Source: Desulfurispirillum indicum S5 (GTDB lineage: Bacteria > Chrysiogenota > Chrysiogenetes > Chrysiogenales > Chrysiogenaceae). From it: a stretch of 64,000 bases of DNA. Below, piece after piece: positions 1-64,000 of the stretch. The DNA is taken from the NCBI RefSeq assembly GCF_000177635.2, contig NC_014836.1, positions 1,500,001 through 1,564,000 of the forward strand, given 5' to 3'. How positions within the stretch are numbered: position 1 is the first letter of the stretch; each line of letters opens with the position of its first letter. Below the pieces are notes generated by a model that had not been told where the DNA came from, made no database searches, and saw nothing but the letters and a program-made list of their open reading frames with translations. A program made the translations under genes and the position numbers.

Positions 1-587
1 GCCAGAGTCTGGGGTATCAAAAGCTGCAGAGTACCATCCACTTTGCCGGGAGCATTCACACTAATCTCCAGGCGATACAGACTCTCATCCCCGAGTGCGC
101 TGGCAAGTGAGTCCTGGTCAAAGACCGACGAACTCACTGAGGCAAAACGGAACTTTACCCCCTGAGCTGCTTCATTCAGAGGGACAACACAACTGGAAAA
201 GGACGTATTAAGCAGATCACTGTAGGCATCAAGATCATCCTCCTCCATGCTGTCCTTCGCCGTGCCCTCACCCATCATCATGAGATCGACAAAGATACTG
301 GCCATGGAAATCGGTGCCACGAGGAACATGGTTCCAGTGGCTCCCTCTTCAAAGGGAACTCGTGACAGTATCACCTGTGGTTCAGCTCCCAGCGCATCAC
401 CACTTACCATGCCTTCACCGGCAACCTGCATCTCCAAAGGATTGTTGATACTGGTACCCATGGACGACGACAGATTACTCACCACAATGCGGGAGAAATC
501 GCTCAGATCAGGCCCATCATCTTCACTGTCTCCAACCATATTAAGCATCGCGTTAATTTCTTCTTGACTCAATCCTTCTGGTGTCAT
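1..587 (-). CDS. fliY: FliY/FliN-family flagellar motor switch protein, 3' part beyond window
   Basis: Partial gene: 195 open codons run off the left edge, so the C-terminal SpoA/FliN domain expected for this family is not visible. The ATG lies 2 nt after the fliM stop, so the two genes are translationally close. Residues 5-14 (LSQEEINAML) match the EIDALL-type N-terminal segment shared by FliM and FliY, which in those families binds phospho-CheY. The rest of the visible part looks like the CheC-like middle domain of FliY, with a hydrophobic core and an acidic stretch before a D-x-L-L-N motif. I cannot confirm phosphatase residues. FliY sits in the cytoplasmic C-ring with FliM, FliN and FliG. 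It is distinct from the separate short FliN encoded near 12.3-12.6 kb, so this organism has two SpoA-type switch proteins. It could alternatively be annotated as a long FliN. Confidence 0.8.
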   Translation of the reverse strand, partial: MTPEGLSQEEINAMLNMVGDSEDDGPDLSDFSRIVVSNLSSSMGTSINNPLEMQVAGEGMVSGDALGAEPQVILSRVPFEEGATGTMFLVAPISMASIFVDLMMMGEGTAKDSMEEDDLDAYSDLLNTSFSSCVVPLNEAAQGVKFRFASVSSSVFDQDSLASALGDESLYRLEISVNAPGKVDGTLQLLIPQTL

Positions 588-589
588 GG

Positions 590-1579
590 CTACACATCTT
601 CTTTCACAATTTTACGGTGGATTTTGAATGCCTTGTTATTGTCGATGATGCCGATTTCGCCGTAATACTTCTTCATATCGCCAACCTGCAGAACCATGGG
701 ATCTCGAACTTTGGTGCTTAACGTCAGTATGTCGCCAATTTCAAGGTCAAGAATTTCACGCAGCGTCATGGTGGATTCCCCCAGTACCGCCTGCAGATTC
801 GTCCTGGATTTTGACACGATACTGGTAATCTGCTGAACATTGGCCGTGGCATGCATTTTCTTTGCGCCGATAAGCCAGTCCTGCGAGTCGATTTTCTGCA
901 TGATCGGCTCAAGGACAATGGCAGGGATGCAGATATTCATCATACCACTGACATCACCAACTTTAATTTCAAAAACAAGCAGAATAACCACTTCGTTCTG
1001 GCTGACAATCTGGATGACATGGGGGCTGGTTTCACGAAGCTCTATCTTGAAGCGGATATTTATGATGGGTTGCCAGACCTCTGCCAGCTCACGCAAAGCG
1101 ATGGCCAGCACGCCACCGATGACGTTCTGCTCAATATCAGTGATTTCTCGCACTTCATCTATGGGCTCGCCCTGCCCCCCCAGAAGTTTGTCGATAATTG
1201 GAAAAACCAGAGACGGGTTGACCTCAAGGACAGCATTGCCATCCAGGGGTAACATGCTGATGATATTGAAGCTGGTGGGGTTGGGAAGGCTCATCAGAAA
1301 CTCACCATAGGTCATCTGATCGACACTGATGAGGTTCATGTCGGTAATGGAACGCAGGTACCCTGAGAGGCTGGAAGAAAAGTTGCGGGCGAACTTGTCG
1401 TGCAGGTTCTTGATAGACCGCATCTGATCTTTGCTGACCCGATCAGGGCGCTTGAAATCATAGAGGGAAACCTTCTTCTTGGTAACCGTAAGGGTTTCTA
1501 CGGCTGCCTCCGGCTCATCATCGGCACTGACCGATGAGAGCAGCTGGTCTATTTCCTCCTGGGAGAGAATATCAGCCAT
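590..1579 (-). CDS. fliM: Flagellar motor switch protein FliM
   Basis: 329 residues, the usual FliM length. The N-terminus MADILSQEEIDQLL is the CheY-P-binding EIDQLL peptide. The middle domain (about 45-240) includes the LPNPTSFNI and GGQGEP segments typical of the FliM/CheC-like fold. A C-terminal SpoA domain (about 250-325) includes the LREILDLEIGDIL motif. FliM forms the C-ring, interacts with FliG and receives the chemotaxis signal. The start is supported by GGGAG five to six nt upstream of ATG. It follows cheB after a 64-nt gap and precedes fliY, so switch proteins and CheB are likely co-transcribed at the distal end of the flagellar cluster. Confidence 0.96.
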   Translation of the reverse strand: MADILSQEEIDQLLSSVSADDEPEAAVETLTVTKKKVSLYDFKRPDRVSKDQMRSIKNLHDKFARNFSSSLSGYLRSITDMNLISVDQMTYGEFLMSLPNPTSFNIISMLPLDGNAVLEVNPSLVFPIIDKLLGGQGEPIDEVREITDIEQNVIGGVLAIALRELAEVWQPIINIRFKIELRETSPHVIQIVSQNEVVILLVFEIKVGDVSGMMNICIPAIVLEPIMQKIDSQDWLIGAKKMHATANVQQITSIVSKSRTNLQAVLGESTMTLREILDLEIGDILTLSTKVRDPMVLQVGDMKKYYGEIGIIDNNKAFKIHRKIVKEDV

Positions 1580-1643
1580 GGTGTTCTCCCTTCTCCTTCT
1601 CTAGAGTGATATACATACTCTTCGACCGTTCTCGATATCTTCA

Positions 1644-2723
1644 TTACCAGTAGGTCTGTATTCGCGCGGCAATGTCCTGGAGATCTGCAATTTCCGTGTA
1701 AACACCATGTTCCACGACGGCCCTTGGCATGCCATATACCACGCAGGTTTCAGCGCTCTGGGCGATAACCGATCCACCCATTTCATAGAGCATCCTGAAT
1801 GCCTGCAACCCATCATTACCCATTCCCGTCATGATCACCCCAAGAGTCGAGGCGCCAAACTCCTGACACACACTCTGTGCCATAACATCAACACTTGGCT
1901 TATGCAAGGTATTGTCAGGCAGGTCAGAAAGCTGAATGCGACCTGCCTTGATTGTCATATGCTTTGCTCCGGGGGCCAGCAGAGCCAGCCCAGGTTGCAA
2001 CACATCCCCGTGCTGGGCTTCACGTACCTCGATGGCGCACAGTGAATTCAGACGTTTGGCCAGGGGACCGGTAAAGGCAGGTGGCATATGTTGCACAATA
2101 ACGATGGGCACCGGTGTGGCAGCAGGCAACCTGGTAAGTACCGCCTGAAGTGCTGGGGGACCACCAGTCGAGGTGCCAATGGCGATGATACGTGCCTTTC
2201 CTGCGCGTCTTGGGGTCGTTCTTGGCGGCTGTTGAGGAACTGATGCCGGTGGGGGTGCAGGCACCCGTTTTGAAACGCGCTGCTCGGTAAGCGGACGGTG
2301 AATGCGGAAACGCTGGGTCGGCTGTTTGCGTGCAAACAGCTTCACTTTATGAATCAGCTCCTTTTCTATCTTCACGATATCGGTGCTGACAAAGCTGGTC
2401 TGTTTGGCAATAAAGTCAAGCGCACCCAGATCAAGGGCCTTCAGGGTAGCTTCCGCCCCCTCAGTGGTGAGTGAACTGACCATGATAACCGGAACAGGAG
2501 TCCTCTCCATGATCTGCTCCAGAGCTGTCAGGCCATCCATAATCGGCATTTCTATGTCCATGGTCACCAGATCGGGCTGCAAGGCACTGATCTGCTCCAG
2601 GGCATCCTGACCATTTTTGGCAGTACCCACCACCTTGATGGCTGGATCTTTCTCCATCATGGTCGTGAGCATTTTTCGCATGAAAGCTGAATCATCAACT
2701 ACCAGCACTCGGATCTGCTGCAT
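1644..2723 (-). CDS. cheB: Chemotaxis protein-glutamate methylesterase/glutaminase CheB
   Basis: About 359 residues. An N-terminal receiver domain (VLVVDDSAFMRKML, then the phosphoacceptor Asp in LVTMDIEMP) is joined by a Pro-rich linker (about 150-175) to a CheB methylesterase domain. The catalytic triad is recognisable: Ser in IGTSTGG, His in VQHMP and Asp in GMGNDG. It demethylates chemoreceptors in the cytoplasm when phosphorylated by CheA. Two ATGs are possible. The one at 2732 abuts the AAAGG sequence with no spacing, whereas the one at 2723 has AAAGGA seven nt upstream, so I prefer 2723. No cheA, cheW or cheR is in this window. The gene sits between fliA and fliM. Confidence 0.95.
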   Translation of the reverse strand: MQQIRVLVVDDSAFMRKMLTTMMEKDPAIKVVGTAKNGQDALEQISALQPDLVTMDIEMPIMDGLTALEQIMERTPVPVIMVSSLTTEGAEATLKALDLGALDFIAKQTSFVSTDIVKIEKELIHKVKLFARKQPTQRFRIHRPLTEQRVSKRVPAPPPASVPQQPPRTTPRRAGKARIIAIGTSTGGPPALQAVLTRLPAATPVPIVIVQHMPPAFTGPLAKRLNSLCAIEVREAQHGDVLQPGLALLAPGAKHMTIKAGRIQLSDLPDNTLHKPSVDVMAQSVCQEFGASTLGVIMTGMGNDGLQAFRMLYEMGGSVIAQSAETCVVYGMPRAVVEHGVYTEIADLQDIAARIQTYW

Positions 2724-2759
2724 GGAAGTCATCCTTTACCGAAATATTCTCTGCGAGTC

Positions 2760-3512
2760 CTAGAGGCGCCCCATGGCTTTCTTTAACTTAAAAAGGGCCT
2801 GTGAGTGAATCTGAGAAACCCGGGATTCCGTTATCCCCAGCACAGTCCCAATTTCCTTCATGGTCAACTCTTCGTAATAATAGAGGGCCAGCATCTGCTG
2901 TTCCTTCTCCGAAAGCAAGCGTATATGTTTTTTTAGAAATTCCTGGTTCTGAGTAATCTCCAGGTGCTCCTCCGGACCAGCGTTTTCGCGATCAGGAATC
3001 AGGTCGCTCAGCGTCCCTGATTCGCTGCCATCACGGTCATACATCTGTTCATCCAGACTCAGCATGGTGTACCCACCGGCTTGGGAGATATACTGCTGAA
3101 CTTCTGCCTCATCAATGCCCAGTTCCGCAGCCAGCTCTCCGTCAGAGACTTCCCTGCCCTCATTGATGCCCAGCTTACTGTAGGCACGATCCAGTGCCTT
3201 ATTTTTTTGTCGCAATCCACGGGGCAACCAGTCAAGCTTACGCAGTTCGTCGAGTATCTTGCCACGAATTCGCGATTCAGCATAGGTTTTGAAGAGCACG
3301 CCGCGATTCATGTCAAATTTATCAATGGCATCAATAAGCCCCAGCGCTCCAATACTGATAAGGTCATCGAGTTCGATATTCGAAGGGAGACCTGCGTGTA
3401 TGCGTGTAGCTATGTACTTTATCAAAGGAGCGTACTCCTCGATAATCTGGTTACGAATGGCAGGAGTATTTTTGAGTTCTGCCCTGGGGCAAAATTCCTC
3501 AAATTTCCTCAT
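2760..3512 (-). CDS. fliA: Flagellar sigma factor FliA (sigma 28)
   Basis: About 250 residues with the FliA/WhiG arrangement. Region 2 (IEYAPLIKYIATRI ... DLISIGALGLIDAIDKFD) is followed by RGKILDELRKLDWLPR, region 3, and a region 4 helix-turn-helix ending in EIGTVLGITESRVSQIHSQA. It directs RNA polymerase to late flagellar and chemotaxis promoters. The start at 3512 (ATG) has AGGAGG eight nt upstream. The longer GTG reading at 3521 would overlap that SD directly. It lies downstream of flhF-flhG, the common order in polar flagellates, and no anti-sigma FlgM is visible in the window. Confidence 0.96.
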   Translation of the reverse strand: MRKFEEFCPRAELKNTPAIRNQIIEEYAPLIKYIATRIHAGLPSNIELDDLISIGALGLIDAIDKFDMNRGVLFKTYAESRIRGKILDELRKLDWLPRGLRQKNKALDRAYSKLGINEGREVSDGELAAELGIDEAEVQQYISQAGGYTMLSLDEQMYDRDGSESGTLSDLIPDRENAGPEEHLEITQNQEFLKKHIRLLSEKEQQMLALYYYEELTMKEIGTVLGITESRVSQIHSQALFKLKKAMGRL

Positions 3513-3545
3513 CTCGAACACCTCCTGATACCAGCATCACACCAA

Positions 3546-3950
3546 TTAGCCCCTGCTCTCACTGACAGCCTCCTCGTAGGAAGATTCCGCCATGGTGTCT
3601 TCATCAAAATCCTGCTGCTCACGCGCATAATCAATATTCAGATCCAATGTGCTCTCATCGTCATCGTGATCCTGAAAGTCACGATGCACGGGAACTTTCT
3701 GCGCCATAGGAACTTTCAGCGCATGCTTTTTCAACAGTACACCCTTAAAGTTGAGGTACTCTTCATGCAGCTCTCTGATTAACACCCCCACGATATAGCC
3801 AAGCAAAGAAAGTATGATAAGGGATACCGCCGCGACTTTAAAGAAAAAGGAGAATTCCTCTGTCAGCAGCAGAGCGACTCCTGCGACAAGGGAAGTGCCC
3901 ACCAGACCCATGGCAATGGCAACGCGGGCAGGATCAATCTTGATGTTCAC
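3546..3950 (-). CDS. Small two-span membrane protein of the flagellar cluster, function unknown
   Basis: 134 residues, not recognised. Two hydrophobic segments (about 9-30 and 37-60) form a short hairpin, followed by a mostly cytoplasmic-looking tail. The tail ends in an acidic region (DHDDDESTLDLN ... EDTMAESSYEEA). The GTG start has GGAGG five nt upstream and overlaps the flhG stop by 4 nt, so it is translationally coupled to flhG and precedes fliA. That position implies a role connected with flagellar placement, number or export, but this is inference from context only. The tail's charge suggests a soluble partner. Confidence 0.75.
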   Translation of the reverse strand: MNIKIDPARVAIAMGLVGTSLVAGVALLLTEEFSFFFKVAAVSLIILSLLGYIVGVLIRELHEEYLNFKGVLLKKHALKVPMAQKVPVHRDFQDHDDDESTLDLNIDYAREQQDFDEDTMAESSYEEAVSESRG

Positions 3951-4843
3951 GATCGCCTCCCGCTGAGTATGCGCTCAAAAAAACTGGAGAAAAAACCAGC
4001 CTGTGCGGTACTGATAATATTCGTGCTGCCGTCGAAAAGGCGTTGTGCTAGGTTCTGGAAGTTCTTCGAAGCCGGGCTGGCCGGGTACAGGTCGCAGACC
4101 AGCTTCTGCTTGCGCACACATTTGCGCAGCATGGCGTCATCACTGACACTGCCGAGATAGGCTATTTCACTTTGAATAAAGCGCTTCAGCATGATGTTCA
4201 TCTTCATGTGAATCTGCTGCCCTTCGGAAGAGCTCTTCACCATATTCACCAGCAATTTGAGATTCTGCTTCTGATATTTTGTCGTCAGATGCTTGATAAC
4301 AGCATAGGCATCACTGAATGCCGTGGGCTCAGGTGTTGTCACAATCACAATCTCATGGGCGACCAGCAGAAAATTCAGCACCAGTTCGGATATTCCCGCC
4401 CCGGTGTCGATAATGACGATATCAAAGTCATCAAGTTCCTGTGATTGTCCAAGGATACTGAGCATCTGCTGCTCTTCAACGCGCGCCACCTCATCAAGTC
4501 CACTGCCCCCGGGAATGACCCACATGCCATTGGGGCCTGGAATGATGACCTCTTTCAGGGTGCAGGTGCCGCGTAGAACATCGCCCATATGGTATTTCGG
4601 CGTTATACCCAAGGTAATGTCGAGGTTTGCCAGGCCAATATCCGCATCTATAACCAGAACTTTTTTACCCGTTCCGGCAGCGACAAAGGCAAGGTTTGCT
4701 GACGTATTGGTTTTGCCGACACCGCCCTTGCCGCTGGTGACCGCGATAACGCGGGTATTGCGACCAGGGCCTGGCGCTGCCTTGGGTGATGTGAGTTTAC
4801 TGGTAGCAAGGCTCCGCAATGATGCGGCCTGATCTGTACTCAT
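3947..4843 (-). CDS. flhG: MinD-like ATPase FlhG (FleN/YlxH)
   Basis: 298 residues. The deviant Walker A motif is SGKGGVGKTN and the MinD-type core follows (VLVIDADIGLANLD; VIIDTGAGI). The first residues contain DQAASLR, matching the DQAxxLR motif by which FlhG N-termini stimulate the FlhF GTPase. FlhG regulates the number of flagella, with ATP-dependent membrane association. It overlaps flhF by 4 nt (ATGA) and has GAGGAG seven nt upstream of ATG. The C-terminus contains FFSSFFERIL, which could act as the membrane-targeting amphipathic helix. Confidence 0.95.
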   Translation of the reverse strand: MSTDQAASLRSLATSKLTSPKAAPGPGRNTRVIAVTSGKGGVGKTNTSANLAFVAAGTGKKVLVIDADIGLANLDITLGITPKYHMGDVLRGTCTLKEVIIPGPNGMWVIPGGSGLDEVARVEEQQMLSILGQSQELDDFDIVIIDTGAGISELVLNFLLVAHEIVIVTTPEPTAFSDAYAVIKHLTTKYQKQNLKLLVNMVKSSSEGQQIHMKMNIMLKRFIQSEIAYLGSVSDDAMLRKCVRKQKLVCDLYPASPASKNFQNLAQRLFDGSTNIISTAQAGFFSSFFERILSGRRS

Positions 4844-6234
4844 CGTTTCTCCTCAGCCGGCGTACCGGTCAGCAGCTCAAAAAAAGCATGATTACTGGCA
4901 GGTATCAGGTCATTGGGCACATCCTGACCATTGGCGAAGTAGGAGACCGGAAGACCCCGCTTGGCCAGGCAGTTGAATACCCCGCCAAAACTGCTTGATT
5001 CATCAAGTTTGGTAATAATTGCCCGGTCAATACCTACCTTTTCAAAGCTCTGCATGATGTCATTGAGATCTGCTTCTTTGGTGGAGGCACTCAGGACAAT
5101 ATGTACTTCCACCTTTATCTTCTCCTCCCTCAGAAAACGCATCAGGTCTTCTATCTGCTGAGTATCGCGGTGGGAGCGGCCCGCCGTATCAACCAGCACC
5201 AGGTCTTTATCAAGATTTTTGCGCAGCGCCAGCAGAAGCGACTCGTTCTGGTTGACCACCTCGACCGGGATCTTGATGATATTGGCATAGGTTTTCAGTT
5301 GTTCAACTGCCGCGATCCGGTAGGTATCCAGCGTGATAAGCCCTACCGAAACCCCCTGGCGCAGCAGATGATCTGCTGCTATCTTGGCAATGGTAGTCGT
5401 CTTCCCAACTCCGGTCGGCCCGATCAGCGCCACGATTTTCGGATGAATACCATCGACCTCAATACCGTCACCCATGGGAACAATGCGCGACACCAACTGC
5501 CGCGCATTGCGCATGACCAGCTCAGTGTCGTCAACAGATCCAAGCTTTGCCTTCAGGGCATCAACCATTTTATGGCAGATATACCGGTCCACTCCAGCGC
5601 GCAGCAGCTTGGTGTAGAGATCATTCAGAGGCTTTTCCTCGAAAACCGGTCTGGCGGAATATTTTTCCGTAGCCAGACTGAGCAGGATACCCTTCAACTC
5701 GGCGATCTGCTCTTGCTGCTGACGAAACATCTGATCCGTTGCGTGCTGCTGCAGCATGGACTCACGCAACGCCTTCAATTCCTGCAGAATTGTCTGAATC
5801 TGTTCCTGTTGCGGTGTTGTCGTGGTCTTTACTCCTGCCGTGGCGGATCGGCGCCCTGCGCCCGCAGCGTTTTGTCGTGCGGAGGGGATACTCCCACGCC
5901 CCTCATCGGAGGTGGCATCCTTGAAGGCACTGAGAATGCGTTGCACATCGGCATCACTGTCAACATCTTCCACTGTGCTCAACGCTCCCCGACTGTTATA
6001 GGCTGCATGCAGGTTTTTTGCCATTCCAGCGACAGGTCTCTCCTGCTGCGTGAGTTTCTGGCTTTCAACATCTACGGCAGCCGTCACTTCCATCAGAGGA
6101 CGTGAAAACATACCAAAGGAGCCCGACTTGCTTATGGTCTTGGTGGAGAGGATCACGGCTTCCGGGCCAAGGTCCTGCTTGATCTTCTCCATGGCCTCTT
6201 TCATGTCGAATACTTCGTAGCGTTTTACCTGCAT
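4840..6234 (-). CDS. flhF: SRP-type GTPase FlhF
   Basis: 464 residues. An N-terminal basic B-domain (about 1-150) is followed by the SRP N domain (about 200-265) and the G domain. The G domain has the P-loop GPTGVGKTTT, DTAGRSHRD and TKLDESS motifs. FlhF is the SRP/FtsY-like GTPase that recruits early flagellar components and sets where the flagellum assembles. It is coupled to flhG by a 4-nt overlap and follows flhA after only 2 nt. The presence of flhF plus flhG favours polar flagellation; this is an inference from family behaviour. Confidence 0.96.
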   Translation of the reverse strand: MQVKRYEVFDMKEAMEKIKQDLGPEAVILSTKTISKSGSFGMFSRPLMEVTAAVDVESQKLTQQERPVAGMAKNLHAAYNSRGALSTVEDVDSDADVQRILSAFKDATSDEGRGSIPSARQNAAGAGRRSATAGVKTTTTPQQEQIQTILQELKALRESMLQQHATDQMFRQQQEQIAELKGILLSLATEKYSARPVFEEKPLNDLYTKLLRAGVDRYICHKMVDALKAKLGSVDDTELVMRNARQLVSRIVPMGDGIEVDGIHPKIVALIGPTGVGKTTTIAKIAADHLLRQGVSVGLITLDTYRIAAVEQLKTYANIIKIPVEVVNQNESLLLALRKNLDKDLVLVDTAGRSHRDTQQIEDLMRFLREEKIKVEVHIVLSASTKEADLNDIMQSFEKVGIDRAIITKLDESSSFGGVFNCLAKRGLPVSYFANGQDVPNDLIPASNHAFFELLTGTPAEEKR

Positions 6235-6236
6235 GG

Positions 6237-8321
6237 TTACTCTCTCTTTTCTTCAAGTCCGACGGTGCCGAGGGCTTCAATATTCACACTGTCAGCAAGT
6301 TCGGTATGTGCCAGAATAACAAGCTTGGGCGCATAACGCATCACCAGGCGTTTCAGTGGCGCGCGCACTACGGGGGAAACCATGAGCACCGGCGTGACCC
6401 CCTGTTCGCTGATCCGGTCAGCGGTGTGAATGAGATTTACCAGGAAACGCTGTGCCTTGTGGGGCTCCATCACCACCACACGCCCTTGATCGGATTTCTG
6501 GATAGACTCGGAGATCATCTGTTCCAGGTGCGGATCGAGTGTCAGAACCCGTATGGTATTGGTTTCATCAGCATACATCTTGGTAATCTGGCGACTGAGT
6601 CGCCCGCGCACATAGTCCGTGAGGATATCCGGATCCTTGGTGGCAGCAGCGTAATCACCAAGGGTCTCAAGTATTGTCAGCATATTACGGATGGATATAC
6701 GTTCACTCAGAAGATTCTGCAGCACATGCTGTACCGCTCCCAGGGGAAGCTGACCCGGAACCAGATCACCCACCACACTGGGATGGGATTTCTGAATATT
6801 ATCAAGCAGGCTCTGGGTTTCCTGCTTGCCGAGAATATCCTTGGAGTGCTGCTTGATCAGTTCGCCAATATGGGTGGAAATGACCGTACCAGCATCGACA
6901 ACCGTATAGCCAAGCATCTCTGCTTCATCACTGTAATTATCCGTAACCCACATCGCTTTCAGGCCAAAAGCCGGCTCGACCGTCGGCGTCCCGGGCAGGG
7001 TGATATCGTCGCCAACCGGGTTCATGGCAAGAAGCTGACCAGGATAGACATCACCGGAGCCCACCTCAATCCCCTTGACTTTGAAGACATAGTCGTTGGG
7101 CTTGAGCTGCAGATTGTCCCGAATGCGAATGGGCGGCACAATAAAGCCTAACTCCAGTGCAATATTCTTGCGCAGGGACTTGATGCGGTTCAGCAGGTCA
7201 CCACCCTGGGAACTGTCCACCAAAGGGATGACGCCATATCCCACTTCGAGCTCCAGGGAATCCATCTGAAGAAGTTCTTCCACCTCTTCCTCATGGGACT
7301 TCGGAGCTTCCTCCTGGACACTCCCACTGTCGGATTCAGACGCACCCAGGCCCTCTTCAAGAATCTTGCCTATCTTCCCTGTTTGAATGAAGTACGCCAG
7401 TGTCGCCAGTAAAGCTGCCAGAGTCATAAAGGGGATAAAGGGCATGCCGGGAATAATGCCGAAGATGAAGAGGATCACGCTGGCAACCCAGATGACTTTC
7501 GGGCTCACGATAAACTGCTGGGCGATGTCCTCACCAAGGTTTGACTCACTGGCCGCACGGGTCACCACGATACCCACCGCGGTAGAGACAATCAGTGCCG
7601 GTATCTGACTCACCAGGCCGTCACCGATGGTCAACAGCGTATAGACCTGGGCCGCCTCGCTGAAGCCCATGCCCCCCTGGGCCATGCCAATGATCAATCC
7701 ACCCACGATATTGATGATCGTGATAATAATCCCGGCAACGGCGTCACCCTTCACAAACTTGGAAGCACCATCCATGGCGCCATGGAAGTCCGCTTCACGG
7801 CGAATATGCTCACGCCGTACTTTTGCTTCCTTGTCGTCAATGAAGCCGGCATTCAGATCAGCATCAATGGCCATCTGCTTGCCGGGCATGGCGTCAAGGG
7901 TAAAGCGCGCAGCAACTTCAGCCACGCGACTGGCACCATTGGTGATAACCTTGAAATTAATGATGACAAGAATAATGAAGACAATGATACCGACCACGTA
8001 GTTCCCGCCCACGACAAACTGGCCGAAAGCCTGGATCACCTGGCCAGCGGCTGCTTCGCCCTCATGGCCATGCAGCAGGATTGTCCTCGTGGTTGCAACG
8101 TTCAGGGAAAGTCGAAAGAGTGTGACAATCAGGAGTACCGAAGGAAATATGGAGAAATCCAGCGGCTCACGAATATAGAGTGAAACCAGGATAACCAGGA
8201 CACCCAAAGTTATACTGATCGTGAGCAGAATATCCAGCAGCGGAGCCGGAACAGGAAGCACCATTATGGCAATAACCGATAAAATACCAAAAGCTGCTAT
8301 TATATCAGGACTTGTAGACAT
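6237..8321 (-). CDS. flhA: Flagellar export gate protein FlhA
   Basis: About 694 residues when started at the ATG at 8321 (MSTSPDIIAAFG). A longer GTG frame to 8381 adds a charged leader with no convincing SD. The N-terminal half carries about eight transmembrane segments and the FHIPEP-family signature region (RRADFHGAMDGASKFVKGDA-like, read here as RREADFHGAMDGASKFVKGD). The C-terminal half (about 350-694) is the cytoplasmic nonameric ring domain that binds export chaperones. FlhA and FlhB form the gate of the flagellar type III secretion system in the inner membrane. It lies between flhB and flhF. Confidence 0.96.
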   Translation of the reverse strand: MSTSPDIIAAFGILSVIAIMVLPVPAPLLDILLTISITLGVLVILVSLYIREPLDFSIFPSVLLIVTLFRLSLNVATTRTILLHGHEGEAAAGQVIQAFGQFVVGGNYVVGIIVFIILVIINFKVITNGASRVAEVAARFTLDAMPGKQMAIDADLNAGFIDDKEAKVRREHIRREADFHGAMDGASKFVKGDAVAGIIITIINIVGGLIIGMAQGGMGFSEAAQVYTLLTIGDGLVSQIPALIVSTAVGIVVTRAASESNLGEDIAQQFIVSPKVIWVASVILFIFGIIPGMPFIPFMTLAALLATLAYFIQTGKIGKILEEGLGASESDSGSVQEEAPKSHEEEVEELLQMDSLELEVGYGVIPLVDSSQGGDLLNRIKSLRKNIALELGFIVPPIRIRDNLQLKPNDYVFKVKGIEVGSGDVYPGQLLAMNPVGDDITLPGTPTVEPAFGLKAMWVTDNYSDEAEMLGYTVVDAGTVISTHIGELIKQHSKDILGKQETQSLLDNIQKSHPSVVGDLVPGQLPLGAVQHVLQNLLSERISIRNMLTILETLGDYAAATKDPDILTDYVRGRLSRQITKMYADETNTIRVLTLDPHLEQMISESIQKSDQGRVVVMEPHKAQRFLVNLIHTADRISEQGVTPVLMVSPVVRAPLKRLVMRYAPKLVILAHTELADSVNIEALGTVGLEEKRE

Positions 8322-8431
8322 TCTGATCGCTTTGCCGGCAGTGAATCCAGGAGCTTTTGGCGCCAAGTGTTTGCTCCTCACGGGAAGGATATTGAAAGGC
8401 TTGGCAAAAGCCTTTATCCGAAAAATAATAC

Positions 8432-9496
8432 CTATATTTTTCCTTTTTGTCTATAAATCTCAGCCAGGATTTCCGCCACCGCCTGGTAGAGTTCATGGGT
8501 AATCTCATCGCCTGGTTCAAGGGAGTCGTACAACTGTCGAGCCAGCAGGGGATCCTGTTGAATGGGAATATCATGTTCAAGGGCCAGATCCCGTATACGC
8601 TGAGCCACCAGTTCCTGTCCTTTTGCAACAAGATAGGGGGCGGCCTTGACCTCAGTATCGTATTTGAGCGCCACCGCCAGGAACAGGGGGTTGGTGATGA
8701 CAACATCCGACTTGGGCACATCGCCCATCATGCGCTTCATGGCCATCTCCCTCTGCAGGGAGCGTATACGCTGCTTGACTTCGGGATTTCCATCCATCTG
8801 CTTGCGTTCTTCCTTTACCTCCTGTTTACTCATCTTGAGTTTTTCATGGTGCTGGTACTTCTGAAAGTAAAAATCCACCGCCGAAACTATCAGCATAATG
8901 AGAATAATGGTGATCCAGATCTTAAAAATAATCATGAGCGCTGTGGCAAAAATCTCTATGGGGGTCAGATGCATCATCATTAAAATTGAGCCAAACTCAT
9001 CCTTGGCAATAAAATACGCCACTGGACCAAAGACCGAGACCTTCAGCAGACTTTTTGTGACCTCTATGAGGTTTTTCAGAGAAAACTTCTGAGCTATCCC
9101 CTTGATAGGGTTGAGTTTGGACCATTTTGGCGCAACCGCTTTGCTCGACCACAGCAGACCGATCTGCCCAATATTGATTGCCAGCGCAAAGAGAGTGAGG
9201 GCAAGGAAGAGGGGCCAGAGAATATGTAGCATCTGCAGCAGAATGGTAATGCCGAAGGAGGGCATTTCATTAATAGTCGGAAAGGTGTTGCGCGTCAGAT
9301 CGAGATAATTGCGCATAATGGCAAAAAAACCCTCTAACATACGCTCGTGGAGAAAATACAAAGTCATGACTCCGGCAAAGAGAACCGCCGTGTCACTCAT
9401 ATCCTTGCTTTTGGCAACGTTCCCCTCTTCCCTGGCTTTCTCAAGCTTTTTCGGGGTCGGTTCCTCGGTTTTCTCCTGATCTGATTCGGGAGGCAT
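8432..9496 (-). CDS. flhB: Flagellar export switch protein FlhB with altered NPTH motif (NPLF)
   Basis: 354 residues. The N-terminus EKTEEPTPKKLEKAREEGNV is the classic FlhB/YscU start. Four membrane spans (about 36-55, 86-110, 145-165, 185-210) are followed by the cytoplasmic FlhBC domain. In the family, FlhB self-cleaves between Asn and Pro of a conserved NPTH motif, and this drives the switch from rod/hook to filament export. Here residues 269-272 read NPLF (codons 8692-8681), while the flanks DVVIT and AVALKYD are normal. Thr and His are therefore both replaced although Asn-Pro remains. Self-cleavage may be lost or slowed. A separate protein equivalent to the cleaved C-terminal fragment is encoded at 20125-20511. 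Confidence 0.96.
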   Translation of the reverse strand: MPPESDQEKTEEPTPKKLEKAREEGNVAKSKDMSDTAVLFAGVMTLYFLHERMLEGFFAIMRNYLDLTRNTFPTINEMPSFGITILLQMLHILWPLFLALTLFALAINIGQIGLLWSSKAVAPKWSKLNPIKGIAQKFSLKNLIEVTKSLLKVSVFGPVAYFIAKDEFGSILMMMHLTPIEIFATALMIIFKIWITIILIMLIVSAVDFYFQKYQHHEKLKMSKQEVKEERKQMDGNPEVKQRIRSLQREMAMKRMMGDVPKSDVVITNPLFLAVALKYDTEVKAAPYLVAKGQELVAQRIRDLALEHDIPIQQDPLLARQLYDSLEPGDEITHELYQAVAEILAEIYRQKGKI

Positions 9497-9524
9497 GGTT
9501 CACCTGTACGTATCCACCAAGGAT

Positions 9525-10319
9525 TTATGCGGCAAATATCCGCAGAATAATAAAGATATTGCGATAAAATTGGGAGAAAATACCCTCCAGCACCACCCGC
9601 AATGCCGGAATAACCAGTGCCAGCGTCAGCAGACCAAAAAATATCTGCACCGGCAGACCAACGGTGAGCAGGTTAATCTGGGGCACCATTTTCCCGAGTA
9701 TGCCGTTAATGGACTGTGAGATGAGAACAACCACAAATACAGGCCCGGTAATCTTGAAGCCAACATAGAATATCGTCGCGGCGAGTTCAATCACCAATTG
9801 GGCAAATCCACCCAGGTTCCCGAAGCTGAGCATACCTAAGGGGATGAGGGTGTAACTCTCATACAGCCCCATAAACACATAGTGGTGCCCATTGGCCAGC
9901 AGGAAGAGCAGTACCACAAAAATAGTCAGAAACTGACCAATAATAGGAACCTGTATATTGGTCATGGGATCAAGGACGTTGGACATGCTCAGCCCCACCT
10001 GAAAACCCATGATCTGACCGGCAAACTGAATGATGCCCAAAATGATCTGACCAGCAAAACCAATGGCCAGGCCAATGAATATCTCCTTGAAGATCACGAT
10101 CATGAGTTCAAAGATATTCGGCGGAATAACAGCACCATGGGCTGAAACCATGGGAAAGAGCAGGGCGCTGACCAGCAGACTCAGGCCGATCTTCACCTGC
10201 ATTTTGACCTGTTCTCCGCCGAGAACCGGCATACTTACCACAATGGAGAGGGTGCGAATGAATGAGAGGATAAACGTATTGATTTCCTGCAGATTCAAGA
10301 GTGCGGGATCAAAGGGCAT
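9525..10319 (-). CDS. fliR: Flagellar biosynthesis protein FliR
   Basis: 264 residues, strongly hydrophobic with about six membrane spans. It has the FliR-family pattern, including the FAGQIMGFQVGLSMSNVLDP segment typical of FliR/SpaR/YscT. FliR builds the export gate core with FliP and FliQ in the inner membrane. It follows fliQ after 11 nt and precedes flhB, matching the usual fliPQR-flhB order. Confidence 0.95.
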   Translation of the reverse strand: MPFDPALLNLQEINTFILSFIRTLSIVVSMPVLGGEQVKMQVKIGLSLLVSALLFPMVSAHGAVIPPNIFELMIVIFKEIFIGLAIGFAGQIILGIIQFAGQIMGFQVGLSMSNVLDPMTNIQVPIIGQFLTIFVVLLFLLANGHHYVFMGLYESYTLIPLGMLSFGNLGGFAQLVIELAATIFYVGFKITGPVFVVVLISQSINGILGKMVPQINLLTVGLPVQIFFGLLTLALVIPALRVVLEGIFSQFYRNIFIILRIFAA

Positions 10320-10330
10320 GAAAGATCACC

Positions 10331-10600
10331 CTACCCGATCGCCTGGGGCATATTGGTGATGAGGTTGATGGTGAAAGCGGTCAGTTTCGCGATCATCCAG
10401 GGCAGAAAATACATAAGCCCTAAAACGACAATCACAATTTTCGGGATAAAGGTAAGTGTCATTTCCTGTACGGAAGTTGCCGCCTGCACAATGGAAATAG
10501 CCACCCCTACAATCAGGCCGAGAACCAGCATGGGCGACGCGATCATCAGCGCGAGAATCAGGGAGTTGACCAGCAGTTCCGTGACAAATTCCGGCGACAT
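10331..10600 (-). CDS. fliQ: Flagellar biosynthesis protein FliQ
   Basis: 89 residues, the standard FliQ length, with two membrane spans (about 15-40 and 50-75). The segment LIVGVAISIVQAATSVQEMTL contains the family's conserved Q-x-x-T-x-x-x-E-x-T-L pattern. It is part of the FliPQR export gate. The start codon lies 2 nt after the fliP stop. Confidence 0.95.
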   Translation of the reverse strand: MSPEFVTELLVNSLILALMIASPMLVLGLIVGVAISIVQAATSVQEMTLTFIPKIVIVVLGLMYFLPWMIAKLTAFTINLITNMPQAIG

Positions 10601-10602
10601 GG

Positions 10603-11361
10603 CTAGCGCTCCACAAAGCTGCGCAGCAGGCTGGACATCACCAGATTCCAGCCATCCACGAGGACAAAGAGAATGACCTTGAAGGGCATACTGATCATGG
10701 CTGGCGGCAACATCATCATCCCCATGCTCATCAGGGTGCTGGCCACCACCATATCAATGATCAGAAAGGGAATAAAGATCATGAAACCCATCTGAAACGC
10801 CGTCTTCAGCTCACTGATGACGAATGCGGGTACCAGGGTAAAAAATGATACGTCCTCTTTGGTCGCGGGACGCTCATCACCACTGAAGTGCACAAAGAGC
10901 GCCAGATCCTTTTCTCGGGTGTGCTTGAGCATGAATTCCGACAGGGGCCTGGCCGCGTTATCCAGTGCTTCCTGAGTACCGATCTCCTGATTCAGGTAGG
11001 GCTGCAGGGCCACGTCGTTAATCTGTTGGAAAGTCGGCATCATGATGTAAAAGGTGAGAAAAAGCGCCAGACTCACCAGCACCTGGTTTGGTGGCGACTG
11101 CATCGTGCCCATGGCCTGACGCAGAAAGCTCAGCACGATGAGAATGCGCACAAATGACGTCATCAGCACCAGAATAGAAGGCGCCAGTGTCAGTATGGTG
11201 AGCAGAAATAGAATCTGCAGCGTTACCGCCACATTGGAGGGATCACTGGAAGACTCAACGCCGAAAGTAATGACGGGAAGCGGAATCTGCTCCTGGGCAA
11301 AAACACCCTGGGCCAGACCAAGAAGCCCCAGAAGCGCAAGTCCCTTAAGGATTTTTTTCAT
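10603..11361 (-). CDS. fliP: Flagellar biosynthesis protein FliP
   Basis: About 252 residues. The start at ATG 11361 gives a clean signal peptide (MKKILKGLALLGLLGLAQGVFA), as expected for FliP, with GGAG about 11 nt upstream. An in-frame GTG lies four codons earlier. The core has the FliP signatures FVRILIVLSFLRQAMGTMQSPPNQVL and, near the C-terminus, PFLIIDMVVASTLMSMGMMMLPP. It is the main pore protein of the flagellar type III export gate. It overlaps the fliO 3' end by 17 nt. Confidence 0.96.
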   Translation of the reverse strand: MKKILKGLALLGLLGLAQGVFAQEQIPLPVITFGVESSSDPSNVAVTLQILFLLTILTLAPSILVLMTSFVRILIVLSFLRQAMGTMQSPPNQVLVSLALFLTFYIMMPTFQQINDVALQPYLNQEIGTQEALDNAARPLSEFMLKHTREKDLALFVHFSGDERPATKEDVSFFTLVPAFVISELKTAFQMGFMIFIPFLIIDMVVASTLMSMGMMMLPPAMISMPFKVILFVLVDGWNLVMSSLLRSFVER

Positions 11362-12259
11362 CACGTTGCTCACTCCGCAGATTATCCATTCGGCTCCGTA
11401 TGCTGTGGGTCAGACCACTGACACTGTTGCGGGTCACCGCACGCTTGAGATAAGATGAAAAGTTCGCATGCACTTTCTTGTCATGAAGGCGTATCCGGCT
11501 CAGGGTCTTCTCGTTTTCTATGGTTTTCATAAAGCACAGGCCATCGTCCCACTCCCCAATCAACAGGGTCTCCTCGAAAACCTCAACCACAACCAAGTTT
11601 TTCTTGTTGCCAATGGGAGTACGGGAGATTACGCGGATATCGTTGGTCTCCAGCAGAACCTGGCGGCCCGAGAGTCTCCGCATGAACCAGACGACAACGG
11701 CAAAGAGCGCCAGAACCACCAGAAGCGAAATGATCATGGTGTAGGCGCCCTCAAAGAGGTCTATATCCTCCATGGTCTGAAGGGTTTCACCAGGGACATA
11801 GTCACTGATGCCACCACCCGGGGGGGAAAAATGCAGTTCAAGTCCATGGCCCGACTCCCGCGGAGCAACGCGGAAATATACCTGCTCCAGCTCCTGGCGA
11901 AGCTCCACCTGCACGGTGGCCTCATCTTTTGCCGATGCCAGTTTCAACGTATGGAAATAGCTGTCCTCCACCTGGTAACGCACAGGCAACTCAGAACTCA
12001 CCCCAAGGCCACTCAACGTAAGCACCAGAACCTTGCCCGTCTTATCCTGGTGCAGGCGATAATCGGCAACGGGCGCGTCGGTTGAAACGATCACCCGCGA
12101 AATACCATTCTTGCGATCATAGTTCAAAGCGTGAATATGTGCGTTCAGGCTGAATGGCAGCAGCAAAAGACAAACAGCCGCTGCTGTGAGCAACAGCAGC
12201 GGTCGACAATGAGTTGGTCGTCTGAAACCTGAACCAAAACGGGAAAAGCACGTGGTCAT
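11345..12259 (-). CDS. fliO: FliO-family flagellar protein with large periplasmic N-terminal domain
   Basis: About 304 residues from ATG 12259. A longer reading to 12316 would run 47 nt into fliN and adds no recognisable sequence. A basic leader and hydrophobic segment (about 20-42) precede an extracytoplasmic beta-rich domain of about 150 residues. That domain resembles AMIN-type domains (HALNYDRKNGISRVIVSTDAPV). A second span (about 178-198, TMIISLLVVLALFAVVVWFM) is followed by the short cytoplasmic FliO part (LGNKKNLVVVEV-like, here IGNKKNLVVVEVFEETLLIG). Classical FliO is about 120-150 residues, so this is an extended form. FliO assists FliP assembly. Its place between fliN and fliP supports the call. 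Confidence 0.85.
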   Translation of the reverse strand: MTTCFSRFGSGFRRPTHCRPLLLLTAAAVCLLLLPFSLNAHIHALNYDRKNGISRVIVSTDAPVADYRLHQDKTGKVLVLTLSGLGVSSELPVRYQVEDSYFHTLKLASAKDEATVQVELRQELEQVYFRVAPRESGHGLELHFSPPGGGISDYVPGETLQTMEDIDLFEGAYTMIISLLVVLALFAVVVWFMRRLSGRQVLLETNDIRVISRTPIGNKKNLVVVEVFEETLLIGEWDDGLCFMKTIENEKTLSRIRLHDKKVHANFSSYLKRAVTRNSVSGLTHSIRSRMDNLRSEQRDEKNP

Positions 12260-12269
12260 AGACGCCCCA

Positions 12270-12599
12270 TCATTCCTGATAAGCTCCCTGGAGGTATTTC
12301 TGCAGAACCGTGTCATCGTCGATAATATCCGTTATCCGGATCGCAAAATTGTCCTCAATCACCACAATTTCCGCTGTTGCCAGCAGGCACTGGTTCACCA
12401 TGACATCCACCGACTCGCCCGCCGTCTTCTTCAGCTCGACGATTGAACCCTCTTTGAGCTCCAGCACTTCCCTCAGCGTCATGGCGATACGTCCCAGTTC
12501 AACATCGAGGTTGAACATGATATCTCCATACCACTCCAGCTTCTTGAGGAGCTCCTCATTTTCGATCTGGAGCTGGTTTTTCTTCTGGGGAACGGCCAC
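12270..12599 (-). CDS. fliN: Flagellar motor switch protein FliN (short SpoA form)
   Basis: About 109 residues from a GTG at 12599, one nt after the fliL stop. A longer frame to 12647 would lie inside fliL. A coiled N-terminal segment (QIENEELLKKLEWY) is followed by a complete SpoA domain: NLDVELGRIAMTLREVLELKEGSIVEL ... VVIEDNFAIRITDI. FliN forms the base of the C-ring and docks the export ATPase complex. It coexists with the longer FliY at the window's left end. Confidence 0.9.
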   Translation of the reverse strand: MAVPQKKNQLQIENEELLKKLEWYGDIMFNLDVELGRIAMTLREVLELKEGSIVELKKTAGESVDVMVNQCLLATAEIVVIEDNFAIRITDIIDDDTVLQKYLQGAYQE

Positions 12600-12600
12600 G

Positions 12601-13113
12601 TCACTGCACCACGAATTCAGTAAAGTAAACCCTGCGGATACTGCCACTGGTCAGAAAGGCATTTACCCTGGATACAATTTCACTGCGCAACCGTAACTTG
12701 CCCTGAGCAGTGGAGATATCCTCATATTTCTTACTGGAGAGGATTGTCAGGACCGCATCGCGAAGCTGGGGGGAGCGCCGATCAAGTTCGCGGGCCAGAC
12801 GGGGATTATCCATCTCAAGCTGAATGGTCACCCGCAGATAGCGTTTGCCGAGGACGTCAGCCAGGTTCACGATAAACGTATCCATGGGGTACATGGTGCC
12901 GATTTCCGTCGTCTCTGTTGGCGCACCCGGAACATCAGCTTCCGCGCCAGGAGCCGCGGCAGGCGCGGGACTGCGCAACAGGAAATACGCACCTGCACCA
13001 GCCAGCAGCAGCACAAGAACGAGTATGAGTATAATAATAAGAAGCTTTTTCGATCCACCACCCTTCGCCGGCGAGTTGGACGACTCCTTCTCTTCCTTGT
13101 CTTCAATGGCCAT
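12601..13113 (-). CDS. fliL: Flagellar basal body-associated protein FliL
   Basis: 170 residues. A charged cytoplasmic leader, one membrane span (about 25-47) and an Ala/Pro-rich spacer precede the periplasmic FliL domain. That domain has FIVNLADVLGKRYLRVTIQLE, DAVLTILSSKKYEDIS and a C-terminal VYFTEFVVQ, the typical family ending. FliL associates with the stator and supports torque or stator stability. It sits directly between motB and fliN. Confidence 0.95.
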   Translation of the reverse strand: MAIEDKEEKESSNSPAKGGGSKKLLIIILILVLVLLLAGAGAYFLLRSPAPAAAPGAEADVPGAPTETTEIGTMYPMDTFIVNLADVLGKRYLRVTIQLEMDNPRLARELDRRSPQLRDAVLTILSSKKYEDISTAQGKLRLRSEIVSRVNAFLTSGSIRRVYFTEFVVQ

Positions 13114-13184
13114 ATGTGTTCTCCTTATACGGTTCTGAGTCCATTTTTTAGCATAAATTTCCGACTGAGGTAAGTGAAATAGGG

Positions 13185-13943
13185 CTAGGGCGTCAACATT
13201 TCACGCAGTCGCTGCAGCTCCTGTGACTCTTCATCAAGGCCTTCAAAGTATATCTCGACCCGTCGGTTTTTGGCGCGGTTGCTTTCCGTAATATTGGGAA
13301 CCACTGGACTGAACTCGCCATAGCCTGCCGCCACAAATATCCGTGGATCAAGGTTGCGGGCCTGTACAAAGTACTTCACCACATTCACAGAGCGCGCCGT
13401 GGAGAGCTCCCAGTTTGTGGGGTAACGCGATGCCGGCACCTGCACATTGTCCGTATGTCCTTCTATGCGCACTTTACGCTTTGACTGGTGGATAATGGCG
13501 GCCAGCTGATCGAGAATCGGAAACGCCGCAGGCTTGATCTCGGCGCGGCCACGATCGAAGAGAATCTCCTCGGCCAGAGTCACCTTGATTCCCTCGGTGT
13601 CCTGCTGACTGTCCACCTCGACACTGTCTTCAAGTCCCGTGACCTGCACCATAGCCTGTATGGCGTTGATAACCTCTTCCATCTGTATCTGCTCGACTTC
13701 CTGGATCTGGGCCGTCACCACCACCGGAACGGGTGAAACTTCCGTCTGTCGTCCAAGGTTCAGGACACCGAGGGAGTCGCGCAGAGTCCCCAGGGATTGG
13801 ACAATCTTGATTTTATCCAGGGTTGCCATGGAGAGCAGCAGAATAAAGAACGTAAGCAGCAGGATCGCGAGATCCGAAAAGGTAACCAGAAAGAAAGGGG
13901 CACTTGGCTGCGCACGCTTCTTGCGGGGCTGACGTTTCTTCAT
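13185..13943 (-). CDS. motB: Flagellar stator protein MotB
   Basis: 252 residues. The N-terminal KKRAQPSAPFFLVTFSDLAILLLTFFILLLSM segment carries the single span with the proton/ion-binding Asp in TFSDL. The C-terminal OmpA/MotB peptidoglycan-binding domain (about 120-245) includes RVRIEGHTDNV and NRRVEI. With MotA it forms the stator ion channel. The motA stop overlaps its ATG (ATGA). Confidence 0.95.
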   Translation of the reverse strand: MKKRQPRKKRAQPSAPFFLVTFSDLAILLLTFFILLLSMATLDKIKIVQSLGTLRDSLGVLNLGRQTEVSPVPVVVTAQIQEVEQIQMEEVINAIQAMVQVTGLEDSVEVDSQQDTEGIKVTLAEEILFDRGRAEIKPAAFPILDQLAAIIHQSKRKVRIEGHTDNVQVPASRYPTNWELSTARSVNVVKYFVQARNLDPRIFVAAGYGEFSPVVPNITESNRAKNRRVEIYFEGLDEESQELQRLREMLTP

Positions 13944-14707
13944 GAGTCAAACTGCGTTTTGCGTTGGGAAGGTGGCAGGAAAGCATTGAGCTTCTGCTCA
14001 ACAATGCGCGGGTTGTCTCCCGCCTGTATAGACATAATACCCATGATGACGATCTCCTTCACCAGCAGCTCTTCCTGGGAGCGCTCAGCGAGCTTCCCGG
14101 CCACCGGCAGGGCAAACATATTGGCGATCATGGAACCGTACAGGGTTGTCAGCAGAGCGATGGCCATGGCAGGACCGATGGTGGAGGGGTCGTCCATGGT
14201 CTGCAGCATGGCAACCAGACCGATCAGGGTACCGATCATACCCATGGAAGGCGCGAACATGCCGATGGAGTTGAGTATACCCATTCCCGACTGGTGTCGC
14301 TGAGCAATATACTGCAGCTTTGTCTCCATGATAGCGTTGACGAGTTCAGGGTCAGTGCCGTCGACTGCCAGTTTTATCCCTTCACGCAGGAATTCGTCAT
14401 CAACCTCTTCAGCGGCTGTCTCAAGTGCGAGAATACCATCGCGACGTGCCCGCGTGGCAAAATCCACCAGCCGATTAATGACCTCTGTGGGATCTTCTGA
14501 TTTATGAAAAAACGATTTTTTCACCACGCCCATCACACTGGTTACCTGTGAAAGGGAGAAGTTGATGAGGATAACCCCCATGGTTCCGCCGAAGACGATC
14601 AAAACTGACGGAATGCTGACAAACCAGCCCAGGGAGCCGGCAAGGGCCATGGCCATGATTACGAGACTAAAGGCAAGTATTATACCTACAAGTGTTGCAA
14701 TATCCAT
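13940..14707 (-). CDS. motA: Flagellar stator protein MotA
   Basis: 255 residues, matching the PomA/MotA short form. Four spans lie at about 7-25, 33-50, 148-170 and 180-203. The cytoplasmic loop includes LALETAAEEVDDEFLREGIKLAVDG and the PSMGMIGTLIGL segment. It couples ion flow to rotation with MotB. It is the first gene of the cluster. GAGGGG lies five nt upstream of ATG, and a good promoter lies at 14745-14773. Confidence 0.95.
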   Translation of the reverse strand: MDIATLVGIILAFSLVIMAMALAGSLGWFVSIPSVLIVFGGTMGVILINFSLSQVTSVMGVVKKSFFHKSEDPTEVINRLVDFATRARRDGILALETAAEEVDDEFLREGIKLAVDGTDPELVNAIMETKLQYIAQRHQSGMGILNSIGMFAPSMGMIGTLIGLVAMLQTMDDPSTIGPAMAIALLTTLYGSMIANMFALPVAGKLAERSQEELLVKEIVIMGIMSIQAGDNPRIVEQKLNAFLPPSQRKTQFDS

Positions 14708-14744
14708 AGACCCCTCTTCGCGATGAAAACATAACCACTGACAT

Positions 14745-14773
14745 TAATTAGCAAATGCTCAATACTCCGTCAA
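14745..14773 (-). promoter_or_regulatory. Sigma70-like promoter ahead of motA and the flagellar cluster
   Basis: On the minus strand TTGACG (14773-14768) and TAATTA (14750-14745) are separated by 17 bp, 38 nt upstream of the motA ATG. It is the only clear promoter seen for the 14-kb run motA to fliY, whose genes overlap or are closely spaced. Neither a sigma54 GG-N10-GC nor a FliA-type motif was evident here. Activity is inferred. Confidence 0.6.
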
Positions 14774-14843
14774 CAAGTGAAATCACAGGTATCGGGAACT
14801 GAAGTATCCTGATATCACCTATCGTCGTGACAACGAAATTACT

Positions 14844-15464
14844 TTACTGTTTCGTTGCGCCGATCTCCTGAAGCTTTTGTGACTTCCGCATCATGCTCTG
14901 AATGTATGAGAGCGCAACCTCTGCAAATTCATGACTTTCAATGAGGACAGATGCCTCCCGATTGTGGCGTAAGGCGCTCACCGTGTAATTGTGGCTGCCC
15001 ATGAGGGTCAGGTGCTCGTCCACCACCAGTAGCTTGGTGTGCATGCGCGCCGCCGAGTAGAAGTAGCAGTTGACGCCGAAGTATGCCAACCCCCTGGCCG
15101 TATCCATATTGGCTTCCATCAGGAAATGGTCAGACTCGTCGGTCTCTTCAAACAGCACATGCACTTCAACGCCCCGTTTTGCCGCGAGAATCAGTGCTTC
15201 CTGCAGGTCGGCGGCAGAATTCTGAAATGGACTGTCTGTTTTGAAGATGTATATGGAGAGGTAAATGGAATCTGTGGAACGGGAAACCACATCCAGGAAT
15301 ACCTGACGGAAATCGCGGTCAAATACCGGCGTAACCTGGGTGGCACAGGCGCCAGAGAGATACGGGGGGAGCAGAAGCAGCAGGATTAGTCCAAACAGAA
15401 CACGACGTGCACGGGGAAAGTCCAGGTGCCCTGTCCGTATTGCAGCCGTCCCTGTTCTGCGCAT
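14844..15464 (-). CDS. Secreted phospholipase D-family protein (PLD-like domain)
   Basis: About 206 residues from ATG 15464, chosen because GGAG lies five nt upstream. A longer frame would overlap ntrC. A basic leader and hydrophobic segment (about 22-42, ending near SGACA) indicate export, possibly as a lipoprotein. One HxK-x4-D motif is present (HTKLLVVDEHLTLMGSHNYT), so the protein has a single PLD half-site and would act as a dimer, as in Nuc-type endonucleases. The substrate (nucleic acid or phospholipid) cannot be told. It lies between ntrC and motA. Confidence 0.82.
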   Translation of the reverse strand: MRRTGTAAIRTGHLDFPRARRVLFGLILLLLLPPYLSGACATQVTPVFDRDFRQVFLDVVSRSTDSIYLSIYIFKTDSPFQNSAADLQEALILAAKRGVEVHVLFEETDESDHFLMEANMDTARGLAYFGVNCYFYSAARMHTKLLVVDEHLTLMGSHNYTVSALRHNREASVLIESHEFAEVALSYIQSMMRKSQKLQEIGATKQ

Positions 15465-15466
15465 AC

Positions 15467-16912
15467 CTACTCCTTTTTCCGGCGGCACATGCCCATATTG
15501 ATATCGTAATCCTGAATCTTCTTGCGTACCGTATTGCGATTCACCCCCAGAATCGAGGCCGCGCTGACCTGGTTTCCACCGGTATACTCCAGCACAATCT
15601 CATAAAGGCTCTTCTCGGCACTGCCGATAATGAGTTCGTGCAGATTCCCGGTGCCATGATCCATCATCTGATGCAGGTAGGGAAGTGCGGTGGAACGGAT
15701 CATCTGGTGCAGTGTCTGGGACGATTCCGGTGCGTTGAAGGGCACCCCGTCACCGTCAGTCAGGGGGAAATCCTCTGGGGTCAGATAGGGGAGATTCGAG
15801 AGCAGCAGCGCTCTGCGCACCACATTCTCCAGCTCACGGACATTTCCCGGCCACTCGTACTGGCGAAGCTTGGCCAGCGCCTCGGGAGTCGGCTGCTTCT
15901 GGGGAACACGATACTCCTGGGAGTAGCGATAGATAAAGTAGTCGAGAATCTCCTTCAGATCCTCCATGCGCTCACGCAGTGGCGGCAGACGAAGACTGAA
16001 AACATTGAGCCGATAGTAGAGATCCTCGCGGAAGAGGTTCTTCTTGACCATCTCCAGCAGGTTGCGATTGGTGGCGGCGATAATACGCACATCAACGTGA
16101 TAGATGCGGGAGCTGCCCACCGGGGAAACTTCACCCTCCTGCAGAACCCTCAGCAGCTTTGCCTGCAGGTCAAGGGGCATATGACCCAGCTCGTCAAGAA
16201 AGAGAGTGCCACCCTGGGCCTCACGAAAAAGCCCCATGCGCTGATCAGTGGCACCGGTGAACGAGCCTTTTTCATGGCCGAAGAATTCACTTTCCATAAG
16301 CTCACGGGGTATAGCGGCAAGATTGACGGGAATAAAAGGCTTATCAGCACACAGGGAGTTCTGATGAATCACCCGCGCTACCAGCTCCTTGCCCGTACCG
16401 GACTCTCCCTCTATCAGCACCGTCACCCGCGTGGGAGCCACCTTGCCGATAAGCTTGAAGACTTCGCGCATGGCCATGGAGGAGCCGATGATCTTTTCAA
16501 AACGGCGCGGGGCCCCATCTGTGCTCTCACGCAGGAAAGCACCCACCTGCAGGCTGGTGGCCTGGGACGCCAGCTCACGGATCTGGCTGATCTCAAATGG
16601 TTTGGTCACAAAATCATAGGCCGAGAGTTTCATGGCATCAATAACACTCTGCATGCTGGTGCGCGCCGTCATGATGATAACGGGAATACCATAGAGGGCA
16701 TGGATTTTCTCAAGGGCCTCCAGGCCACTCATACCCGGCATATTAATATCCATGAACACCAGGTCCACAGGCGTATTTTCCAGCATTGTCAGCGCCTCTG
16801 CAGCGTTTGATGCCACATGAACCCGGAACTGGGCATCCAGGGCCCTGCGCATGACTATCTGAATATTTTTTTCATCATCAACGATCAGAACCGATTTAGG
16901 AGTCAACGTCAT
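15467..16912 (-). CDS. ntrC: Sigma54-dependent response regulator, NtrC-like
   Basis: 481 residues. The receiver domain has DD near residue 12 and phospho-Asp in LVFMDINMP. An AAA+ sigma54-interaction domain (about 140-370) follows with Walker A GESGTGKE, KGSFTGA in place of the usual GAFTGA loop, and arginine-finger region RLPPLRERMEDL. The C-terminal Fis-type HTH is GNQVSAASILGVNRNTVRKKI. Pairing with an NtrB-like kinase supports a nitrogen-control role, though other enhancer-binding families are possible. Its ATG overlaps the kinase 3' end by 17 nt. Confidence 0.9.
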   Translation of the reverse strand: MTLTPKSVLIVDDEKNIQIVMRRALDAQFRVHVASNAAEALTMLENTPVDLVFMDINMPGMSGLEALEKIHALYGIPVIIMTARTSMQSVIDAMKLSAYDFVTKPFEISQIRELASQATSLQVGAFLRESTDGAPRRFEKIIGSSMAMREVFKLIGKVAPTRVTVLIEGESGTGKELVARVIHQNSLCADKPFIPVNLAAIPRELMESEFFGHEKGSFTGATDQRMGLFREAQGGTLFLDELGHMPLDLQAKLLRVLQEGEVSPVGSSRIYHVDVRIIAATNRNLLEMVKKNLFREDLYYRLNVFSLRLPPLRERMEDLKEILDYFIYRYSQEYRVPQKQPTPEALAKLRQYEWPGNVRELENVVRRALLLSNLPYLTPEDFPLTDGDGVPFNAPESSQTLHQMIRSTALPYLHQMMDHGTGNLHELIIGSAEKSLYEIVLEYTGGNQVSAASILGVNRNTVRKKIQDYDINMGMCRRKKE

Positions 16913-17978
16913 GGAAAGCCTCTTGGCGGGCAGGCCGCTGCTTCAGTGGGAGAAATACGGTTACACTGGTGCCGATTCCGACGGTGCTTTCGATCTCAAT
17001 TTTTCCGCCATGGGCCCGCACGATCTTCATGCTGATAGGCAATCCAAGGCCACTACCCTGGGTCTTGGTGGTGAAAAAAGGCATAAAGAGCTTGTCTTTC
17101 GCATCAGGTACCACACCGCTCCCCTGATCCTGAAAACGGATGAATATCCAGGTATTATAACCAGTACCAGGTGAATCACCCAGGGATACTCCCGTGATAA
17201 TAGCGATACTTGAATGCAGCGTGCTCGCCTCCATGGCATTTTTGAAGAGATTCAGAAAGACCTGGTAGAGCTTCTCCTCATCGGCATAGATTTCGGGGAT
17301 ACTTGGGTCGTAATACTCCCGCACCTCAATGTGCTTTTCATCCAGCATCGGTAACTGCCGCTGCACCAGATTTTTCAGAATACGGTGAATATTGACCGCT
17401 GCTGGCTCCAGCTGAGGGGGACGCGCAAATGACTGGATACTGGAGAGCATGTTTTCCAGGCGCAGCGCCTCTTCGGAAATAATGCCCGCCAGGGGCACCA
17501 CAGAACTGTCCTCACTCTCCTGAATCAAACGTGAAGCCCCCAGGATGGCACTCAACGGATTTTTGATTTCATGGGCCACTTCACTGAGAATCCGCTCAAT
17601 ATAATGGTAGTCAAAGAGCAGCGCATTATTCTTGGCAATGTCCAGACGTTTGGAAATATCCCGAATGAGCATGATCACATACTGCTCATCGTAATAGGAG
17701 TAGCTGACCTCCACGGAAACCGGTTTACTGAGAGAAGAGCGCAGCTGGGATATTTCGTCAAGGCTGATGGTTCTGCCCGAAGTAAGGCACTGCCGGATCT
17801 GCTCCTGAAGAAGCCCCTCATTGTCAAAATACCGCTGCACCGGCGTTCCGATCAGCCTGTTGCGGGAGATTCCCAGGATATTCTCCCCTTCATGGTTGAT
17901 ATCACCAACCCGGCCATCAGCCCCCACCAGCAACACACCGACAGGCAGGCTGTTGGCAATGGATTTCCAGCGACTCAT
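16896..17978 (-). CDS. ntrB: Two-component sensor kinase, NtrB-like
   Basis: 360 residues, soluble. A PAS domain (about 5-115) with VLLVGADGRVGDIN is followed by the HisKA H-box (SEVAHEIKNPLSAILGASRLIQ region) and an HATPase domain with the N box (LFNLFKNAMEAS-like, here FLNLFKNAMEAS), RFQDQGSGV and GSGLGLPIS. There are no membrane spans, as in NtrB. It would phosphorylate the adjacent NtrC-like regulator. The start overlaps the PBP1A stop by 4 nt. Confidence 0.88.
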   Translation of the reverse strand: MSRWKSIANSLPVGVLLVGADGRVGDINHEGENILGISRNRLIGTPVQRYFDNEGLLQEQIRQCLTSGRTISLDEISQLRSSLSKPVSVEVSYSYYDEQYVIMLIRDISKRLDIAKNNALLFDYHYIERILSEVAHEIKNPLSAILGASRLIQESEDSSVVPLAGIISEEALRLENMLSSIQSFARPPQLEPAAVNIHRILKNLVQRQLPMLDEKHIEVREYYDPSIPEIYADEEKLYQVFLNLFKNAMEASTLHSSIAIITGVSLGDSPGTGYNTWIFIRFQDQGSGVVPDAKDKLFMPFFTTKTQGSGLGLPISMKIVRAHGGKIEIESTVGIGTSVTVFLPLKQRPARQEAFHDVDS

Positions 17979-20119
17979 TGGCCTCCACCACGGAGGCGAT
18001 ACATCTCGTCGATGTTCTGACGTTCTGAGCGCACGGAGTATTCCGTAGGTTCAGTGCCAGCGATAAACACCTCATAGACCGCGCCTTCACGGCTGTGAGC
18101 CAGCTTGCCGGTTTTCGGATCGACGAGGCGGAAGACCAGATCCTCTGGAGCGGTGAAGTTGCGCACCGGTTTGCCCACAAAATAGCGCTCCATATAATCA
18201 ACCCATACCGGTGCGGCAGCCCGGGAGCCGGTCTCCTGGTTGCCCAGGGTACGGGGGGAGTCAAAACCTGTCCAGACGCCAGTAGTTATCTCAGGGCTGA
18301 AGCCGATAAACCAGGCATCCACAAAATTGTTGGTGCTCCCCGTCTTACCGGCAACAGGTCTGTTCAGACGCTTGGCCCGGAAGCCCGTGCCATCCTGTAC
18401 CGCACTCTCCAGCATGGATGTCATGATATAGGCATCCTGGGGAGAGATTACGCGTACACTGGAAGGCGCTCGCTCCTCAAGGACATTGCCATCGCGGTCT
18501 TCCACACGCCGAATCAGAAAGAGGTCGTGCAGTTTGCCACCAGAAGGAAAGGCCGCATAGGCGCGGGTCAACTCCAGCAAAGAGACACTGGTACTGCCAA
18601 GGGCGATGGAAAGATCCTGACTGATCGTACTGCTGATTCCCATCTTCTGGATAAATTCTGTGGCATAGGGTATTCCCACTTCACGCAGAAGTTTTACGGT
18701 CACAATATTGCGCGACATGGCCAATGCCTCGCGCAGGGTAGTTGGTCCGTAAAACCGTTCGCTGTAGTTCTCCGGTTTCCATACCAGCTCTTCAGAAGCG
18801 AAGATGATGGGAGAATCGATAATTATCGAAGCTGCCGTAAAACCCCGTGAAAGTCCGGCCGCAAAGATCAGTGGTTTGAACGCGGAGCCTGACTGCCGCA
18901 GACTTGCAGTTGCACGGTTAAACTGACTGGCATGGAAGCTTGTGCCACCAACCAGGGCCACAATACTGCCATCATGGTTATCAATACTCAGCAGAGCGAG
19001 CTGGACATCTTCGGGTGGGGTATCATGGGGCAGACCATTGGCATGGCGTTGAGTGTACTCTTCATGACCCTTGCGTATGGCCTCCTGAGCAGCCAGCTGT
19101 GCCGGCAGATCAATGGTGGTGTAAATATTCAGACCATGATGGTAGAGGGCATCGGAACCGTAACGTTCCAGGACATGGTTACGCACCATCTCGTTGACAT
19201 AGGGAGCCAGGTTCAACTGGCGATGGGTTCCGGTTATGCTCAGTTGTTCATTGACAGCGGAATCGTACTGACTGGCCGTGATAACCAGATCCTCCCGCAT
19301 ACGACTGAGTACATGCAGATGACGGTTGCGGGTCATGGTGGAGTGAATATCACGGGAATAACGGGAAGGTGCCTGGGGCATACCCGCCAAGAGAGCTGCC
19401 TCGCTGATGGAAAGCTCATGGGCCGACTTATTGAAGAAATTCTGGGCCGCCGCCTCAATACCATAGGCCCCTCTGCCGTAGTAGATCTGATTGAGGTAAA
19501 GCTCCAGAATACGCATCTTGTCCAGAGACTTGTCAATCTTGTAGGCCAGCATGGCTTCGCGGATTTTCCGCGTCAGCTTACGCTCCGGAGTCAGAAACAT
19601 CGTCTTGGCAAGCTGTTGTGTGATGGTACTGCCGCCCTCGACGACCCGTCCTGCCTGCAGGTTGGTGTAGAAGGCTCGGGTGATACCCTGGAAGTCCAGT
19701 CCCGCATGTTCAAAGAAGGTGGAGTCCTCCACGGCGACACTGGCCATATAGACGTACGGGGGCAGGTCTTCGATGGACACCGGAATCCGCTTTTCCTGGA
19801 AGAACTCTGCGATCAGCTCGTCATTGCGGTCATAGACACGGGTAATGGAGCCGGGACGGAAGCTCTCCAGCTCAGCGAAATCCGGCAGGCTCTTGGTAAA
19901 GAAATAGAGCGCATAGGAGCCCGCTCCGGCACCAAAGACAAAAAAGGAGAGAAAGAGAAAGAGAAAGAAGCGACCAACCAGCTTCCATTTGGAAGCCTTG
20001 GCCCGGCGGGGTTTTTCCGGTTTGCTGTCGTCATCGCTTTTCTGCAGTGAGTTCAGGAACGCGTCTGCATCCTGTGCAGGAACGGTGGAATACGGCTGCT
20101 TATCATCATGGTCTGTCAT
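17975..20119 (-). CDS. mrcA: Bifunctional penicillin-binding protein 1A
   Basis: About 714 residues from ATG 20119; an in-frame TTG at 20131 is less likely. A cytoplasmic tail and one span (about 45-70) precede a GT51 glycosyltransferase domain (about 95-265; VAVEDSTFFEHAGLD, GGSTITQQLAKTMFL, KIREAMLAYKIDKS). A class A transpeptidase domain (about 350-680) follows, with active-site SGSAFKPL, SRN and KTGSTN. It polymerises and crosslinks peptidoglycan in the periplasm. It is the gene next to the FlhB-like orphan, whose stop is 5 nt upstream. Confidence 0.93.
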   Translation of the reverse strand: MTDHDDKQPYSTVPAQDADAFLNSLQKSDDDSKPEKPRRAKASKWKLVGRFFLFLFLSFFVFGAGAGSYALYFFTKSLPDFAELESFRPGSITRVYDRNDELIAEFFQEKRIPVSIEDLPPYVYMASVAVEDSTFFEHAGLDFQGITRAFYTNLQAGRVVEGGSTITQQLAKTMFLTPERKLTRKIREAMLAYKIDKSLDKMRILELYLNQIYYGRGAYGIEAAAQNFFNKSAHELSISEAALLAGMPQAPSRYSRDIHSTMTRNRHLHVLSRMREDLVITASQYDSAVNEQLSITGTHRQLNLAPYVNEMVRNHVLERYGSDALYHHGLNIYTTIDLPAQLAAQEAIRKGHEEYTQRHANGLPHDTPPEDVQLALLSIDNHDGSIVALVGGTSFHASQFNRATASLRQSGSAFKPLIFAAGLSRGFTAASIIIDSPIIFASEELVWKPENYSERFYGPTTLREALAMSRNIVTVKLLREVGIPYATEFIQKMGISSTISQDLSIALGSTSVSLLELTRAYAAFPSGGKLHDLFLIRRVEDRDGNVLEERAPSSVRVISPQDAYIMTSMLESAVQDGTGFRAKRLNRPVAGKTGSTNNFVDAWFIGFSPEITTGVWTGFDSPRTLGNQETGSRAAAPVWVDYMERYFVGKPVRNFTAPEDLVFRLVDPKTGKLAHSREGAVYEVFIAGTEPTEYSVRSERQNIDEMYRLRGGGQ

Positions 20120-20124
20120 AACTT

Positions 20125-20511
20125 CTACCAATCATTTTTCAAGGCATTTTGTTTATAAAGAAAGGCCAATACTTCTGCAACGGCCTGATACAGTTCCTCG
20201 GGAATCTCCTGGTCAATTTCCAGCGCGCTCAGTGCCACGACCAGATCCGGGTCTTCATGAATCGCCACCCCATGCTCGCGGGCCTTATCAATAATGGCCT
20301 CGGCAACATGCCCCTGCCCTTTGGCACTGACAAGGGGCGCACGGCTCTTGTCCTGATACTTCAGGGCAACGGCTTTTTTCCACCTGGTATCGGAATCCTT
20401 CTGCAGGGCACCCTCCGAGTATGTGGACTCAATGCACGTCAGCGACTTCGGAGCAGGGTTACTCGACGACGAGTTTACTGAAATCCGCCACCCCGGAGAA
20501 AAGCTGTCCAA
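20125..20511 (-). CDS. Orphan FlhB C-terminal-domain protein (FhlB/FlhX-like)
   Basis: The conserved part (about 85 residues, KKAVALKYQDKSRAPLVSAKG to YQAVAEVLAFLYKQN) aligns by eye with the portion of FlhB after the NP cleavage site. It includes the GxxxVAxxIIxxAxxHGVxxxED pattern. There are no membrane spans. Small proteins of this type (FhlB, FlhX) occur beside full FlhB in several flagellates and can replace the cleaved C-terminal fragment. The start is uncertain. TTG at 20511 would overlap glyS by 53 nt. A CTG at 20406 with GGAGG five nt upstream would give 93 residues, the usual family size. It is particularly relevant because FlhB here has NPLF instead of NPTH. Confidence 0.82.
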   Translation of the reverse strand: MDSFSPGWRISVNSSSSNPAPKSLTCIESTYSEGALQKDSDTRWKKAVALKYQDKSRAPLVSAKGQGHVAEAIIDKAREHGVAIHEDPDLVVALSALEIDQEIPEELYQAVAEVLAFLYKQNALKNDW

Positions 20512-22540
20512 CCTGCTGCAGGAGCGCCAATCGGTTGTTACGCACAGTCACATCCTTATCCATAACCATCACATTATCAAAAAGTTTATCAACATGGGGT
20601 TTCAGTTGCAAAGCTATACCAAACACCCCATCGAAGTCATTCTTTTTCACGCAGTCCAACGCTTGGGGAAGAACCGCATCAAGCCGTCCGAGGAGCTCGC
20701 CTTCACTGGCGTGCTGAAACAGAGCGGCATTGACGCTGCCGCTGAAACCCTCGGGAATAATATTCACCGCACGACGGAATGTTTCCACGACACTGCGGTA
20801 ATCCTGGCGGCTTTTCAGGGACTGCAGTGCCTGCAGCTTCCGGCTGACCGTGATCACATCGCTGAACCTTCCGCTGAACACGGACTCCACGACATCGTGG
20901 TCGAATCCCTCGGTGGTGGTGAAGAATACCTTGGAGCGCTGGATGATGAAATTCGCGATCTCTTCGGCCACCTGCCGGGACTCGCGGCTGATCACCTTTG
21001 CCAGTCGCTGCAGTGCCATATGAATAACCGCGTCCAGGCTTACGGAAAGTTTCCAGTGGGACAGGGTGTGCAAAATCCCCAGGGCCTGACGTCGCAGGGC
21101 ATAGGGATCATTGGAGCTGGAGGGCAGCAAACCTATACCGAAACAGCCGGCAATGGTATCCATCTTGTCAGCAATACTCACCATGGCCGCTTCCATTGAG
21201 GAAGGCAGAGTATCACCAGCGTGACGCGGGAACCAGTGTTCCATGATGCCACGGGAAACCGTCTCTGAATATCCCTCCTGGGCGGCATACTCCTTACCCA
21301 TGACCCCCTGGAGCTCAGGGAATTCATAGACCATGCCACTGACCAGATCACACTTGCTCAGGAGCGCCAGCGTGGCGATATCGGCACGCTGCGACTCAGA
21401 AAGGCCTGCGGCCTGCGCCAGAGCGTCAGCAATCCCGGCGATGCGTTCCACTTTCTGACCGATGGAGCCCAGCTGCTCCTGAAAGACAACCTTGTCCAGC
21501 TGCGCCTTGCGACTGGCCAGGGGAGTCTTGAGATCTTCATCGTAATAGAATTCCGCATCGGAGAGGCGGGCACGCAGCACCCGCTCATTGCCACGCTTGA
21601 TGCTGGACGTATCGTCAATGGGCATATTGGATATGGTAATAAAGTGGGGCAGCAGTCTGCCGCCCGCGTCCTCAAGGGCAAAGTACTTCTGGTGCTCACG
21701 CATGGTCACGATCAGCAGCTCCCGTGGCAGACGCAGAAAGCGCTCGTCAAAATCGCCCACCACGGCCACTGGATATTCCACCAGATGCGATGTCAGATTC
21801 ACCAGGGACTCACCCCCGATAACACGTCCACCATGCTGTTTCGCCACGGCATCACAGGCCTCCTGGATCATGGCGCGCCGCCTGGAGATATCCACAATGA
21901 CCTGCTGGGCTTCCAATTGCGTCTGATAGCTGGACGCCCCTTGCAGCGCAATCTCACGGCTTCCCAGAAAACGGTGTCCATAGGTGGTTCCACCAGAGCG
22001 CAGTCCTTCCATGGCGAAATCCACCGCCTGGGTGCCGAAAAAGGCGGCGATATGGCGCAGGGGGCGGGCGAAACGGAAAGTGCCACTGCCCCACTGCATG
22101 CTCTTGCGACAGGAGAGCGAGCGAATCAGCTCCTCAAAGAACTGCGGCAGCACCGCCATGGTCTGCACCGCCTCCTGGCGCTGCATCACCGCGAGATATT
22201 CACCCTTGGACGTTTCTTTGACATAGGCATCGGAAGCAGCGAATCCCTTGCTGCGCAGAAAGCCTTCGCCAGCACGGGTCAGTTGACCATTCGCGTCGTA
22301 GGCGATATTGCGGGCCGGTCCGAGCAGTTCCTGGGTGGTGGCGTAGCCACTGACGGCAACGCCTTCCAGAATGAGTGTCAGCCTGCGCGGTGTTCCCATG
22401 GTGCGCGCTGTGGCGAAAGATATGTTACGCTCACCAAACCACTTCGCACTGAATCGCTCCATCTGCAGCAGCAGATCATCGATAAATCCAGCCGGAATCT
22501 CTTCGGTTCCCAGTTCAAGCAGTATATCCTGTGTGCTCAT
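20459..22540 (-). CDS. glyS: Glycyl-tRNA synthetase beta subunit
   Basis: About 693 residues from ATG 22540 ([19 protein letters not shown], the canonical GlyS start, with GGAAG five nt upstream). A longer frame into glyQ is rejected. Family landmarks include [14 protein letters not shown] and the C-terminal anticodon-binding segment. With GlyQ it forms the alpha2beta2 enzyme that charges tRNA-Gly. The start overlaps the glyQ stop by 4 nt (ATGA). Confidence 0.97.
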
Positions 22541-23418
22541 GAAAACTTCCCTTCCTTGCAGAGTGGATAACCAAGATCCGCGCGCAGCTTCACATAACCT
22601 TCGGCGCACAGTTTTGCCAGATGGCGCACCCGGGCGATATAGGATGTGCGCTCGGTGACGCTGATCGCCCCGCGGGCATCCAGCATATTGAAGGCGTGGG
22701 AGCACTTCAGCGTATAGTCATAGGCTGGCAGCACCAGCTGCGCATCCATGAGGCGCAGCGCCTCCTTTTCGTACATGTCAAAAAGGCTGAACTGCATATT
22801 CACATCGGCCTGCTCAAAGTTGTACCGCGAGAACTCTACTTCATTGCGATGGTAGACATCGCCGTAGGTGACCCCGCGCGACCACTCCAGGTCATACACA
22901 TTGTCCACCTGCTGAATGTACATGGCAATGCGCTCAATCCCATAGGTGATTTCGCCACTGACCGGCGACAGGTCGATGCCGCCACACTGCTGAAAATACG
23001 TGAACTGGGTGATCTCCATACCGTCCAGCCACACTTCCCAGCCGAGGCCCCAGGCGCCCAGGGTCGGAGATTCCCAGTCGTCCTCAACGAAACGTATATC
23101 GTGCTTCAATGGGTCGATACCAAAGGCCTTCAGGCTCTCAAGGTAGAGCTCCACGATATTATCGGGTGAAGGTTTAAGCAGAACCTGAAACTGATAGTAG
23201 TGCTGCAGGCGATTGGGGTTCTCGCCATACCGCCCATCGGTAGGGCGACGGGAAGGTTCAACATAGGCCACATTCCAGGGCTCCGGCCCCAAAGATCTCA
23301 GAAAGGTCGCCGGATTGAAGGTTCCTGCGCCCACCTCAATATCATAGGGCTGCACAACCAGGCAGCCTTGTTTGCTCCAATAATCCTGCAAAGCAAGTAT
23401 GAGTTCCTGAAAAGTCAA
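22537..23418 (-). CDS. glyQ: Glycyl-tRNA synthetase alpha subunit
   Basis: 293 residues beginning [18 protein letters not shown] after an initiator read from TTG; AAGGAGG lies five nt upstream, so TTG initiation is well supported. Motifs for glycine and ATP recognition are visible ([47 protein letters not shown]). It forms the aminoacylation core with GlyS. An unusual TTG start on an essential gene may limit expression. Confidence 0.97.
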
Positions 23419-23453
23419 AAGAGCCTCCTTGAAGTATAGGCAGAATTAAGCCA

Positions 23454-24104
23454 TCAGGGCGCTGCAGCTGCCATGTCAAGCCATGACAGGGTTCGCAGCG
23501 TCCCGGTATGCATGCTGAAGTGGGAGAATATCTTGCGACACAGCGCTTCGGACACCGCTGAAGACGTGCTGTCAAAGGAGGAAAGTCCGCTCAGCAAGGC
23601 AGATTCCACCGGACTGAAGCAGATGCCCTCGGATGGCACAGCACACTGATCGCATTGCACTCCCAAATCAGTCACTATATAGGAAATCACTCCTCGCTGG
23701 CAATAACTGCATGCCGCAACCAGCTCCCCGGTACCGAGAAACTGCAGGAAGCGCCGATAGAAGACAGGCAGTCGATCCTGGAAGCTCGGCGAATGCCCAA
23801 GCACCTCCCAGGCCGGCTCAAAGAGTTCGCTGATATCAGCATCGCGGCCAAGTTTATTGAGAAATTCACAGAGGGCCTGCCCATAGAGCATCTGCTCCAG
23901 AGCCAGAGGAACCTCGCAGACAGGGCTGAAGGAGCGTAGCAGTTTCCCCTGGAAGATGAAATCATAGCGCCCCCCAAACACCGGCGCGCCATGGCTGCTG
24001 TCCGGCAGGATACATTCCCGCACCCCTTCGGCAGTCAGAAAGACCACCAGCAGCGAACGGATGCGTATGGGGCTCGTATGCAGCACAATTCCCGATTCGC
24101 TCAC
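23454..24104 (-). CDS. recO: DNA repair protein RecO
   Basis: 216 residues. The N-terminal OB-fold part begins GIVLHTSPIRIRSLLVVFLT, as in RecO. A helical region and a Cys4-type zinc site follow (CSYCQRG ... CDQC). RecO binds single-stranded DNA and, with RecR, loads RecA. The protein is shorter and more divergent than typical RecO (about 240), so the call rests on the pattern and on its place directly after era, a common neighbour. GTG start, 4-nt overlap with the era stop, GGAG five nt upstream. Confidence 0.78.
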   Translation of the reverse strand: MSESGIVLHTSPIRIRSLLVVFLTAEGVRECILPDSSHGAPVFGGRYDFIFQGKLLRSFSPVCEVPLALEQMLYGQALCEFLNKLGRDADISELFEPAWEVLGHSPSFQDRLPVFYRRFLQFLGTGELVAACSYCQRGVISYIVTDLGVQCDQCAVPSEGICFSPVESALLSGLSSFDSTSSAVSEALCRKIFSHFSMHTGTLRTLSWLDMAAAAP

Positions 24105-25003
24105 ACCTGCTCCGTATAGCCGAATTCACGCAGACGGGCACTGGTCTTGCGCCAGTCGCGGGAAACCTTCACGTGCAGCTCCAGAAACACCTTCGTGCCA
24201 AGCATTCGTTCAAGATCCACACGGGCCTGGCTGCCGATTTCCTTGATCATGGCACCGCGCTTGCCGATGATCATGCCCTTCTGGGAGTCCCGCTCCACGT
24301 AGATACAGGCACTGATGACCAGACGATTCTCTTCGGTCACAAACTGCTCCACCTGCACGGCGATGGAGTGGGGAATTTCGTCACGGGTCAGCACAAAGAC
24401 CTTTTCGCGGATAAACTCCGCCACCAGGAAGCGTTCGCTCTGGTCAGTGATCATATCCTCGGGGAAGTAGCGAGGGCCTTCCTCCATCTGTTCCACGATC
24501 AACGCCTTGAGGCGATCGAGGTTTTCGCCGTTCAGGGCACTGACGGGAATGATACCGGCAAAGTCAAACAGATCCTTCTGCCTCGCGATGGATTCGAGAA
24601 TTTCGTGTTTGTCCTCAGCCAGATCGATCTTGTTGACCACCAGAAACACCGGTGGCAACTCCCGATGCCGGGAGCGCAGTTCGCCAAGCAGCAGGTTGAA
24701 TTCCTGCCCTCCGGTCTCCCAGTACTCCACCACCAGCAGCAGGATATCCACCTCCGAAAGGACGGAAAACGCCGTGTTGAGCATGAAATCGTTGATGCCG
24801 TACTTGCCCTTGTGCACTCCCGGAGTGTCCAGAAAGACCACCTGAAAGTCGTCACCGTGCCAGACACCCATGATGCGATTGCGCGTGGTCTGGGGTTTAT
24901 CGCTGATAATACTGATTTTCTCGCCGATGATCGCGCCCATGAGGGTCGACTTGCCCACATTGGGGCGTCCGACTATACCCACAAAACCGGAACGAAAACT
25001 CAT
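24101..25003 (-). CDS. era: GTPase Era
   Basis: 300 residues. The GTPase domain has G1 GRPNVGKST, G3 DTPGVHKGK and G4 NKID, and the C-terminal KH domain contains IGKRGAMIKEIGSQAR. Era binds the 3' end of 16S rRNA and assists 30S assembly. It forms a tight group with ybeY and the CNNM-type gene. ATG has GGAGG seven nt upstream and overlaps the preceding stop. Confidence 0.97.
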   Translation of the reverse strand: MSFRSGFVGIVGRPNVGKSTLMGAIIGEKISIISDKPQTTRNRIMGVWHGDDFQVVFLDTPGVHKGKYGINDFMLNTAFSVLSEVDILLLVVEYWETGGQEFNLLLGELRSRHRELPPVFLVVNKIDLAEDKHEILESIARQKDLFDFAGIIPVSALNGENLDRLKALIVEQMEEGPRYFPEDMITDQSERFLVAEFIREKVFVLTRDEIPHSIAVQVEQFVTEENRLVISACIYVERDSQKGMIIGKRGAMIKEIGSQARVDLERMLGTKVFLELHVKVSRDWRKTSARLREFGYTEQV

Positions 25004-26358
25004 TTCACCGCCTCCTGTTCGCGGTCGGATCCACTCTCTTCCGCGCCTTCACCGTTTTCCGATGGAGCCATGGCTTTTTTCAGCAACAGTTTTTTCAGCC
25101 GTCGCTCATCCACGTCTTCCACCGTGAAGACATAGTCACCGTATGCAAACACATCGCCCTTCAGGGGCAGCCCATCGTGGATAGCACACAGGAGCCCCCC
25201 TACGCTGTCAAAATCACCGTCCTCTTCCAGGGGATGCTCGAAGTTCTCCATCTTGAAGTAATACTTGAAGTCGTCCAGATTAATGCGCGGATCAACACTC
25301 CAGCTCTCCTCAGAAAGGGGATGGATGAGATCCTTTTCCTTGCTGTCATACTCATCGCGGATTTCCCCAACGATTTCCTCCAGCAGATCCTCCATGGAAA
25401 CCAGACCCGTCAGCGCGCCGTACTCATCCACCACGATGGCCATATGAATACGGCTGTTCTGCAGTTCCCGGAAAAGCGCGTCCACCTTTTTCACCTCGGG
25501 CACGTACATGGGCGCGCGCAGAAAAGCTTCGATATTAAATTCTTCCTTCAGGCCGCCGGTGCGCAGAATCTGCAGCAGATCCTTGGCATAGAGAATCCCG
25601 ATGATGTTATCCAGATCGCCCCGGAACACCGGGATGCGGGAGAATCCACCCTCGATGATCTTATCGACAATGACCGCCAGGGGCAGGTCAGCACTGAGAG
25701 CGTATATATGTGGCCGTGGAACCATGACTTCCTTGACAATGGTGTCGCTGAATTCGAAGATGGATGAGAGCATCTCCGTCTTCTCCTCCTCCATGACCCC
25801 TTCCTCTTTGCTGGTACTGATGATGTATTCAATCTCCTCGGAAGTCATCATGGGGCCACGGGTGTGGGCCTTGGCGCCCGTGGCCGCAATTATTTTGGTG
25901 GCAAAACGGGTCATGATGAACACAATGGGAAAAAGCAGCACATAGAACAGCGACAGAAAATTGATTACCGGCACAGCCAGCTTTTCCGCATTATGCTTGG
26001 CAAAGGTCTTGGGGATAATTTCACCGAAAGTGAGGATAATCAGGGTCATCACCCCTGTTGCCACCCCGATGCCAAGGTTGCCGAAAAGCCGCAGCGCAAT
26101 ACCGGTGGCGATGGCGGAACCAAGAATATTCACCAGGTTATTGCCGATGAGAATGGTCGTGATCGTGCGATTGGGGTAGTTCAGCCAAAGCTTCAGGCGC
26201 CGGGCCCGTGAACCACCGGACTCGTAAAGACGACGGCACTTGAGCTCCGAGAGTGATGTCAGGGTTGTCTCACTGGCGGAAAAAACACCTGAAAAAATGA
26301 TACAGATAAAAAGAATCGTCAATTCAAGATACAACGAAAACGGCTCGCCACTTTCCAT
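25000..26358 (-). CDS. CNNM/HlyC-CorC family membrane protein (DUF21-CBS-CorC)
   Basis: 452 residues. An N-terminal DUF21/CNNM domain has about four spans (about 8-190; FSGVFSASETTLTSLSELK, NNLVNILGSAIAT, FGEIIPKTFAKHNAE). Paired CBS domains (about 205-330; VDEYGALTGLVSMEDLLEEIVGEI) are followed by a C-terminal CorC_HlyC domain ending VEDVDERRLKKLLL. The family is linked to Mg2+/divalent cation efflux. The position next to ybeY matches the frequent ybeY-corC pairing. Confidence 0.93.
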   Translation of the reverse strand: MESGEPFSLYLELTILFICIIFSGVFSASETTLTSLSELKCRRLYESGGSRARRLKLWLNYPNRTITTILIGNNLVNILGSAIATGIALRLFGNLGIGVATGVMTLIILTFGEIIPKTFAKHNAEKLAVPVINFLSLFYVLLFPIVFIMTRFATKIIAATGAKAHTRGPMMTSEEIEYIISTSKEEGVMEEEKTEMLSSIFEFSDTIVKEVMVPRPHIYALSADLPLAVIVDKIIEGGFSRIPVFRGDLDNIIGILYAKDLLQILRTGGLKEEFNIEAFLRAPMYVPEVKKVDALFRELQNSRIHMAIVVDEYGALTGLVSMEDLLEEIVGEIRDEYDSKEKDLIHPLSEESWSVDPRINLDDFKYYFKMENFEHPLEEDGDFDSVGGLLCAIHDGLPLKGDVFAYGDYVFTVEDVDERRLKKLLLKKAMAPSENGEGAEESGSDREQEAVK

Positions 26359-26365
26359 TGTGTTC

Positions 26366-26848
26366 TCACCGCCCGCTCTGGATCAGCAGATCCAGAAGAC
26401 GTAATTCTTGCTGTTGCATTTGCTGTGCATGCTCCTCTGAAATTTCGTGGTCATAACCACAGACATGAAGTATGCCATGAATTATCATAAAGGACAATTC
26501 TTCTTCAAAACTTACGCCACGGCTGACAGCGTTTTCGCGGATAACATCCAGGCACAGGGCCATATCGCCGATAACCTCGTCGGGATCGGTGTTTCCGGAC
26601 AGCTCGGTGGACTCGTAGTACTGAAAGCTCAAGACATCGGTGGCATAGTCCCGGGACCGGTATTGGGCGTTCATCTGCTGCATGGCCTCGCGACCACACA
26701 GCAGCACATTGACCACCCCCACCACATCGCCGAATGCCTCCCGGGCAACCATATCCCAGGTATGCTGCGCGACGCGACAGGCCTCTTCGTCACCACACTC
26801 ATCATTGAGGGACATCTGCACCACGGAACTCTCCCGATGCTCCATCAC
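26366..26848 (-). CDS. ybeY: Endoribonuclease YbeY
   Basis: About 160 residues. It carries the zinc-binding signature HGILHVCGYDHEISEEH (three His) and the VLSFQY-type central segment. YbeY matures 16S rRNA 3' ends and takes part in ribosome quality control. A GTG at 26848 and an ATG at 26845 are adjacent and both overlap the gltD stop. No strong SD is present, so the gene may rely on coupling to gltD. Confidence 0.93.
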   Translation of the reverse strand: MMEHRESSVVQMSLNDECGDEEACRVAQHTWDMVAREAFGDVVGVVNVLLCGREAMQQMNAQYRSRDYATDVLSFQYYESTELSGNTDPDEVIGDMALCLDVIRENAVSRGVSFEEELSFMIIHGILHVCGYDHEISEEHAQQMQQQELRLLDLLIQSGR

Positions 26849-28227
26849 AGCAGGTCTGCCATGATGCGCAGTGCGGCGCGCCTGCCATCCAGGGCTGCCG
26901 TCACCACCAGGTCAGCTCCGCGCACACAGTCACCGCCCGCATACACCGAGGCTCCGGAAGTCACTCCATGTTCATCAGCAAGCACCGTGCCCCAGCGGGA
27001 AGTCTTCAGTCCGCTGTCGCCAAGCATAACCTGGTTCTCCATGTCAAAACCCAGGGAGAGGATGACCACATCGGCCGCAATCTCATGTTCACTGCCGGCA
27101 ATCTCCTGCACCTGTCGTCGGCCATCGGCTCCGGGCTCACCCAGTTCGGTACGCACAAAGCGCACACCACGCAGTGCGCCATTGTCATGAAAGAGCAGCT
27201 CCGTGGGGCTTTCGTGAAAGAGAAAGCGCGCCCCTTCTTCACGGGCATTCACGTACTCCTTGGTACTGCCAGGCATATTGGCTTCATCACGGCGATAGGC
27301 ACAGGTGACACTGGCCGCTCCCTCCCGGATACTCGTACGCAGGCAATCCATGGCCGTATCGCCGCCACCGATCACCAGCACCTGCCGGCCACTGACATCA
27401 TGACGGCTGTCCAACTCCTCGCCAAAGAGCTTGCCCTGAACGGCTGTAAGAAAGTCCAGAGCCATCAGCACCTGCTGATGATCCTCGCCAGGCAGCCCCA
27501 GCCGCCGGCCACGGGTAGCACCTATACCCACAAAAACCGCGTCACAGGAACGCTGCAGTTCTTTCATGCTGATATCACGACCCACCTCTGTCTGCAGGTG
27601 CAGTCGCAATCCCGCCTGCTCCAGCAGCGCAAAGCGTCTCTGCACCACCTGCTTGTCGAGTTTGAAGCCGGGAATCCCATAGGTCAGCAGGCCACCGGGA
27701 CGGCTGGCCCGCTCATACATATCCACACCAATACCGGCGCGCAGCAGGAAGTGGGCCGCGGACATGCCGGCAGGCCCGGAACCGATGACTGCCACCTTGC
27801 GTCCACGGGTGACGCCAGGGAAGGGCAGGGTCAGCCCCCGCTCAAAGGCCAGCTCGGTGATGGCCGTCTCTATGGCCCCGATGGTAATAGCACCCCAGCC
27901 ATCGTTGAGGCTGCAGTCCCCTTCGCACAGGCGGTTCTGGGGGCAGACTCGGCCGAGAATTTCGGGAAAGGGCGAAGTCTCATTGGAAAGGGCGAAAGCC
28001 GTCGTCAGATCGTTTTCCGCCACCGCCTTGAGCCACTGGGGAATATTGTTGGCCAGGGGGCAGCCCGTGGCGGAGCAGAAGGGATCGCCACACTGGATGC
28101 AACGCTCTGCCTGCTGGGATGTCCGGCCACGGGTGAAGGTTTCGTAGATTTCCTGGTAATGCTGTATGCGATCCTTGGAAGAGGTCTTCTTCCCTTCAAT
28201 GCGATTGGTTTCCACAAAAGTCTGCAT
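26845..28227 (-). CDS. gltD: Glutamate synthase small subunit GltD
   Basis: 460 residues. The N-terminal Fe-S region has AERCIQCGDPFCSATGCPLAN. The FAD-binding GSGPAGMSAAHFLLRAG and NADPH-binding IGGGDTAMDCLRT motifs follow. It passes electrons from NADPH to GltB for conversion of glutamine plus 2-oxoglutarate to two glutamates. It follows gltB after 13 nt, with GGAG five to six nt upstream of ATG. Confidence 0.96.
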   Translation of the reverse strand: MQTFVETNRIEGKKTSSKDRIQHYQEIYETFTRGRTSQQAERCIQCGDPFCSATGCPLANNIPQWLKAVAENDLTTAFALSNETSPFPEILGRVCPQNRLCEGDCSLNDGWGAITIGAIETAITELAFERGLTLPFPGVTRGRKVAVIGSGPAGMSAAHFLLRAGIGVDMYERASRPGGLLTYGIPGFKLDKQVVQRRFALLEQAGLRLHLQTEVGRDISMKELQRSCDAVFVGIGATRGRRLGLPGEDHQQVLMALDFLTAVQGKLFGEELDSRHDVSGRQVLVIGGGDTAMDCLRTSIREGAASVTCAYRRDEANMPGSTKEYVNAREEGARFLFHESPTELLFHDNGALRGVRFVRTELGEPGADGRRQVQEIAGSEHEIAADVVILSLGFDMENQVMLGDSGLKTSRWGTVLADEHGVTSGASVYAGGDCVRGADLVVTAALDGRRAALRIMADLL

Positions 28228-28240
28228 ATATACTCCGCGA

Positions 28241-31200
28241 TCAGTTGCCGTCTTTGGGGTTCAGGGGAGCTTTCATGTCCTTGGGCACCACCATCCAGAA
28301 GTACTCCAGCTCTTCCCGGTAGTTATCCAGAATCATCTTGGCCCGCGCGTTGCGGGTGTGGCTGTAGTAACTGAAGAGAATTTTCTTCAGGTAGAGCTTG
28401 CCTTCGTTATCGGCATCCACGTCAATGCGCTTGGCCTCCACCAGCTCCTGGTTGAGTTTGTCGATAAAGCGATTCTTGCGGTCATAGACAAAGGCTGCGC
28501 CACCGGTCATGCCGGCGCCGAAATTGATGCCCGTGTCACCGAGGATAACCACCGTTCCTCCGGTCATGTATTCGCAGGCGTGGTCGCCGGTGCCCTCCAC
28601 CACGGCCAGCGCGCCGGAGTTCCGCACGGCAAAACGCTCACCCGCTGTACCGCAGACAAAGAGCTTGCCACCGGTGGCACCGTAGAGACAGGTGTTCCCC
28701 ACCGCCGAGTAGTTTTCCCACTGGTTGGTGGGTACGATGATGATTTTACCGCCATGCATCCCCTTCCCCACATAGTCGTTGGCCACGCCATTGAGGTTGA
28801 TGGAAATACCATCGATAAGGAAAGCCCCCAGCGACTGCCCGGCGATACCCTTGAGGTGAATGAGGATCTGATCCTTGTCGAGGCCAGCATCACCATAGTA
28901 TTTGGCCACTTCTCCACTGATCATGGCGCCGAAGCTGCGGTGCACGTTCTGAATGGTTCGCTCCACCAGAATACTCTGCTGGGGATTGCGCAGTACCGTG
29001 GCGATCTCCTTGAGCACACCCTTTTCAAACTCATTATGGTCAAAGGGGGGATTGGAGGGAGCCGTAACCGTATTCTGACCAGGTATCTGGCGCAGCACGG
29101 CGCTGAAATCAAATTTCTTCGCCAGCGGCTGATCAACCACTTCCAGCAGGTCAACGCGACCCACGGCCTCCTGCAGTGAGCGCAGGCCCAGAGAGGCCAG
29201 AATCTCCCGCACATCCTCGGCCACATTGGTCAGGTAGGCGACCACCTTGTCCACCGTGCCCTGATAGTGTTCCCGCAGCTGGTCGCTCTGGGTGGCGATG
29301 CCCACACTGCAGCGGTTGAGGTGGCAGACCCGCAGCAACTTGCAGCCCAGAATGGCCAGCAGAGACGTTCCGAAACCATAGCTCTCGGCGCCCATCAGCG
29401 CTGCCTTGACCACATCACGCCCCGTCTTCAGGCCTCCGTCGGTCTGCAGCTCCACCATCTGGCGCAGGTTATTGGCCTTCAGGGCGTTGTGAGCTTCCGT
29501 CAGTCCGATCTCCCAGGGGTTGCCAGCAAACTTGATGGAGGCATACTGAGCCGCACCCGTGCCACCGTCGCTGCCGGAAATGATGATCTTATCGGCATAG
29601 GCTTTGGCAACACCAGCGGCAATAGTCCCTACCCCGGCAGAGGAGACCAGCTTGACACTGACGCGCGCATCGGGATTGACCTGTTTCATATCGAAGATCA
29701 GCTGGGCAAGATCCTCAATGGAGTAGATATCATGGTGGGGCGGCGGCGATATCAGTGTCACACCGGGAATGGTGAAGCGCAGGGAAGCGATCAGCGGCGT
29801 CACCTTCTCGCCGGGCAGCTGCCCCCCCTCGCCGGGCTTGGCACCCTGGGCGATCTTGATCTGAATCTCCTCGGCACTGCGCAGGTAGGCCGGCGTAACG
29901 CCAAAGCGGCCCGAAGCTATCTGCTTTATCTTGCTGTTCTTGACACTTTTGTAGCGTTCAGCGGCCTCACCACCCTCGCCGCAGTTGGACTTGCCTCCGA
30001 GGATATTCATGGCCTCGGCCAGGGCCTCGTGGGCCTCGGGCGAAAGGGCGCCCAGGGACATGGCGGCGGAGTCGAAGCGACTGCAGATGGCCTTGATATC
30101 CTCCACTTCTTCAATGGGCAGAGGGGTACCCGCCGGACGCAGGGTGAAGAAGTCCCGTATCATTTTCAGTCCGCGACTCTCTATGATATCACGGAAAGCG
30201 ATATAGTCCTCGCGCTTCTGGCTGGAAGCGAACCCATGGAGCAGCTGCACGGCACGGGGCGAGTAATCGTGATACTCACCACCCGTGTGGTGCTTGTAAA
30301 AGCCACCCATGGGCAGCGGATAGATCGGCTGCATGTGCTGTCGGCGGAAAACTTCGCCGTGAACTTTTTCGATACGCTCCTCAATGTCCTGATAATCCAG
30401 TCCAGGCAGGAGAATACTGGCACCGCGGAAGCAGTTTTCCACCACCTCACGGCTGAGGCCGATCACGTCAAAGAGCGCCGAGTTACGGTAGCTGGAAACG
30501 GCGCTGATCCCCATTTTTGACATGACCTTCAGAATGCCCTTGGTGATGGCATCGAACGTATGCTTCAGGGCGATGCGAATATCGCGCTGGCTCAGTCGCG
30601 ACTCGCTGGAGAGTACAGAAAGCGTGGTAGCGTACAGCAGGTAAGGATAGATGGCCATGGCGCCAAAAGCCATCATCACTGCCGCCGAATGGGAGTCGAA
30701 GACCTCGCCAGTGCAGGCCACCAGCGTGGCGCGGTGGCGCAGGTTCGCCTCCACCAGCTGCTGATTGACGTACCCCACCGCCATGGCCATGGGAATAAGA
30801 CGATTCTGGGCATCCAGTCCACGGTCATCCAGCAGCACGATGCGCACACCATGGTCGCGCACAGCCGCGATAACCTGCTGACTGAGGTTCTCCAGGGCCT
30901 CACGCAGGCAGACCCCATGGTAGGCGGTTCCAAAGAAACCATACTTGTAGCAGGGGTCAAAGCGTGGCCGATCGGGGTCACCGAAGGAGAGCAGAGCATC
31001 GAGGATATCCCTGGAGAGAATCGGGGAAATGGTCTTCAGTCGCTTGGCCCGATCCGGGGTTTCATCCAGCACATTATAGAGCTCGCCGAAACCCGTGGTG
31101 GTGGACATGACCACCTTCTCGCGAATGGGGTCGATGGGAGGATTGGTGACCTGGGCAAACTTCTGACGGAAAAAGTCGGTGAAGTTGCGCTGAACGTCGC

Positions 31201-32686
31201 TGAACGCGGCAACGGGGCAGTCATCACCCATGGAACCAGTGGGTTCCTGTCCGCTGATCAGCATGGGTTTTACCAGGAGTTCCACAGTTTCGTGGGTGAC
31301 ATTATGGTAACGCTGCATGGCCACGAGATTTTCGTAGCGGTAGTCATCGTGATTCTCAAACTGCCGATCCATGAACTCCTGCAGATAGTAGGTGTTCTCC
31401 GTGAGCCACTTGCTGTAGGGCTGGGAGTTCATGAGGTATTCGTCAATATCATCGGAGTAGAAGATGCGCCCGTTTTTCAGGTCGGCCGCAATCATCTGAC
31501 CGCTCTGCAGACGACCTCGCTCCCGGATGTTCTCGGGCGCAATATCCAGGACGCCGAATTCACTGGTGATGATAAAGCGACCATCACGGGTGACAATGTA
31601 CTTGGCGGGGCGCAGACCATTGCGGTCCAGCACACAGCCAACATAGCGGCCATCGGTCACGCCAACGGCAGCCGGACCGTCCCAGGGCTCAAAGGAGCCG
31701 GAAGTGTATTCGTAGAAAGAGCGCAGCTTGGCCGGCATATTGGCCACGTTATGACGGGGTGGCGGAATCAGGGATCGAATGGCCTTGAAGAAATCGATGC
31801 CATTGGCAATCAGGAACTCGAACATGTTATCCAGATTGGCACTGTCACTGACCCCATCCTGCAGCACTGGCAGCAGGCTCTGCAGCTCGTCACGGCTGAA
31901 TACGCGACTGCGGGCCGCGTTGAACTTGTAGAGGGAGTTGAAGGCATTGGCGCGCAGCGAATTGATTTCACCATTGTGACAGATCATGCGGAAGGGCTGG
32001 GCCAGCTTCCACTTCGGCAGCGTGTTCGTGGAGAAACGCTGGTGGAAGAGCGCAAAGCTGATCTTGAAGTCCGGATCACTCAGGTCGGCATAGAGGGTCT
32101 GCAGGTGGAGGGGCATCACCAGACCCTTGTAGGAGACCACCGTACGGGAGAAGGACGCCACGTGAAAGTGATCATCGGAGGCAAAGTGCCGTTCCATCTG
32201 ACGCCGACTCAGATAGAGCAGGGCATCCATCCGCTTGGTGGCAATCAGGGAATCCGGCACCACAAAGGCGTGTACGATGGAAGGTAACATGGAAGCGGCG
32301 TGCTCACCAAGGGCCTCGGTATTGACCGGCACTCCGCGGTATCCCAGTACTTTCAGGTCGTTGCGACCACAACACTCTTCAAAAACCTTCTTCTGCTGGT
32401 CCTCGTCGGTCAGAAACAGCACTGCCACGGCAAACTGCGCAGGCAGGGAAATTCCCATAGCCTGCGCCTGCTCCCGCATAAACTGGACGGGCATGGCACA
32501 CAGAATACCGCTGCCATCACCGGTCTTGCCATCGGCTGCAATAGCCCCGCGGTGCATCATGCGGCTCAGGGCTGTTACCGCGTCGGTCAGCAGCTGGTGG
32601 CTGGGAGTATTCCGAATATTGGCGATAATCCCGAAACCACAGCTGTCTTTAAACTCTTCGGCCAGATTGGTCACTAACTCGCTCAT
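28241..32686 (-). CDS. gltB: Glutamate synthase large subunit GltB
   Basis: 1481 residues. A short propeptide (about 15 residues) precedes DSCGFG, whose Cys would be the N-terminal nucleophile of the class II glutaminase domain after processing. A central domain is followed by the FMN-binding synthase domain (GEGGEAAERYKSVKNSKIKQIASGRFGV region), the 3Fe-4S cysteines in CKLLRVCHLNRC, and a C-terminal GXGXG beta-helix domain. Together with GltD it forms NADPH-GOGAT, the main ammonium assimilation step. The leader carries a strong hairpin just upstream of the SD. Confidence 0.97.
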   Translation of the reverse strand: MSELVTNLAEEFKDSCGFGIIANIRNTPSHQLLTDAVTALSRMMHRGAIAADGKTGDGSGILCAMPVQFMREQAQAMGISLPAQFAVAVLFLTDEDQQKKVFEECCGRNDLKVLGYRGVPVNTEALGEHAASMLPSIVHAFVVPDSLIATKRMDALLYLSRRQMERHFASDDHFHVASFSRTVVSYKGLVMPLHLQTLYADLSDPDFKISFALFHQRFSTNTLPKWKLAQPFRMICHNGEINSLRANAFNSLYKFNAARSRVFSRDELQSLLPVLQDGVSDSANLDNMFEFLIANGIDFFKAIRSLIPPPRHNVANMPAKLRSFYEYTSGSFEPWDGPAAVGVTDGRYVGCVLDRNGLRPAKYIVTRDGRFIITSEFGVLDIAPENIRERGRLQSGQMIAADLKNGRIFYSDDIDEYLMNSQPYSKWLTENTYYLQEFMDRQFENHDDYRYENLVAMQRYHNVTHETVELLVKPMLISGQEPTGSMGDDCPVAAFSDVQRNFTDFFRQKFAQVTNPPIDPIREKVVMSTTTGFGELYNVLDETPDRAKRLKTISPILSRDILDALLSFGDPDRPRFDPCYKYGFFGTAYHGVCLREALENLSQQVIAAVRDHGVRIVLLDDRGLDAQNRLIPMAMAVGYVNQQLVEANLRHRATLVACTGEVFDSHSAAVMMAFGAMAIYPYLLYATTLSVLSSESRLSQRDIRIALKHTFDAITKGILKVMSKMGISAVSSYRNSALFDVIGLSREVVENCFRGASILLPGLDYQDIEERIEKVHGEVFRRQHMQPIYPLPMGGFYKHHTGGEYHDYSPRAVQLLHGFASSQKREDYIAFRDIIESRGLKMIRDFFTLRPAGTPLPIEEVEDIKAICSRFDSAAMSLGALSPEAHEALAEAMNILGGKSNCGEGGEAAERYKSVKNSKIKQIASGRFGVTPAYLRSAEEIQIKIAQGAKPGEGGQLPGEKVTPLIASLRFTIPGVTLISPPPHHDIYSIEDLAQLIFDMKQVNPDARVSVKLVSSAGVGTIAAGVAKAYADKIIISGSDGGTGAAQYASIKFAGNPWEIGLTEAHNALKANNLRQMVELQTDGGLKTGRDVVKAALMGAESYGFGTSLLAILGCKLLRVCHLNRCSVGIATQSDQLREHYQGTVDKVVAYLTNVAEDVREILASLGLRSLQEAVGRVDLLEVVDQPLAKKFDFSAVLRQIPGQNTVTAPSNPPFDHNEFEKGVLKEIATVLRNPQQSILVERTIQNVHRSFGAMISGEVAKYYGDAGLDKDQILIHLKGIAGQSLGAFLIDGISINLNGVANDYVGKGMHGGKIIIVPTNQWENYSAVGNTCLYGATGGKLFVCGTAGERFAVRNSGALAVVEGTGDHACEYMTGGTVVILGDTGINFGAGMTGGAAFVYDRKNRFIDKLNQELVEAKRIDVDADNEGKLYLKKILFSYYSHTRNARAKMILDNYREELEYFWMVVPKDMKAPLNPKDGN

Positions 32687-32707
32687 GCAACTTCCCTTAA
32701 ATACAGA

Positions 32708-32728
32708 CAGGGGACCTGGTGTCCCCTG
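32708..32728 (-). promoter_or_regulatory. Hairpin in the gltB leader
   Basis: On the minus strand CAGGGGAC and GTCCCCTG form a perfect 8-bp stem with a 5-nt loop, ending 22 nt before the gltB ATG. No U-run follows, so it is not a simple terminator. It could stabilise the mRNA or modulate gltB translation. An extended -10-like TGGTTATACT-type sequence lies farther upstream (around 32745-32756). Function is inferred only. Confidence 0.4.
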
Positions 32729-32775
32729 TTGTGAAATAGAAAAATAGTATAACCGTAAACAGACAGTGGCGCTGG

Positions 32776-33189
32776 TCAGTCAGCCTTGAAAGCCACACTG
32801 TGCGTCACCAGGGGCACAACCCCTTCCACATGAAAATTCACCAGCACCACAGAGTCAGCGCTTTCCCCAGCACTGAAACGGTACCCGCCCTTTTCCATGA
32901 GCTGGGCAATCAGCGCCGGATCTTCAATCACTTCGGTCCGTTTCAGGTAGATGCGACACCCTTTATGCTGGGACCCAGCCTCGGTAAACATATAGCACGC
33001 GTGGGGGTTGGCCTGGACATTCTCAAAGGTCATGCGTCGGGCCATCACAAAGGCCAGCTCTTCATCAGTCGCCGAGAGGAAAAAGGGCTTGGAGTACACC
33101 GCCATATTCACCTTCCCCTCAGCGGTAGCCGTCGCCAGAACTCCCTGGCCATCGTGGCCGGCGAAGTAATCCTTCATATCCATATCCAT
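32776..33189 (-). CDS. Pyridoxamine 5'-phosphate oxidase-fold protein
   Basis: 137 residues. The N-terminal half (VLATATAEGKVNMAVYSKPFF ... LAFVMARRMTFENVQANPHACYMF) matches the flavin-binding split-barrel (PNPOx-like) family. These are often small flavin- or F420-dependent oxidoreductases or haem-binding proteins of unknown substrate. The exact reaction cannot be named. It is convergent with nothing downstream and is transcribed toward gltB, with a start divergent from the methyltransferase-like gene. GGAG lies 10 nt before the first ATG; in-frame ATGs follow at 33183 and 33177. Confidence 0.82.
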   Translation of the reverse strand: MDMDMKDYFAGHDGQGVLATATAEGKVNMAVYSKPFFLSATDEELAFVMARRMTFENVQANPHACYMFTEAGSQHKGCRIYLKRTEVIEDPALIAQLMEKGGYRFSAGESADSVVLVNFHVEGVVPLVTHSVAFKAD

Positions 33190-33268
33190 AGCAGGTATAC
33201 TCCTTCTCCAAGAGATTGACTGCAGCAGGGCTCACGGAACCTGCCCTTTGTCTGCAAGGAGATGCAAC

Positions 33269-34300
33269 TTGTCACGCCTGTATCATGCTGTAACTGCGCA
33301 CCTGAAAACATTCTTACCACAATCCCTGTGCTATATCAATATGCCTTTCCACGGTGTACTCCCCGGCATTTCATACCATGAACACGTCATTACCGATCAC
33401 TTCGGCCAGTTCACCGCCCTGCGCAGCACCGGCTGTTCCGTCGACTTCGCCACCCCCTCCACCTGGGCCACACACTCTGATCAGACCATCTTTGACGCGG
33501 TCGTCCTGGGCCTTCCCAAGGGAAAACTGCAGCAGCTGGCCTACCTGCATATGGCGTGGACGGCCTGCGCCATGGAAGGTCAGGTGATTCTCTGGGGGTA
33601 TACCAATGAGGGGATCGGCAGCATACAGCGCCTTCTGCACAAGCGTGGCATCCCCTGCGCCAAAGTTGCCAACTGCGAAGGCGGCAAAGCCCTGCAGATA
33701 CGCAGGACCACACCATCAAGCCCCTTCAGCGAGGACTTTGCCGCCTACAGCCAGCCCCTTACCCTGGAGGTGCCCTTCCGGGAGACGCTGGTGCCCTACA
33801 CCTCCCTGGCCGGAACCTTTGCCCACGGAAAATCCGACCCCGGCACCATGCTCATGCTCACCACCATCAGCAGCATTGCCTTACGTGAACCGCTGCTGGA
33901 CCTGGCCTGCGGCAGTGGACTGGTGTCAACCCTGCTGGCTTCCATGGGCTTCCGCGCCATCCACATGTGCGACGTCAGCGCACGCGCCATTGAAGCCGCC
34001 AGCGCAAACGCCAGGGCCAACTCCCTGCCACTGCCCTTTGCTTCCGACATCTACTCCCATGTTCAGCAGCTCTACGGCAGTATCCTGGTGAACCCCCCTT
34101 TTCACCAGGGAGTCAGCACCGACTACCATGTACCCCAGAGCATCATCGCTCAGGCACCAGGCTTTCTGCTGCCAGGCGGCAGTCTCTACATCGTGGCCAA
34201 CCGCTTTTTGCCCTATGAAAAGCTGTGCCACCAGGCCGGGGCGCAATTCCATGTCATGCACCAGGACAATCAGTTTAAGATCCTGCAGCTGAACTGGTGA
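33269..34300 (+). CDS. RsmC-like class I SAM-dependent methyltransferase
   Basis: About 343 residues from a TTG at 33269, supported by AAGGAG seven nt upstream; an earlier in-frame TTG at 33248 lacks an SD. The C-terminal half is a methyltransferase small domain with SAM motif LLDLACGSGLVSTLLAS and the substrate motif NPPF in SILVNPPFHQG. The N-terminal half resembles the degenerate duplicated domain of RsmC/RlmG rRNA guanine-N2 methyltransferases. Substrate 16S rRNA G1207 is plausible but unproven. It is one of few plus-strand genes here. Confidence 0.82.
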   Translation: MSRLYHAVTAHLKTFLPQSLCYINMPFHGVLPGISYHEHVITDHFGQFTALRSTGCSVDFATPSTWATHSDQTIFDAVVLGLPKGKLQQLAYLHMAWTACAMEGQVILWGYTNEGIGSIQRLLHKRGIPCAKVANCEGGKALQIRRTTPSSPFSEDFAAYSQPLTLEVPFRETLVPYTSLAGTFAHGKSDPGTMLMLTTISSIALREPLLDLACGSGLVSTLLASMGFRAIHMCDVSARAIEAASANARANSLPLPFASDIYSHVQQLYGSILVNPPFHQGVSTDYHVPQSIIAQAPGFLLPGGSLYIVANRFLPYEKLCHQAGAQFHVMHQDNQFKILQLNW

Positions 34301-34417
34301 AAAGGAATCTGACAGCACGTGCCGTGCAGAAGGAACCGAACCCGACGTCAAGCACGGATCGGCGTCAGCGGGTTCGGCCACTGCAGGGATGTTCTGGAAT
34401 CAGTAAGGACAGGCAGC

Positions 34418-35869
34418 TCAGGAGACCATCTGCAGGATTGCCTGCATGTCACGGGCGAGCTGTGTCAGCTCTCGGGACTGCTGTTTGAGGGCCTGCTGAC
34501 TCTGAGCCAGGGCCAGGGATGACACTTTCTGTTGGGAACTGATGCTGGAGAGCTCACGACTCGACTGCACCATATCAGCGATCTCCTGATTCTGGTGTAC
34601 GATCTGCTGGCTGACTGAGGCAATGGTATCGCTGATTGCCGTAACCGAGCGCAGCACCTCCTGCAGGGTCTGCCGGGCTTTTCCCACAACACGCACGCCA
34701 TTGTCTATATCGGCGATGCTGCGACTGAGCAGTTTGCGGATTTCATTGGCCGACTCATCGGAGCGCTGGGAGAGCTTGCGCACCTCATCGGCCACTACGG
34801 CGAACCCCTGCCCCGCATCCCCGGCACGCGCCGATTCGATAGCGGCATTGAGTGCCAGCAGGTTGGTCTGATCCGCAATATCGTTGATCAGACGCGTGGC
34901 CTCCTCGATGCGATCGTTATTTTCCTTGATCTTGCGGATACTCTCGACAACGGCTTCCATGGTGGCACCACTCTCCTGACTCAGGCAAGCTGCCTGGCGG
35001 GCAGTATCGTTCATCTGCTGTACCAGTTCACTGCCCTGATTCAGGGAGGTGGAGACCTGGCTCAGCCGCTCGGTAAAATAGACCGCCGCGTCGGCAAGGT
35101 GCTGGGAGTGCTCCTGGATATGCTGATTCTGCTCGTGCACCGTAGACTGCAGCTCCTCCAGGTTGTCACCCCCCCTTCGCAACTGGTCAACGCTCTGCTC
35201 CACCTGCACCAGAACATGCTGCAGCCGTTGGGCGTTGCGCGCGGAGTCACGGGTGCTGATCTGGGCGCTCTCCAGGGCCTCCTGGGAAATTCGCTGCGCC
35301 TCGGTGCGCACGCGACGGCTGATGCTCTGCGCCAGCCAGACGATGGCCAGGGGCAGCAGATAGCCCGACCAGGTGTCCACGCTGGCGGCCCTGCCCTCCA
35401 GCACTACAGGCACCATGGTTGCCCCGCTGGCATCCCGGTAGAGCAGCCAGACTGTCACCAGCGTCAGCAGCACAGACCAAAAGAAGGCGGAACGCCCGTC
35501 AGCCATGAAGTAGACCAGCACAATCAGCGCCACCAGCCAGAAGATATGGGGCGAGTTGATGCCGCCCAGCTGATAGACCATGTTCAGGGCGTGGATAATG
35601 AATCCCCCCAGGATCACATTGACGCTGAATGCAGTGGGCGCCTGCCAGCGCAGCAGCAGACCCGAGAACAGCACCAGCAGGAGCATGAGTGCCGAGGTAG
35701 CAGCCAGGCTGGTTCCCCCCAGGCCCGACCATTTAAAGAAGCTGTACAGAGCCACCAGGACGCCGTAGAAGCCAAAGAGAAGCGCCATCTTCTCCTGGGG
35801 ATGGTGTCCATCATGGAAGCTCTGGCCAGCCGGGGTGAAGAGATTGACATAGAGGTTCAGGGGATTCAT
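34418..35869 (-). CDS. Methyl-accepting chemotaxis protein with six-span membrane sensor
   Basis: 483 residues. Instead of a periplasmic ligand domain, the N-terminal 190 residues hold about six membrane spans with short loops. The cytoplasmic signalling domain follows, with the hairpin tip [21 protein letters not shown] and [22 protein letters not shown]. No HAMP domain is obvious. The ligand is probably sensed within or near the membrane. The start overlaps the SCP2 gene stop (ATGA), so it is the last gene of the Etf/beta-oxidation run, an unusual place for a chemoreceptor. Confidence 0.92.
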
Positions 35870-36171
35870 TTGCTAAATGCGCGCAGAAAGAGTTTGAGCA
35901 TGTCGGGGTTGTTGGATTTGATCCTGCCGGTGAGAAAATCACTGAGGCTGGGCTGGTAGCAGTCATTCCAGACCTTCAGGAAAAATTCGGCGCTGGTCTT
36001 GCAGACACAGTCGGCGTTTTCCAGGGTCTTGCCCTCCTCCACCCGGCAGCCCTCCGGGCTCAGGAGCACCGTCTTTTTCTGATCATCAATGGAAAAATAG
36101 TAGCTCTGTGGTTTCTGCAGAGCCTGGGGCTGAAAGTGCTGATCCAGGCTGGCAAAGATATCGGCAATCAT
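35866..36171 (-). CDS. SCP2 sterol-carrier domain protein
   Basis: About 101 residues. The sequence [15 protein letters not shown] ... [22 protein letters not shown] ... [21 protein letters not shown] fits a stand-alone SCP2-like lipid-binding domain, a fold that holds acyl chains or acyl-CoA. ATG at 36171 is preferred, because GGTGAG lies five nt upstream; GTG at 36180 is an alternative. It sits between etfA and the chemoreceptor gene and overlaps the latter. A role in handling acyl-CoA in this operon is inferred. Confidence 0.85.
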
Positions 36172-36198
36172 GGCGCTCACCAGGGAAGAACCCTGCGC

Positions 36199-37113
36199 CT
36201 AACGGCGCAGGGCCTCCGTCAACGCAGGGACAAACTGTTTCACATCAGCCACCACCAGCACATCGGCCACTTCGCCGATGGGCGCGTCCTTGTCGGTATT
36301 GATGGCAACCACATAGTCGGAATTCTTCATGCCCGCCAGGTGCTGAATGGCGCCGGAAATCCCGCAGGCCACATAGAGCTTGGGCGTGACCGTCTGCCCC
36401 GTGTTACCCACCTGACGGCTGTGATCGACCCAGCCAGCGTCCACCACCGGACGGCTCGCGCCCAGTTCGCCGCCCAGGGCCTGGGCCAGGGCCTGAACCA
36501 TCTCCACGTTTTCAGCCTTGCCGATACCACGGCCAGCGCTGACGATGATTTCGGCGCGGCTGAGATCCACGCCGGTTGCTTCGGCGGCCTCATAGCCCAC
36601 GAACTCCATTTTTCCCTGGCCGACGGCGTCCACTTTCCGCACATCGGGTGTACCCGCTGGTTCCGCCTGGGGATTGAACGCCCCCGCCTGCAGCGTCAGC
36701 ACCGTCAGCTCGGTGGTGGCCTGGACGGTGCGTCGCAGTTTGGCATTACATGCCGGAACAATATAGCCGTCCTCCGCCACCTCCATGACTTCGGAGATCT
36801 GTCCGGCTCCCAGTCGGAACGCCACCCGTGGCGCCAGATCCCATCCAGAGGAGGAGTGAGAGAAGACCACCATCTGCGGCTTCAGCTGGTCAACAATCGC
36901 GGCTATGGCATCGGCGTGGGCATCTGGTTGAAATTCTCTGCCAGCTGGCGTCTCCAGCAGATGGAGGGTTCCATTCCAGGCGGGAAGCTGCTCAGCGCTG
37001 CCAGCCAGAAACATGGTGGCTTCGGCACCCAGCGCCTGGGCGAATGCCACCAGCTCGTATGTGGAGTCCTGTATCTTTCCTTCGCGAGATTCTCCTATCA
37101 GTAATACGTTCAT
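36199..37113 (-). CDS. etfA: Electron transfer flavoprotein alpha subunit
   Basis: 304 residues. The C-terminal FAD domain is clear: VSAGRGIGKAENV, SRPVVDAGWVDHSRQVGNTGQTV and GISGAIQHLAGMKNSDYVVAINTDKDAPI. EtfAB accepts electrons from acyl-CoA dehydrogenases. Directly downstream of etfB (10 nt), with GGAGG five nt upstream of ATG. The membrane protein EtfD encoded just upstream in the run is the likely acceptor. Confidence 0.96.
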   Translation of the reverse strand: MNVLLIGESREGKIQDSTYELVAFAQALGAEATMFLAGSAEQLPAWNGTLHLLETPAGREFQPDAHADAIAAIVDQLKPQMVVFSHSSSGWDLAPRVAFRLGAGQISEVMEVAEDGYIVPACNAKLRRTVQATTELTVLTLQAGAFNPQAEPAGTPDVRKVDAVGQGKMEFVGYEAAEATGVDLSRAEIIVSAGRGIGKAENVEMVQALAQALGGELGASRPVVDAGWVDHSRQVGNTGQTVTPKLYVACGISGAIQHLAGMKNSDYVVAINTDKDAPIGEVADVLVVADVKQFVPALTEALRR

Positions 37114-37123
37114 GGCTGCCTCC

Positions 37124-37900
37124 TTACTTCACCAGGCCGGTTTTTTCTTTGAGTATGCCCACCAGCTGCGTTACCAGGACAGAAACTTCCCCTTCCAGCA
37201 CGCGGGCGCCGCCCTTCTTCTGCGGAACGAAGAGGGCCCGGGTGCTCACAACCGCAGCGGGCTCAGACAGAACCTGTGCCGCCGGAATGCTGGTCAGCTC
37301 CTTCTTTTTGGCTTTCATGATGTTGGGCAGGGTGGGGTAACGGGGAGTGTTCAACCCCAGCTGACAGGTGAACAGAGCCGGCGTGGGCACCTTGACCACC
37401 GCCTTGGTACCGCCCTCGAGTTCACGCTTCACCGTCACGGTGCCACCGTCGTAATGGAAGCTGACCACGGTGCTGACTGCGGGAATACCCAGCATCTGCG
37501 CCACCAGAATCCCCACCTGTGCTGAACCGCGATCCTGGGACTGCATTCCCGTGAAGATCAGATCAAACCCTTCATTCCGGGCAAAATTGGCAATCATGGT
37601 GGCAATTTCCCAGGGGTCGCGCTTGTGGCTGCTGTCATCCTGAATATGCAGCCCCTTATCCGCGCCCATGGCCAATGCCTTCTTCATGGCCTCCTTGACC
37701 CGGTCAGGGCCGATGGAAAGCACTGTGATTTCCGCGCCACCACCCTGGGACTGCAGCTGTACCGCCTGCTCCACGGCGTACTCATCGTACTCATTCATGC
37801 GCCAGGCCAGATCGCTGTCCTCATACCAGGTGCCTTCGCCATTAACCTTGAAGCGCGATTCCATATCGGGAACCTGCTTGATACACACGAGAATTTTCAT
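37124..37900 (-). CDS. etfB: Electron transfer flavoprotein beta subunit
   Basis: About 258 residues from the second ATG (MKILVCIKQVPD, the family start), which has GGGAGG five nt upstream. The nucleotide-binding pattern AVEQAVQLQSQGGGAEITVLSIGPD and the recognition-loop region TPRYPTLPNIMKAKKKEL are visible. It is the partner of EtfA. Confidence 0.96.
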   Translation of the reverse strand: MKILVCIKQVPDMESRFKVNGEGTWYEDSDLAWRMNEYDEYAVEQAVQLQSQGGGAEITVLSIGPDRVKEAMKKALAMGADKGLHIQDDSSHKRDPWEIATMIANFARNEGFDLIFTGMQSQDRGSAQVGILVAQMLGIPAVSTVVSFHYDGGTVTVKRELEGGTKAVVKVPTPALFTCQLGLNTPRYPTLPNIMKAKKKELTSIPAAQVLSEPAAVVSTRALFVPQKKGGARVLEGEVSVLVTQLVGILKEKTGLVK

Positions 37901-37946
37901 CATAGCCTCCCATTAACCTTCGGTTTCCTTATTCTACAGGTATACA

Positions 37947-39926
37947 TCACAGGCGCTCGGCCAGGATTTCCGCGATATCCAGCGGTTTGAGGTCACCCTC
38001 CAGCTCGGCTCCCTTCACGCCATCTTCAAACATGGTCAGACAGAAAGGACAGTTGGAGATGAGCACCGGCGCGCCAGTCTGTGAAGCCATTTCCACCCGA
38101 TGCTGGCTGATGCGGCTGCCCAGATTCTCCTCGGCCAGAATTCGCCCGCCTCCAGCTCCGCAGCAGAAGTTCTCCATACCACAGCGCTCCATCTCCACAA
38201 TGCGGGCACCAGCAGCCTTGAGCAGCTGGCGGGGCGGGTCGAGTATCTCATTATGACGGCTGAGGTAGCAGGAGTCGTGGTAGGTGCACTCGAAATCGCG
38301 GGAGCTGAGCTTGAGTCGCCCCGCTTCCAGCAGTTTCTGCAGAAAGACAGTGGAGTGCTCCACCTCCACATTCAGTCCCAGGTCTTGGTAGTCCTTGGCC
38401 AGAGTATTGAAACAGTGGGGGCAGGTGGAAACGATCTTCTTCACACCATACCCCTCCATCAGCGCGATATTCTCCGCCGCCAGGGTCTGGTAGAGATATT
38501 CATTGCCCAGCTTGCGCATCGGCTCACCACAGCACTTCTCCTCTTTACCCAGGATACCCACCCGTACGCCAGCCTGCTGACACAGCTTCACAAAGCTGCG
38601 GGCCACGTTCTGATTGCGTTTGTCAAAGGAAGCGTAACAGCCCACAAAGAACAGTATATCCACGTCAGCATCCTCAGCCAGAGTCCGGATGCCCAGATCC
38701 TGTGCCCAGTCGCCACGGGCAGCAAAGGGCATACCCAGGGGATTTCCATTTACCTCAGTATTTTCCATGGCCGCCATGACCTCTTCACCGGGAAACTCGC
38801 CCTCCATCAGCACCAGATTGCGACGCATGTCGAGAATCTTGCGCAGATGCTCAATGGAGGCGGGACAGATATCCTCACAGGCACGACAGGTGGTGCACGA
38901 CCACAGGGCATCCCGCGACACGGTGTCGATGAGGTTCGCCTCACCACCAGCAAAGGCGACCTCACCCACCTGGTTGACAACCTTCATGGGCGAGAGGGGT
39001 TTGTCGGTAACATGGGCCGGACAGCGATCCTGGCAGCGTTTGCATTGTGTGCAGGCGTCCGCGTCAAAGATATCTTTCCATGTCAGATCCTTGACGGTGG
39101 CCGCACCGAAGCGCTCCGCGCTTTCATCTTCCAGGTTCAGGGTGGACATTTTCCCCATGGGCCCACGATAGGCCAGCAGGGAGTTGGCAGGCGTGGTGAA
39201 GAGGTGGCGCAGCTTGGTAAAGGGTATGGACACGATGAACAGCAGCGCCAGGGCAAAGTGCACCCACCACAGATACAGGTGGAGGTTCAGCAGTGTGGAC
39301 TCACCCAGCCCCTTCAGACCATGGGCGAACACCAGGCCCACCGGCGACCAGATGGCCAGGGGGGTGCCCAGCTCGGTCACGGCCATACGCGCCCCTTCCA
39401 GCACAAATCCGCTGAACAGAATCAACAGCAGGAGTCCGTGCATGAAGGCGTTCTCCCAGCTGGTTTCAAGGCCCCGCGGGCGAACGAGATAGCGCCGCAC
39501 CAGCAGGCCAAGCAGCATGAGCATGGCGACGAGTCCGGCAATATCGAGGCTGAGGGAAAAGACTTTATAGAAGTTCCCCTTCAGGAACTGTATGCCGAAA
39601 ATGGGGTCAGTGATATCGGCCTGCAGCAGGATCAGGCAGGTGCCGATAAAGAGGATGGCAAAGCCCCAGAAGAACAATCCATGAGCCGTTCCGGCTCCCC
39701 GAACCCTCATGACCCTGGTCTGCAGCAGCATGTTCTTCAGCAGACTGATGACGCGTTCGCGCAGATTATCGGTGCGTGTCAACTCTCCACCCTGGCGATA
39801 CACCTTTATACGGCGCCAGAAGCCCCAGGCCATGATGCCGATTGCCAGAAAGCTCAACAGGTACATGGGCACCAGCGTGAGTGCGCTGCCACCGACATTC
39901 CAGTAAATTTCCCGTGTAAACTCCAT
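37947..39926 (-). CDS. Membrane Fe-S Etf:quinone oxidoreductase-like protein (EtfD type)
   Basis: About 659 residues from ATG 39926, which has a strong SD (AAGGGGG) five nt upstream; an in-frame ATG at 39971 overlaps the next gene. The N-terminal membrane part has about five to six spans like the nitrate reductase gamma/HdrE fold. Two 4Fe-4S motifs follow (CTQCKRCQDRCP and CTTCRACEDICP). The C-terminal half has two CCG domains (CCGEPMRKLGNEYL; MENFCCGAGGGR). In the family it carries electrons from EtfAB into the quinone pool, making beta-oxidation respiratory. Confidence 0.93.
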   Translation of the reverse strand: MEFTREIYWNVGGSALTLVPMYLLSFLAIGIMAWGFWRRIKVYRQGGELTRTDNLRERVISLLKNMLLQTRVMRVRGAGTAHGLFFWGFAILFIGTCLILLQADITDPIFGIQFLKGNFYKVFSLSLDIAGLVAMLMLLGLLVRRYLVRPRGLETSWENAFMHGLLLLILFSGFVLEGARMAVTELGTPLAIWSPVGLVFAHGLKGLGESTLLNLHLYLWWVHFALALLFIVSIPFTKLRHLFTTPANSLLAYRGPMGKMSTLNLEDESAERFGAATVKDLTWKDIFDADACTQCKRCQDRCPAHVTDKPLSPMKVVNQVGEVAFAGGEANLIDTVSRDALWSCTTCRACEDICPASIEHLRKILDMRRNLVLMEGEFPGEEVMAAMENTEVNGNPLGMPFAARGDWAQDLGIRTLAEDADVDILFFVGCYASFDKRNQNVARSFVKLCQQAGVRVGILGKEEKCCGEPMRKLGNEYLYQTLAAENIALMEGYGVKKIVSTCPHCFNTLAKDYQDLGLNVEVEHSTVFLQKLLEAGRLKLSSRDFECTYHDSCYLSRHNEILDPPRQLLKAAGARIVEMERCGMENFCCGAGGGRILAEENLGSRISQHRVEMASQTGAPVLISNCPFCLTMFEDGVKGAELEGDLKPLDIAEILAERL

Positions 39927-39970
39927 AATTCCCCCTTGGGTAAACTTCTCTTGCGGCTGTGAAGTTGTCA

Positions 39971-41119
39971 TCAGTTCCGTAACAGCGCGGTACCGATCAC
40001 CAGACGCTGAATTTCGCTGGTGCCTTCATAGATTTCCGTGATCTTGGCGTCGCGCATCATGCGCTCCACCGGGTACTCCCGCGTGTATCCATAGCCACCG
40101 TGAATCTGTACGGCTCTGGTGGTCACATCCATGGCAGTCTCCGACGCGAAGAGCTTGGCCATGGCGGCCTCCCGAGAGTAGGAACTGCCGCTGTCCGCCT
40201 GAACCGCCGCGCGGTATACCAGCATCCGGGCCGCATCGACCCGCGTCTGCATATCCGCCAGCGCAAACGTGATTGCCTGGAAATTGCCGATGGGCTGATC
40301 AAACTGCCTGCGTTCACGGGCATAGGCAACAGCATGATCCAGGGCCCCCTGGGCGATGCCCAGGGCCTGAGCGGCTATGCCGATACGGCCTCCATCAAGG
40401 GTCTTCATGGCCACCTTGAAGCCTTCGCTTTCACTGCCCAGGAGGTTTTCCAGCGGGATATGGCAGTTTTCAAAGACAAGTTCCGTGGTGGGCGACGAGC
40501 GGATGCCCATCTTGACCTCTTTCTTGCCAAAGGAAAAGCCAGGTGTCCCCTTTTCCACCAGAAAGGCACTGATACCATGGTGCTTGCGGGCCTGGGGATC
40601 GGTACGGGCGAACACCACATAGATGTCAGCTTCGCCGCCATTGGTGATGAAGTTCTTGCTGCCATTGAGGATCCAGCTCTCCCCATCCCGCACCGCCGTC
40701 GTACGGGTACCACCGGCATCGGAACCCGCCGAGGGTTCCGTCAGCCCGAAAGCGCCCATCTTCTCACCCGTTGCCAGGGGTCTCAGGTAACGCTCCTTCT
40801 GCTGTGGCGTACCGAACAGATTGATGGGGTTGGCCCCCAGGGAGACGTGGGCCGACAGGGTCACCCCGGTGGAGGCGCACACCCGGGAGAGCTCTTCCAC
40901 CGTCAGTGCATAACTCAGATAGTCAGCACCGGCCCCGCCATAGGTTTCCGGAAAAAGAATGCCGGTCAGCCCCAGCTGCGCCAGGCGATCAAACATGAGC
41001 TCGCGGTCAAAGGTTTCTGTCTCGTCACGCTGGGCAGCTGTCGCCGCTACCTCCTGCGTGGCAAATTCGCGCACGGTATCACGGATCAATCGCTGCTCTT
41101 CGTTCAAGGTAAAGTGCAT
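39971..41119 (-). CDS. acdA: Short-chain acyl-CoA dehydrogenase
   Basis: 382 residues, the size of butyryl-CoA dehydrogenases. FAD/substrate motifs [14 protein letters not shown] and [14 protein letters not shown] are present. The catalytic Glu lies in [18 protein letters not shown]. It oxidises short acyl-CoA to trans-2-enoyl-CoA and passes electrons to Etf. GGGGAG lies six nt upstream of ATG. It lies between the crotonase and etfD genes, with 3-nt spacing to the former. Confidence 0.94.
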
Positions 41120-41122
41120 GGT

Positions 41123-41911
41123 CTACTCCCCACCTGGTATAAATTGAGGCGCTCGCTTCTGTAAAAAAGCCTGCATGCCTTCACGCTGGTCAGCACCGGC
41201 AAAGAGTCCCGCGAACAGCGCGCTTTCATAGGCCAGTCCATCGTCATGACCCATATCCAGGCCACGGGCAATGGCCTCCTTGGCACTGGCCACCGCATTG
41301 CGACTGTTTGCGGCTATCCGCCGGGCACACTCCCGGGTTCTCTCCAGCAGTTCAGCGGGCTCACACAGAGCGTTGGCAATGCCCCATTCACAGGCTTCAC
41401 GGGCGCTTATCATGCGTCCGGTCATGATGAGTTCATTGGCACGGTTGCGCCCCACCAGCTGTGGCAGCCGCTGGGTTCCACCAAATCCCGGCATGATTCC
41501 CAGGGTCACTTCCGGCAGCCCCACTTTGGCCGTGGAGCTCATGTAAACGAAATCACAGGCCATGGCCAGTTCCAGACCTCCCCCCAGGGCAAACCCATTG
41601 ACCGCCGCCAGCACCGGCGTCTTCATGGAGACAATGCGACGCAGGAGCTCCTGCCCCTGCCGCGCAAAGTTCAGTGCCTGGGCGGGTGTCATAGCAACCA
41701 TGGCGGCAATATCCGCGCCCGCCACAAAGGCCTTCTCGCCAGCACCTGTCAGGATGATGGCACCTATGGCGCTGTTTGCTTCAAGCTCCTGCAGCGCCTG
41801 TTGCAGCTCCATGACAACCTCGGCGTTCAGGGCGTTCAGCGCCTTGGGCCGGTGAATGCAGACCAGGGCGGTGTGTTCGTCTCTTTCAAGAATCAGATGC
41901 CGGTATTGCAC
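41123..41911 (-). CDS. Enoyl-CoA hydratase (crotonase)
   Basis: About 262 residues from a GTG at 41911, with GAGGAGG five nt upstream. A longer frame to 41983 only adds a low-complexity leader. The crotonase core shows VAGADIAAM (oxyanion hole), NGFALGGGLELAMACDF and the two catalytic Glu in the PEVTLGIMPGFGGTQRL region. It hydrates trans-2-enoyl-CoA to 3-hydroxyacyl-CoA. Confidence 0.93.
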   Translation of the reverse strand: MQYRHLILERDEHTALVCIHRPKALNALNAEVVMELQQALQELEANSAIGAIILTGAGEKAFVAGADIAAMVAMTPAQALNFARQGQELLRRIVSMKTPVLAAVNGFALGGGLELAMACDFVYMSSTAKVGLPEVTLGIMPGFGGTQRLPQLVGRNRANELIMTGRMISAREACEWGIANALCEPAELLERTRECARRIAANSRNAVASAKEAIARGLDMGHDDGLAYESALFAGLFAGADQREGMQAFLQKRAPQFIPGGE

Positions 41912-41983
41912 GTGAACCTCCTCACAGTGCGCGCAGATACATGAAATCAGGCCGGCAGCCAAAATAACTGCAGGCGCGTCCAC

Positions 41984-42007
41984 TTGGTTTTTTCAGCAGC
42001 CTGCTAA
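41984..42007 (+). repeat. Dispersed repeat, end fragment (copy 1)
   Basis: The stretch TTTTTTCAGCAGCCTGCTAA matches the outer end of the repeat at 59325-59460, read on the opposite strand there, and the GCAGCCTGCTAA end of the copy at 45862-45912. It provides the TAG stop codon of hbd on the minus strand (42006-42004). Only this end of the element is present. Confidence 0.6.
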
Positions 42008-42849
42008 GGGTATGAATAAAATCCCTGACCACTCTTGCGGCCCAGTCGCCCGGCGGCCACCATCTGGGTGAGCAGCGGACACGGGCGGTACTTGCTGTCC
42101 TTGAAGCCGTCAAAGAGCACCTCCATGATCGAAAGCACCGTGTCAAGACCAATCAGATCCGCCAGTGCCAGCGGGCCCATGGGCTGATTGGTGCCAAGGC
42201 GCATGGCCAGGTCTATATCCTCTGCAGTGGCCACCCCCTCATGGAGAGTGCAGATGGCCTCGTTGATCATGGGAATCAGGATGCGGTTTACGATAAATCC
42301 GGGGTAATCGGCGGAGATGGCCACTTCCTTGTCCATGGATTCCACCAGCTGACGGGCACGGGAAAAGGTCTCTTCGGAAGTCCCCAGGCCACGGATGATT
42401 TCCACAAGGCCCATGACCGGCACGGGATTCATGAAGTGCAGGCCGATAAATCGTTCGGGGCGCCTGGTGTTGCTGGCCAGGCGCGTGATGGAGATGGAAG
42501 AAGTGTTGGAAGCGATAATCGCTTCCGGCTTGAGAATATCATCAAGGTGCTGCAGGGTTTCCAGCTTGGCCATGAATTTTTCTGTTACCGCTTCTATGGC
42601 AATATCACAGGACTGAAATTCCTTCAGGGAACGGGTGCACCCTATACGCCCGAGAATCGGTCGAATGGCGTTTTCTTCCAGCTTGCCCTTCTCCACCTGA
42701 CGGATCAGGTTTTTTTCAATGCCCGCGACACACCGCTTCAACTGCTCTTCACTCATATCGTGAATGATAACCTTATATCCGTACTGAGCACACACCTGGG
42801 CGATTCCACTGCCCATCTGCCCCGCGCCGACAACTCCGATATACTGCAT
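42004..42849 (-). CDS. hbd: 3-hydroxybutyryl-CoA dehydrogenase
   Basis: 281 residues. The NAD-binding motif is VVGAGQMGSGIAQVCAQYG, the catalytic region is FIGLHFMNPVPVMGLVEII, and the C-terminal HCDH domain ends RKSGQGFYSYP. It oxidises 3-hydroxybutyryl-CoA to acetoacetyl-CoA. Good SD (AGGAGCAGGAT) before ATG. The final TAG codon lies in a dispersed repeat. Confidence 0.95.
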   Translation of the reverse strand: MQYIGVVGAGQMGSGIAQVCAQYGYKVIIHDMSEEQLKRCVAGIEKNLIRQVEKGKLEENAIRPILGRIGCTRSLKEFQSCDIAIEAVTEKFMAKLETLQHLDDILKPEAIIASNTSSISITRLASNTRRPERFIGLHFMNPVPVMGLVEIIRGLGTSEETFSRARQLVESMDKEVAISADYPGFIVNRILIPMINEAICTLHEGVATAEDIDLAMRLGTNQPMGPLALADLIGLDTVLSIMEVLFDGFKDSKYRPCPLLTQMVAAGRLGRKSGQGFYSYP

Positions 42850-42858
42850 ATCCTGCTC

Positions 42859-44037
42859 CTACACCCGTTCAAATATGGCGGCAACCGCCTCGCCCCCGCC
42901 AATGCACAGGGTAGCCAGTCCATAGCGAAGGCCTTCGCGTTTCATTTCATGGAGCAGGGTTCCGGCAATGCGGGCACCACTGGCACCGACAGGATGACCG
43001 ATGGAAACCGCTCCCCCATTGACATTCATTTTTGCCAGATCTATGCCCAGGGACTTCATCACCATGAGTGGAACCGCAGAAAATGCTTCGTTGACCTCGA
43101 AGAGATCGATATCTCCTGTCTTCAACCCCGCCAGAGCGCAGGCCCTTTCGATAGCCCCTATGGGCGCCTCAGCAAAGCGATCGGGATGGGTACTGAAGGT
43201 GGTGTAGGCCACAAGGCGTCCAAGTGGCTGCAAAGCGTGCCGTTGCACCGAGTCCTCGTCAGCCAGCAGCGCCATGGCCGCACCATCATTGATCGTCGAG
43301 GCGTTGGCTGCCGTGATGGTGCCTTCTTTGGAAAAGACCGGTTTCAGCCCTTCAATCTTTTCGAAGACCACTTTGAAGGGCTCCTCGTCATCGGAGATCA
43401 GCTTTTCCCCCTTACGCACAGCCTTGAGAATGGGAACCATCTCCTCAAAAAAGCGGCCGTCGCGGGTCGCCGACTGGGATCGCTCATAGGAGCAGATGGC
43501 ATACTTGTCCTGTTCCTGACGGGAGATACGATGGTGTTTTATGAGTTCTTCCGTCACCAGCCCCATATGACGGCCGCTGTACGGGTCGATAAGGGCGTCA
43601 TGGAGCATCAGATCAACGGATTGTACCGCGCCCATGCGCGCACCGAACCGCATGGATGGAAGAGCGTAAGGGCTCATGGACATATTCTCCATACCCCCGG
43701 CCATCACCAGTGACGAGTCACCCAGGCGAATGGCATCGGCCCCGAGCATGATCGCCTTCAAACCACTCCCGCAAACCTTGTTCACCGTCAGCGCCGGAAC
43801 ACTGTCAGGTACCTCCGCAGCGCGCATGGCCTGACGTGCCGGGGCCTGCCCGGCTCCACCGGTCAGCACCTGACCGATGATCACCTGGCTGACCTGCTCC
43901 CCCTCAAGGCCCGCCTCGGTCAGCATACAGCGCATGACCGTTGCCGCCAGTTCTGGAGCGGGCATATCCGACAACTGGCCGCCAAAACTGCCAAAGGGCG
44001 TCCTTCGTGCATCTACAACATATACTGTTTCGTTCAT
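42859..44037 (-). CDS. atoB: Acetyl-CoA acetyltransferase (thiolase)
   Basis: 392 residues. Catalytic Cys in VNKVCGSGLKAIMLG, His in GHPVGASGARI and the second Cys in LCIGGGEAVA show a complete thiolase. It cleaves acetoacetyl-CoA into two acetyl-CoA. It is the first gene of the run through hbd, crotonase, acdA and etf genes. Its promoter region contains a perfect-arm LiuR-type operator 15 nt before the ATG. Confidence 0.95.
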   Translation of the reverse strand: MNETVYVVDARRTPFGSFGGQLSDMPAPELAATVMRCMLTEAGLEGEQVSQVIIGQVLTGGAGQAPARQAMRAAEVPDSVPALTVNKVCGSGLKAIMLGADAIRLGDSSLVMAGGMENMSMSPYALPSMRFGARMGAVQSVDLMLHDALIDPYSGRHMGLVTEELIKHHRISRQEQDKYAICSYERSQSATRDGRFFEEMVPILKAVRKGEKLISDDEEPFKVVFEKIEGLKPVFSKEGTITAANASTINDGAAMALLADEDSVQRHALQPLGRLVAYTTFSTHPDRFAEAPIGAIERACALAGLKTGDIDLFEVNEAFSAVPLMVMKSLGIDLAKMNVNGGAVSIGHPVGASGARIAGTLLHEMKREGLRYGLATLCIGGGEAVAAIFERV

Positions 44038-44051
44038 AGCACCACCACTCT

Positions 44052-44091
44052 TTTACGTTCACGTAATACACAGGGCATCATTTTCCAGCAA
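44052..44091 (-). promoter_or_regulatory. Promoter and LiuR-like operator of the thiolase/Etf operon (site A)
   Basis: Minus strand: TTGCTG (44091-44086) and TATTAC (44068-44063) are 17 bp apart. The -10 lies inside an inverted repeat with exact arms, TTACGT-TC-ACGTAA (44053-44066 on the plus strand). The same TTTACGT half-site recurs at four other places in the window. MerR/LiuR regulators of acyl-CoA and branched-chain catabolism bind sequences of this kind. Repression is inferred. Confidence 0.6.
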
Positions 44092-44101
44092 CCTCCATCA
44101 C

Positions 44102-44578
44102 TTACCGCTCTCGGTTTTTGCGAAAATACAGCGTTTTATTCACTACGGCATGCTCAACGTGGTCATGGTCACAGAGGCTGATCCGATAGACGCGATCCAG
44201 GGAGTGCGCTGACTCCAGCTCCCTGCGGATATACTCAAGCTCCGCGTCTTCAATGGAGAACTCAGCGTACAGCGTTGTCCTGCCAGGTTTAAGAAATGCG
44301 ATTTCAGCAGACTTGTCCCACACCACATACGCTTTCCCGAGCAGGCGCATGAACATCACCATGTACACCGGGTCAACGGCGGCAAACATGGAACCGCCAA
44401 AAAGCGTTCCCACAGCATTGCGCGTCCAGATATTCAAAGGCAGCTTCACCTTCACCCGTTTCCAGTCGTGGGATATGAACACCACCCGCGCGCCGGTTCG
44501 GCGATAGGCAGGAAAGATATTGAAGGCCAGTCGCGCCAGTTTTGACTTCCATGATTCGCGCAGGTTTTCCATATGCAT
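44102..44578 (-). CDS. DUF4442-family hotdog protein (putative thioesterase)
   Basis: 158 residues. The sequence RVVFISHDWKRVKVKLPLNIWTRNAVGTLFGGSMFAAVDPVY is the typical DUF4442/YiiD-C hotdog core, which resembles acyl-CoA thioesterases. The substrate is unknown. Start ATG 44578 or 44572; no SD is visible, and the promoter at 44586-44614 would place the transcript start almost on the ATG, so it may be leaderless. It precedes the thiolase gene. Confidence 0.8.
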   Translation of the reverse strand: MHMENLRESWKSKLARLAFNIFPAYRRTGARVVFISHDWKRVKVKLPLNIWTRNAVGTLFGGSMFAAVDPVYMVMFMRLLGKAYVVWDKSAEIAFLKPGRTTLYAEFSIEDAELEYIRRELESAHSLDRVYRISLCDHDHVEHAVVNKTLYFRKNRER

Positions 44579-44585
44579 GCAGACC

Positions 44586-44638
44586 TGATTACATCATCTT
44601 TACGTTAATGTCAACTATAAACAAAACGCTATTATATT
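44586..44638 (-). promoter_or_regulatory. Promoter with LiuR-like operator (site B) and upstream AAACG element
   Basis: Minus strand: TTGACA (44614-44609), 17-bp spacer, TAATCA (44591-44586). On the plus strand CTTTACGTTAATGTCAAC (44598-44615) covers the -35 and most of the spacer. A second element, AAAACGCTATTATATT (44623-44638), lies 12 nt beyond and recurs at sites D and E. It sits between the DUF4442 gene and the divergent merR gene. Confidence 0.6.
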
Positions 44639-44683
44639 CCCAGTAAAGCAGCAGCTAACCAACCAGTTAACCATATTCGGCAA

Positions 44684-44710
44684 TTGACAACTTCGCCATG
44701 GAGTGATAAC
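44684..44710 (+). promoter_or_regulatory. Possible promoter of the MerR/LiuR-like gene
   Basis: TTGACA at 44684-44689 is followed after 15 bp by GATAAC (44705-44710), about 31 nt before the ATG. The spacer is short for sigma70, so this is tentative. The operator-like site C lies just downstream, between this promoter and the start codon. Confidence 0.35.
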
Positions 44711-44721
44711 TTGCAGAAAAT

Positions 44722-44737
44722 CTTACGTAAAGGTAAT
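44722..44737 (+). promoter_or_regulatory. LiuR-like operator overlapping the merR SD (site C)
   Basis: TTACGT-AA-AGGTAA (44723-44736) is an inverted repeat with one mismatch per arm pair. It shares the TTACGT half-site of the other sites. Its second arm coincides with the AAAGG ribosome binding site of the regulator gene, four nt before the ATG. This suggests autoregulation, which is inferred. Confidence 0.5.
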
Positions 44738-44740
44738 TCA

Positions 44741-45151
44741 ATGCCAACTCAGAAAAGTGACCTCATCCCCATCGGCGAAGTCGCAAATCAATTGGGAATA
44801 ACCACCAGGACCATCCGTTATTACGAGGAAATCGGCCTGATGGGCTGCCCTGAGCGACTCAGCGGCAACACTCGCATGTACGGTCGCCCCGACATACTGC
44901 GACTGAAATTCATCCTGAAGCTCAAGGAGCTCGGCATCACCCTGAAGGAAATGCAGGAACTGGCGGAGAACTTCGACGTCCACAATCAGGATTTTGCCAC
45001 CATTACGCCGAAGCTGCTCGACATACTCGACAGCCATATCAACAAAGTCGATGAAAAGATCGCGAAACTCAGTTCACTGCGCAAGGAAGTCGTCGAGTAT
45101 CGCGCGCGCATCGTGGACATTCTCAAAGGAAAAACGCAACCCATACAATAA
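44741..45151 (+). CDS. MerR-family regulator, LiuR-like
   Basis: About 136 residues from ATG 44741, with AAAGG seven nt upstream; a longer TTG frame is rejected. The MerR HTH is complete (IPIGEVANQLGITTRTIRYYEEIGLM), the wing is NTRMYGRPDILRLKFILKLKELG, and a coiled-coil dimerisation helix follows (about 85-130). There is no metal-binding Cys cluster, so it is not a metal sensor. LiuR-type members of this family repress leucine/fatty-acid catabolic genes. Operator-like sites at neighbouring beta-oxidation promoters support that here. Effector probably an acyl-CoA, by inference. Co-transcribed with the downstream thioesterase. Confidence 0.88.
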   Translation: MPTQKSDLIPIGEVANQLGITTRTIRYYEEIGLMGCPERLSGNTRMYGRPDILRLKFILKLKELGITLKEMQELAENFDVHNQDFATITPKLLDILDSHINKVDEKIAKLSSLRKEVVEYRARIVDILKGKTQPIQ

Positions 45152-45176
45152 CCCGTGGATTCACCGGAGGATCATA

Positions 45177-45578
45177 ATGTCTTTTCAGTACCCTGTGCAA
45201 ATGCGGTTTTCTGATATTGACGCTTACGGTCATGTCAATAACGCTGTTTTCTTTACCTACCTGGAGACAGCCCGCACCAACTTCTTCCTTCAGTCGTTCC
45301 GCCACTTCCTTGACCAGGGGCTGCTCTTTCTGGTCGCCCATGCAGAATGTACCTACCGCAAGCCCATCCCGCTCTGTGAATCGGTGAACATCGACATGGA
45401 TATCGCCCACATTGGCCGCAGCAGCTTTACGATCACCTACCGCATTCATGACGGAACCTCCCTCTACGCTGAAGCCAAAACCACAATGGTCTGCCTCGAA
45501 AAACAGTCGGGCAAACCCGTGTCCATTCCCGAAGAGCTGCGTACCCTGCTGACAGAGCATCTGACCGCACCAGCCTGA
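45177..45578 (+). CDS. Acyl-CoA thioesterase, 4HBT/YbgC-like hotdog
   Basis: 133 residues from ATG 45177, with GGAGG six nt upstream, 25 nt after the regulator stop. The 4HBT signature is VQMRFSDIDAYGHVNNAVFFTYLE, with the Asp in DAYGHVNN positioned like the catalytic Asp of 4-hydroxybenzoyl-CoA thioesterases. It hydrolyses acyl-CoA thioesters in the cytoplasm. Co-transcription with the LiuR-like regulator suggests it releases CoA during fatty-acid catabolism. Confidence 0.9.
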   Translation: MSFQYPVQMRFSDIDAYGHVNNAVFFTYLETARTNFFLQSFRHFLDQGLLFLVAHAECTYRKPIPLCESVNIDMDIAHIGRSSFTITYRIHDGTSLYAEAKTTMVCLEKQSGKPVSIPEELRTLLTEHLTAPA

Positions 45579-45584
45579 ACACAC

Positions 45585-45610
45585 TGCCCCTCAACGACAT
45601 GGGAGGGGCA
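45585..45610 (+). terminator. Hairpin after the thioesterase gene
   Basis: TGCCCCTC and GAGGGGCA form a perfect 8-bp stem with a 10-nt loop, 6 nt after the stop. The following sequence TGTTTC is only moderately T-rich, so termination may be partial. Confidence 0.6.
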
Positions 45611-45669
45611 TGTTTCGGCTGTTCTGCTTTTCCCCTCACTCCCCATTATCAGCACCGACCCACCTGCAG

Positions 45670-45695
45670 AAAAAAGGGAAGCCCGCAGGCTTCCC
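45670..45695 (-). terminator. Rho-independent terminator, minus strand
   Basis: On the minus strand GGGAAGCC-TGCG-GGCTTCCC is followed by six T. It ends transcription coming from the chalcone isomerase-like gene. The 331 nt between that gene and the thioesterase also hold the plus-strand hairpin and a repeat copy; I see no gene there. Confidence 0.8.
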
Positions 45696-45861
45696 AAAAC
45701 AAGGAGGTTCTCTTCAGCTTTTCTTGTTATCCAGGTGACTCTTCAAAGTGTTATCGTCCAATCTTCCATCGAAAAAGCGCACCGCGCGCGCAGCCATCAG
45801 AGACACAAAACAGGCGATCATGCTGTCCCGCCCTAACAGGTTGCTGAGATACCTTAAACAC

Positions 45862-45912
45862 GCAGGCAATTGAAAATCCACAGGTGCAAGGCGCCTGCAG
45901 AGCAGCCTGCTA
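45862..45912 (+). repeat. Dispersed repeat, short copy with both ends (copy 2)
   Basis: GCAGGCAATTGAAAA, then CAGGTGCAAGGCGC, match one end of the longer copy at 59325-59460 (opposite strand). The other end GCAGCCTGCTAA matches copy 1. The central part is missing. Ends form GCAGGC/GCCTGC inverted repeats. The terminal CTA gives the TAG stop of the adjacent minus-strand gene. Confidence 0.7.
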
Positions 45913-46461
45913 AAGTCCCAGCATTCCTCGCTTCAGGCTGGGGTCAGCCGGAGTATGGCCTAGGTAGATCCCCAGGATGCCTTTCGCCAGTTCAGGGTTT
46001 CGCAGGGAACCCAGTACGGTTCCATTCTGCAGGGCGGTGATGGTTCCATCGCGCAGCAACCGCAATTCCACCTGATCACCCCGGACAAAATCCTGAGTGA
46101 ACCAATCAAGGAACGCGACCGTGTCTGCCTGTGCGGCCATTTCGGGTGAATTGTTTCGCAGCCCTGCCTCAAAGGCTTCCACGATATTCTGTTTGCCGAC
46201 CCTGCGATGGAGGAAGTCCATGCGTATGATCTTGCCAGCTGGCTCGTTTACGGCTTCCTGGAAACTGCGCACGGAAGCAGCGGTGTACAGTGAGCCAATG
46301 TAGATATCGAAAATCATGCGTTTACGCACTCCATATCCGTTCAACTTCAACTCATCATTCTCCAGGGTCACAACCGCGGGCAGACGCACTCCGGCAACCT
46401 CCACAGCACCGGCACCTGTTCCGGTCAGCAGAATCAGCAGTACGATTGACAGAACTCTCAT
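45910..46461 (-). CDS. Chalcone isomerase-like exported protein
   Basis: About 183 residues from ATG 46461, which has GAGAG upstream; a longer frame into the next gene is rejected. An N-terminal signal peptide (about 1-20, ending GAGAVEVAG) precedes a chalcone-isomerase-like domain: LKLNGYGVRKRMIFDIYIGSLY ... KIIRMDFLHRRVGKQNIVEAF ... LGHTPADPSLKRGML. Bacterial members of this fold are periplasmic and thought to bind fatty acids rather than isomerise flavonoids. That fits the surrounding lipid genes. The stop codon is supplied by a dispersed repeat. Confidence 0.85.
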   Translation of the reverse strand: MRVLSIVLLILLTGTGAGAVEVAGVRLPAVVTLENDELKLNGYGVRKRMIFDIYIGSLYTAASVRSFQEAVNEPAGKIIRMDFLHRRVGKQNIVEAFEAGLRNNSPEMAAQADTVAFLDWFTQDFVRGDQVELRLLRDGTITALQNGTVLGSLRNPELAKGILGIYLGHTPADPSLKRGMLGL

Positions 46462-46507
46462 GACTCTCTCCCTCACATGTTCTTCAGTTTCACCATACAT
46501 CAGACCC

Positions 46508-47029
46508 CTACTCAACCCGGGTTCTCACCAGCTCCCAGCTCTTGACCTGCCAGGTGATGAATCCCGTCGCCACCAACCTGTCATCCTGGTCGTACACGCG
46601 TGTCTGCACCTGTCGCTGGACCACACCGTCTGTCTGAAGCGGTCTGAGAAATTCTTCGGCAATCTGCTGCTCCGTCAGATCGGTAACGGCCCGCAGACGA
46701 CTTTTCGCCTGATAGGCATACTCCACTTCCAGACGCGCCATAATCAGGCGAAACCGGGAAGGGTCTATATGGCTCAGCAGGGTTATGCCCGAAGAAAATT
46801 CGGCGATGGTGGCAATGGCACAGGCGTGTATGCCACGGATATGGTTGAAATTATTGCGCCTATAGGGCGCTGTGGTCATAATGCCCTTCTCGTCAATACT
46901 GAGGATGCAGAAGCCGTGGGGCCGGTTAAAGGGGATCATCCTCCCAAGCACCAGGTTCAGCACCCACAACCAGAATTTCGAGTGCCGGGCGCGCCCCAGC
47001 AGTGTACGCAACAGAGCAAATCCTTTCAT
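46508..47029 (-). CDS. Second DUF4442-family hotdog protein
   Basis: 173 residues. The region MIPFNRPHGFCILSIDEKGIMTTAPYRRNNFNHIRGIHACAIATIAEFSSGITLLS matches DUF4442 thioesterase-like proteins. It shares this family with the protein encoded at 44102-44578 but is clearly divergent. The ATG overlaps the fusion-protein gene stop, with GGGAGG upstream. The substrate is unknown. Confidence 0.82.
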   Translation of the reverse strand: MKGFALLRTLLGRARHSKFWLWVLNLVLGRMIPFNRPHGFCILSIDEKGIMTTAPYRRNNFNHIRGIHACAIATIAEFSSGITLLSHIDPSRFRLIMARLEVEYAYQAKSRLRAVTDLTEQQIAEEFLRPLQTDGVVQRQVQTRVYDQDDRLVATGFITWQVKSWELVRTRVE

Positions 47030-50016
47030 TACACTTTCCTCCCGGCTGCAAAGCCTTGATGTACAGCGTCAATAACCATGGCCGGTTCATGGGCGTCTCC
47101 CACCACATGGCAGGCAATGTGCTGCTGTGATGCCAGGGTCTGCAGACCGCGCACACTGCGACTGCCCACTGCCAGCACCACGGTATCCGCTGCCAGCAGC
47201 TGACTGCCCGAAGATCCACTGACGCGCACGCTGGCCTCTTCGATCTGCTCCACGTTCGTCTGGGTGAGGGTGCGAATGCCAAAGCGTTGCAGATCCTGCA
47301 GCATGGTCCAGCGGGTCGTCTTGCCAAAGTTGCGTCCGAGCTTGTCTGTGGCTTCAACGATGGTGATATCCTTCTCGCCTCGGGTCGCCATGCGCAGCAG
47401 TTCTACGGGTTCCTCAGCGCGATGGGCCAGCAGGAATTTCAACTCCTCACCGCTGAGCGTGCCGGACTCGGCCAGCAGCAGGGCGGTTTCGATTCCCACC
47501 GCGCCACCGCCGATGATCACGACCCTTCGGCCCGCTTGGGCTTTACCACAGAGCACATCCCACGCCTGAACAACATGGGGTTTTTCGGCACCGGCGATTT
47601 TTGGCAGCACCGGCTGCGCACCGGTGGCCACGATCAGAACATCGGGGCGCTGGGCTTTCAGCAGTTCCTCATCCACTTCGCGGTTGAGGTGCACCTCCAC
47701 CCGCTGGCGACTGAGTTGATGGGCAAGATCCTTCGCCAACTGTACAAACTCTTCGCGTCCCGGTGGAGCCCCGGCCAGGAGTAACTGTCCACCGAGCCGT
47801 GAGCCCTTCTCGCAGAGCAGTACCCGATGTCCACGGCGCCCGGCTGCCAGCGCGGCACTCATGCCCGCAGGGCCACCACCGGCCACCAGTACCCTGCGCG
47901 GGGTTTCCGCTGGCTCCAGCATGGTCTCCAGCTCATGGCCCGCCTCGGGATTGCACAGGCACTCCACCGATTTCATCTTGAAGAGATTGTCAAAACAGCC
48001 CTGACCGCAGGCCACACAGTGAATGATCTCCCGCTCGCGGCCGGTCGCCGCTTTGCGGGGCAGCCAGGGGTCGGCAATCAACGCGCGCCCCATGGCCACC
48101 ATATCGCACATGCCCTGCCCAAGCAGCCTGCGCGCTGTCGCAGGATCGTTGATACGATGGCTGGCAATGACGGGAATCCCCACAAGGGTGCGTATTTCAC
48201 GGGCCAAATAGGCGAAGGCACCCCGTGGCACCTTGGTAATTATCTGCGGAACCTGGGCTTCATGCCAGCCCACATTGACACAGATGGCATCGACCCCGAC
48301 GGCCTCGAGAGCCAGGGCGAAGGTCTGCAGGTCGCGGCGACCGATACCACCGGGCATAAAGTCGTTGCCGTTGAGACGCACCATCACCGGATAGGCATTT
48401 CCCGTGGCCTCCTTGACGGCACGCACCACCTCCAGGCCAAAGCGCATGCGATTCTCCAGGCTTCCTCCGTATTCATCCTGACGTTGATTGGTCAGGGGTG
48501 AGAGAAACTCGCTGATGAGATATCCGGTTCCCGCCAGAATCTCCACGGCATCAAAGCCCGCCTCACGGATCCGCGCGGCACTGCTGGCAAAGCGACCAAC
48601 GATGTCCTGAATCTCCTGGGCGCTGAGTTCGCGGGGCGTCTCGCCGGTAAGCCGCGATGCCACTGGCGACGGAGCCACGGGTTTTTTGCCGCCCAGCAGC
48701 ATGGAGTGGTTGTAACGTCCAGCATGGTTGATCTGCACGGCACTGCGGGCACCATGCTCCTGAATGGCCAGGGCCAGGCGACGCAGTCCTTCCACATACC
48801 GGTCATCGTGGGCACCTATATTACCGGGATTACCGGAAAGCTCGTCCACGGTGGCATATCCGACACAGATCAGGCCTGCCCCGCCCTTGGCACGCTCGGA
48901 ATAAAAGGCCACCAGGGCATCAGTCACCTGGTAGTTGCGACACATGTTCATGTGCATGGCCGGCATGCAGATGCGATTGGGGATTTCCATGGTGCCAATC
49001 TGCACCGGCGTGAAGAGGATATCTTCAGCAGTATCTGTTTCCGTAAGGCACTGGGAGGCTTTGGGCGCGGGCCCGCTGGATTCGAAGAGGCTTGCGAACT
49101 CGGCGGCCACCGGCTCCAGCAGGCCACTGTTTTCCAGCGCGCGCCGCAGGGGTTCGGGCTCCTGCAGGAAGTCCTGCATGAAGACGACTTCCGAGGCCTT
49201 CAGATACTTGTGAAACGGGTCTTTGAGGGTGGAGCCGAAGAGCTCTTCGATGATGGCCACCACGCTGGGACGATCCATGAGGGGCAGCAGGCGACGCGCC
49301 CGTTCCAGCAGTTTGGAGACATAGAAGAGGATGGTGTCATCCACACCGCTGATGCGGGTGCGGTGGCCGGGGTAAATCTCCTTACCCCGCAGTGTCGCCA
49401 GTTTGCCGATGGTTTCGCTGTAGGCATGGTAGTTGTGGAAACGCCCTCCACTTTCCAGATCCACGTCCAGCAGGGGTGACTGGAAGATTCCCTGGAGGAG
49501 GGTATCGCCGGTGACAGCCCAGTCGCTTCCCACATACACCAGGTCACTCTGGGAGTGTCCCGGACAGGGGAGAACCTCGAACCCCAGACGCGCGGGCAGA
49601 TCCGATTCCTCGAGAATACGGTACTCCTCAGGCACCCGGGGGAAAATGGTTCCCTCATCCATGGAGTCCCGGAACTGCTTCACATAGGCAGGGCTGAAAC
49701 CCAGACTGCCCAGCAGGTCTCCCAGGCCATCCAGCCACTCGCCGTGGCGGGTAATCTTAAGGCTGTCGCGATAGGGGAGCCATATCTGGGCGGGACTGTT
49801 CTCCTGCAGCCACGAGGCCAGGCCGTAGTGGTCGATATGGCAGTGGGTAATGATCACATGGCGCAGGCGCTCCAGATCCATATGTTCCTGGAAGTAGCGC
49901 TGAGCTGCCGGAGTAGGGGGACCGCTGTCGAAGAGAATGATCTCGCCATCGGTTTCCATACTGTAGCAGTGCACCTCACCGGCAATGTAGGGTGTGTCTA
50001 TGGAGTGTTGTTGCAT
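47029..50016 (-). CDS. Fusion: metallo-beta-lactamase hydrolase + OYE/2,4-dienoyl-CoA reductase
   Basis: 995 residues in three parts. Residues 1-310 are an MBL-fold hydrolase with a complete metal site: HCHIDH (58-63), His 154, Asp 171 and His 218. Residues about 335-690 are an OYE TIM barrel (TPVQIGTMEIPNRICMPAM, LSPLTNQRQDEYGGSLENR, VMVRLNGNDFMPGG). A 4Fe-4S motif CVACGQGCFDN ... CLCN follows. Residues about 705-995 hold FAD (LVAGGGPAGMSAALAAGRRG) and NAD(P) (VVIIGGGAVGIETALLL) sites. The OYE-FAD half resembles FadH, needed to reduce 2,4-dienoyl-CoA from unsaturated acids. An N-terminal MBL domain is not part of that enzyme. It is separated from fadE by a strong terminator. Confidence 0.92.
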   Translation of the reverse strand: MQQHSIDTPYIAGEVHCYSMETDGEIILFDSGPPTPAAQRYFQEHMDLERLRHVIITHCHIDHYGLASWLQENSPAQIWLPYRDSLKITRHGEWLDGLGDLLGSLGFSPAYVKQFRDSMDEGTIFPRVPEEYRILEESDLPARLGFEVLPCPGHSQSDLVYVGSDWAVTGDTLLQGIFQSPLLDVDLESGGRFHNYHAYSETIGKLATLRGKEIYPGHRTRISGVDDTILFYVSKLLERARRLLPLMDRPSVVAIIEELFGSTLKDPFHKYLKASEVVFMQDFLQEPEPLRRALENSGLLEPVAAEFASLFESSGPAPKASQCLTETDTAEDILFTPVQIGTMEIPNRICMPAMHMNMCRNYQVTDALVAFYSERAKGGAGLICVGYATVDELSGNPGNIGAHDDRYVEGLRRLALAIQEHGARSAVQINHAGRYNHSMLLGGKKPVAPSPVASRLTGETPRELSAQEIQDIVGRFASSAARIREAGFDAVEILAGTGYLISEFLSPLTNQRQDEYGGSLENRMRFGLEVVRAVKEATGNAYPVMVRLNGNDFMPGGIGRRDLQTFALALEAVGVDAICVNVGWHEAQVPQIITKVPRGAFAYLAREIRTLVGIPVIASHRINDPATARRLLGQGMCDMVAMGRALIADPWLPRKAATGREREIIHCVACGQGCFDNLFKMKSVECLCNPEAGHELETMLEPAETPRRVLVAGGGPAGMSAALAAGRRGHRVLLCEKGSRLGGQLLLAGAPPGREEFVQLAKDLAHQLSRQRVEVHLNREVDEELLKAQRPDVLIVATGAQPVLPKIAGAEKPHVVQAWDVLCGKAQAGRRVVIIGGGAVGIETALLLAESGTLSGEELKFLLAHRAEEPVELLRMATRGEKDITIVEATDKLGRNFGKTTRWTMLQDLQRFGIRTLTQTNVEQIEEASVRVSGSSGSQLLAADTVVLAVGSRSVRGLQTLASQQHIACHVVGDAHEPAMVIDAVHQGFAAGRKV

Positions 50017-50065
50017 GGGTTTGTCCTTCCAGACGTAATGCTCTTTCTGCCCGGCAGCAGGGAAA

Positions 50066-50094
50066 GAAAAAGGACACCCGTTGCCGGGTGTCCT
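50066..50094 (-). terminator. Strong terminator after the fadE gene
   Basis: Minus strand: AGGACACCCG-GCAA-CGGGTGTCCT, a 10-bp perfect stem, followed by TTTTC. It lies 18 nt after the fadE stop and marks the end of the acyl-CoA synthetase/FadN/FadA/FadE transcript. Confidence 0.9.
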
Positions 50095-50111
50095 GCCGGA
50101 GTCGTTGCGGC

Positions 50112-51890
50112 TCAGAAGATATACTTTTCCTGTTCAATGGCAGTTGCCGCCAGGGCACGCTTGGCCTGCAGCAACCCGGTAGCGTCGTACTTGGCAAAGC
50201 GTCGGATACCGGAAAGGATCATGGTCAGCGTATCACCCTCCTCCGCATAGAAGGCACCGCGCTGCGCGGCTGCTCCCGCTGCTTCACAGGCGCTGAAGGC
50301 GCAGATCTTCAGGGTTGCCGCCATCAGTTCCTTCTTCTGGGCGCTGATCTGGCTGGACTGGGCCTTCTCCACCCGCTTCAGTACGCTCTCCAGAGCGAAA
50401 ATCTGAATGCAGAGGTCGGCGGCGGCCAGCAGAATCTCCTGCTCATCCTGAAGCTTGTCCATGTACTTCTGTACCGCCGCACCGGAGAGGATCAGGAAGA
50501 GGTTTTTCAGGTTCTTCACCAGCTGCTTCTCACGGGCAAAGGGGTCATTTTCGTCAAGCTCTTCGAAGGAAGGAGTCATCAGCTGTTCAAAGGCTTTCAT
50601 GGCTTCACTCTGCAGGGGAAGCTCTCCCTTCATGGCCTTGCGCAGGATCATGCCGGGAACCAGCAGACGGTTGATTTCGTTGGTTCCTTCAAAGATCCGG
50701 TTAATGCGCTCATCTCGGTAAAAACGCTCTGCCGGATATTCACTGACAAACCCGTAACCACCGTGAATCTGCAGCACTTCGTCGACGGTTCGCGCCAGCA
50801 CCTCGCTGCAGAAGACCTTGGCGATACCGCATTCGGGAGCATACTCCTCAATGCCCTTCTGATACTCTTCGTAATAATTGTCAATGCCCTTCTCAATGGT
50901 GGCCAGCTTGTTATCCAGCAGGCCGGCCAGACGATAGATCAGGCTTTCGGCGGCGAAGATATCAGCGGTCATATTGGCAATCTTTTCGCTGATGGCACCA
51001 AAGGAGCTGATGGGCCTGCCGAACTGCTTGCGCTCATTGGCATACTTGATGCCCTCCTGCAAAGCCATCTTGGCCGCGCCGCTCACGGCGGCACCCAGCT
51101 TGAAGCGGCCCACATTGAGGACGTTAAAGGCAATTTTATGGCCCTTGCCGATCTCTCCCAGCAGGTTTTCCACGGGGATCCTGCAGTTATTGAGAATAAC
51201 CTGGGTGGTGGAAGAGCCCTTGATGCCGAGTTTCTTCTCCTCGGCGCCAATCTCCAGCCCTTCAAAATCCTTTTCCACCAGGAACGCGGTGAAGTGCTCC
51301 TTGTCGATCTTGGCGAAGACCGTAAAGAGCTGGGCAAAACCGCCATTGGTGATGAACTGTTTGGTGCCGTTGAGGATGTAGTACTTGCCATCCTCGGACA
51401 GCACGGCCGTGGCCTGAGCGCCCAGGGCGTCGGAACCGGAACCAGGCTCGGTCAGGCAGTAGGCGGACATCCACTCGCCGGTGATGATTCGGGACAGGTA
51501 GCGCTCTTTCTGCTCCGCTGTGCCATAGTAGATGAGGGGCAGCGTGCCGATGCCGGTATGGGCGGCAAAGGCCACCGAAAAGCTGCCGGCGGGAGCAATT
51601 TTCTCCGCCACCAGCATGCTGGTGGCCTTGTCCAGCTCCAGTCCGCCCTCTTCCTCGGAGGCGTCGGTCATCAGGAGGCCAAGCTCACCAGCTTTGCCCA
51701 TCAGCTCCACGACCAGATCAAAGTTCTGCTGTTCGATCTCGTCAATATGGGGAATGACATCGTTGGTGACAAACTGCTGCGTGGTATCGGCAATCTGTCG
51801 CTGCTCATCGGTAAAGTCTTCGGGAGTAAAGATATCTGCGGGATCCATCTCGGTGATCAGGTATTCGCCGCCTTTGAAAATTCGTGCCAT
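50112..51890 (-). CDS. fadE: Long-type acyl-CoA dehydrogenase (FadE)
   Basis: 592 residues. The usual ACAD core (YCLTEPGSGSDALGAQA, ILNGTKQFITNGGFAQ, catalytic Glu in RIFEGTNEINRLLVPGM) is followed by an extra C-terminal domain of about 180 residues. This is the architecture of Bacillus FadE-type enzymes rather than the 380-residue short-chain form encoded at 39971-41119. It starts long-chain beta-oxidation and donates electrons to Etf. GAGGT lies five nt before ATG. Confidence 0.93.
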   Translation of the reverse strand: MARIFKGGEYLITEMDPADIFTPEDFTDEQRQIADTTQQFVTNDVIPHIDEIEQQNFDLVVELMGKAGELGLLMTDASEEEGGLELDKATSMLVAEKIAPAGSFSVAFAAHTGIGTLPLIYYGTAEQKERYLSRIITGEWMSAYCLTEPGSGSDALGAQATAVLSEDGKYYILNGTKQFITNGGFAQLFTVFAKIDKEHFTAFLVEKDFEGLEIGAEEKKLGIKGSSTTQVILNNCRIPVENLLGEIGKGHKIAFNVLNVGRFKLGAAVSGAAKMALQEGIKYANERKQFGRPISSFGAISEKIANMTADIFAAESLIYRLAGLLDNKLATIEKGIDNYYEEYQKGIEEYAPECGIAKVFCSEVLARTVDEVLQIHGGYGFVSEYPAERFYRDERINRIFEGTNEINRLLVPGMILRKAMKGELPLQSEAMKAFEQLMTPSFEELDENDPFAREKQLVKNLKNLFLILSGAAVQKYMDKLQDEQEILLAAADLCIQIFALESVLKRVEKAQSSQISAQKKELMAATLKICAFSACEAAGAAAQRGAFYAEEGDTLTMILSGIRRFAKYDATGLLQAKRALAATAIEQEKYIF

Positions 51891-51964
51891 GTCAACCTCG
51901 CCATTGTGTGATTTTCAGAAAGACACCTGCAGTGGTGCCAGAATCCAGCGTGTCAGTCAGCTGC

Positions 51965-53137
51965 CTACAGGCGCTCAAAGATACCTGCTGCGCCCATGCC
52001 GCCGCCAATACACATGGAAACCATGCCGAAGCGTTCCTTGCGGCGTCCCATTTCGGCCAGCAGTGTGGCGGTGAGCTTGGCGCCGGAACAGCCCAGGGGA
52101 TGGCCCAGGGCAATGGCTCCACCATTGACGTTGATGATGTCCGGGTTCAGTCCGAGTTCGCGCACCACGGCCAGCGACTGGGCGGCAAAGGCCTCGTTGA
52201 GCTCAATGAGCCCCAGGTCGCTCTGTTTCAGGCCGGCCATTGCCAGGGCAGCGGGAATGGCCGCCACGGGGCCGATTCCCATGATCTCCGGTGCCACTCC
52301 CCGTACGACAAAACTGACATAACGGGCAATGGGGTCCTTGGATATCTTCTTCAGGTACGCTTCGGAAACCACCAGGGCCACAGCGGCCCCATCGGTCATC
52401 TGCGAAGAGTTGCCGGCGGTAACCGATCCTCCCATGCGGAAGACGGGCTTCAGCTTTGCCAGGCCCTCCAGGGTAGTATCCGCCCGCACACCATCGTCAA
52501 CACTGACCACTTCCTTCTTTCTCTGCACCTTGCTGCCAGCCAGGCTCACCTGCTCCACTTCCACGGGCAGAATCTCATCCGTGAAGCGCCCGGAGGCGAT
52601 GGCATCGGCGGCCTTTCGATGGCTGGCCACCGCAAAGGCGTCCTGGTCTTCGCGGCCGATGTTGAACTGCTCGGCTACTTTCTCTGCGGTTATGCCCATG
52701 GAGGCGTAGGCTTCGGGCCAGTTGCTCACCAGATCGGGGTTGGCGCTGTACTTGTTTCCGCCCATGGGAACCATGGTCATGGACTCGGCACCGCCGGCGA
52801 TAATGCAGTCACCAAAGCCGGCCATGATGCGCTCCGCTGCCTGAGCAATGGTCTGCAGGCCCGAAGAACAGAAACGGTTCACCGTCTGACCAGGCACCTG
52901 GTAGGGCAGCCCCGCCTTCATGGCAGCCACACGGGCAAAGTTCATGCCCTGTTCGCCCTCGGGAAAGGCGCAGCCGAGGATAATATCTTCCACATCGTTT
53001 CCATCAATACCCGTGCGCTCCACCAGCCCTTTGATAGCGGCGGCGGCCAGATCGTCGGGGCGCATGTCCTTGAACATGCCTTTTTTCGCGCGGCAGCCGG
53101 GAGTCCGGTAGGCCGCCAGTATGTATGCTGTCTTCAT
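51965..53137 (-). CDS. fadA: 3-ketoacyl-CoA thiolase (FadA)
   Basis: 390 residues. Active-site Cys in VNRFCSSGLQTIAQ, His in GHPLGCSGAKL and Cys in MCIGGGMGAAG give a complete degradative thiolase. Paired with FadN directly upstream (13 nt gap, AGGAGG before ATG). It cleaves 3-ketoacyl-CoA to acetyl-CoA and a shortened acyl-CoA. Confidence 0.95.
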   Translation of the reverse strand: MKTAYILAAYRTPGCRAKKGMFKDMRPDDLAAAAIKGLVERTGIDGNDVEDIILGCAFPEGEQGMNFARVAAMKAGLPYQVPGQTVNRFCSSGLQTIAQAAERIMAGFGDCIIAGGAESMTMVPMGGNKYSANPDLVSNWPEAYASMGITAEKVAEQFNIGREDQDAFAVASHRKAADAIASGRFTDEILPVEVEQVSLAGSKVQRKKEVVSVDDGVRADTTLEGLAKLKPVFRMGGSVTAGNSSQMTDGAAVALVVSEAYLKKISKDPIARYVSFVVRGVAPEIMGIGPVAAIPAALAMAGLKQSDLGLIELNEAFAAQSLAVVRELGLNPDIINVNGGAIALGHPLGCSGAKLTATLLAEMGRRKERFGMVSMCIGGGMGAAGIFERL

Positions 53138-53150
53138 GTATCCCTCCTCA

Positions 53151-55538
53151 TCAGTTGCGTAATGGCTTGCCTTTTTTCAACATGTGCTGAACACGTTCCA
53201 CCGTCTTTTTATTGCCGCAGAGCTTCAGGAAGCCTTCACGCTCCAGATCCAGCAGATACTGTTCGCTGATGGGTGTTCCCGCAGGCACATCACCACCGCA
53301 GATGACATCGGCAATCACACTGCCCATGACGGCTTCGTATTCTGTGGCAAACCCACCCTGAGCCATATTCCACAGCTGGCTCTTGATGCTGGCGGCAACA
53401 CTGCGGCCAGGCGCGGGGATATTCTCCAGTGGTTTAGCGGGACGGTAGGTGCGGGCCAGGCTCTGAACCTTGCTCTTGGCATCGGCCACCAGACGATCGA
53501 TGTTCATGGAGATGGAGTCGCCCTGGCGCAGGTACCCCATGCCAAAAGCCTCTGCGGCTCCCATGGAAACTTTGGCCATGCCGATATTCTGGAAATTCTT
53601 GAAGATGAAGGGGGAGACATCCGTATCAAACTGCTGGGCCAGGCTTACAGCCCGCAGACACATCTCCTTGGTGCCGCCACCGGCGGGCAGCAGGCCGACA
53701 CCCACTTCCACCAGGCCCATGTAGGTTTCGGCGTGGGCGTTTATGGCGTCGCCATGGAGGGCGAATTCACAGCCACCGCCCAGCGTCATCCCAAAGGGCG
53801 CCACCACCACGGGAACCCGCGAGTACTTGACGGCCATGGTGGCCTGCTGGAAGGCCTTGACGACCATGGCGACGTCATCGTAGGCACCTTCGGCCAGCGC
53901 CACGGCCAGCATCATCAGGTTGGCACCGACCGAGAAGTTGGCACCCTGGTTGGTGATCACTAGGCCAACCCCTTCGCTCTCAGCCCGTTTGATGGCCTTG
54001 TGGGTCATGGAGAGAATATCACCGCTGAGGGCATTCATCTTGGAGTGGAACTCAAAGGCGAACACGCCATCACCCAGATCCACGATGGAGCAGTTGCTGT
54101 TCTTCTCCACCACCGCTCCGGCCCGTCGCAGGATATCAAAGTGGATATGCTCTGGGTCCATGGGAACTTCGCGGTACTGTCCGCTCTGGATGTCGTAGTA
54201 GAGGCGGGTGGCGCCTTCAAACCGGTAGAAGCTTTCGATCTTCTCCAGGGCAGCCGGCACGGCGACTCCGTCGGCCTTGGCCCGCTTGACAAATTCTGCC
54301 ACGCCGATGGCGTCAAACATCTCAAAGGGACCGATCTCCCAGTTGAAGCCCCAGCGCATGGCATTGTCCACGTTGACAATATCATCGGCGATTTCAGGAA
54401 TGCGGTTGAAGGTGTAGATCAGCGTGTCGCGCATGCTCTTCCAGGCGAACTCGGCGCCCTTATCACTGCCGTTGACCACCATTTTGAGGCGCTGCGCCGG
54501 GTCGTCAACCTGCTTGACCGCATCCACGGAACCAAAGCGGGGGCGCTCGGAGGGCTTGTATTCGCCACTGATGTAGTCATAGTAGAAGACCTTTGAACCG
54601 CCCTCTCCCTTTTCCTTGCGGTAGAAACCACCCTTGGTCTTGTTGCCCAGCAGCCCCTTGTCGATCATGGCGCGCAGGAAATCGGGCACCTGGAAGACAT
54701 CCCGCTCTTCGTCATTCACCAGTACGTCATAGGAGTTGGAACCCACATGGGCCAGGGTGTCATTACCCACCAAATCAGCAGTACGGAATGCGGCACTTTT
54801 GGGCCGGGCGGTGGCGGTTCCGGCGACGGCGTCTACCTCTTCCACGCTCATGCCCATGTCCAGCATGTGACGCATGGATTTAAAGATGGCGTACACGCCA
54901 ATGCGGTTGGCGATAAAATTCGGAGTATCCTTAGCCGAGACAATGCCCTTGCCGAGGCTCTTGCCCAGGAAAGTTGACATTGAGCTCAGCAGCTCGGGGT
55001 CCGTATCACTGCAGCCCACAATTTCCAGCAGGCGCATGTAACGGGGTGGGTTGAAGAAGTGGGTCACCAGGAAATTCCGGCGCACTTCCATGGGCAGTAC
55101 ACTGGCCAGCTCGTTGACGGAGAGGCCGCTGGTGTTGGTGGACAGAATGGCTCCCGCTGACAGATTCGGCACGACCTTTTCCGTGAAGAACTGCTTCTTG
55201 ATCGCCATATTTTCGATAATCACCTCAATGACCCAGTCGCACTCCCGGAGTCGACCCATATCGTCTTCGAAGTTGCCGGTTTCGATGCGCCGGGCATCTT
55301 CCTTCAAATAGAACGGCGCGGGCTTCATCTTCAGCAGCCCTTCATAACCGCCACGGACGATGCGATTGCGCACTGTGGCGCTCTCCACGCTGAGGCCACT
55401 GGCTTTTTCCGCCTCGCTGGCTTCACGGGGCGCGATGTCAAGCAACAGCACATCGAACCCTCCATTGACCAAATGGGCAGCAATGGTGGCACCCATCACA
55501 CCCGAACCGAGCACGGCTACCCTTCTGATTTGCCTCAT
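53151..55538 (-). CDS. fadN: 3-hydroxyacyl-CoA dehydrogenase/enoyl-CoA hydratase (FadN type)
   Basis: About 795 residues from ATG 55538, which has GGAGG five nt upstream; ATG 55550 is less well placed. The order is NAD-binding domain first (VAVLGSGVMGATIAAHLVNGG, THFFNPPRYMRLLEIV), HCDH domains (about 190-430), then a crotonase domain last (SVGANLMMLAVALAEG, FGMTLGGGCEFALHGD, GVGLLPAGGGTKEM). This is the FadN order seen in Bacillus and the reverse of E. coli FadB. It supplies hydration and NAD-dependent oxidation of long acyl-CoA. Confidence 0.94.
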   Translation of the reverse strand: MRQIRRVAVLGSGVMGATIAAHLVNGGFDVLLLDIAPREASEAEKASGLSVESATVRNRIVRGGYEGLLKMKPAPFYLKEDARRIETGNFEDDMGRLRECDWVIEVIIENMAIKKQFFTEKVVPNLSAGAILSTNTSGLSVNELASVLPMEVRRNFLVTHFFNPPRYMRLLEIVGCSDTDPELLSSMSTFLGKSLGKGIVSAKDTPNFIANRIGVYAIFKSMRHMLDMGMSVEEVDAVAGTATARPKSAAFRTADLVGNDTLAHVGSNSYDVLVNDEERDVFQVPDFLRAMIDKGLLGNKTKGGFYRKEKGEGGSKVFYYDYISGEYKPSERPRFGSVDAVKQVDDPAQRLKMVVNGSDKGAEFAWKSMRDTLIYTFNRIPEIADDIVNVDNAMRWGFNWEIGPFEMFDAIGVAEFVKRAKADGVAVPAALEKIESFYRFEGATRLYYDIQSGQYREVPMDPEHIHFDILRRAGAVVEKNSNCSIVDLGDGVFAFEFHSKMNALSGDILSMTHKAIKRAESEGVGLVITNQGANFSVGANLMMLAVALAEGAYDDVAMVVKAFQQATMAVKYSRVPVVVAPFGMTLGGGCEFALHGDAINAHAETYMGLVEVGVGLLPAGGGTKEMCLRAVSLAQQFDTDVSPFIFKNFQNIGMAKVSMGAAEAFGMGYLRQGDSISMNIDRLVADAKSKVQSLARTYRPAKPLENIPAPGRSVAASIKSQLWNMAQGGFATEYEAVMGSVIADVICGGDVPAGTPISEQYLLDLEREGFLKLCGNKKTVERVQHMLKKGKPLRN

Positions 55539-55592
55539 GTTTTCCTCCATATACGCATAGTTTCTCTGTTCACTGGCCTGTATTCATTCAGT

Positions 55593-57428
55593 TTACTTCT
55601 GAGCGTTGCCATTGCCGTTACCGTTGGCGTCGAACATGCCCTCAATGCTGACCCGATACTTCTCGGCAATGACCTTGCGCTTGAGCTTCAGGGTCGGCGT
55701 GAGCTCGCCATCTTCGATGGAGAAGTCGCGGGGCAGAATGACGAATTTTTTGATGGTCTCGTAGGAGGGCAGCTTCGCGTTCACATCGCGCACCCGCTCT
55801 TCAAAGAGCTTATGAACTTTTTTATGGGTAACCAGGTCGCGAATTTCGATATAGTTCAGCTTTTTGTCCTGGGCGAATTCCAGCAGCCGCTCAACATTGG
55901 GCGTCAGGAGCGCTACCAGGTACGGCTTGCGATCGCCATACACAAACGCCTGGGAGATGTACTTGTCCAGCTTGAGTTCATTTTCAATCGGCTGGGGAGC
56001 CACATTCTTGCCACCAGCGGTGACAATGATCTCCTTTTTGCGATCGACGATATACACAAAGCCGTTTTCATCAATCCGCGCAATATCGCCGGTGTACAGC
56101 CAGCCATCGATGATCGTCTGGGCAGTGGCTTCAGGATTCTTGTAATACCCCTGCATCACCTGAGGGCCACGCACCAGCAGTTCACCGTCCTCGGCAGTTT
56201 TGACTTCCGTCTGATCCAGTACCTGACCCACAGAACCAAACCGGTTATCGGCAATGGTGTTCAGTGTCAGAGCCGGACTGGTTTCGGTGAGCCCATATCC
56301 TTCAAACACGGGAATCCCCACTGCCCACATAAATTCGTTGATGGTCTTGTCCAATGGAGCACCACCGGAAATAAAGAACCGCATGCGGCCGCCGAAGCGA
56401 GGCTTGATCTTGCTGAACACCAGGCGCTTCGCGAGCCCGTACTTCACGCCCAGCGAACCGACCGGTTGGTTTTCTATATAACGGCGATAGACGTACTGTT
56501 TGCCGACATCCACTGCCCAGTGGAACAGACTGCGTCGCACCGCCGGCGCCTGGTGCACATTTTCGTAAATCCGGGAATAGATCTTCTCAAAGAGCCTTGG
56601 CACACTGACCATGACCGTGGGACGAATCTCCTGAATATTCTCCACCACCTTGTCCACGTTTTCCGCAAAGGCCACATGGGCACCGTACATCAGCGGAGCA
56701 TGGTAGCCCGCCGTGCGCTCAAGAACGTGGCTCAGGGGCAGAAAGCTGAGGAAGACCTCGTCTTCCGCCATGCCACCAAGCTTCTGCACACCGGCGCAGG
56801 CGTCAAAAAGCATGTTGGAGTGCGTAAGCATGACACCCTTGGGTACACCCGTAGTACCGGAAGTGTAGATAACCGTAATCAGATCTTCAGGTGTGATCTG
56901 TGCTATCTCCTCTTCGAGCTCAACACGCTCTTCATCGGTCAGGGGATGGGATACTTCCGAAAGCTGCTGAAGGGTATTCACCGGCAGATCATCGGAGCCG
57001 AGGAACTGCTCAAAAGAGACCACCCGCTCCACATGGGGAATATTCTGCCGGATCTGCAGGATCTTCTCGTACTGCAACCGCGTGGAGACGAACACAATGC
57101 GCGATTCGGAGTGGTTGATCACATACTCTGCCTGCTCAGCTGTATTGGTGGCGTAGATAGGCACCGTTATGGCCCGCGCCGCCTGGACACCAAAGTCCGC
57201 AATTGCCCAACCGGTACGATTTTCCGAGAAAATCGCCACTCGGTCACCAGGCTTGATACCAGCCTTGCGCAACCCCCTGGAGGCCATCAGAATGCGATCA
57301 TAAAACTGCGCGTAGCTCAGCGTCACCCACTCACCACGCCGCTTGAAGGTCACCGCTGCCTTATGGGCATGGCGCTTCGCGTTCAATTGCAGGATTTTTA
57401 ATATGGAACCATATGACATCATATCCAT
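55593..57428 (-). CDS. Long-chain acyl-CoA synthetase
   Basis: 611 residues. AMP-binding motif YTSGTTGVPKGVMLTHSN and the ANL core (GYGLTETSPALTLN; GWLYTGDIARIDENGFVYIVDRKKEIIVTAGGKNV) are followed by the C-terminal subdomain up to about 595. A Gly/Asn-rich tail (NGNGNGN) ends the protein. It activates long-chain fatty acids with ATP and CoA. AGGAGG lies seven nt before ATG. First gene of the fad run, behind site D. Confidence 0.94.
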   Translation of the reverse strand: MDMMSYGSILKILQLNAKRHAHKAAVTFKRRGEWVTLSYAQFYDRILMASRGLRKAGIKPGDRVAIFSENRTGWAIADFGVQAARAITVPIYATNTAEQAEYVINHSESRIVFVSTRLQYEKILQIRQNIPHVERVVSFEQFLGSDDLPVNTLQQLSEVSHPLTDEERVELEEEIAQITPEDLITVIYTSGTTGVPKGVMLTHSNMLFDACAGVQKLGGMAEDEVFLSFLPLSHVLERTAGYHAPLMYGAHVAFAENVDKVVENIQEIRPTVMVSVPRLFEKIYSRIYENVHQAPAVRRSLFHWAVDVGKQYVYRRYIENQPVGSLGVKYGLAKRLVFSKIKPRFGGRMRFFISGGAPLDKTINEFMWAVGIPVFEGYGLTETSPALTLNTIADNRFGSVGQVLDQTEVKTAEDGELLVRGPQVMQGYYKNPEATAQTIIDGWLYTGDIARIDENGFVYIVDRKKEIIVTAGGKNVAPQPIENELKLDKYISQAFVYGDRKPYLVALLTPNVERLLEFAQDKKLNYIEIRDLVTHKKVHKLFEERVRDVNAKLPSYETIKKFVILPRDFSIEDGELTPTLKLKRKVIAEKYRVSIEGMFDANGNGNGNAQK

Positions 57429-57454
57429 AGCACAGCCTCCTGGAGCATGGGTCG

Positions 57455-57510
57455 AAAATACATAACCTTTACGTGCAAGTCAACCAAAAAACAAACGTCT
57501 TTATAAATGC
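57455..57510 (-). promoter_or_regulatory. Promoter of the fad operon with LiuR-like operator (site D)
   Basis: Minus strand: TTGACT (57483-57478), 17-bp spacer, TATTTT (57460-57455). CTTTACGTGCAAGTCAAC (57467-57484, plus strand) covers the -35 and spacer, as at sites B and E. The upstream element CAAACGTCTTTATAAATG lies at 57492-57509, with its ACG 12 nt beyond the operator end. Confidence 0.65.
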
Positions 57511-57514
57511 GAGA

Positions 57515-57541
57515 ACGGGACGCACCTGAGGCGCGCCCCGT
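57515..57541 (-). terminator. GC-rich hairpin after fadL, without U-run
   Basis: ACGGGACGC and GCGCCCCGT-type arms pair (9 bp, one mismatch) around ACCTGAG, immediately after the fadL stop. No T-run follows on the minus strand. It may stabilise the 3' end or separate fadL from the fad operon; termination is uncertain. Confidence 0.4.
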
Positions 57542-57549
57542 AAAAAAAC

Positions 57550-58890
57550 TCAGAAGGAGTAGGTCAATGAAACACCGACAATGTTAATGGTGTTACTGTA
57601 CTCACCCCGCAAAGAACCTTTCAGGGTATTCTCGGGAACACTCTGCTGCTGGTCAATTTTTGCGTCCTTCACCATGAGGTGAGCGTAGCCCACATCAATA
57701 CCCATACGCTCATTCACCTGGTACCCAAGACCAACAGAAATCCAGGTGCGATCATTACCGGGGACCCGTGGCTGACGGGCCTGGGCATCGGGAATCGCCT
57801 CCTCGTCAAGGGCCAGGCCGGCGCGCAGAATCGTGCGTGGATTCAGGCGATACGTGGTTCCCACCGAATAGCGCATCTGATCTTCCCAGTCGAAGGTGGT
57901 GACACTGTCATCACGACCGTCACTGAACTGCACCCGCAGCTCATCAAAGGAGCTCCAGCCCATCCAGGTCACGTCAGCCATAACTGCCCAGTCGGGATTC
58001 ACCTGATGATGCACACTCAAGGAGGCACTATCGGGAACCTTGATCTTGGCCTTGGCGCTGCCGTTGGCAAAATTGGGCGAAGCGGCAATGGCGCCATCAA
58101 GAGCTGGATTTCCCGATATGGTTTCCGGAACTGTGAACTTGGCACTGCCGCTGGCCGTATAGCTGATGGTGGAACGATAGGCAAAACCCATGCGGGTCTG
58201 ATCGTTAAACTCATAGAGGAACCCGAAGTTAAACCCATAGCCGGTATCGTCCGCCTCCAGCACCACCTTGCCATCACGGTTATGCACCAGGGGAGCCAGT
58301 GCCTCGTTGTAACCAGATTGCGCATAGGCGATAGTCCCGAAATCTATGGCGTTGGAGAGCTCGGCATCCAGGTACTGCAGGCTCAGGCCGGCCCCGACAC
58401 TGAACTGATCATTGACGCGCCACGCGATGGACGGATTGACGTTCACGGTCATGAAATCCGATTTAATGGCATAGTAACGGCCATACCAGTCTTCCTTGTA
58501 ATCCGTGGCATTACCAAATGGCGCGTTAATCCCCAGTCCGACGTACAGACCATTCTCCAGCTCAACCACAGAGTAAAAGTTCGGCACAATCGTGTTCTGC
58601 CCAGGCTGCCCGCCAGTGCTTCCACCCGTCGTCGAACCATCGTCCTTAAACTTCAGATCAGGAACAATCAGCGTCATGCCACCAACAACCTGCTTCCCCT
58701 TCAGCAGCGTCATAGCCGCAGGGTTAAAATAAACCGTCGTTGCATCAGCACCAATAGCGGCACCCCCGGAATACGCGTTCCCAAGCCCGCTCACCCCCTG
58801 GGTCGTTATACCAAAACCTGCGCCATAAGCGTGGGTAATTCCACTGCACAGAAGCGCACTTACCGCAAACGCCATTCTCTTTCCACTCAT
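57550..58890 (-). CDS. fadL: Outer-membrane fatty acid transporter, FadL/OmpP1 family
   Basis: 446 residues. The signal peptide (about 1-24, ending YGA) is followed by the FadL N-terminal hatch sequence GFGITTQGVSGLGNAYSGGAA and NPAAMTLLKGKQ. The rest alternates in a 14-strand beta-barrel pattern and ends with an aromatic residue (SLTYSF). It brings hydrophobic compounds, here probably fatty acids, across the outer membrane. Its promoter has its own LiuR-like operator (site E). Confidence 0.94.
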   Translation of the reverse strand: MSGKRMAFAVSALLCSGITHAYGAGFGITTQGVSGLGNAYSGGAAIGADATTVYFNPAAMTLLKGKQVVGGMTLIVPDLKFKDDGSTTGGSTGGQPGQNTIVPNFYSVVELENGLYVGLGINAPFGNATDYKEDWYGRYYAIKSDFMTVNVNPSIAWRVNDQFSVGAGLSLQYLDAELSNAIDFGTIAYAQSGYNEALAPLVHNRDGKVVLEADDTGYGFNFGFLYEFNDQTRMGFAYRSTISYTASGSAKFTVPETISGNPALDGAIAASPNFANGSAKAKIKVPDSASLSVHHQVNPDWAVMADVTWMGWSSFDELRVQFSDGRDDSVTTFDWEDQMRYSVGTTYRLNPRTILRAGLALDEEAIPDAQARQPRVPGNDRTWISVGLGYQVNERMGIDVGYAHLMVKDAKIDQQQSVPENTLKGSLRGEYSNTINIVGVSLTYSF

Positions 58891-58948
58891 CTCTCCACCT
58901 CGCTGATAACGTTTTCAAAGATTATCACATGATACAGGCAAGCAACAG

Positions 58949-59008
58949 CATCAGGTTTATCGATCCTTTACGTTCATGTCAACATCAAAATAAAACGTAT
59001 TTATAATC
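58949..59008 (-). promoter_or_regulatory. Promoter of fadL with LiuR-like operator (site E)
   Basis: Minus strand: TTGACA (58982-58977), 17-bp spacer and a weak TAAACC -10. CTTTACGTTCATGTCAAC (58966-58983, plus strand) lies across the -35 and spacer. The upstream element TAAAACGTATTTATAA lies at 58991-59006. The arrangement matches sites B and D within 1 nt. Confidence 0.6.
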
Positions 59009-59009
59009 T

Positions 59010-59324
59010 TGACGCCTTCGATAATCCCCCACTCAATCAGATATATTTACCCTGTCAATCTTCTACAGGAAATACCACTGCATTTAAAGATCCTCAATGA
59101 CCTTAAACGACTCGCTCACTTGCCCTGTCAATCATAACATGCGTTTACAATTAATTTATCCCCATAAGCGAACCCACCACCACAACAACCAGGAAATCTG
59201 CGGAAATCATATTTCCAAACAGCATTTCACGACATACGGCATCGTATTTCTGCGTTTTACCTGGCAAAGCATGAGAGAGAGCCAATCCAAAAATCCCCAT
59301 ACACACCAATGAGAAATCGGTATC
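59010..59324. other. Intergenic DNA with no supported gene
   Basis: AT-rich, multiple stops in all frames. An 11-bp direct repeat CCCTGTCAATC occurs at 59050-59060 and 59123-59133. A minus-strand frame around 59151-59351 has a hydrophobic end but no SD or codon support. I assign no function. Confidence 0.6.
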
Positions 59325-59460
59325 TCCTGAGAGGCTGCTGAAAACCCCCATCTGCTGCGTTGCCGGGCATCGCTCGTCACTGCGACGTACAGGGAGTACG
59401 CCTCACTCCTCACCTTGCTCGCGCCTTGCACCTGAGAGCTTTTCAATTGCCTGCATAACG
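59325..59460 (-). repeat. Dispersed repeat, long copy (copy 3)
   Basis: Minus strand runs GCAGGCAATTGAAAA, CAGGTGCAAGGCGC, then a GC-rich centre, then GGGTTTTCAGCAGCCT. The first part is shared with copy 2 and the last with copy 1. Centre contains ACGTCGCAGTGACGAGCGATG. The terminal GCAGGC/GCCT(GC) inverted ends are slightly decayed here. Confidence 0.7.
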
Positions 59461-59645
59461 CTATGGACCCGCAGGGTTGACGCCATGACGGCGGCAACCG
59501 CAAACCTAAAGCCACGGAGGGCGGTTGTTTGCGGTCCCCAGTTCCAGGCAAGCGAACGGCTGAAAAAGACAGCACTGGGGGCCGCTTTTACGCCATTCCA
59601 GCATGGCATAAGGGTCGGCGCCGACAACCTCCCGTTTCGGGGGTG
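59461..59645. other. Region dense in inverted repeats
   Basis: ACCGCAAAC (59498-59506) pairs with GTTTGCGGT (59527-59535). GCGGTCCCCAGT (59531-59542) pairs with ACTGGGGGCCGC (59574-59585), which is followed by TTTT. GTCGGCGCCGAC (59615-59626 region) is a perfect palindrome, and CCCGTTTCGGGGG forms a short hairpin near 59632. Two of the stems compete for the same GCGG bases. It may be the rest of the dispersed repeat, a structured RNA, or recombination-site DNA. No gene is supported. Confidence 0.5.
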
Positions 59646-59704
59646 CGAAAGTTGAGATCAAACAAGAAAAAATTTCATCCGATTGATCACATGATAAACA
59701 ACAG

Positions 59705-59735
59705 AAAAAGCCCCTGAAACAAAGATTTCAGGGGC
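59705..59735 (-). terminator. Terminator at the end of the mobile-element operon
   Basis: Minus strand: GCCCCTGAAA-TCTTTG-TTTCAGGGGC, a 10-bp perfect stem, followed by TTTTT. It lies about 160 nt after the last gene of the leftward operon that starts at 62917. Confidence 0.88.
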
Positions 59736-59761
59736 GAATTTGATTTGCGTAAAAACTGAAA

Positions 59762-59885
59762 TGGCGGAAGAGGTATCAGTCACTTTAAGCGCATATCTAT
59801 CAGCAAATAAGATACTTTACTGGGGTCAACTCTGTTTATACCCCTAAAAATACCCCTTAAAATAATTCACACTAATAAGGGTCAT
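59762..59885. other. Candidate left attachment region of the mobile element
   Basis: TGGCGGAAGA (59762-59771) equals the reverse complement of a tRNA 3' end (TCTTCCGCCA), as at the end of selC-type tRNAs. No T-loop or rest of a tRNA follows. Downstream lie repeated TACCCCTAAAA (59839-59849) and TACCCCTTAA (59851-59860) and an inverse TAAGGGT near 59876. Such repeats often flank integrase-type att sites. Integration at a tRNA is inferred and weak. Confidence 0.35.
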
Positions 59886-59895
59886 CCTTCGCCAT

Positions 59896-60114
59896 TTACT
59901 CTAGCTGACTGTCGATGTAATCGTACCAGGCTTGAACTTCTCTTGGGTTATACACTCCTAACGTGACCACCATTGTAATATAATTACTGGTGGTTACAAC
60001 AGCCCTAGAGACATTCTCTCGGGCACCAGGTGGAACGTTCAGTGATACCCCGACACCCGCTGCCGCCACGGCCATGGCGGCGATGATCAATAAAGCATTT
60101 CTGTATTTTCGCAT
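59896..60114 (-). CDS. Small exported or membrane-anchored protein of the mobile element
   Basis: 72 residues, not recognised. A basic start and Ala-rich hydrophobic segment (MRKYRNALLIIAAMAVAAAGVG) form a signal peptide or anchor. The remainder has a second mildly hydrophobic stretch (YITMVVTLGVY). GGAGGGG lies nine nt upstream of ATG. It follows the membrane-protein gene by 3 nt, so it is the last gene of the leftward operon. Confidence 0.65.
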   Translation of the reverse strand: MRKYRNALLIIAAMAVAAAGVGVSLNVPPGARENVSRAVVTTSNYITMVVTLGVYNPREVQAWYDYIDSQLE

Positions 60115-60117
60115 TTA

Positions 60118-60594
60118 TTATTTCCCCTCCGGAGTGGAAATTCTCTCAAAAGCCGCTTTGGCTTCTTCCTGTTTTTCCCGCTCAGATTCGCTTTCTACCC
60201 ACGCTTCGGCTGCCAAACACTCCAAGAGTACCGGTATTCTCCCTTGGAGGAGAATCTGGGCATGGTAGGCCGCTACCGCCGGATCGGAGAGCCATTCACT
60301 ATACTTAAGGCATTGGACTGGGTATTTTTTGGGGTCAAGGGGATCAAACAAGGCAAGATATTGATAGCCTCTTTGCGCGATTTTCATTGAGAGAATTCCA
60401 GGGATTGGCGCTACGATTAGCGCTACAAAGAAGGCGTAAAATGTCGGCACTAAATACACTATAGTGCCGCTACTAATTAATACTGAAATACAGACAATAA
60501 CGGCAACTACGATGCGCAGCAATAATCGTTTTTTTGCTGCATCCAATTCTGCTTGAGTGGGCGGCTGGCCCTGTATGTTGATTATTGTGCTCAC
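60118..60594 (-). CDS. Two-span membrane protein of the mobile element
   Basis: About 158 residues from a GTG at 60594, with AAGGAGG six nt upstream; GTGA overlaps the stop of the upstream gene. Two adjacent hydrophobic segments (about 25-45 and 50-72) form a membrane hairpin. The C-terminal half is soluble and charged, with a Glu/Lys-rich end (ESEREKQEEAKAAFE). No family recognised. Confidence 0.65.
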   Translation of the reverse strand: MSTIINIQGQPPTQAELDAAKKRLLLRIVVAVIVCISVLISSGTIVYLVPTFYAFFVALIVAPIPGILSMKIAQRGYQYLALFDPLDPKKYPVQCLKYSEWLSDPAVAAYHAQILLQGRIPVLLECLAAEAWVESESEREKQEEAKAAFERISTPEGK

Positions 60595-60779
60595 TTCGCC
60601 CCTCCTTGATGGTTCTTTGCTTTCCATTGTTTAACTTCGACCAAAGACCACCTTGATGCTTTACCAATCTTAACAGGTCTTGGGAAGTTATCCCGCTGAA
60701 TTTTCATGTAAATTGCCTGGCTACTCATCCCAGGTTTTCCAATAGCCGCTTTTACGCCTTGAATGTCGAGCATTTGCAT
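60591..60779 (-). CDS. AlpA/excisionase-type DNA-binding protein
   Basis: About 62 residues from ATG 60779 (GGGGAG four nt upstream). The sequence IGKPGMSSQAIYMKIQRDNFPRPVKIGKASRWSLVEVKQWKA is a winged-helix AlpA/HTH_17-type domain, including the SRW and EVxxW positions typical of the family. These act as excisionases or transcription activators in prophages and integrative elements. It is translationally coupled to the membrane-protein gene. Confidence 0.8.
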   Translation of the reverse strand: MQMLDIQGVKAAIGKPGMSSQAIYMKIQRDNFPRPVKIGKASRWSLVEVKQWKAKNHQGGAK

Positions 60780-60793
60780 AAAACTCCCCTTCA

Positions 60794-61030
60794 CTACTTC
60801 CTGGACTCAAGCTTTCGTGCGATCCATTCCTCTATCTCGGACTCTTTCCAGAGCCTCCTCCTTCCGAGTTTGAGGCTCTTTGGCATTTCACCAGTTCGAT
60901 CAAGCTTTCTGACAAAGTCCTTACTTATACTCAACATTTCAGCAATCTGGTTTACTCCTATCAACTGGTCAGGCATGCCCTTGTCCGATGAAGCGACATG
61001 GCACTCAGACGGCAACAACTTGTCTTGCAT
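60794..61030 (-). CDS. Second AlpA/HTH_17-type DNA-binding protein
   Basis: About 78 residues from ATG 61030, with GGAGG eight nt upstream and a 26-nt overlap with the initiator gene end. The HTH is IGVNQIAEMLSISKDFVRKLDRTGEMPKSLKLGRRRLWKESEIEEWIA, a merR-like excisionase/AlpA domain. Longer frames inside the initiator gene are not needed. Two such small regulators in a row suggest control of excision or replication. Confidence 0.78.
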   Translation of the reverse strand: MQDKLLPSECHVASSDKGMPDQLIGVNQIAEMLSISKDFVRKLDRTGEMPKSLKLGRRRLWKESEIEEWIARKLESRK

Positions 61031-61862
61031 CACTGCCGCCTCCCCTTGCTCTTTGCGCATGCAGCACGTCGTTTTCAAACTGAAATCCAGCCAGGTAACC
61101 CGCATCAATCAACTCATTGCATGCCTTCTTCAGTAGCTCCTTGAAATGCGCAAGACGCTGAGTTCTTGAGCCACACAGCCTGCAGACATTGTCGATTTTG
61201 ATTGGATAGATTTCTCGGTGAGTGCTCCAGTACATGAGGAGCCATTTTGATAGGTCTCGTGAGAGTTTATAACGAACATGCATTGGCATGACGCTTACAA
61301 ATAGTCGCTCCATCCCACTGCTTGCCTGAATGAGCACCCAGCTCTTATACTCAATCTCAACCGACTCGATGATATGACCTGAAAATTCCCGAACAGGCTC
61401 TTTTAGATCACTTTCATAATAGGCAATTTCAATGTGCGATTTATTAATTCGCTTCAGTGATTGACGTATTCTCTCCCTTCCAGCCCCGCCCTTTTTTCCC
61501 AAAAGCGATTCCAGCTTAGTAAAATTCACCTTCACTACTTCTCCAGTTCGATATGGCAGCAGCAACGAAATTATCACAGTCAGCACGTCAAGATCATATT
61601 GACTCAACCTATATCCCGTGTACTTGACTTTATAGCCTGACTGGCAGGGTATCGATTCGTCAATGCGAAAATCTCTTCCTTTTTTGTCTTCAGATACCTG
61701 AAACAAACCTGACCTGCAAAGATCCGTGAAGATGATACCGTGCGCCCATTGGGCAACTCCCATCCTCCAACCCAGCGAATCAGGTGGACTATCCAGGAGT
61801 CGTGACTTGATCAAATGACATACTTCAGGTGAGTTTTTACTCATGGCAGCCCACAAGCTCAT
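61005..61862 (-). CDS. TrfA-like plasmid replication initiator
   Basis: 285 residues. The central part GYRLSQYDLDVLTVIISLLL ... VNFTKLESLLGKKGGAGRERIRQSLKRINKSHIEI and the C-terminal IDNVCRLCGSRTQRLAHFKELLKKACNELIDAGYLAGF match the TrfA initiator pattern. TrfA proteins bind origin iterons and recruit DnaB. So this element probably replicates as a plasmid or did so. No clear iteron array was seen nearby. The ATG overlaps the preceding stop (ATGA), with AAGGT upstream. Confidence 0.82.
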   Translation of the reverse strand: MSLWAAMSKNSPEVCHLIKSRLLDSPPDSLGWRMGVAQWAHGIIFTDLCRSGLFQVSEDKKGRDFRIDESIPCQSGYKVKYTGYRLSQYDLDVLTVIISLLLPYRTGEVVKVNFTKLESLLGKKGGAGRERIRQSLKRINKSHIEIAYYESDLKEPVREFSGHIIESVEIEYKSWVLIQASSGMERLFVSVMPMHVRYKLSRDLSKWLLMYWSTHREIYPIKIDNVCRLCGSRTQRLAHFKELLKKACNELIDAGYLAGFQFENDVLHAQRARGGGSDARQVVAV

Positions 61863-62659
61863 ACGTTCACCTTCGGTCGCTTAGATTTCCGTGGTGCATG
61901 CTTGCGCACAAACTGTTTGCGTTTATTTCTTTGGCAAAGCCACGCGATTTCTGAAAACTGATTTAGAAGGTGCTCATTTTCATCTTCGAAGAATGGCAGA
62001 AATGGGGCTTCAAGGGTAAAGTGGAGCCACCAGCGCTCCAGTTCATCCTGCATGATTTTGATTGCTTCATCCCGGATTTGCCGAATGCGTCGATCCGACA
62101 AGTTGGCCGGACCACATACCTCAATACTGCTTTTCCGAAGGTTCTCGAGTTTATGAAGAATCTCTCGCTTCTTCTTTGGTATCGCCTGTTCAAGAGCTGG
62201 CATTAAGCCTGAGAGAACTTCCAGCATTTCCTGATAACTCTCCTGCTCTTCATGCTCATTTGCGCCGCTTTGATGCATGATTCTGTCGAAGTACTCGTTG
62301 TTATCAACAAGTTTCTCGTTTGCTTTGTAATCGATGTTTACTTTCTCATGAAGCGCCATTTTGAAGTATTGCTCGGGCTCTTCCCTTATGATCAGAACCT
62401 CGTATGCCGTAATGGTCGCTATCGACATAAAGTCTTCTTTTTCCAATCCGGAAAAATATAGTCGCCTCTTATGAAATTCTTTTTCAAGCCACTTTTCACG
62501 ACGCTTGATGAACGCATTCACCCGATGCCAGTTCGTTGCAATTCGCGCAGCATTTGGGTAAATTGTTTCCGGGTGTTGTGCTACCGTACAACTCTCGTTT
62601 GCGCTGGCCCCCGTCGCCAAACTTGCGGCCAGCGCATCCCTTTTTTTCAGAGTGGACAT
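61859..62659 (-). CDS. Putative sigma-like/HTH protein of the mobile element
   Basis: 266 residues, not firmly recognised. A middle helical region (EKEDFMSIATITAYEVLIIREEPEQYFKMALHEKVN) recalls sigma region 2. A later segment (KKKREILHKLENL ... ANLSDRRIRQIRDEAIKIMQDELERW) has the spacing of a sigma region 4 HTH. The basic C-terminus (KRKQFVRKHAPRKSKRPK) suits nucleic-acid binding. AGGAGG lies six nt before ATG. It lies between the small HTH protein and the initiator, so a regulatory or replication role is likely. Confidence 0.55.
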   Translation of the reverse strand: MSTLKKRDALAASLATGASANESCTVAQHPETIYPNAARIATNWHRVNAFIKRREKWLEKEFHKRRLYFSGLEKEDFMSIATITAYEVLIIREEPEQYFKMALHEKVNIDYKANEKLVDNNEYFDRIMHQSGANEHEEQESYQEMLEVLSGLMPALEQAIPKKKREILHKLENLRKSSIEVCGPANLSDRRIRQIRDEAIKIMQDELERWWLHFTLEAPFLPFFEDENEHLLNQFSEIAWLCQRNKRKQFVRKHAPRKSKRPKVNV

Positions 62660-62668
62660 CTCTTCCTC

Positions 62669-62917
62669 CTATGGTGCGCAGACATACTGCATCCGTTTCT
62701 CAACTTTCCTGAAACACCACTCCGGCACCTGGTCACCAAGCTCATCTCGCAGCTTCTGCTCTATGTCAGCTTTGCGGGTTCTGCAGTTCACAGCATCGGT
62801 AACCTGACAGCGCGTATAGCCATGTTTCTTTGCCCAGCTCGTAAGCGTCTCGCCTTGTAACGACAAGGCAAATGCTATATGGGCACGGCGTTTTCGTTTC
62901 CATTCTTCAGATTGCAT
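62669..62917 (-). CDS. Small HTH protein, first gene of the leftward operon
   Basis: 82 residues. The region AHIAFALSLQGETLTSWAKKHGYTRCQVTDAVNCRTRKADIEQKLRDELG looks like a Ner/Cro-type or related helix-turn-helix domain. Divergent from an XRE repressor, as in phage-like immunity switches. GGGAG lies seven nt before ATG. Role as early regulator is inferred. Confidence 0.7.
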   Translation of the reverse strand: MQSEEWKRKRRAHIAFALSLQGETLTSWAKKHGYTRCQVTDAVNCRTRKADIEQKLRDELGDQVPEWCFRKVEKRMQYVCAP

Positions 62918-62942
62918 GTTATTCTCCCTTCACTCGAGTATT

Positions 62943-62996
62943 GCACTATGCCAGTGCGTAATATTTATGTATTTGCGTATTTTGATGTTCGCATAT
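62943..62996. promoter_or_regulatory. Divergent operator region of the mobile element
   Basis: AT-rich intergenic segment between the divergent HTH genes. It holds GCACT-ATGCC-AGTGC (62943-62957), TGCGTA at 62955-62960 and 62974-62979, and the inverted variant TTCGCATA (62989-62996). The half-sites are about one to two helical turns apart, as expected for a CI/Cro-like switch. No promoter here is convincing enough to place. Confidence 0.5.
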
Positions 62997-63027
62997 CGCT
63001 AAATCTATGTCAAGCACTGAGGATAAA

Positions 63028-63471
63028 ATGAGTGAAATATCACGAAGAATGAAAGAGTTACGCGAAGGCCTCAACCTAAACCAAGTGAAATTCGCGAAAC
63101 TGCTTGGCACATCAAATACCATCATCAGCGACATCGAAAGAGGTTCACGCAACCCGACAATTGACCTGCTTATTAAAATTGCCAATACAGTTGAGGGCAC
63201 TGACCTGCACTGGATACTCACAGGGAAAAGGTCGCCAGCCAATCAACAAATTGACTCTGATAATGCATCTATCGAGGAATTGCTTGCTGGTTCACTTCGC
63301 ATTGACCCCGCATCTGCGAAACTCCTACTCTCTTCCCTTAAGGAAGGCCCAAAGCAGCAACTCGCATTGCTCTTCCTGAAGGCATTAAATGGCGACACGT
63401 CAGCCATGGCAGAGGTATCCGGTGCCATGAAAGCCATGGAAGCGCTTCTGCTATCCAGTCTACGGAAATAA
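63028..63471 (+). CDS. XRE-family repressor of the mobile element
   Basis: About 147 residues from ATG 63028, which has GAGG five nt upstream; ATG 63007 gives seven more residues. The HTH is ISRRMKELREGLNLNQVKFAKLLGTSNTIISDIERGSRNPTIDLLIKIANTVE. The C-terminal part is Leu/Ala-rich and may mediate dimerisation, with no LexA-type Ser-Lys protease motif. It probably represses the leftward operon. Divergent from the small HTH gene. Confidence 0.85.
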   Translation: MSEISRRMKELREGLNLNQVKFAKLLGTSNTIISDIERGSRNPTIDLLIKIANTVEGTDLHWILTGKRSPANQQIDSDNASIEELLAGSLRIDPASAKLLLSSLKEGPKQQLALLFLKALNGDTSAMAEVSGAMKAMEALLLSSLRK

Positions 63472-63505
63472 AAAAAGCCCCAGGTTGCAGTAAGCATCCT
63501 GGAGC
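63470..63505 (-). terminator. Terminator facing left, after the frameshifted membrane gene
   Basis: Minus strand: GCTCCAGG and CCTGGGGC form an 8-bp stem with one G-T pair and a 13-nt loop, followed by seven T. It keeps transcription from the right from entering the repressor gene. It overlaps the repressor stop region. Confidence 0.7.
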
Positions 63506-63553
63506 TCATCAATATTCGCAATTCCGGGAACCTCTATCCCGTCCTTTCAAAGG

Positions 63554-63588
63554 AAAACCCCGGGCCGCGATGTGCACCCGGGGTTTTT
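63554..63588. terminator. Bidirectional terminator
   Basis: AAAACCCCGGG and CCCGGGGTTTTT flank a 12-nt loop, with A-run on one side and T-run on the other. It serves the convergent repressor (plus) and the membrane gene (minus). Confidence 0.85.
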
Positions 63589-63606
63589 GGTATTTGAGGA
63601 AAAAAT

Positions 63607-63949
63607 CTACTTTTTTAATTTATACTCACGATACCCAAGCCACACAGCTCCTGCCGCAACAAGCACCGTGGCGTATAAACCCCAGGCAGCGTTTGAGCCA
63701 AAATTAAACCAAAGCAATAAAGCGACGCCCAGGTAAACCCCCCCCGGCTACCAACTGAAGCACAGTTTGTCTGATCCAGGAAAAAACACCGTAGGCGATA
63801 GCTGCAACCAGCATCAAATAGGCGATGCCACCCACATGATGCCCTGTCTGAAACATTCCAACACCCCTCCAAACAAACTGATTCAGTGGCATAAACCACA
63901 AAACAACCCCGGCAACACTTACCAGTAAACCCTTAATCTTATTATCCAT
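63607..63949 (-). pseudogene. Small multi-span membrane protein gene broken by a G8 frameshift
   Basis: Starts at ATG 63949 (GGAGGTGATT upstream) as MDNKIKGLLVSVAGVVLWFMPL. The frame stays hydrophobic to LQLVAGG, then meets eight G (8 C at 63738-63745, plus strand). As written it stops after 81 residues with an uncharacteristic basic end. Deleting one G restores VAGGVYLGVALLLWFNFGSN and a further span ending GYREYKLKK, stop at 63607, about 113 residues with about four spans. So this is a frameshift, a sequencing error, or a phase-variable tract. No family recognised. Confidence 0.8.
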
Positions 63950-63969
63950 GAATCACCTCCGTTGTTTTG

Positions 63970-63997
63970 GTTATAATGAATCACAAGAGAATTTCAA
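63970..63997 (-). promoter_or_regulatory. Promoter of the small membrane-protein gene
   Basis: Minus strand: TTGAAA (63997-63992), 16-bp spacer, TATAAC (63975-63970), 21 nt before the ATG at 63949. It matches sigma70 well. It lies at the right window edge. Confidence 0.65.
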
Positions 63998-64000
63998 AGA

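Follow-up and report, generated by a model that had tools for sequence, protein, structure and literature searches.

FlhB of Desulfurispirillum indicum S5 carries the tetrapeptide NPLF at the self-cleavage site, where NPTH is usual. This protein is probably an ordinary, functional flagellar FlhB, in which the Asn269-Pro270 bond is still cleaved autocatalytically and the export switch is conventional. The gene lies in a window of 64,000 nucleotides (the whole stretch of DNA that was analysed; contig NC_014836.1, positions 1,500,001 to 1,564,000). The original prediction reported that both assisting residues, Thr and His, are lost from an otherwise intact gene, and proposed that export specificity is switched without normal cleavage or by another route. 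The substitution and the intactness of the gene were borne out by our analysis, which also showed the trait to be conserved within the family, whereas the proposed switch without cleavage is unsupported rather than refuted. The features of the window to which we refer are as follows.

6237..8381, minus strand: flhA, directly downstream of flhB (PF00771, 923 bits)
8432..9496, minus strand: flhB, encoding a full-length FlhB/YscU-family export-gate protein of 354 aa (PF01312, 409 bits)
8498..8500, minus strand: Thr333 of FlhB, another residue at which the family departs from the usual sequence (Pro in 98% of the FlhB sample)
8681..8692, minus strand: N269-P270-L271-F272, where NPTH is usual (codons AAC CCC CTG TTC at 8692-8681)
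8681..8686, minus strand: L271-F272 in the Thr-His position, both hydrophobic throughout the Chrysiogenaceae (family alignment)
8687..8692, minus strand: Asn269-Pro270, the scissile pair of the FlhB family, kept (N and P each 176/176 in an unselected FlhB sample)
9525..10319, minus strand: fliR, directly upstream of flhB in the export-gate cluster (PF01311, 204 bits)
20125..20406, minus strand: FlhX-like gene, whose product is a paralogue of the part of FlhB that follows the motif, the C-terminal subdomain (PF01312 positions 262-334, 78 bits)

The motif is embedded in the context SDVVIT-NPLF-LAVALKYD, inside an intact 354-aa open reading frame (9496-8432, minus strand). In a profile search, the protein matches the Pfam family PF01312 (FlhB/HrpN/YscU/SpaS) over profile positions 1-334 of 335. 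The presence of fliR and flhA on either side, in an intact cluster, confirms the flagellar export-gate position of the gene. Compared with canonical NPTH FlhBs (Salmonella, Aquifex; PF01312), the D. indicum protein has the same domain architecture, the same fliR-flhB-flhA synteny and the same turn between two strands, and its Asn269-Pro270 pair even has the same residue numbers as in Salmonella FlhB. It differs in that Thr271 is replaced by Leu, His272 by Phe and Pro333 by Thr, and residue 273 is Leu, where most FlhBs have Tyr or Phe. All three Chrysiogenaceae genomes encode Thr or Ser at residue 333, which is a near-invariant Pro elsewhere. We also considered that a second, canonical FlhB might be encoded elsewhere, and rejected this candidate: the complete D. 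indicum genome (a single contig of 2,928,377 bp) contains no second full-length FlhB, and the sole other match is the short FlhX-like paralogue.

An AlphaFold model of the protein (mean pLDDT 83, and about 92 close to the motif) has the C-terminal fold of the FlhB family, with a strand at residues 265-269, a turn at 270-272 that contains the altered half of the motif, and a strand at 273-278. The model agrees with Shewanella FlhB-C to within 0.7-1.8 Å, and the solved structures that it matches best are cytoplasmic domains, those of FlhB, EscU and YscU.

The original prediction had suggested aligning FlhB from close relatives, and this comparison, among 60 relatives searched, revealed NPLF and NPIF in the other two Chrysiogenaceae genomes (FlhB 81% and 68% identical, respectively), with the same flanks. 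The motif codons differ in each case: AAC CCC CTG TTC in D. indicum, AAC CCA CTC TTT in the other NPLF gene and AAC CCG ATT TTT in the NPIF gene. Since dS among the three flhB genes is saturated, we set dN/dS aside, and the comparison rests on these codon differences. That three members of the family reach NPLF or NPIF through different synonymous codons shows that NP[LI]F is a fixed, old trait common to the Chrysiogenaceae, and neither an error nor a sign of decay. In a tree calculated without the motif columns, the three proteins form one clade (support 100) beside lineages with NPTH or NPIH. The neighbouring lineages have NPTH, except for three FlhBs with NPIH (L006, L020, L022), in which Thr is lost and His is kept. 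These sister sequences show that a change from Thr to Ile occurs with His retained, a step that may have come first in the Chrysiogenaceae lineage.

To describe the constraint on the motif more generally, we used an unselected sample of 176 FlhBs, found through homology over the whole protein in four phylum-level samples and one order-level sample, and read the motif from the alignment. (The order-level sample, around an NPVE lineage, contributed few genomes.) Asn and Pro are each present in 176 of the 176 proteins, Thr in 163 and His in 166. The variants include NPVE (4 proteins), NPIH (3), NPLF (2) and NPQH (2), as well as NPIF, NPTT, NPTR, NPTQ and NPPH. Both Thr and His are absent from seven of the 176, and all seven keep N-P. 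Thus, only the N-P half of the motif is invariant in the sampled FlhBs, and the Thr-His half is not. This pattern differs from the published statement that NPTH is conserved in all homologues (PMC4875606) and extends the NP(T/E)H form of the motif that is already in print (PMC7771051). D. indicum FlhB falls outside the NP(T/E)H subgroup by its Leu271 and Phe272 at motif positions 3 and 4.

Proteins without Thr and His recur beyond the Chrysiogenaceae. We scanned about 85,000 species with a pattern for the FlhB motif context that required N-P, a hydrophobic position 3 and a codon other than His at position 4, so that the proteins retrieved are informative at position 4 and in the flanks only. 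The scan returned 25 stretches, 23 of which are FlhBs by homology, with the motifs NPVE, NPIE, NPLE, NPME, NPIR, NPVF, NPIY and NPVK. As these 23 were preselected, only the seven Thr-His-less FlhBs of the unselected sample are independent evidence on the retention of N-P. According to their record titles, the scan-derived sequences come from Actinomycetota, Planctomycetota, Armatimonadetes, Chloroflexia, KSB1, Glassbacteria, UBP15, Deltaproteobacteria and others, mostly as metagenome assemblies. The full-length FlhBs with the motif NP[V/I/L/M][E/F/R/K/Y] (L038-L062, L176, L187, L189, L252) resemble the D. indicum protein in having lost Thr and His but kept N-P, and usually have Leu, Ile or Val at residue 273. 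They differ from it in belonging to other phyla, mainly as metagenome assemblies, and in having mostly Glu at residue 272, where D. indicum has Phe. Glu predominates at residue 272 of the Thr-His-less FlhBs, with Phe, Arg, Lys or Tyr in the others; given this chemical mixture, no single side chain takes over the part of a catalytic base from His. Residue 273 is Leu, Ile or Val in 20 of 25 non-redundant Thr-His-less FlhBs, compared with 40 of 160 NPTH FlhBs (Fisher p = 2e-7, uncorrected for relatedness). When the presence of Thr-His is mapped onto the FlhB tree, parsimony requires nine changes, at least three of which are forced by strongly supported branches, with the direction of loss or gain not distinguishable.

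Thr-His is thus missing from several separate lineages whose flagellar systems are otherwise intact, including a cultured organism described as motile. In the open-access literature that we searched, we found no published description of FlhBs that lack both residues. Such proteins amount to natural experiments on the contribution of Thr-His, be it to the cleavage rate, to the orientation of the loop after cleavage, or to the binding of FliK or substrates, and they make the string NPTH unsafe as a test of annotation or function. One genome (G071) encodes two FlhBs, with NPTH and NPME (L091, L097), which would permit a direct comparison inside one cell. Separately, the flhB gene of another locus (L203; G055:C5:290500-292200), with the motif NPTH, consists of two open reading frames, one for the membrane part and one for the C-terminal domain, which is probably a frameshift due to error or decay.

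Experiments on homologues bear on the role of each motif residue. The crystals of the EscU mutants T264A (3bzv) and H265A (3bzx) contain a separate 83-residue chain that begins at the Pro (PAHIA... and PTAIA..., respectively), and both mutants are therefore cleaved. In contrast, EscU N262A, N262D and P263A were deposited as single 137-aa chains, though a cleaved chain is present as well in 3c03, an entry for P263A. As in D. indicum, a Thr or His side chain is removed in T264A and H265A and Asn-Pro is kept, but these are single Ala mutants of an injectisome homologue, whereas the D. indicum change is double, and our search found structures and cleavage data for single mutants but none for a protein without both residues. 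Similarly, T266A and H267A affect cleavage of Xanthomonas HrcU only slightly, and N264A abolishes it (PMC3040844). Both of the former mutants complement only partially in planta, so Thr and His must matter for something. The NPEH FlhBs of Shewanella putrefaciens (6z0w) and Vibrio mimicus (6s3l) are natural motif changes that keep N-P, as in D. indicum, but they retain His272 and only Thr is altered, whereas D. indicum has lost both. Wild-type Shewanella FlhB is cleaved, and its N269A mutant forms no filaments (PMC7771051); in Salmonella, the N269A protein is uncleaved and locked in the hook state (PMC3708937). It is mutation of Asn or Pro that blocks cleavage or slows it severely, and D. indicum FlhB keeps both.

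The other components of the switch are present in the Chrysiogenaceae. All three genomes encode a FliK with a good Flg_hook domain (in D. indicum, PF02120 at 60.4 bits, G000:C1:1649024-1649254) and several flagellins, and D. indicum has been described as motile (PMC3368425). The D. indicum genome has six Flagellin_N matches (G000:C1:1365865, 1471164, 1474039, 1694400, 2403510 and 2159831), which lie in open frames of 850-880 codons, and in one case 1517; judged by these extents, the flagellins may be unusually large. We also considered a matched change at the FlhB-FliK interface. The FliK C-terminal tails in the Chrysiogenaceae are LDITV, LDVTI and LNLIA, compared with LYA/IYA in NPTH relatives, but NPTH genomes of other phyla have tails that end INLLV, LDYTA and ISVIA, and we rejected this candidate.

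Thr and His vary, whereas the essential Asn and the important Pro are present in every case. Retained cleavage is therefore the most economical reading, and we infer that the NPLF protein most likely cleaves and that the switch proceeds normally. Cyclisation of Asn269 would cut the Asn269-Pro270 bond autocatalytically and separate FlhB-CN from FlhB-CC, which would allow FliK to trigger the change from hook to filament export. In place of Thr-His, the motif has a hydrophobic pair, Leu/Ile-Phe, with Leu273 behind it. On this mechanism, Thr and His would be residues that tune the rate or the loop conformation, rather than essential catalysts, so their identity could drift while N-P is kept. The altered loop may then change the rate of cleavage or the surface exposed after it.

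An alternative is that NPLF FlhB is uncleaved, or cleaved far too slowly, and that a change of conformation, rather than cleavage, switches specificity in the Chrysiogenaceae. In favour of this view, Thr and His are both lost, the near-invariant Pro333 is also changed in all three genomes, and the single Thr and His mutants of HrcU partly lose function. However, dispensable cleavage should have left N and P free to change, whereas both are invariant; cleavage is thus likely retained, even though the pair could be kept through a structural role in the turn. Moreover, cleavage persists in homologues that carry a single Thr or His mutation, and in an NPEH FlhB, and the loss of filaments or the hook-locked state caused by N269A is at odds with the reported motility of D. 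indicum. We therefore regard this alternative as unlikely. A different possibility is that selection on FlhB cleavage is relaxed because a C-terminal subdomain is available ready-made, in trans, from the FlhX-like protein (about 20406-20125). FlhX is homologous to the FlhB subdomain after the cleavage site, without the membrane part or the motif, and is encoded elsewhere; the Helicobacter pylori homologue HP1575 can serve as a spare part. All three Chrysiogenaceae encode FlhX-like proteins, and these, that of D. indicum among them, keep the ‘EIP’ Pro at the place that matches FlhB residue 333, where FlhB has lost it. In Xanthomonas, the C-terminal part of HrcU works when expressed in trans (PMC3040844). 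Nonetheless, most NPTH relatives also encode FlhX-like proteins, none was detected, at the sensitivity used, in 11 of the 22 genomes with scan-derived Thr-His-less FlhBs (mostly incomplete metagenome assemblies), and N-P is kept. With no association between FlhX and the loss of Thr-His, we rejected compensation by FlhX as a general explanation, and consider relaxed selection of this kind in the Chrysiogenaceae very unlikely. More broadly, it seems rather unlikely that the Chrysiogenaceae, perhaps with other Thr-His-less lineages, switch without cleavage or with strongly delayed cleavage, whether by a conformational or an FlhX-like route. Gene decay at the motif, or an error of sequencing, can practically be dismissed, as NP[LI]F is found in three separately sequenced genera, with different codons in each, and the D. 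indicum gene is an intact, full-length, single-copy reading frame in an intact cluster.

The FlhX-like gene of D. indicum overlaps the 3′ end of glyS or sits just behind it. No fitting ATG, GTG or TTG start was found for it, and a CTG at 20406 lies five bases behind GGAGG (GGAGGG), so this CTG is a possible start. In six other genomes, an open reading frame with a Flg_hook (FliK) domain precedes the FlhX-like gene on the same strand, at a distance of up to about 350 bases (G061:C55, G063:C60, G067:C19, G071:C29, G074:C36 and G080:C68), which suggests a two-gene module of FliK-like and FlhX-like proteins apart from the main switch in those genomes.

Follow-up and report, generated by a model that had tools for sequence, protein, structure and literature searches.

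An MBL-fold hydrolase merged with a FadH-like reductase in a beta-oxidation operon of Desulfurispirillum indicum S5

A single ATG-started frame of 995 codons, encoding an MBL hydrolase fused to a FadH-like reductase, was found on the reverse strand of the analyzed window (64,000 nucleotides of the Desulfurispirillum indicum S5 genome). It is best explained as the joining, in this lineage alone, of two neighbouring genes from a single beta-oxidation operon. By analogy with known enzymes, there is about an even chance that the MBL half, merged with a FadH-like reductase in this lineage only, is an acyl-CoA thioesterase accessory to beta-oxidation. Three Pfam domains were recognized in the protein: Lactamase_B (residues 13–218, E 4.7e-21), Oxidored_FMN (residues 334–662, E 1.2e-72), and Pyr_redox_2 (residues 708–958, E 6.1e-30). 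The preliminary description of this DNA proposed a three-part fusion of an MBL hydrolase with an OYE/FAD reductase; the fusion was confirmed, but the number of parts was not. Since OYE and FAD/NAD domains together make the ordinary FadH layout, two genes (MBL and FadH) were merged rather than three. The MBL part (residues 1–312), the linker (314–329, pLDDT < 50, predicted to be disordered), and the Fe-S/FMN/FAD reductase (334–995) follow one another along the protein. The features of the fused gene are as follows:

47029..50016, minus strand: fused gene, 995 aa, MBL hydrolase and FadH-like Fe-S flavoprotein
49081..50016, minus strand: MBL domain, residues 1–312, predicted MBL fold with a C-terminal helical bundle (model mean pLDDT 94.3)
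49828..49845, minus strand: HxHxDH metal motif, residues 58–63
49555..49557, minus strand: metal ligand H154
49504..49506, minus strand: metal ligand D171, putatively bridging by analogy with MBLAC2 D189
49363..49365, minus strand: metal ligand H218
49024..49080, minus strand: linker, residues 313–331, at the gene boundary of relatives, without a start codon or a searched Shine-Dalgarno-like motif
48031..49017, minus strand: OYE/FMN barrel, residues 334–662, with Y499 and H585 (E. coli FadH Y166 and H252)
47959..48018, minus strand: 4Fe-4S cysteines C667, C670, C674, and C686, aligned to FadH C334/C337/C341/C353 in 86 of 86 rows
47032..47895, minus strand: FAD/NAD(P)H-binding part, residues 708–995

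The fused gene is flanked on both sides by same-strand genes of acyl-CoA metabolism, in agreement with the earlier remark that acyl-CoA enzymes are encoded beside it:

57550..58890, minus strand: fadL-like outer-membrane fatty-acid transporter
55593..57428, minus strand: fadD-like acyl-CoA ligase
53151..55550, minus strand: fadB-like 3-hydroxyacyl-CoA dehydrogenase/enoyl-CoA hydratase
51965..53137, minus strand: fadA thiolase
50112..51890, minus strand: fadE acyl-CoA dehydrogenase, directly upstream of the fusion (NF058590, 858 bits, cut-off 600)
46508..47029, minus strand: DUF4442 thioesterase-like gene, directly downstream of the fusion
45910..46515, minus strand: chalcone-isomerase-like gene

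Sequence composition did not clearly mark the operon as foreign DNA. The available part of the strain's genome report (PMC3368425) names only acetate, lactate, and pyruvate as electron donors.

Six exact 8-residue patterns taken from the window protein retrieved 133 related reductase loci, of which the best 80 were analyzed; this selection favours close kin of the protein, and fusions may occur in distant groups. None of the 80 loci encoded an MBL–reductase fusion, consistent with the earlier statement that FadH-like proteins elsewhere are devoid of an MBL domain. In 32 of them MBL and reductase were separate adjacent genes within a fadB-fadA-fadE-MBL-fadH operon. No fusion was present among the matches listed for 395 further genomes (stronger matches only); the one long match listed there (genome G439) consisted of two genes, with TGA followed by an ATG start. 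The fusion matched 2431 plasmid records, none covering 80% of the query, and the MBL half alone matched six records with an identity of at most 28%.

The linker lies where the two genes of the relatives meet. In the relatives, an ATG stands just ahead of the conserved (S/N/I)D-x-LF at the reductase start; residues 305 to 337 of the fusion contain no ATG, GTG, or TTG codon and none of the Shine-Dalgarno-like motifs sought, and the reductase has lost the start codon of its own. Some linker residues are also unmatched in the nearest relatives. That the joined frame stems from an error of sequencing or assembly is hardly credible. The fusion is known from one genome only, and the two genes share a frame in 14 of the 32 paired relatives, so that one lost stop would join them. 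However, such an error would leave unexplained the additional loss of the second start codon and of any searched Shine-Dalgarno-like motif, as well as the unmatched linker residues; moreover, the genome is described in the available part of its report as finished, with deep coverage from two platforms (>100x 454 and 222x Illumina; PMC3368425). Stop-codon readthrough or selenocysteine joining the split genes was rejected: across the 32 loci, the second gene was distributed over the three frames as 14/9/9, and the stops were TGA in 16, TAA in 8, and TAG in 8.

The gene context of MBL was dominated by fadE. It lay upstream of MBL in 30 of the 32 paired loci, in 28 of them within 350 nt (the other two contigs begin too near to judge), and FadB, FadA, and FadE occurred together in 23 of the 32. 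Among the 48 reductase loci without MBL, only one had FadB, FadA, or FadE nearby (>300 bits). MBL was also found in 13 other genomes of the window's phylum: directly after fadE in five and adjoining fadL in two, one of the latter beside a YsiA-type TetR gene, while six had no fad-like neighbour and none a reductase beside MBL within the flank examined. Of 297 genomes sampled from another phylum, five carried MBL, always directly after fadE and followed in four cases by the reductase. Since MBL follows fadE or fadL with no reductase near in 7 of the 13 same-phylum genomes, and most reductase loci lack both MBL and the fad genes, gene context indicates that MBL belongs to the beta-oxidation operon and not to the reductase. 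The window protein stood beside the same set of organisms in the MBL and the reductase trees, and the MBL-adjacent reductases formed one clade of 35 rows (33 adjacent, the window protein, and one other).

These data also bear on substrate channelling, in which hydrolysis by MBL would be an obligatory step before or after the reductase, acting on what that enzyme consumes or makes; the preliminary description suggested it, but it now appears improbable. It is favoured by the fusion itself and by the 32 of 80 loci in which the two genes adjoin. Against it, no reductase adjoined MBL in the flanks examined of the 13 same-phylum genomes or in one of the five of the other-phylum sample, and 48 of the 80 reductase loci had no MBL. 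Searched with the MBL profile, five of seven genomes with such loci had no match reaching E 1e-10, and the other two had weak matches only (about 1e-13 to 1e-11). The predicted disorder of the linker and the pTM of 0.65 for the full-length model, in which the relative placement of the domains is uncertain, likewise argue against a channel.

The reductase half has the FadH-type layout of an OYE barrel, four Fe-S cysteines, and an FAD/NAD(P)H domain, and is the only OYE protein encoded in the D. indicum genome. Y499 was kept in 86 of 86 alignment rows and H585 in 83; their E. coli FadH counterparts, Tyr166 and His252, are active-site residues, as is Glu164. At the position of Glu164 the window protein has T497 (threonine in 81 of 86 rows); the enzyme may thus be something other than a 2,4-dienoyl-CoA reductase in the strict sense, and we name it FadH-like instead of FadH. 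E. coli FadH (2,4-dienoyl-CoA reductase, PDB 1ps9) has the same barrel, cysteines, and FAD/NADPH part and is 35% identical over 658 aligned residues, but it lacks an MBL domain and is distant from the window protein's reductase clade in the tree. On the reductase half, the 25 best NCBIfam models all scored below their cut-offs: the best was BaiCD (NF041087, 526.9 bits, cut-off 825), and the mycofactocin OYE (491.7 bits, cut-off 793) and bilirubin reductase (455.8 bits, cut-off 750) models also fell short. BaiCD is a bile-acid Fe-S flavoenzyme, whereas the window reductase has a beta-oxidation setting.

In the MBL half, the seven putative metal ligands (H58, H60, D62, H63, H154, D171, and H218) were complete and did not vary among the 44 aligned sequences, bearing out the full ligand set read earlier from the DNA. 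Flavodiiron proteins have an HxExD diiron motif and a flavodoxin domain; the motif here was HCHIDH and Pfam found no flavodoxin, so this assignment was ruled out. No NCBIfam cut-off was reached, leaving the MBL half without a curated family name. Among the matches listed, the folds nearest to the predicted model were 2zo4, 5u8o, 8zxg, 6ao1, and 5i0p (Z 24.6–26.0; for 2zo4, Z 26.0 over 268 residues, rmsd 3.2), deposited under titles without a tested function or with the name paraoxonase; LACTB2 (Z 18.8) and PqsE (Z about 18) came next, tied.

The closest sequence with a solved structure was 8zxg (E 8.6e-19, fold Z 25.3), named paraoxonase. This match, and the two same-phylum loci where MBL adjoins fadL, the gene of a fatty-acid importer, would suit cleavage of a non-thioester bond, such as a fatty-acid oxyester or a hydroxy fatty acid lactone, supplying fatty acids to the operon. 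We consider this unlikely: the paraoxonase name is the depositors' own, and the strongest neighbour, fadE, encodes an enzyme acting on CoA thioesters. A main role outside lipid metabolism, as a regulator or an RNA hydrolase, is less likely still. It would agree with the LACTB2 and PqsE matches, with PDB titles that include an RhlR–PqsE complex, and with the RNase activity of LACTB2 reported in the accessible part of PMC7785958, but all metal ligands are kept and MBL is tied to fad operons in two phyla.

Thioester hydrolysis is the best available idea for the MBL half, by analogy with MBLAC2 and PqsE. Human MBLAC2, an MBL-fold acyl-CoA thioesterase, has the same order of the seven metal ligands; as described in the part of its report available (PMC7949124), it prefers C12–C18 acyl-CoA, requires the Asp-His of the Zn2 site, and was modelled by I-TASSER on 5I0P, a template that is also one of the nearest folds to the window MBL. 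It differs in being human, S-palmitoylated, and without a reductase. Pseudomonas PqsE, a 2-aminobenzoylacetyl-CoA thioesterase, is alike in its MBL fold and C-terminal helices, and its HxHxDH region was matched by profile; however, identity to the window MBL is about 18%, and PqsE belongs to the quinolone pathway and binds RhlR.

In the mechanism that we infer, which extends to the thioesterase activity of MBL and its substrate, the use of dienoyl-CoA by the reductase, and any gain from tethering, the di-metal MBL half would hydrolyze fatty acyl-CoA thioesters, clearing acyl-CoAs that stall the cycle (e.g., conjugated or dienoyl-CoA dead ends) or liberating CoA. The reductase half would pass hydride from NAD(P)H via FAD and the 4Fe-4S cluster to FMN and reduce the 4,5 double bond of 2,4-dienoyl-CoA. 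A flexible tether would fix the ratio of the halves and hold them together, both acting on one pool of unsaturated intermediates, where what is reducible would be reduced and the remainder released. The split adjacent genes and the upstream fadE of the relatives support the thioesterase reading. Against it, many MBL hydrolases have a fold and ligands of this kind, and the closest sequence with a structure bears the paraoxonase name; the locus already has three thioesterase-like genes (two DUF4442, one FadM/YbgC-type), so that one more may seem redundant; and six of the 13 same-phylum genomes showed no fad-like neighbour in the flank examined. The T497 difference and the unreached NCBIfam cut-offs of the reductase half, and the few electron donors named for the strain, also weigh against the reading as a whole.

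FadM and TesB of E. coli are hotdog enzymes, not MBL proteins. The proposed release of dead-end dienoyl acids resembles their thioesterase-dependent beta-oxidation, although the window carries its own FadM/YbgC-type gene besides MBL; at best reading, MBL would resemble FadM/TesB in role and MBLAC2/PqsE in chemistry. The function had been called new for this pathway. That does not hold for acyl-CoA hydrolysis, since the available part of PMC9329746 already describes how thioesterases release dead-end dienoyl-CoA during beta-oxidation and places fadM in the fad regulon of E. coli; it may hold for the enzyme type, as no MBL-fold enzyme hydrolyzing acyl-CoA in beta-oxidation was found in the literature searched.

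Many anaerobes carry an MBL hydrolase in their beta-oxidation operon, a description of which was not found in the literature searched. The fusion singles out this operon partner, which has no curated family name and is conserved in an anaerobic fad operon across at least two phyla. More tentatively, and with the balance somewhat against it, MBL may be an unrecognized beta-oxidation gene of anaerobes, a dedicated MBL-fold thioesterase equivalent to FadM/TesB and encoded immediately downstream of fadE in two phyla or more, and the D. indicum fusion with a dienoyl-CoA reductase a "reduce or release" enzyme that would settle what becomes of unsaturated intermediates. The natural fused pair allows one to measure how tethering affects an accessory beta-oxidation step. 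If MBL is a thioesterase, these anaerobic fatty-acid oxidizers would clear stalled acyl-CoA by a chemically different enzyme.

A single frame at 47029-50016 (minus strand) encodes a 995-residue protein—an MBL half (metallo-beta-lactamase-fold hydrolase), a linker, and a reductase half—with the following Pfam matches:

Residues 13-218: Lactamase_B
Residues 334-662: Oxidored_FMN
Residues 708-958: Pyr_redox_2

The Oxidored_FMN match is the sole one in the D. indicum genome (2,928,377 bases, single contig). The fusion noted in the preliminary description is thus confirmed, but not as a three-part one: FadH normally combines OYE and FAD parts, which leaves one added domain as the unusual feature. 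The reductase half had 35% identity with E. coli FadH and keeps Y166, H252, and the four cysteines, whereas E164 of FadH is replaced by threonine in it and in 81 of 86 rows; in its parts it resembles FadH, but we label it FadH-like. The acyl-CoA enzymes said to lie beside the fusion were present:

Same strand, in order: fadL, fadD, fadB, fadA, fadE, the fusion, a DUF4442 gene, and a chalcone-isomerase-like gene
36199-44578 and 44684-45578: another group of beta-oxidation genes (the second set) plus a divergent MerR gene and FadM/YbgC-type thioesterase

The second set encodes DUF4442, thiolase, 3-hydroxyacyl-CoA dehydrogenase, enoyl-CoA hydratase, acyl-CoA dehydrogenase, an Fe–S CCG protein, and ETF alpha/beta; the MerR gene, which may regulate the locus, and the thioesterase are on the strand opposite to it. 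Homologues of the chalcone-isomerase-like gene (45910-46515), which adjoins the fatty-acid operon, follow the reductase in many Geobacter-type loci. The A+T-richer end of the window (47% G+C at 60-64 kb), which may be a mobile piece, contains at 61005-62659 a match to a TrfA-like replication protein and a weak one of the nematode fatty-acid-binding type.

GTDB species genomes were scanned with six 8-residue patterns; the best 80 of the 133 relatives this yielded were retained. In 32 of these loci, separate MBL and reductase genes lay next to each other, the MBL gene first, with 2 to 122 bases separating the MBL stop from where the conserved reductase domain begins; 48 had no such MBL in the flank examined. 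Consistent with the earlier statement that FadH-like reductases elsewhere lack an MBL domain, no fusion was found in these best 80 of 133 or in a further 49 genomes belonging to the window's phylum. FadE preceded the MBL in 30 of the 32 loci (28 within 350 nt, 2 at about 2.1 kb), the contigs of the remaining two starting too near to show it; FadB, FadA, or FadE scored above 300 bits in only 1/48 loci without MBL. The matches listed for 395 genomes of the Desulfoprunum phylum included a single full-length one, in which a TGA and then a fresh ATG separate the halves. Readthrough as a mechanism in relatives is opposed by the frames (14/9/9 across the 32 loci) and the mixed stops. In two Desulfatitalea loci (L071:11234-13165 and L103:6026-7957), another OYE-FAD gene, a distant paralogue, lies close to the main one.

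The relatives' reductase opens with an ATG immediately ahead of (S/N/I)D-x-LF. The window protein reads ...TETDTAEDILF at this place; residues 305 to 337 include no ATG, GTG, or TTG codon, and a search for seven SD-like motifs in the linker stretch found none. The full-length model was built on an alignment of 32 rows, in which the MBL was covered by 14: the window protein and 13 read-through rows. The model predicts a disordered linker at residues 314-329 (pLDDT under 50) and has a pTM of 0.65, which weakly suggests two flexibly tethered domains. As a variant of an ordinary operon pair, the fusion is rare, and its tether may serve no more than equal dosage.

The MBL was found at 34–39% identity in 13 of the 49 other genomes of the phylum: directly after fadE in five and adjoining fadL in two, one of them flanked on the other side by a YsiA-type TetR gene. 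In six, no fad-like neighbour was found in the flank examined, contig ends limiting two of these; the four scanned for neighbours had an Era-like GTPase and a RecO-like protein, SHMT and a protoglobin-like protein, an Fe–S protein, and a P-type ATPase and a nitroreductase-like gene. A reductase adjoined the MBL in none of the 13, in the flank examined. The interpretation offered earlier—thioester or other ester hydrolysis with the product channelled to or from the reductase—is partly supported: the setting is acyl-CoA metabolism, but channelling is not supported. With the MBL profile, 5/297 genomes of the Geobacter argillaceus phylum matched at E 1e-50 or better, all with fadE directly upstream and four with the reductase downstream (L062, a relative's locus, among those counted). 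Of ten chosen genomes searched with that profile, the three with the operon scored E 1e-134 or better; of the seven whose reductase had no adjoining MBL, five had no match at E 1e-10 and two had weak ones only. At locus L150 (G236:C42, 8031-8996), a fadD-B-A-E-MBL operon is followed by a hydratase and an acyl-CoA dehydrogenase in place of the reductase. By gene neighbourhood, the MBL goes with the beta-oxidation operon, not with the reductase.

Orthologues of either half were absent from both other genomes examined of the window's family: what matches they gave were weak (E 2.3e-10 at best) and fell almost entirely in the FAD part; FadB matched as weak pieces (29–33% identity) in one and not in the other. 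The operon was therefore either gained in D. indicum or lost in those two genomes. Since the window protein stands beside delta-proteobacterial sequences in both the MBL and reductase trees, gain in the D. indicum lineage is favoured.

The full metal-ligand set attributed to the MBL was borne out: each of the seven ligands is invariant across 44 sequences, as are other residues including H16, Y18, N195, Y196, R239, K273, and E276. No NCBIfam model reached its cut-off for the three members tested, and the best solved sequence for the profile was 8zxg, deposited as paraoxonase. The nearest folds to the MBL model (pLDDT 94.3) were 2zo4, 5u8o, 8zxg, 6ao1, and 5i0p (Z 24.6–26.0, tied in part), followed by LACTB2 (Z 18.8) and PqsE (Z about 18), a thioesterase acting on a CoA intermediate (PMC7785958). 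Human MBLAC2, for which 5I0P served as threading template, hydrolyses palmitoyl-CoA (Km 1.9 uM), prefers C12–C18, and loses activity on D87A or H88A substitution (PMC7949124); its ligand list equals that of the window MBL in order. A common fold does not itself show function.

We found no account of the fusion or of an MBL in fad operons in our searches of PubMed Central (subscription journals lie mostly outside it). The operon MBL is a more interesting object than the fusion. By analogy, we infer thioesterase activity for the MBL half. According to PMC9329746, E. coli converts about 10% of oleate to 3,5-tetradecadienoyl-CoA, then hydrolyses this and excretes the product; the candidate thioesterases are FadM, whose gene belongs to the fad regulon, and TesB. 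An MBL thioesterase encoded after fadE and before a dienoyl-CoA reductase would suit a release role of this FadM/TesB type.
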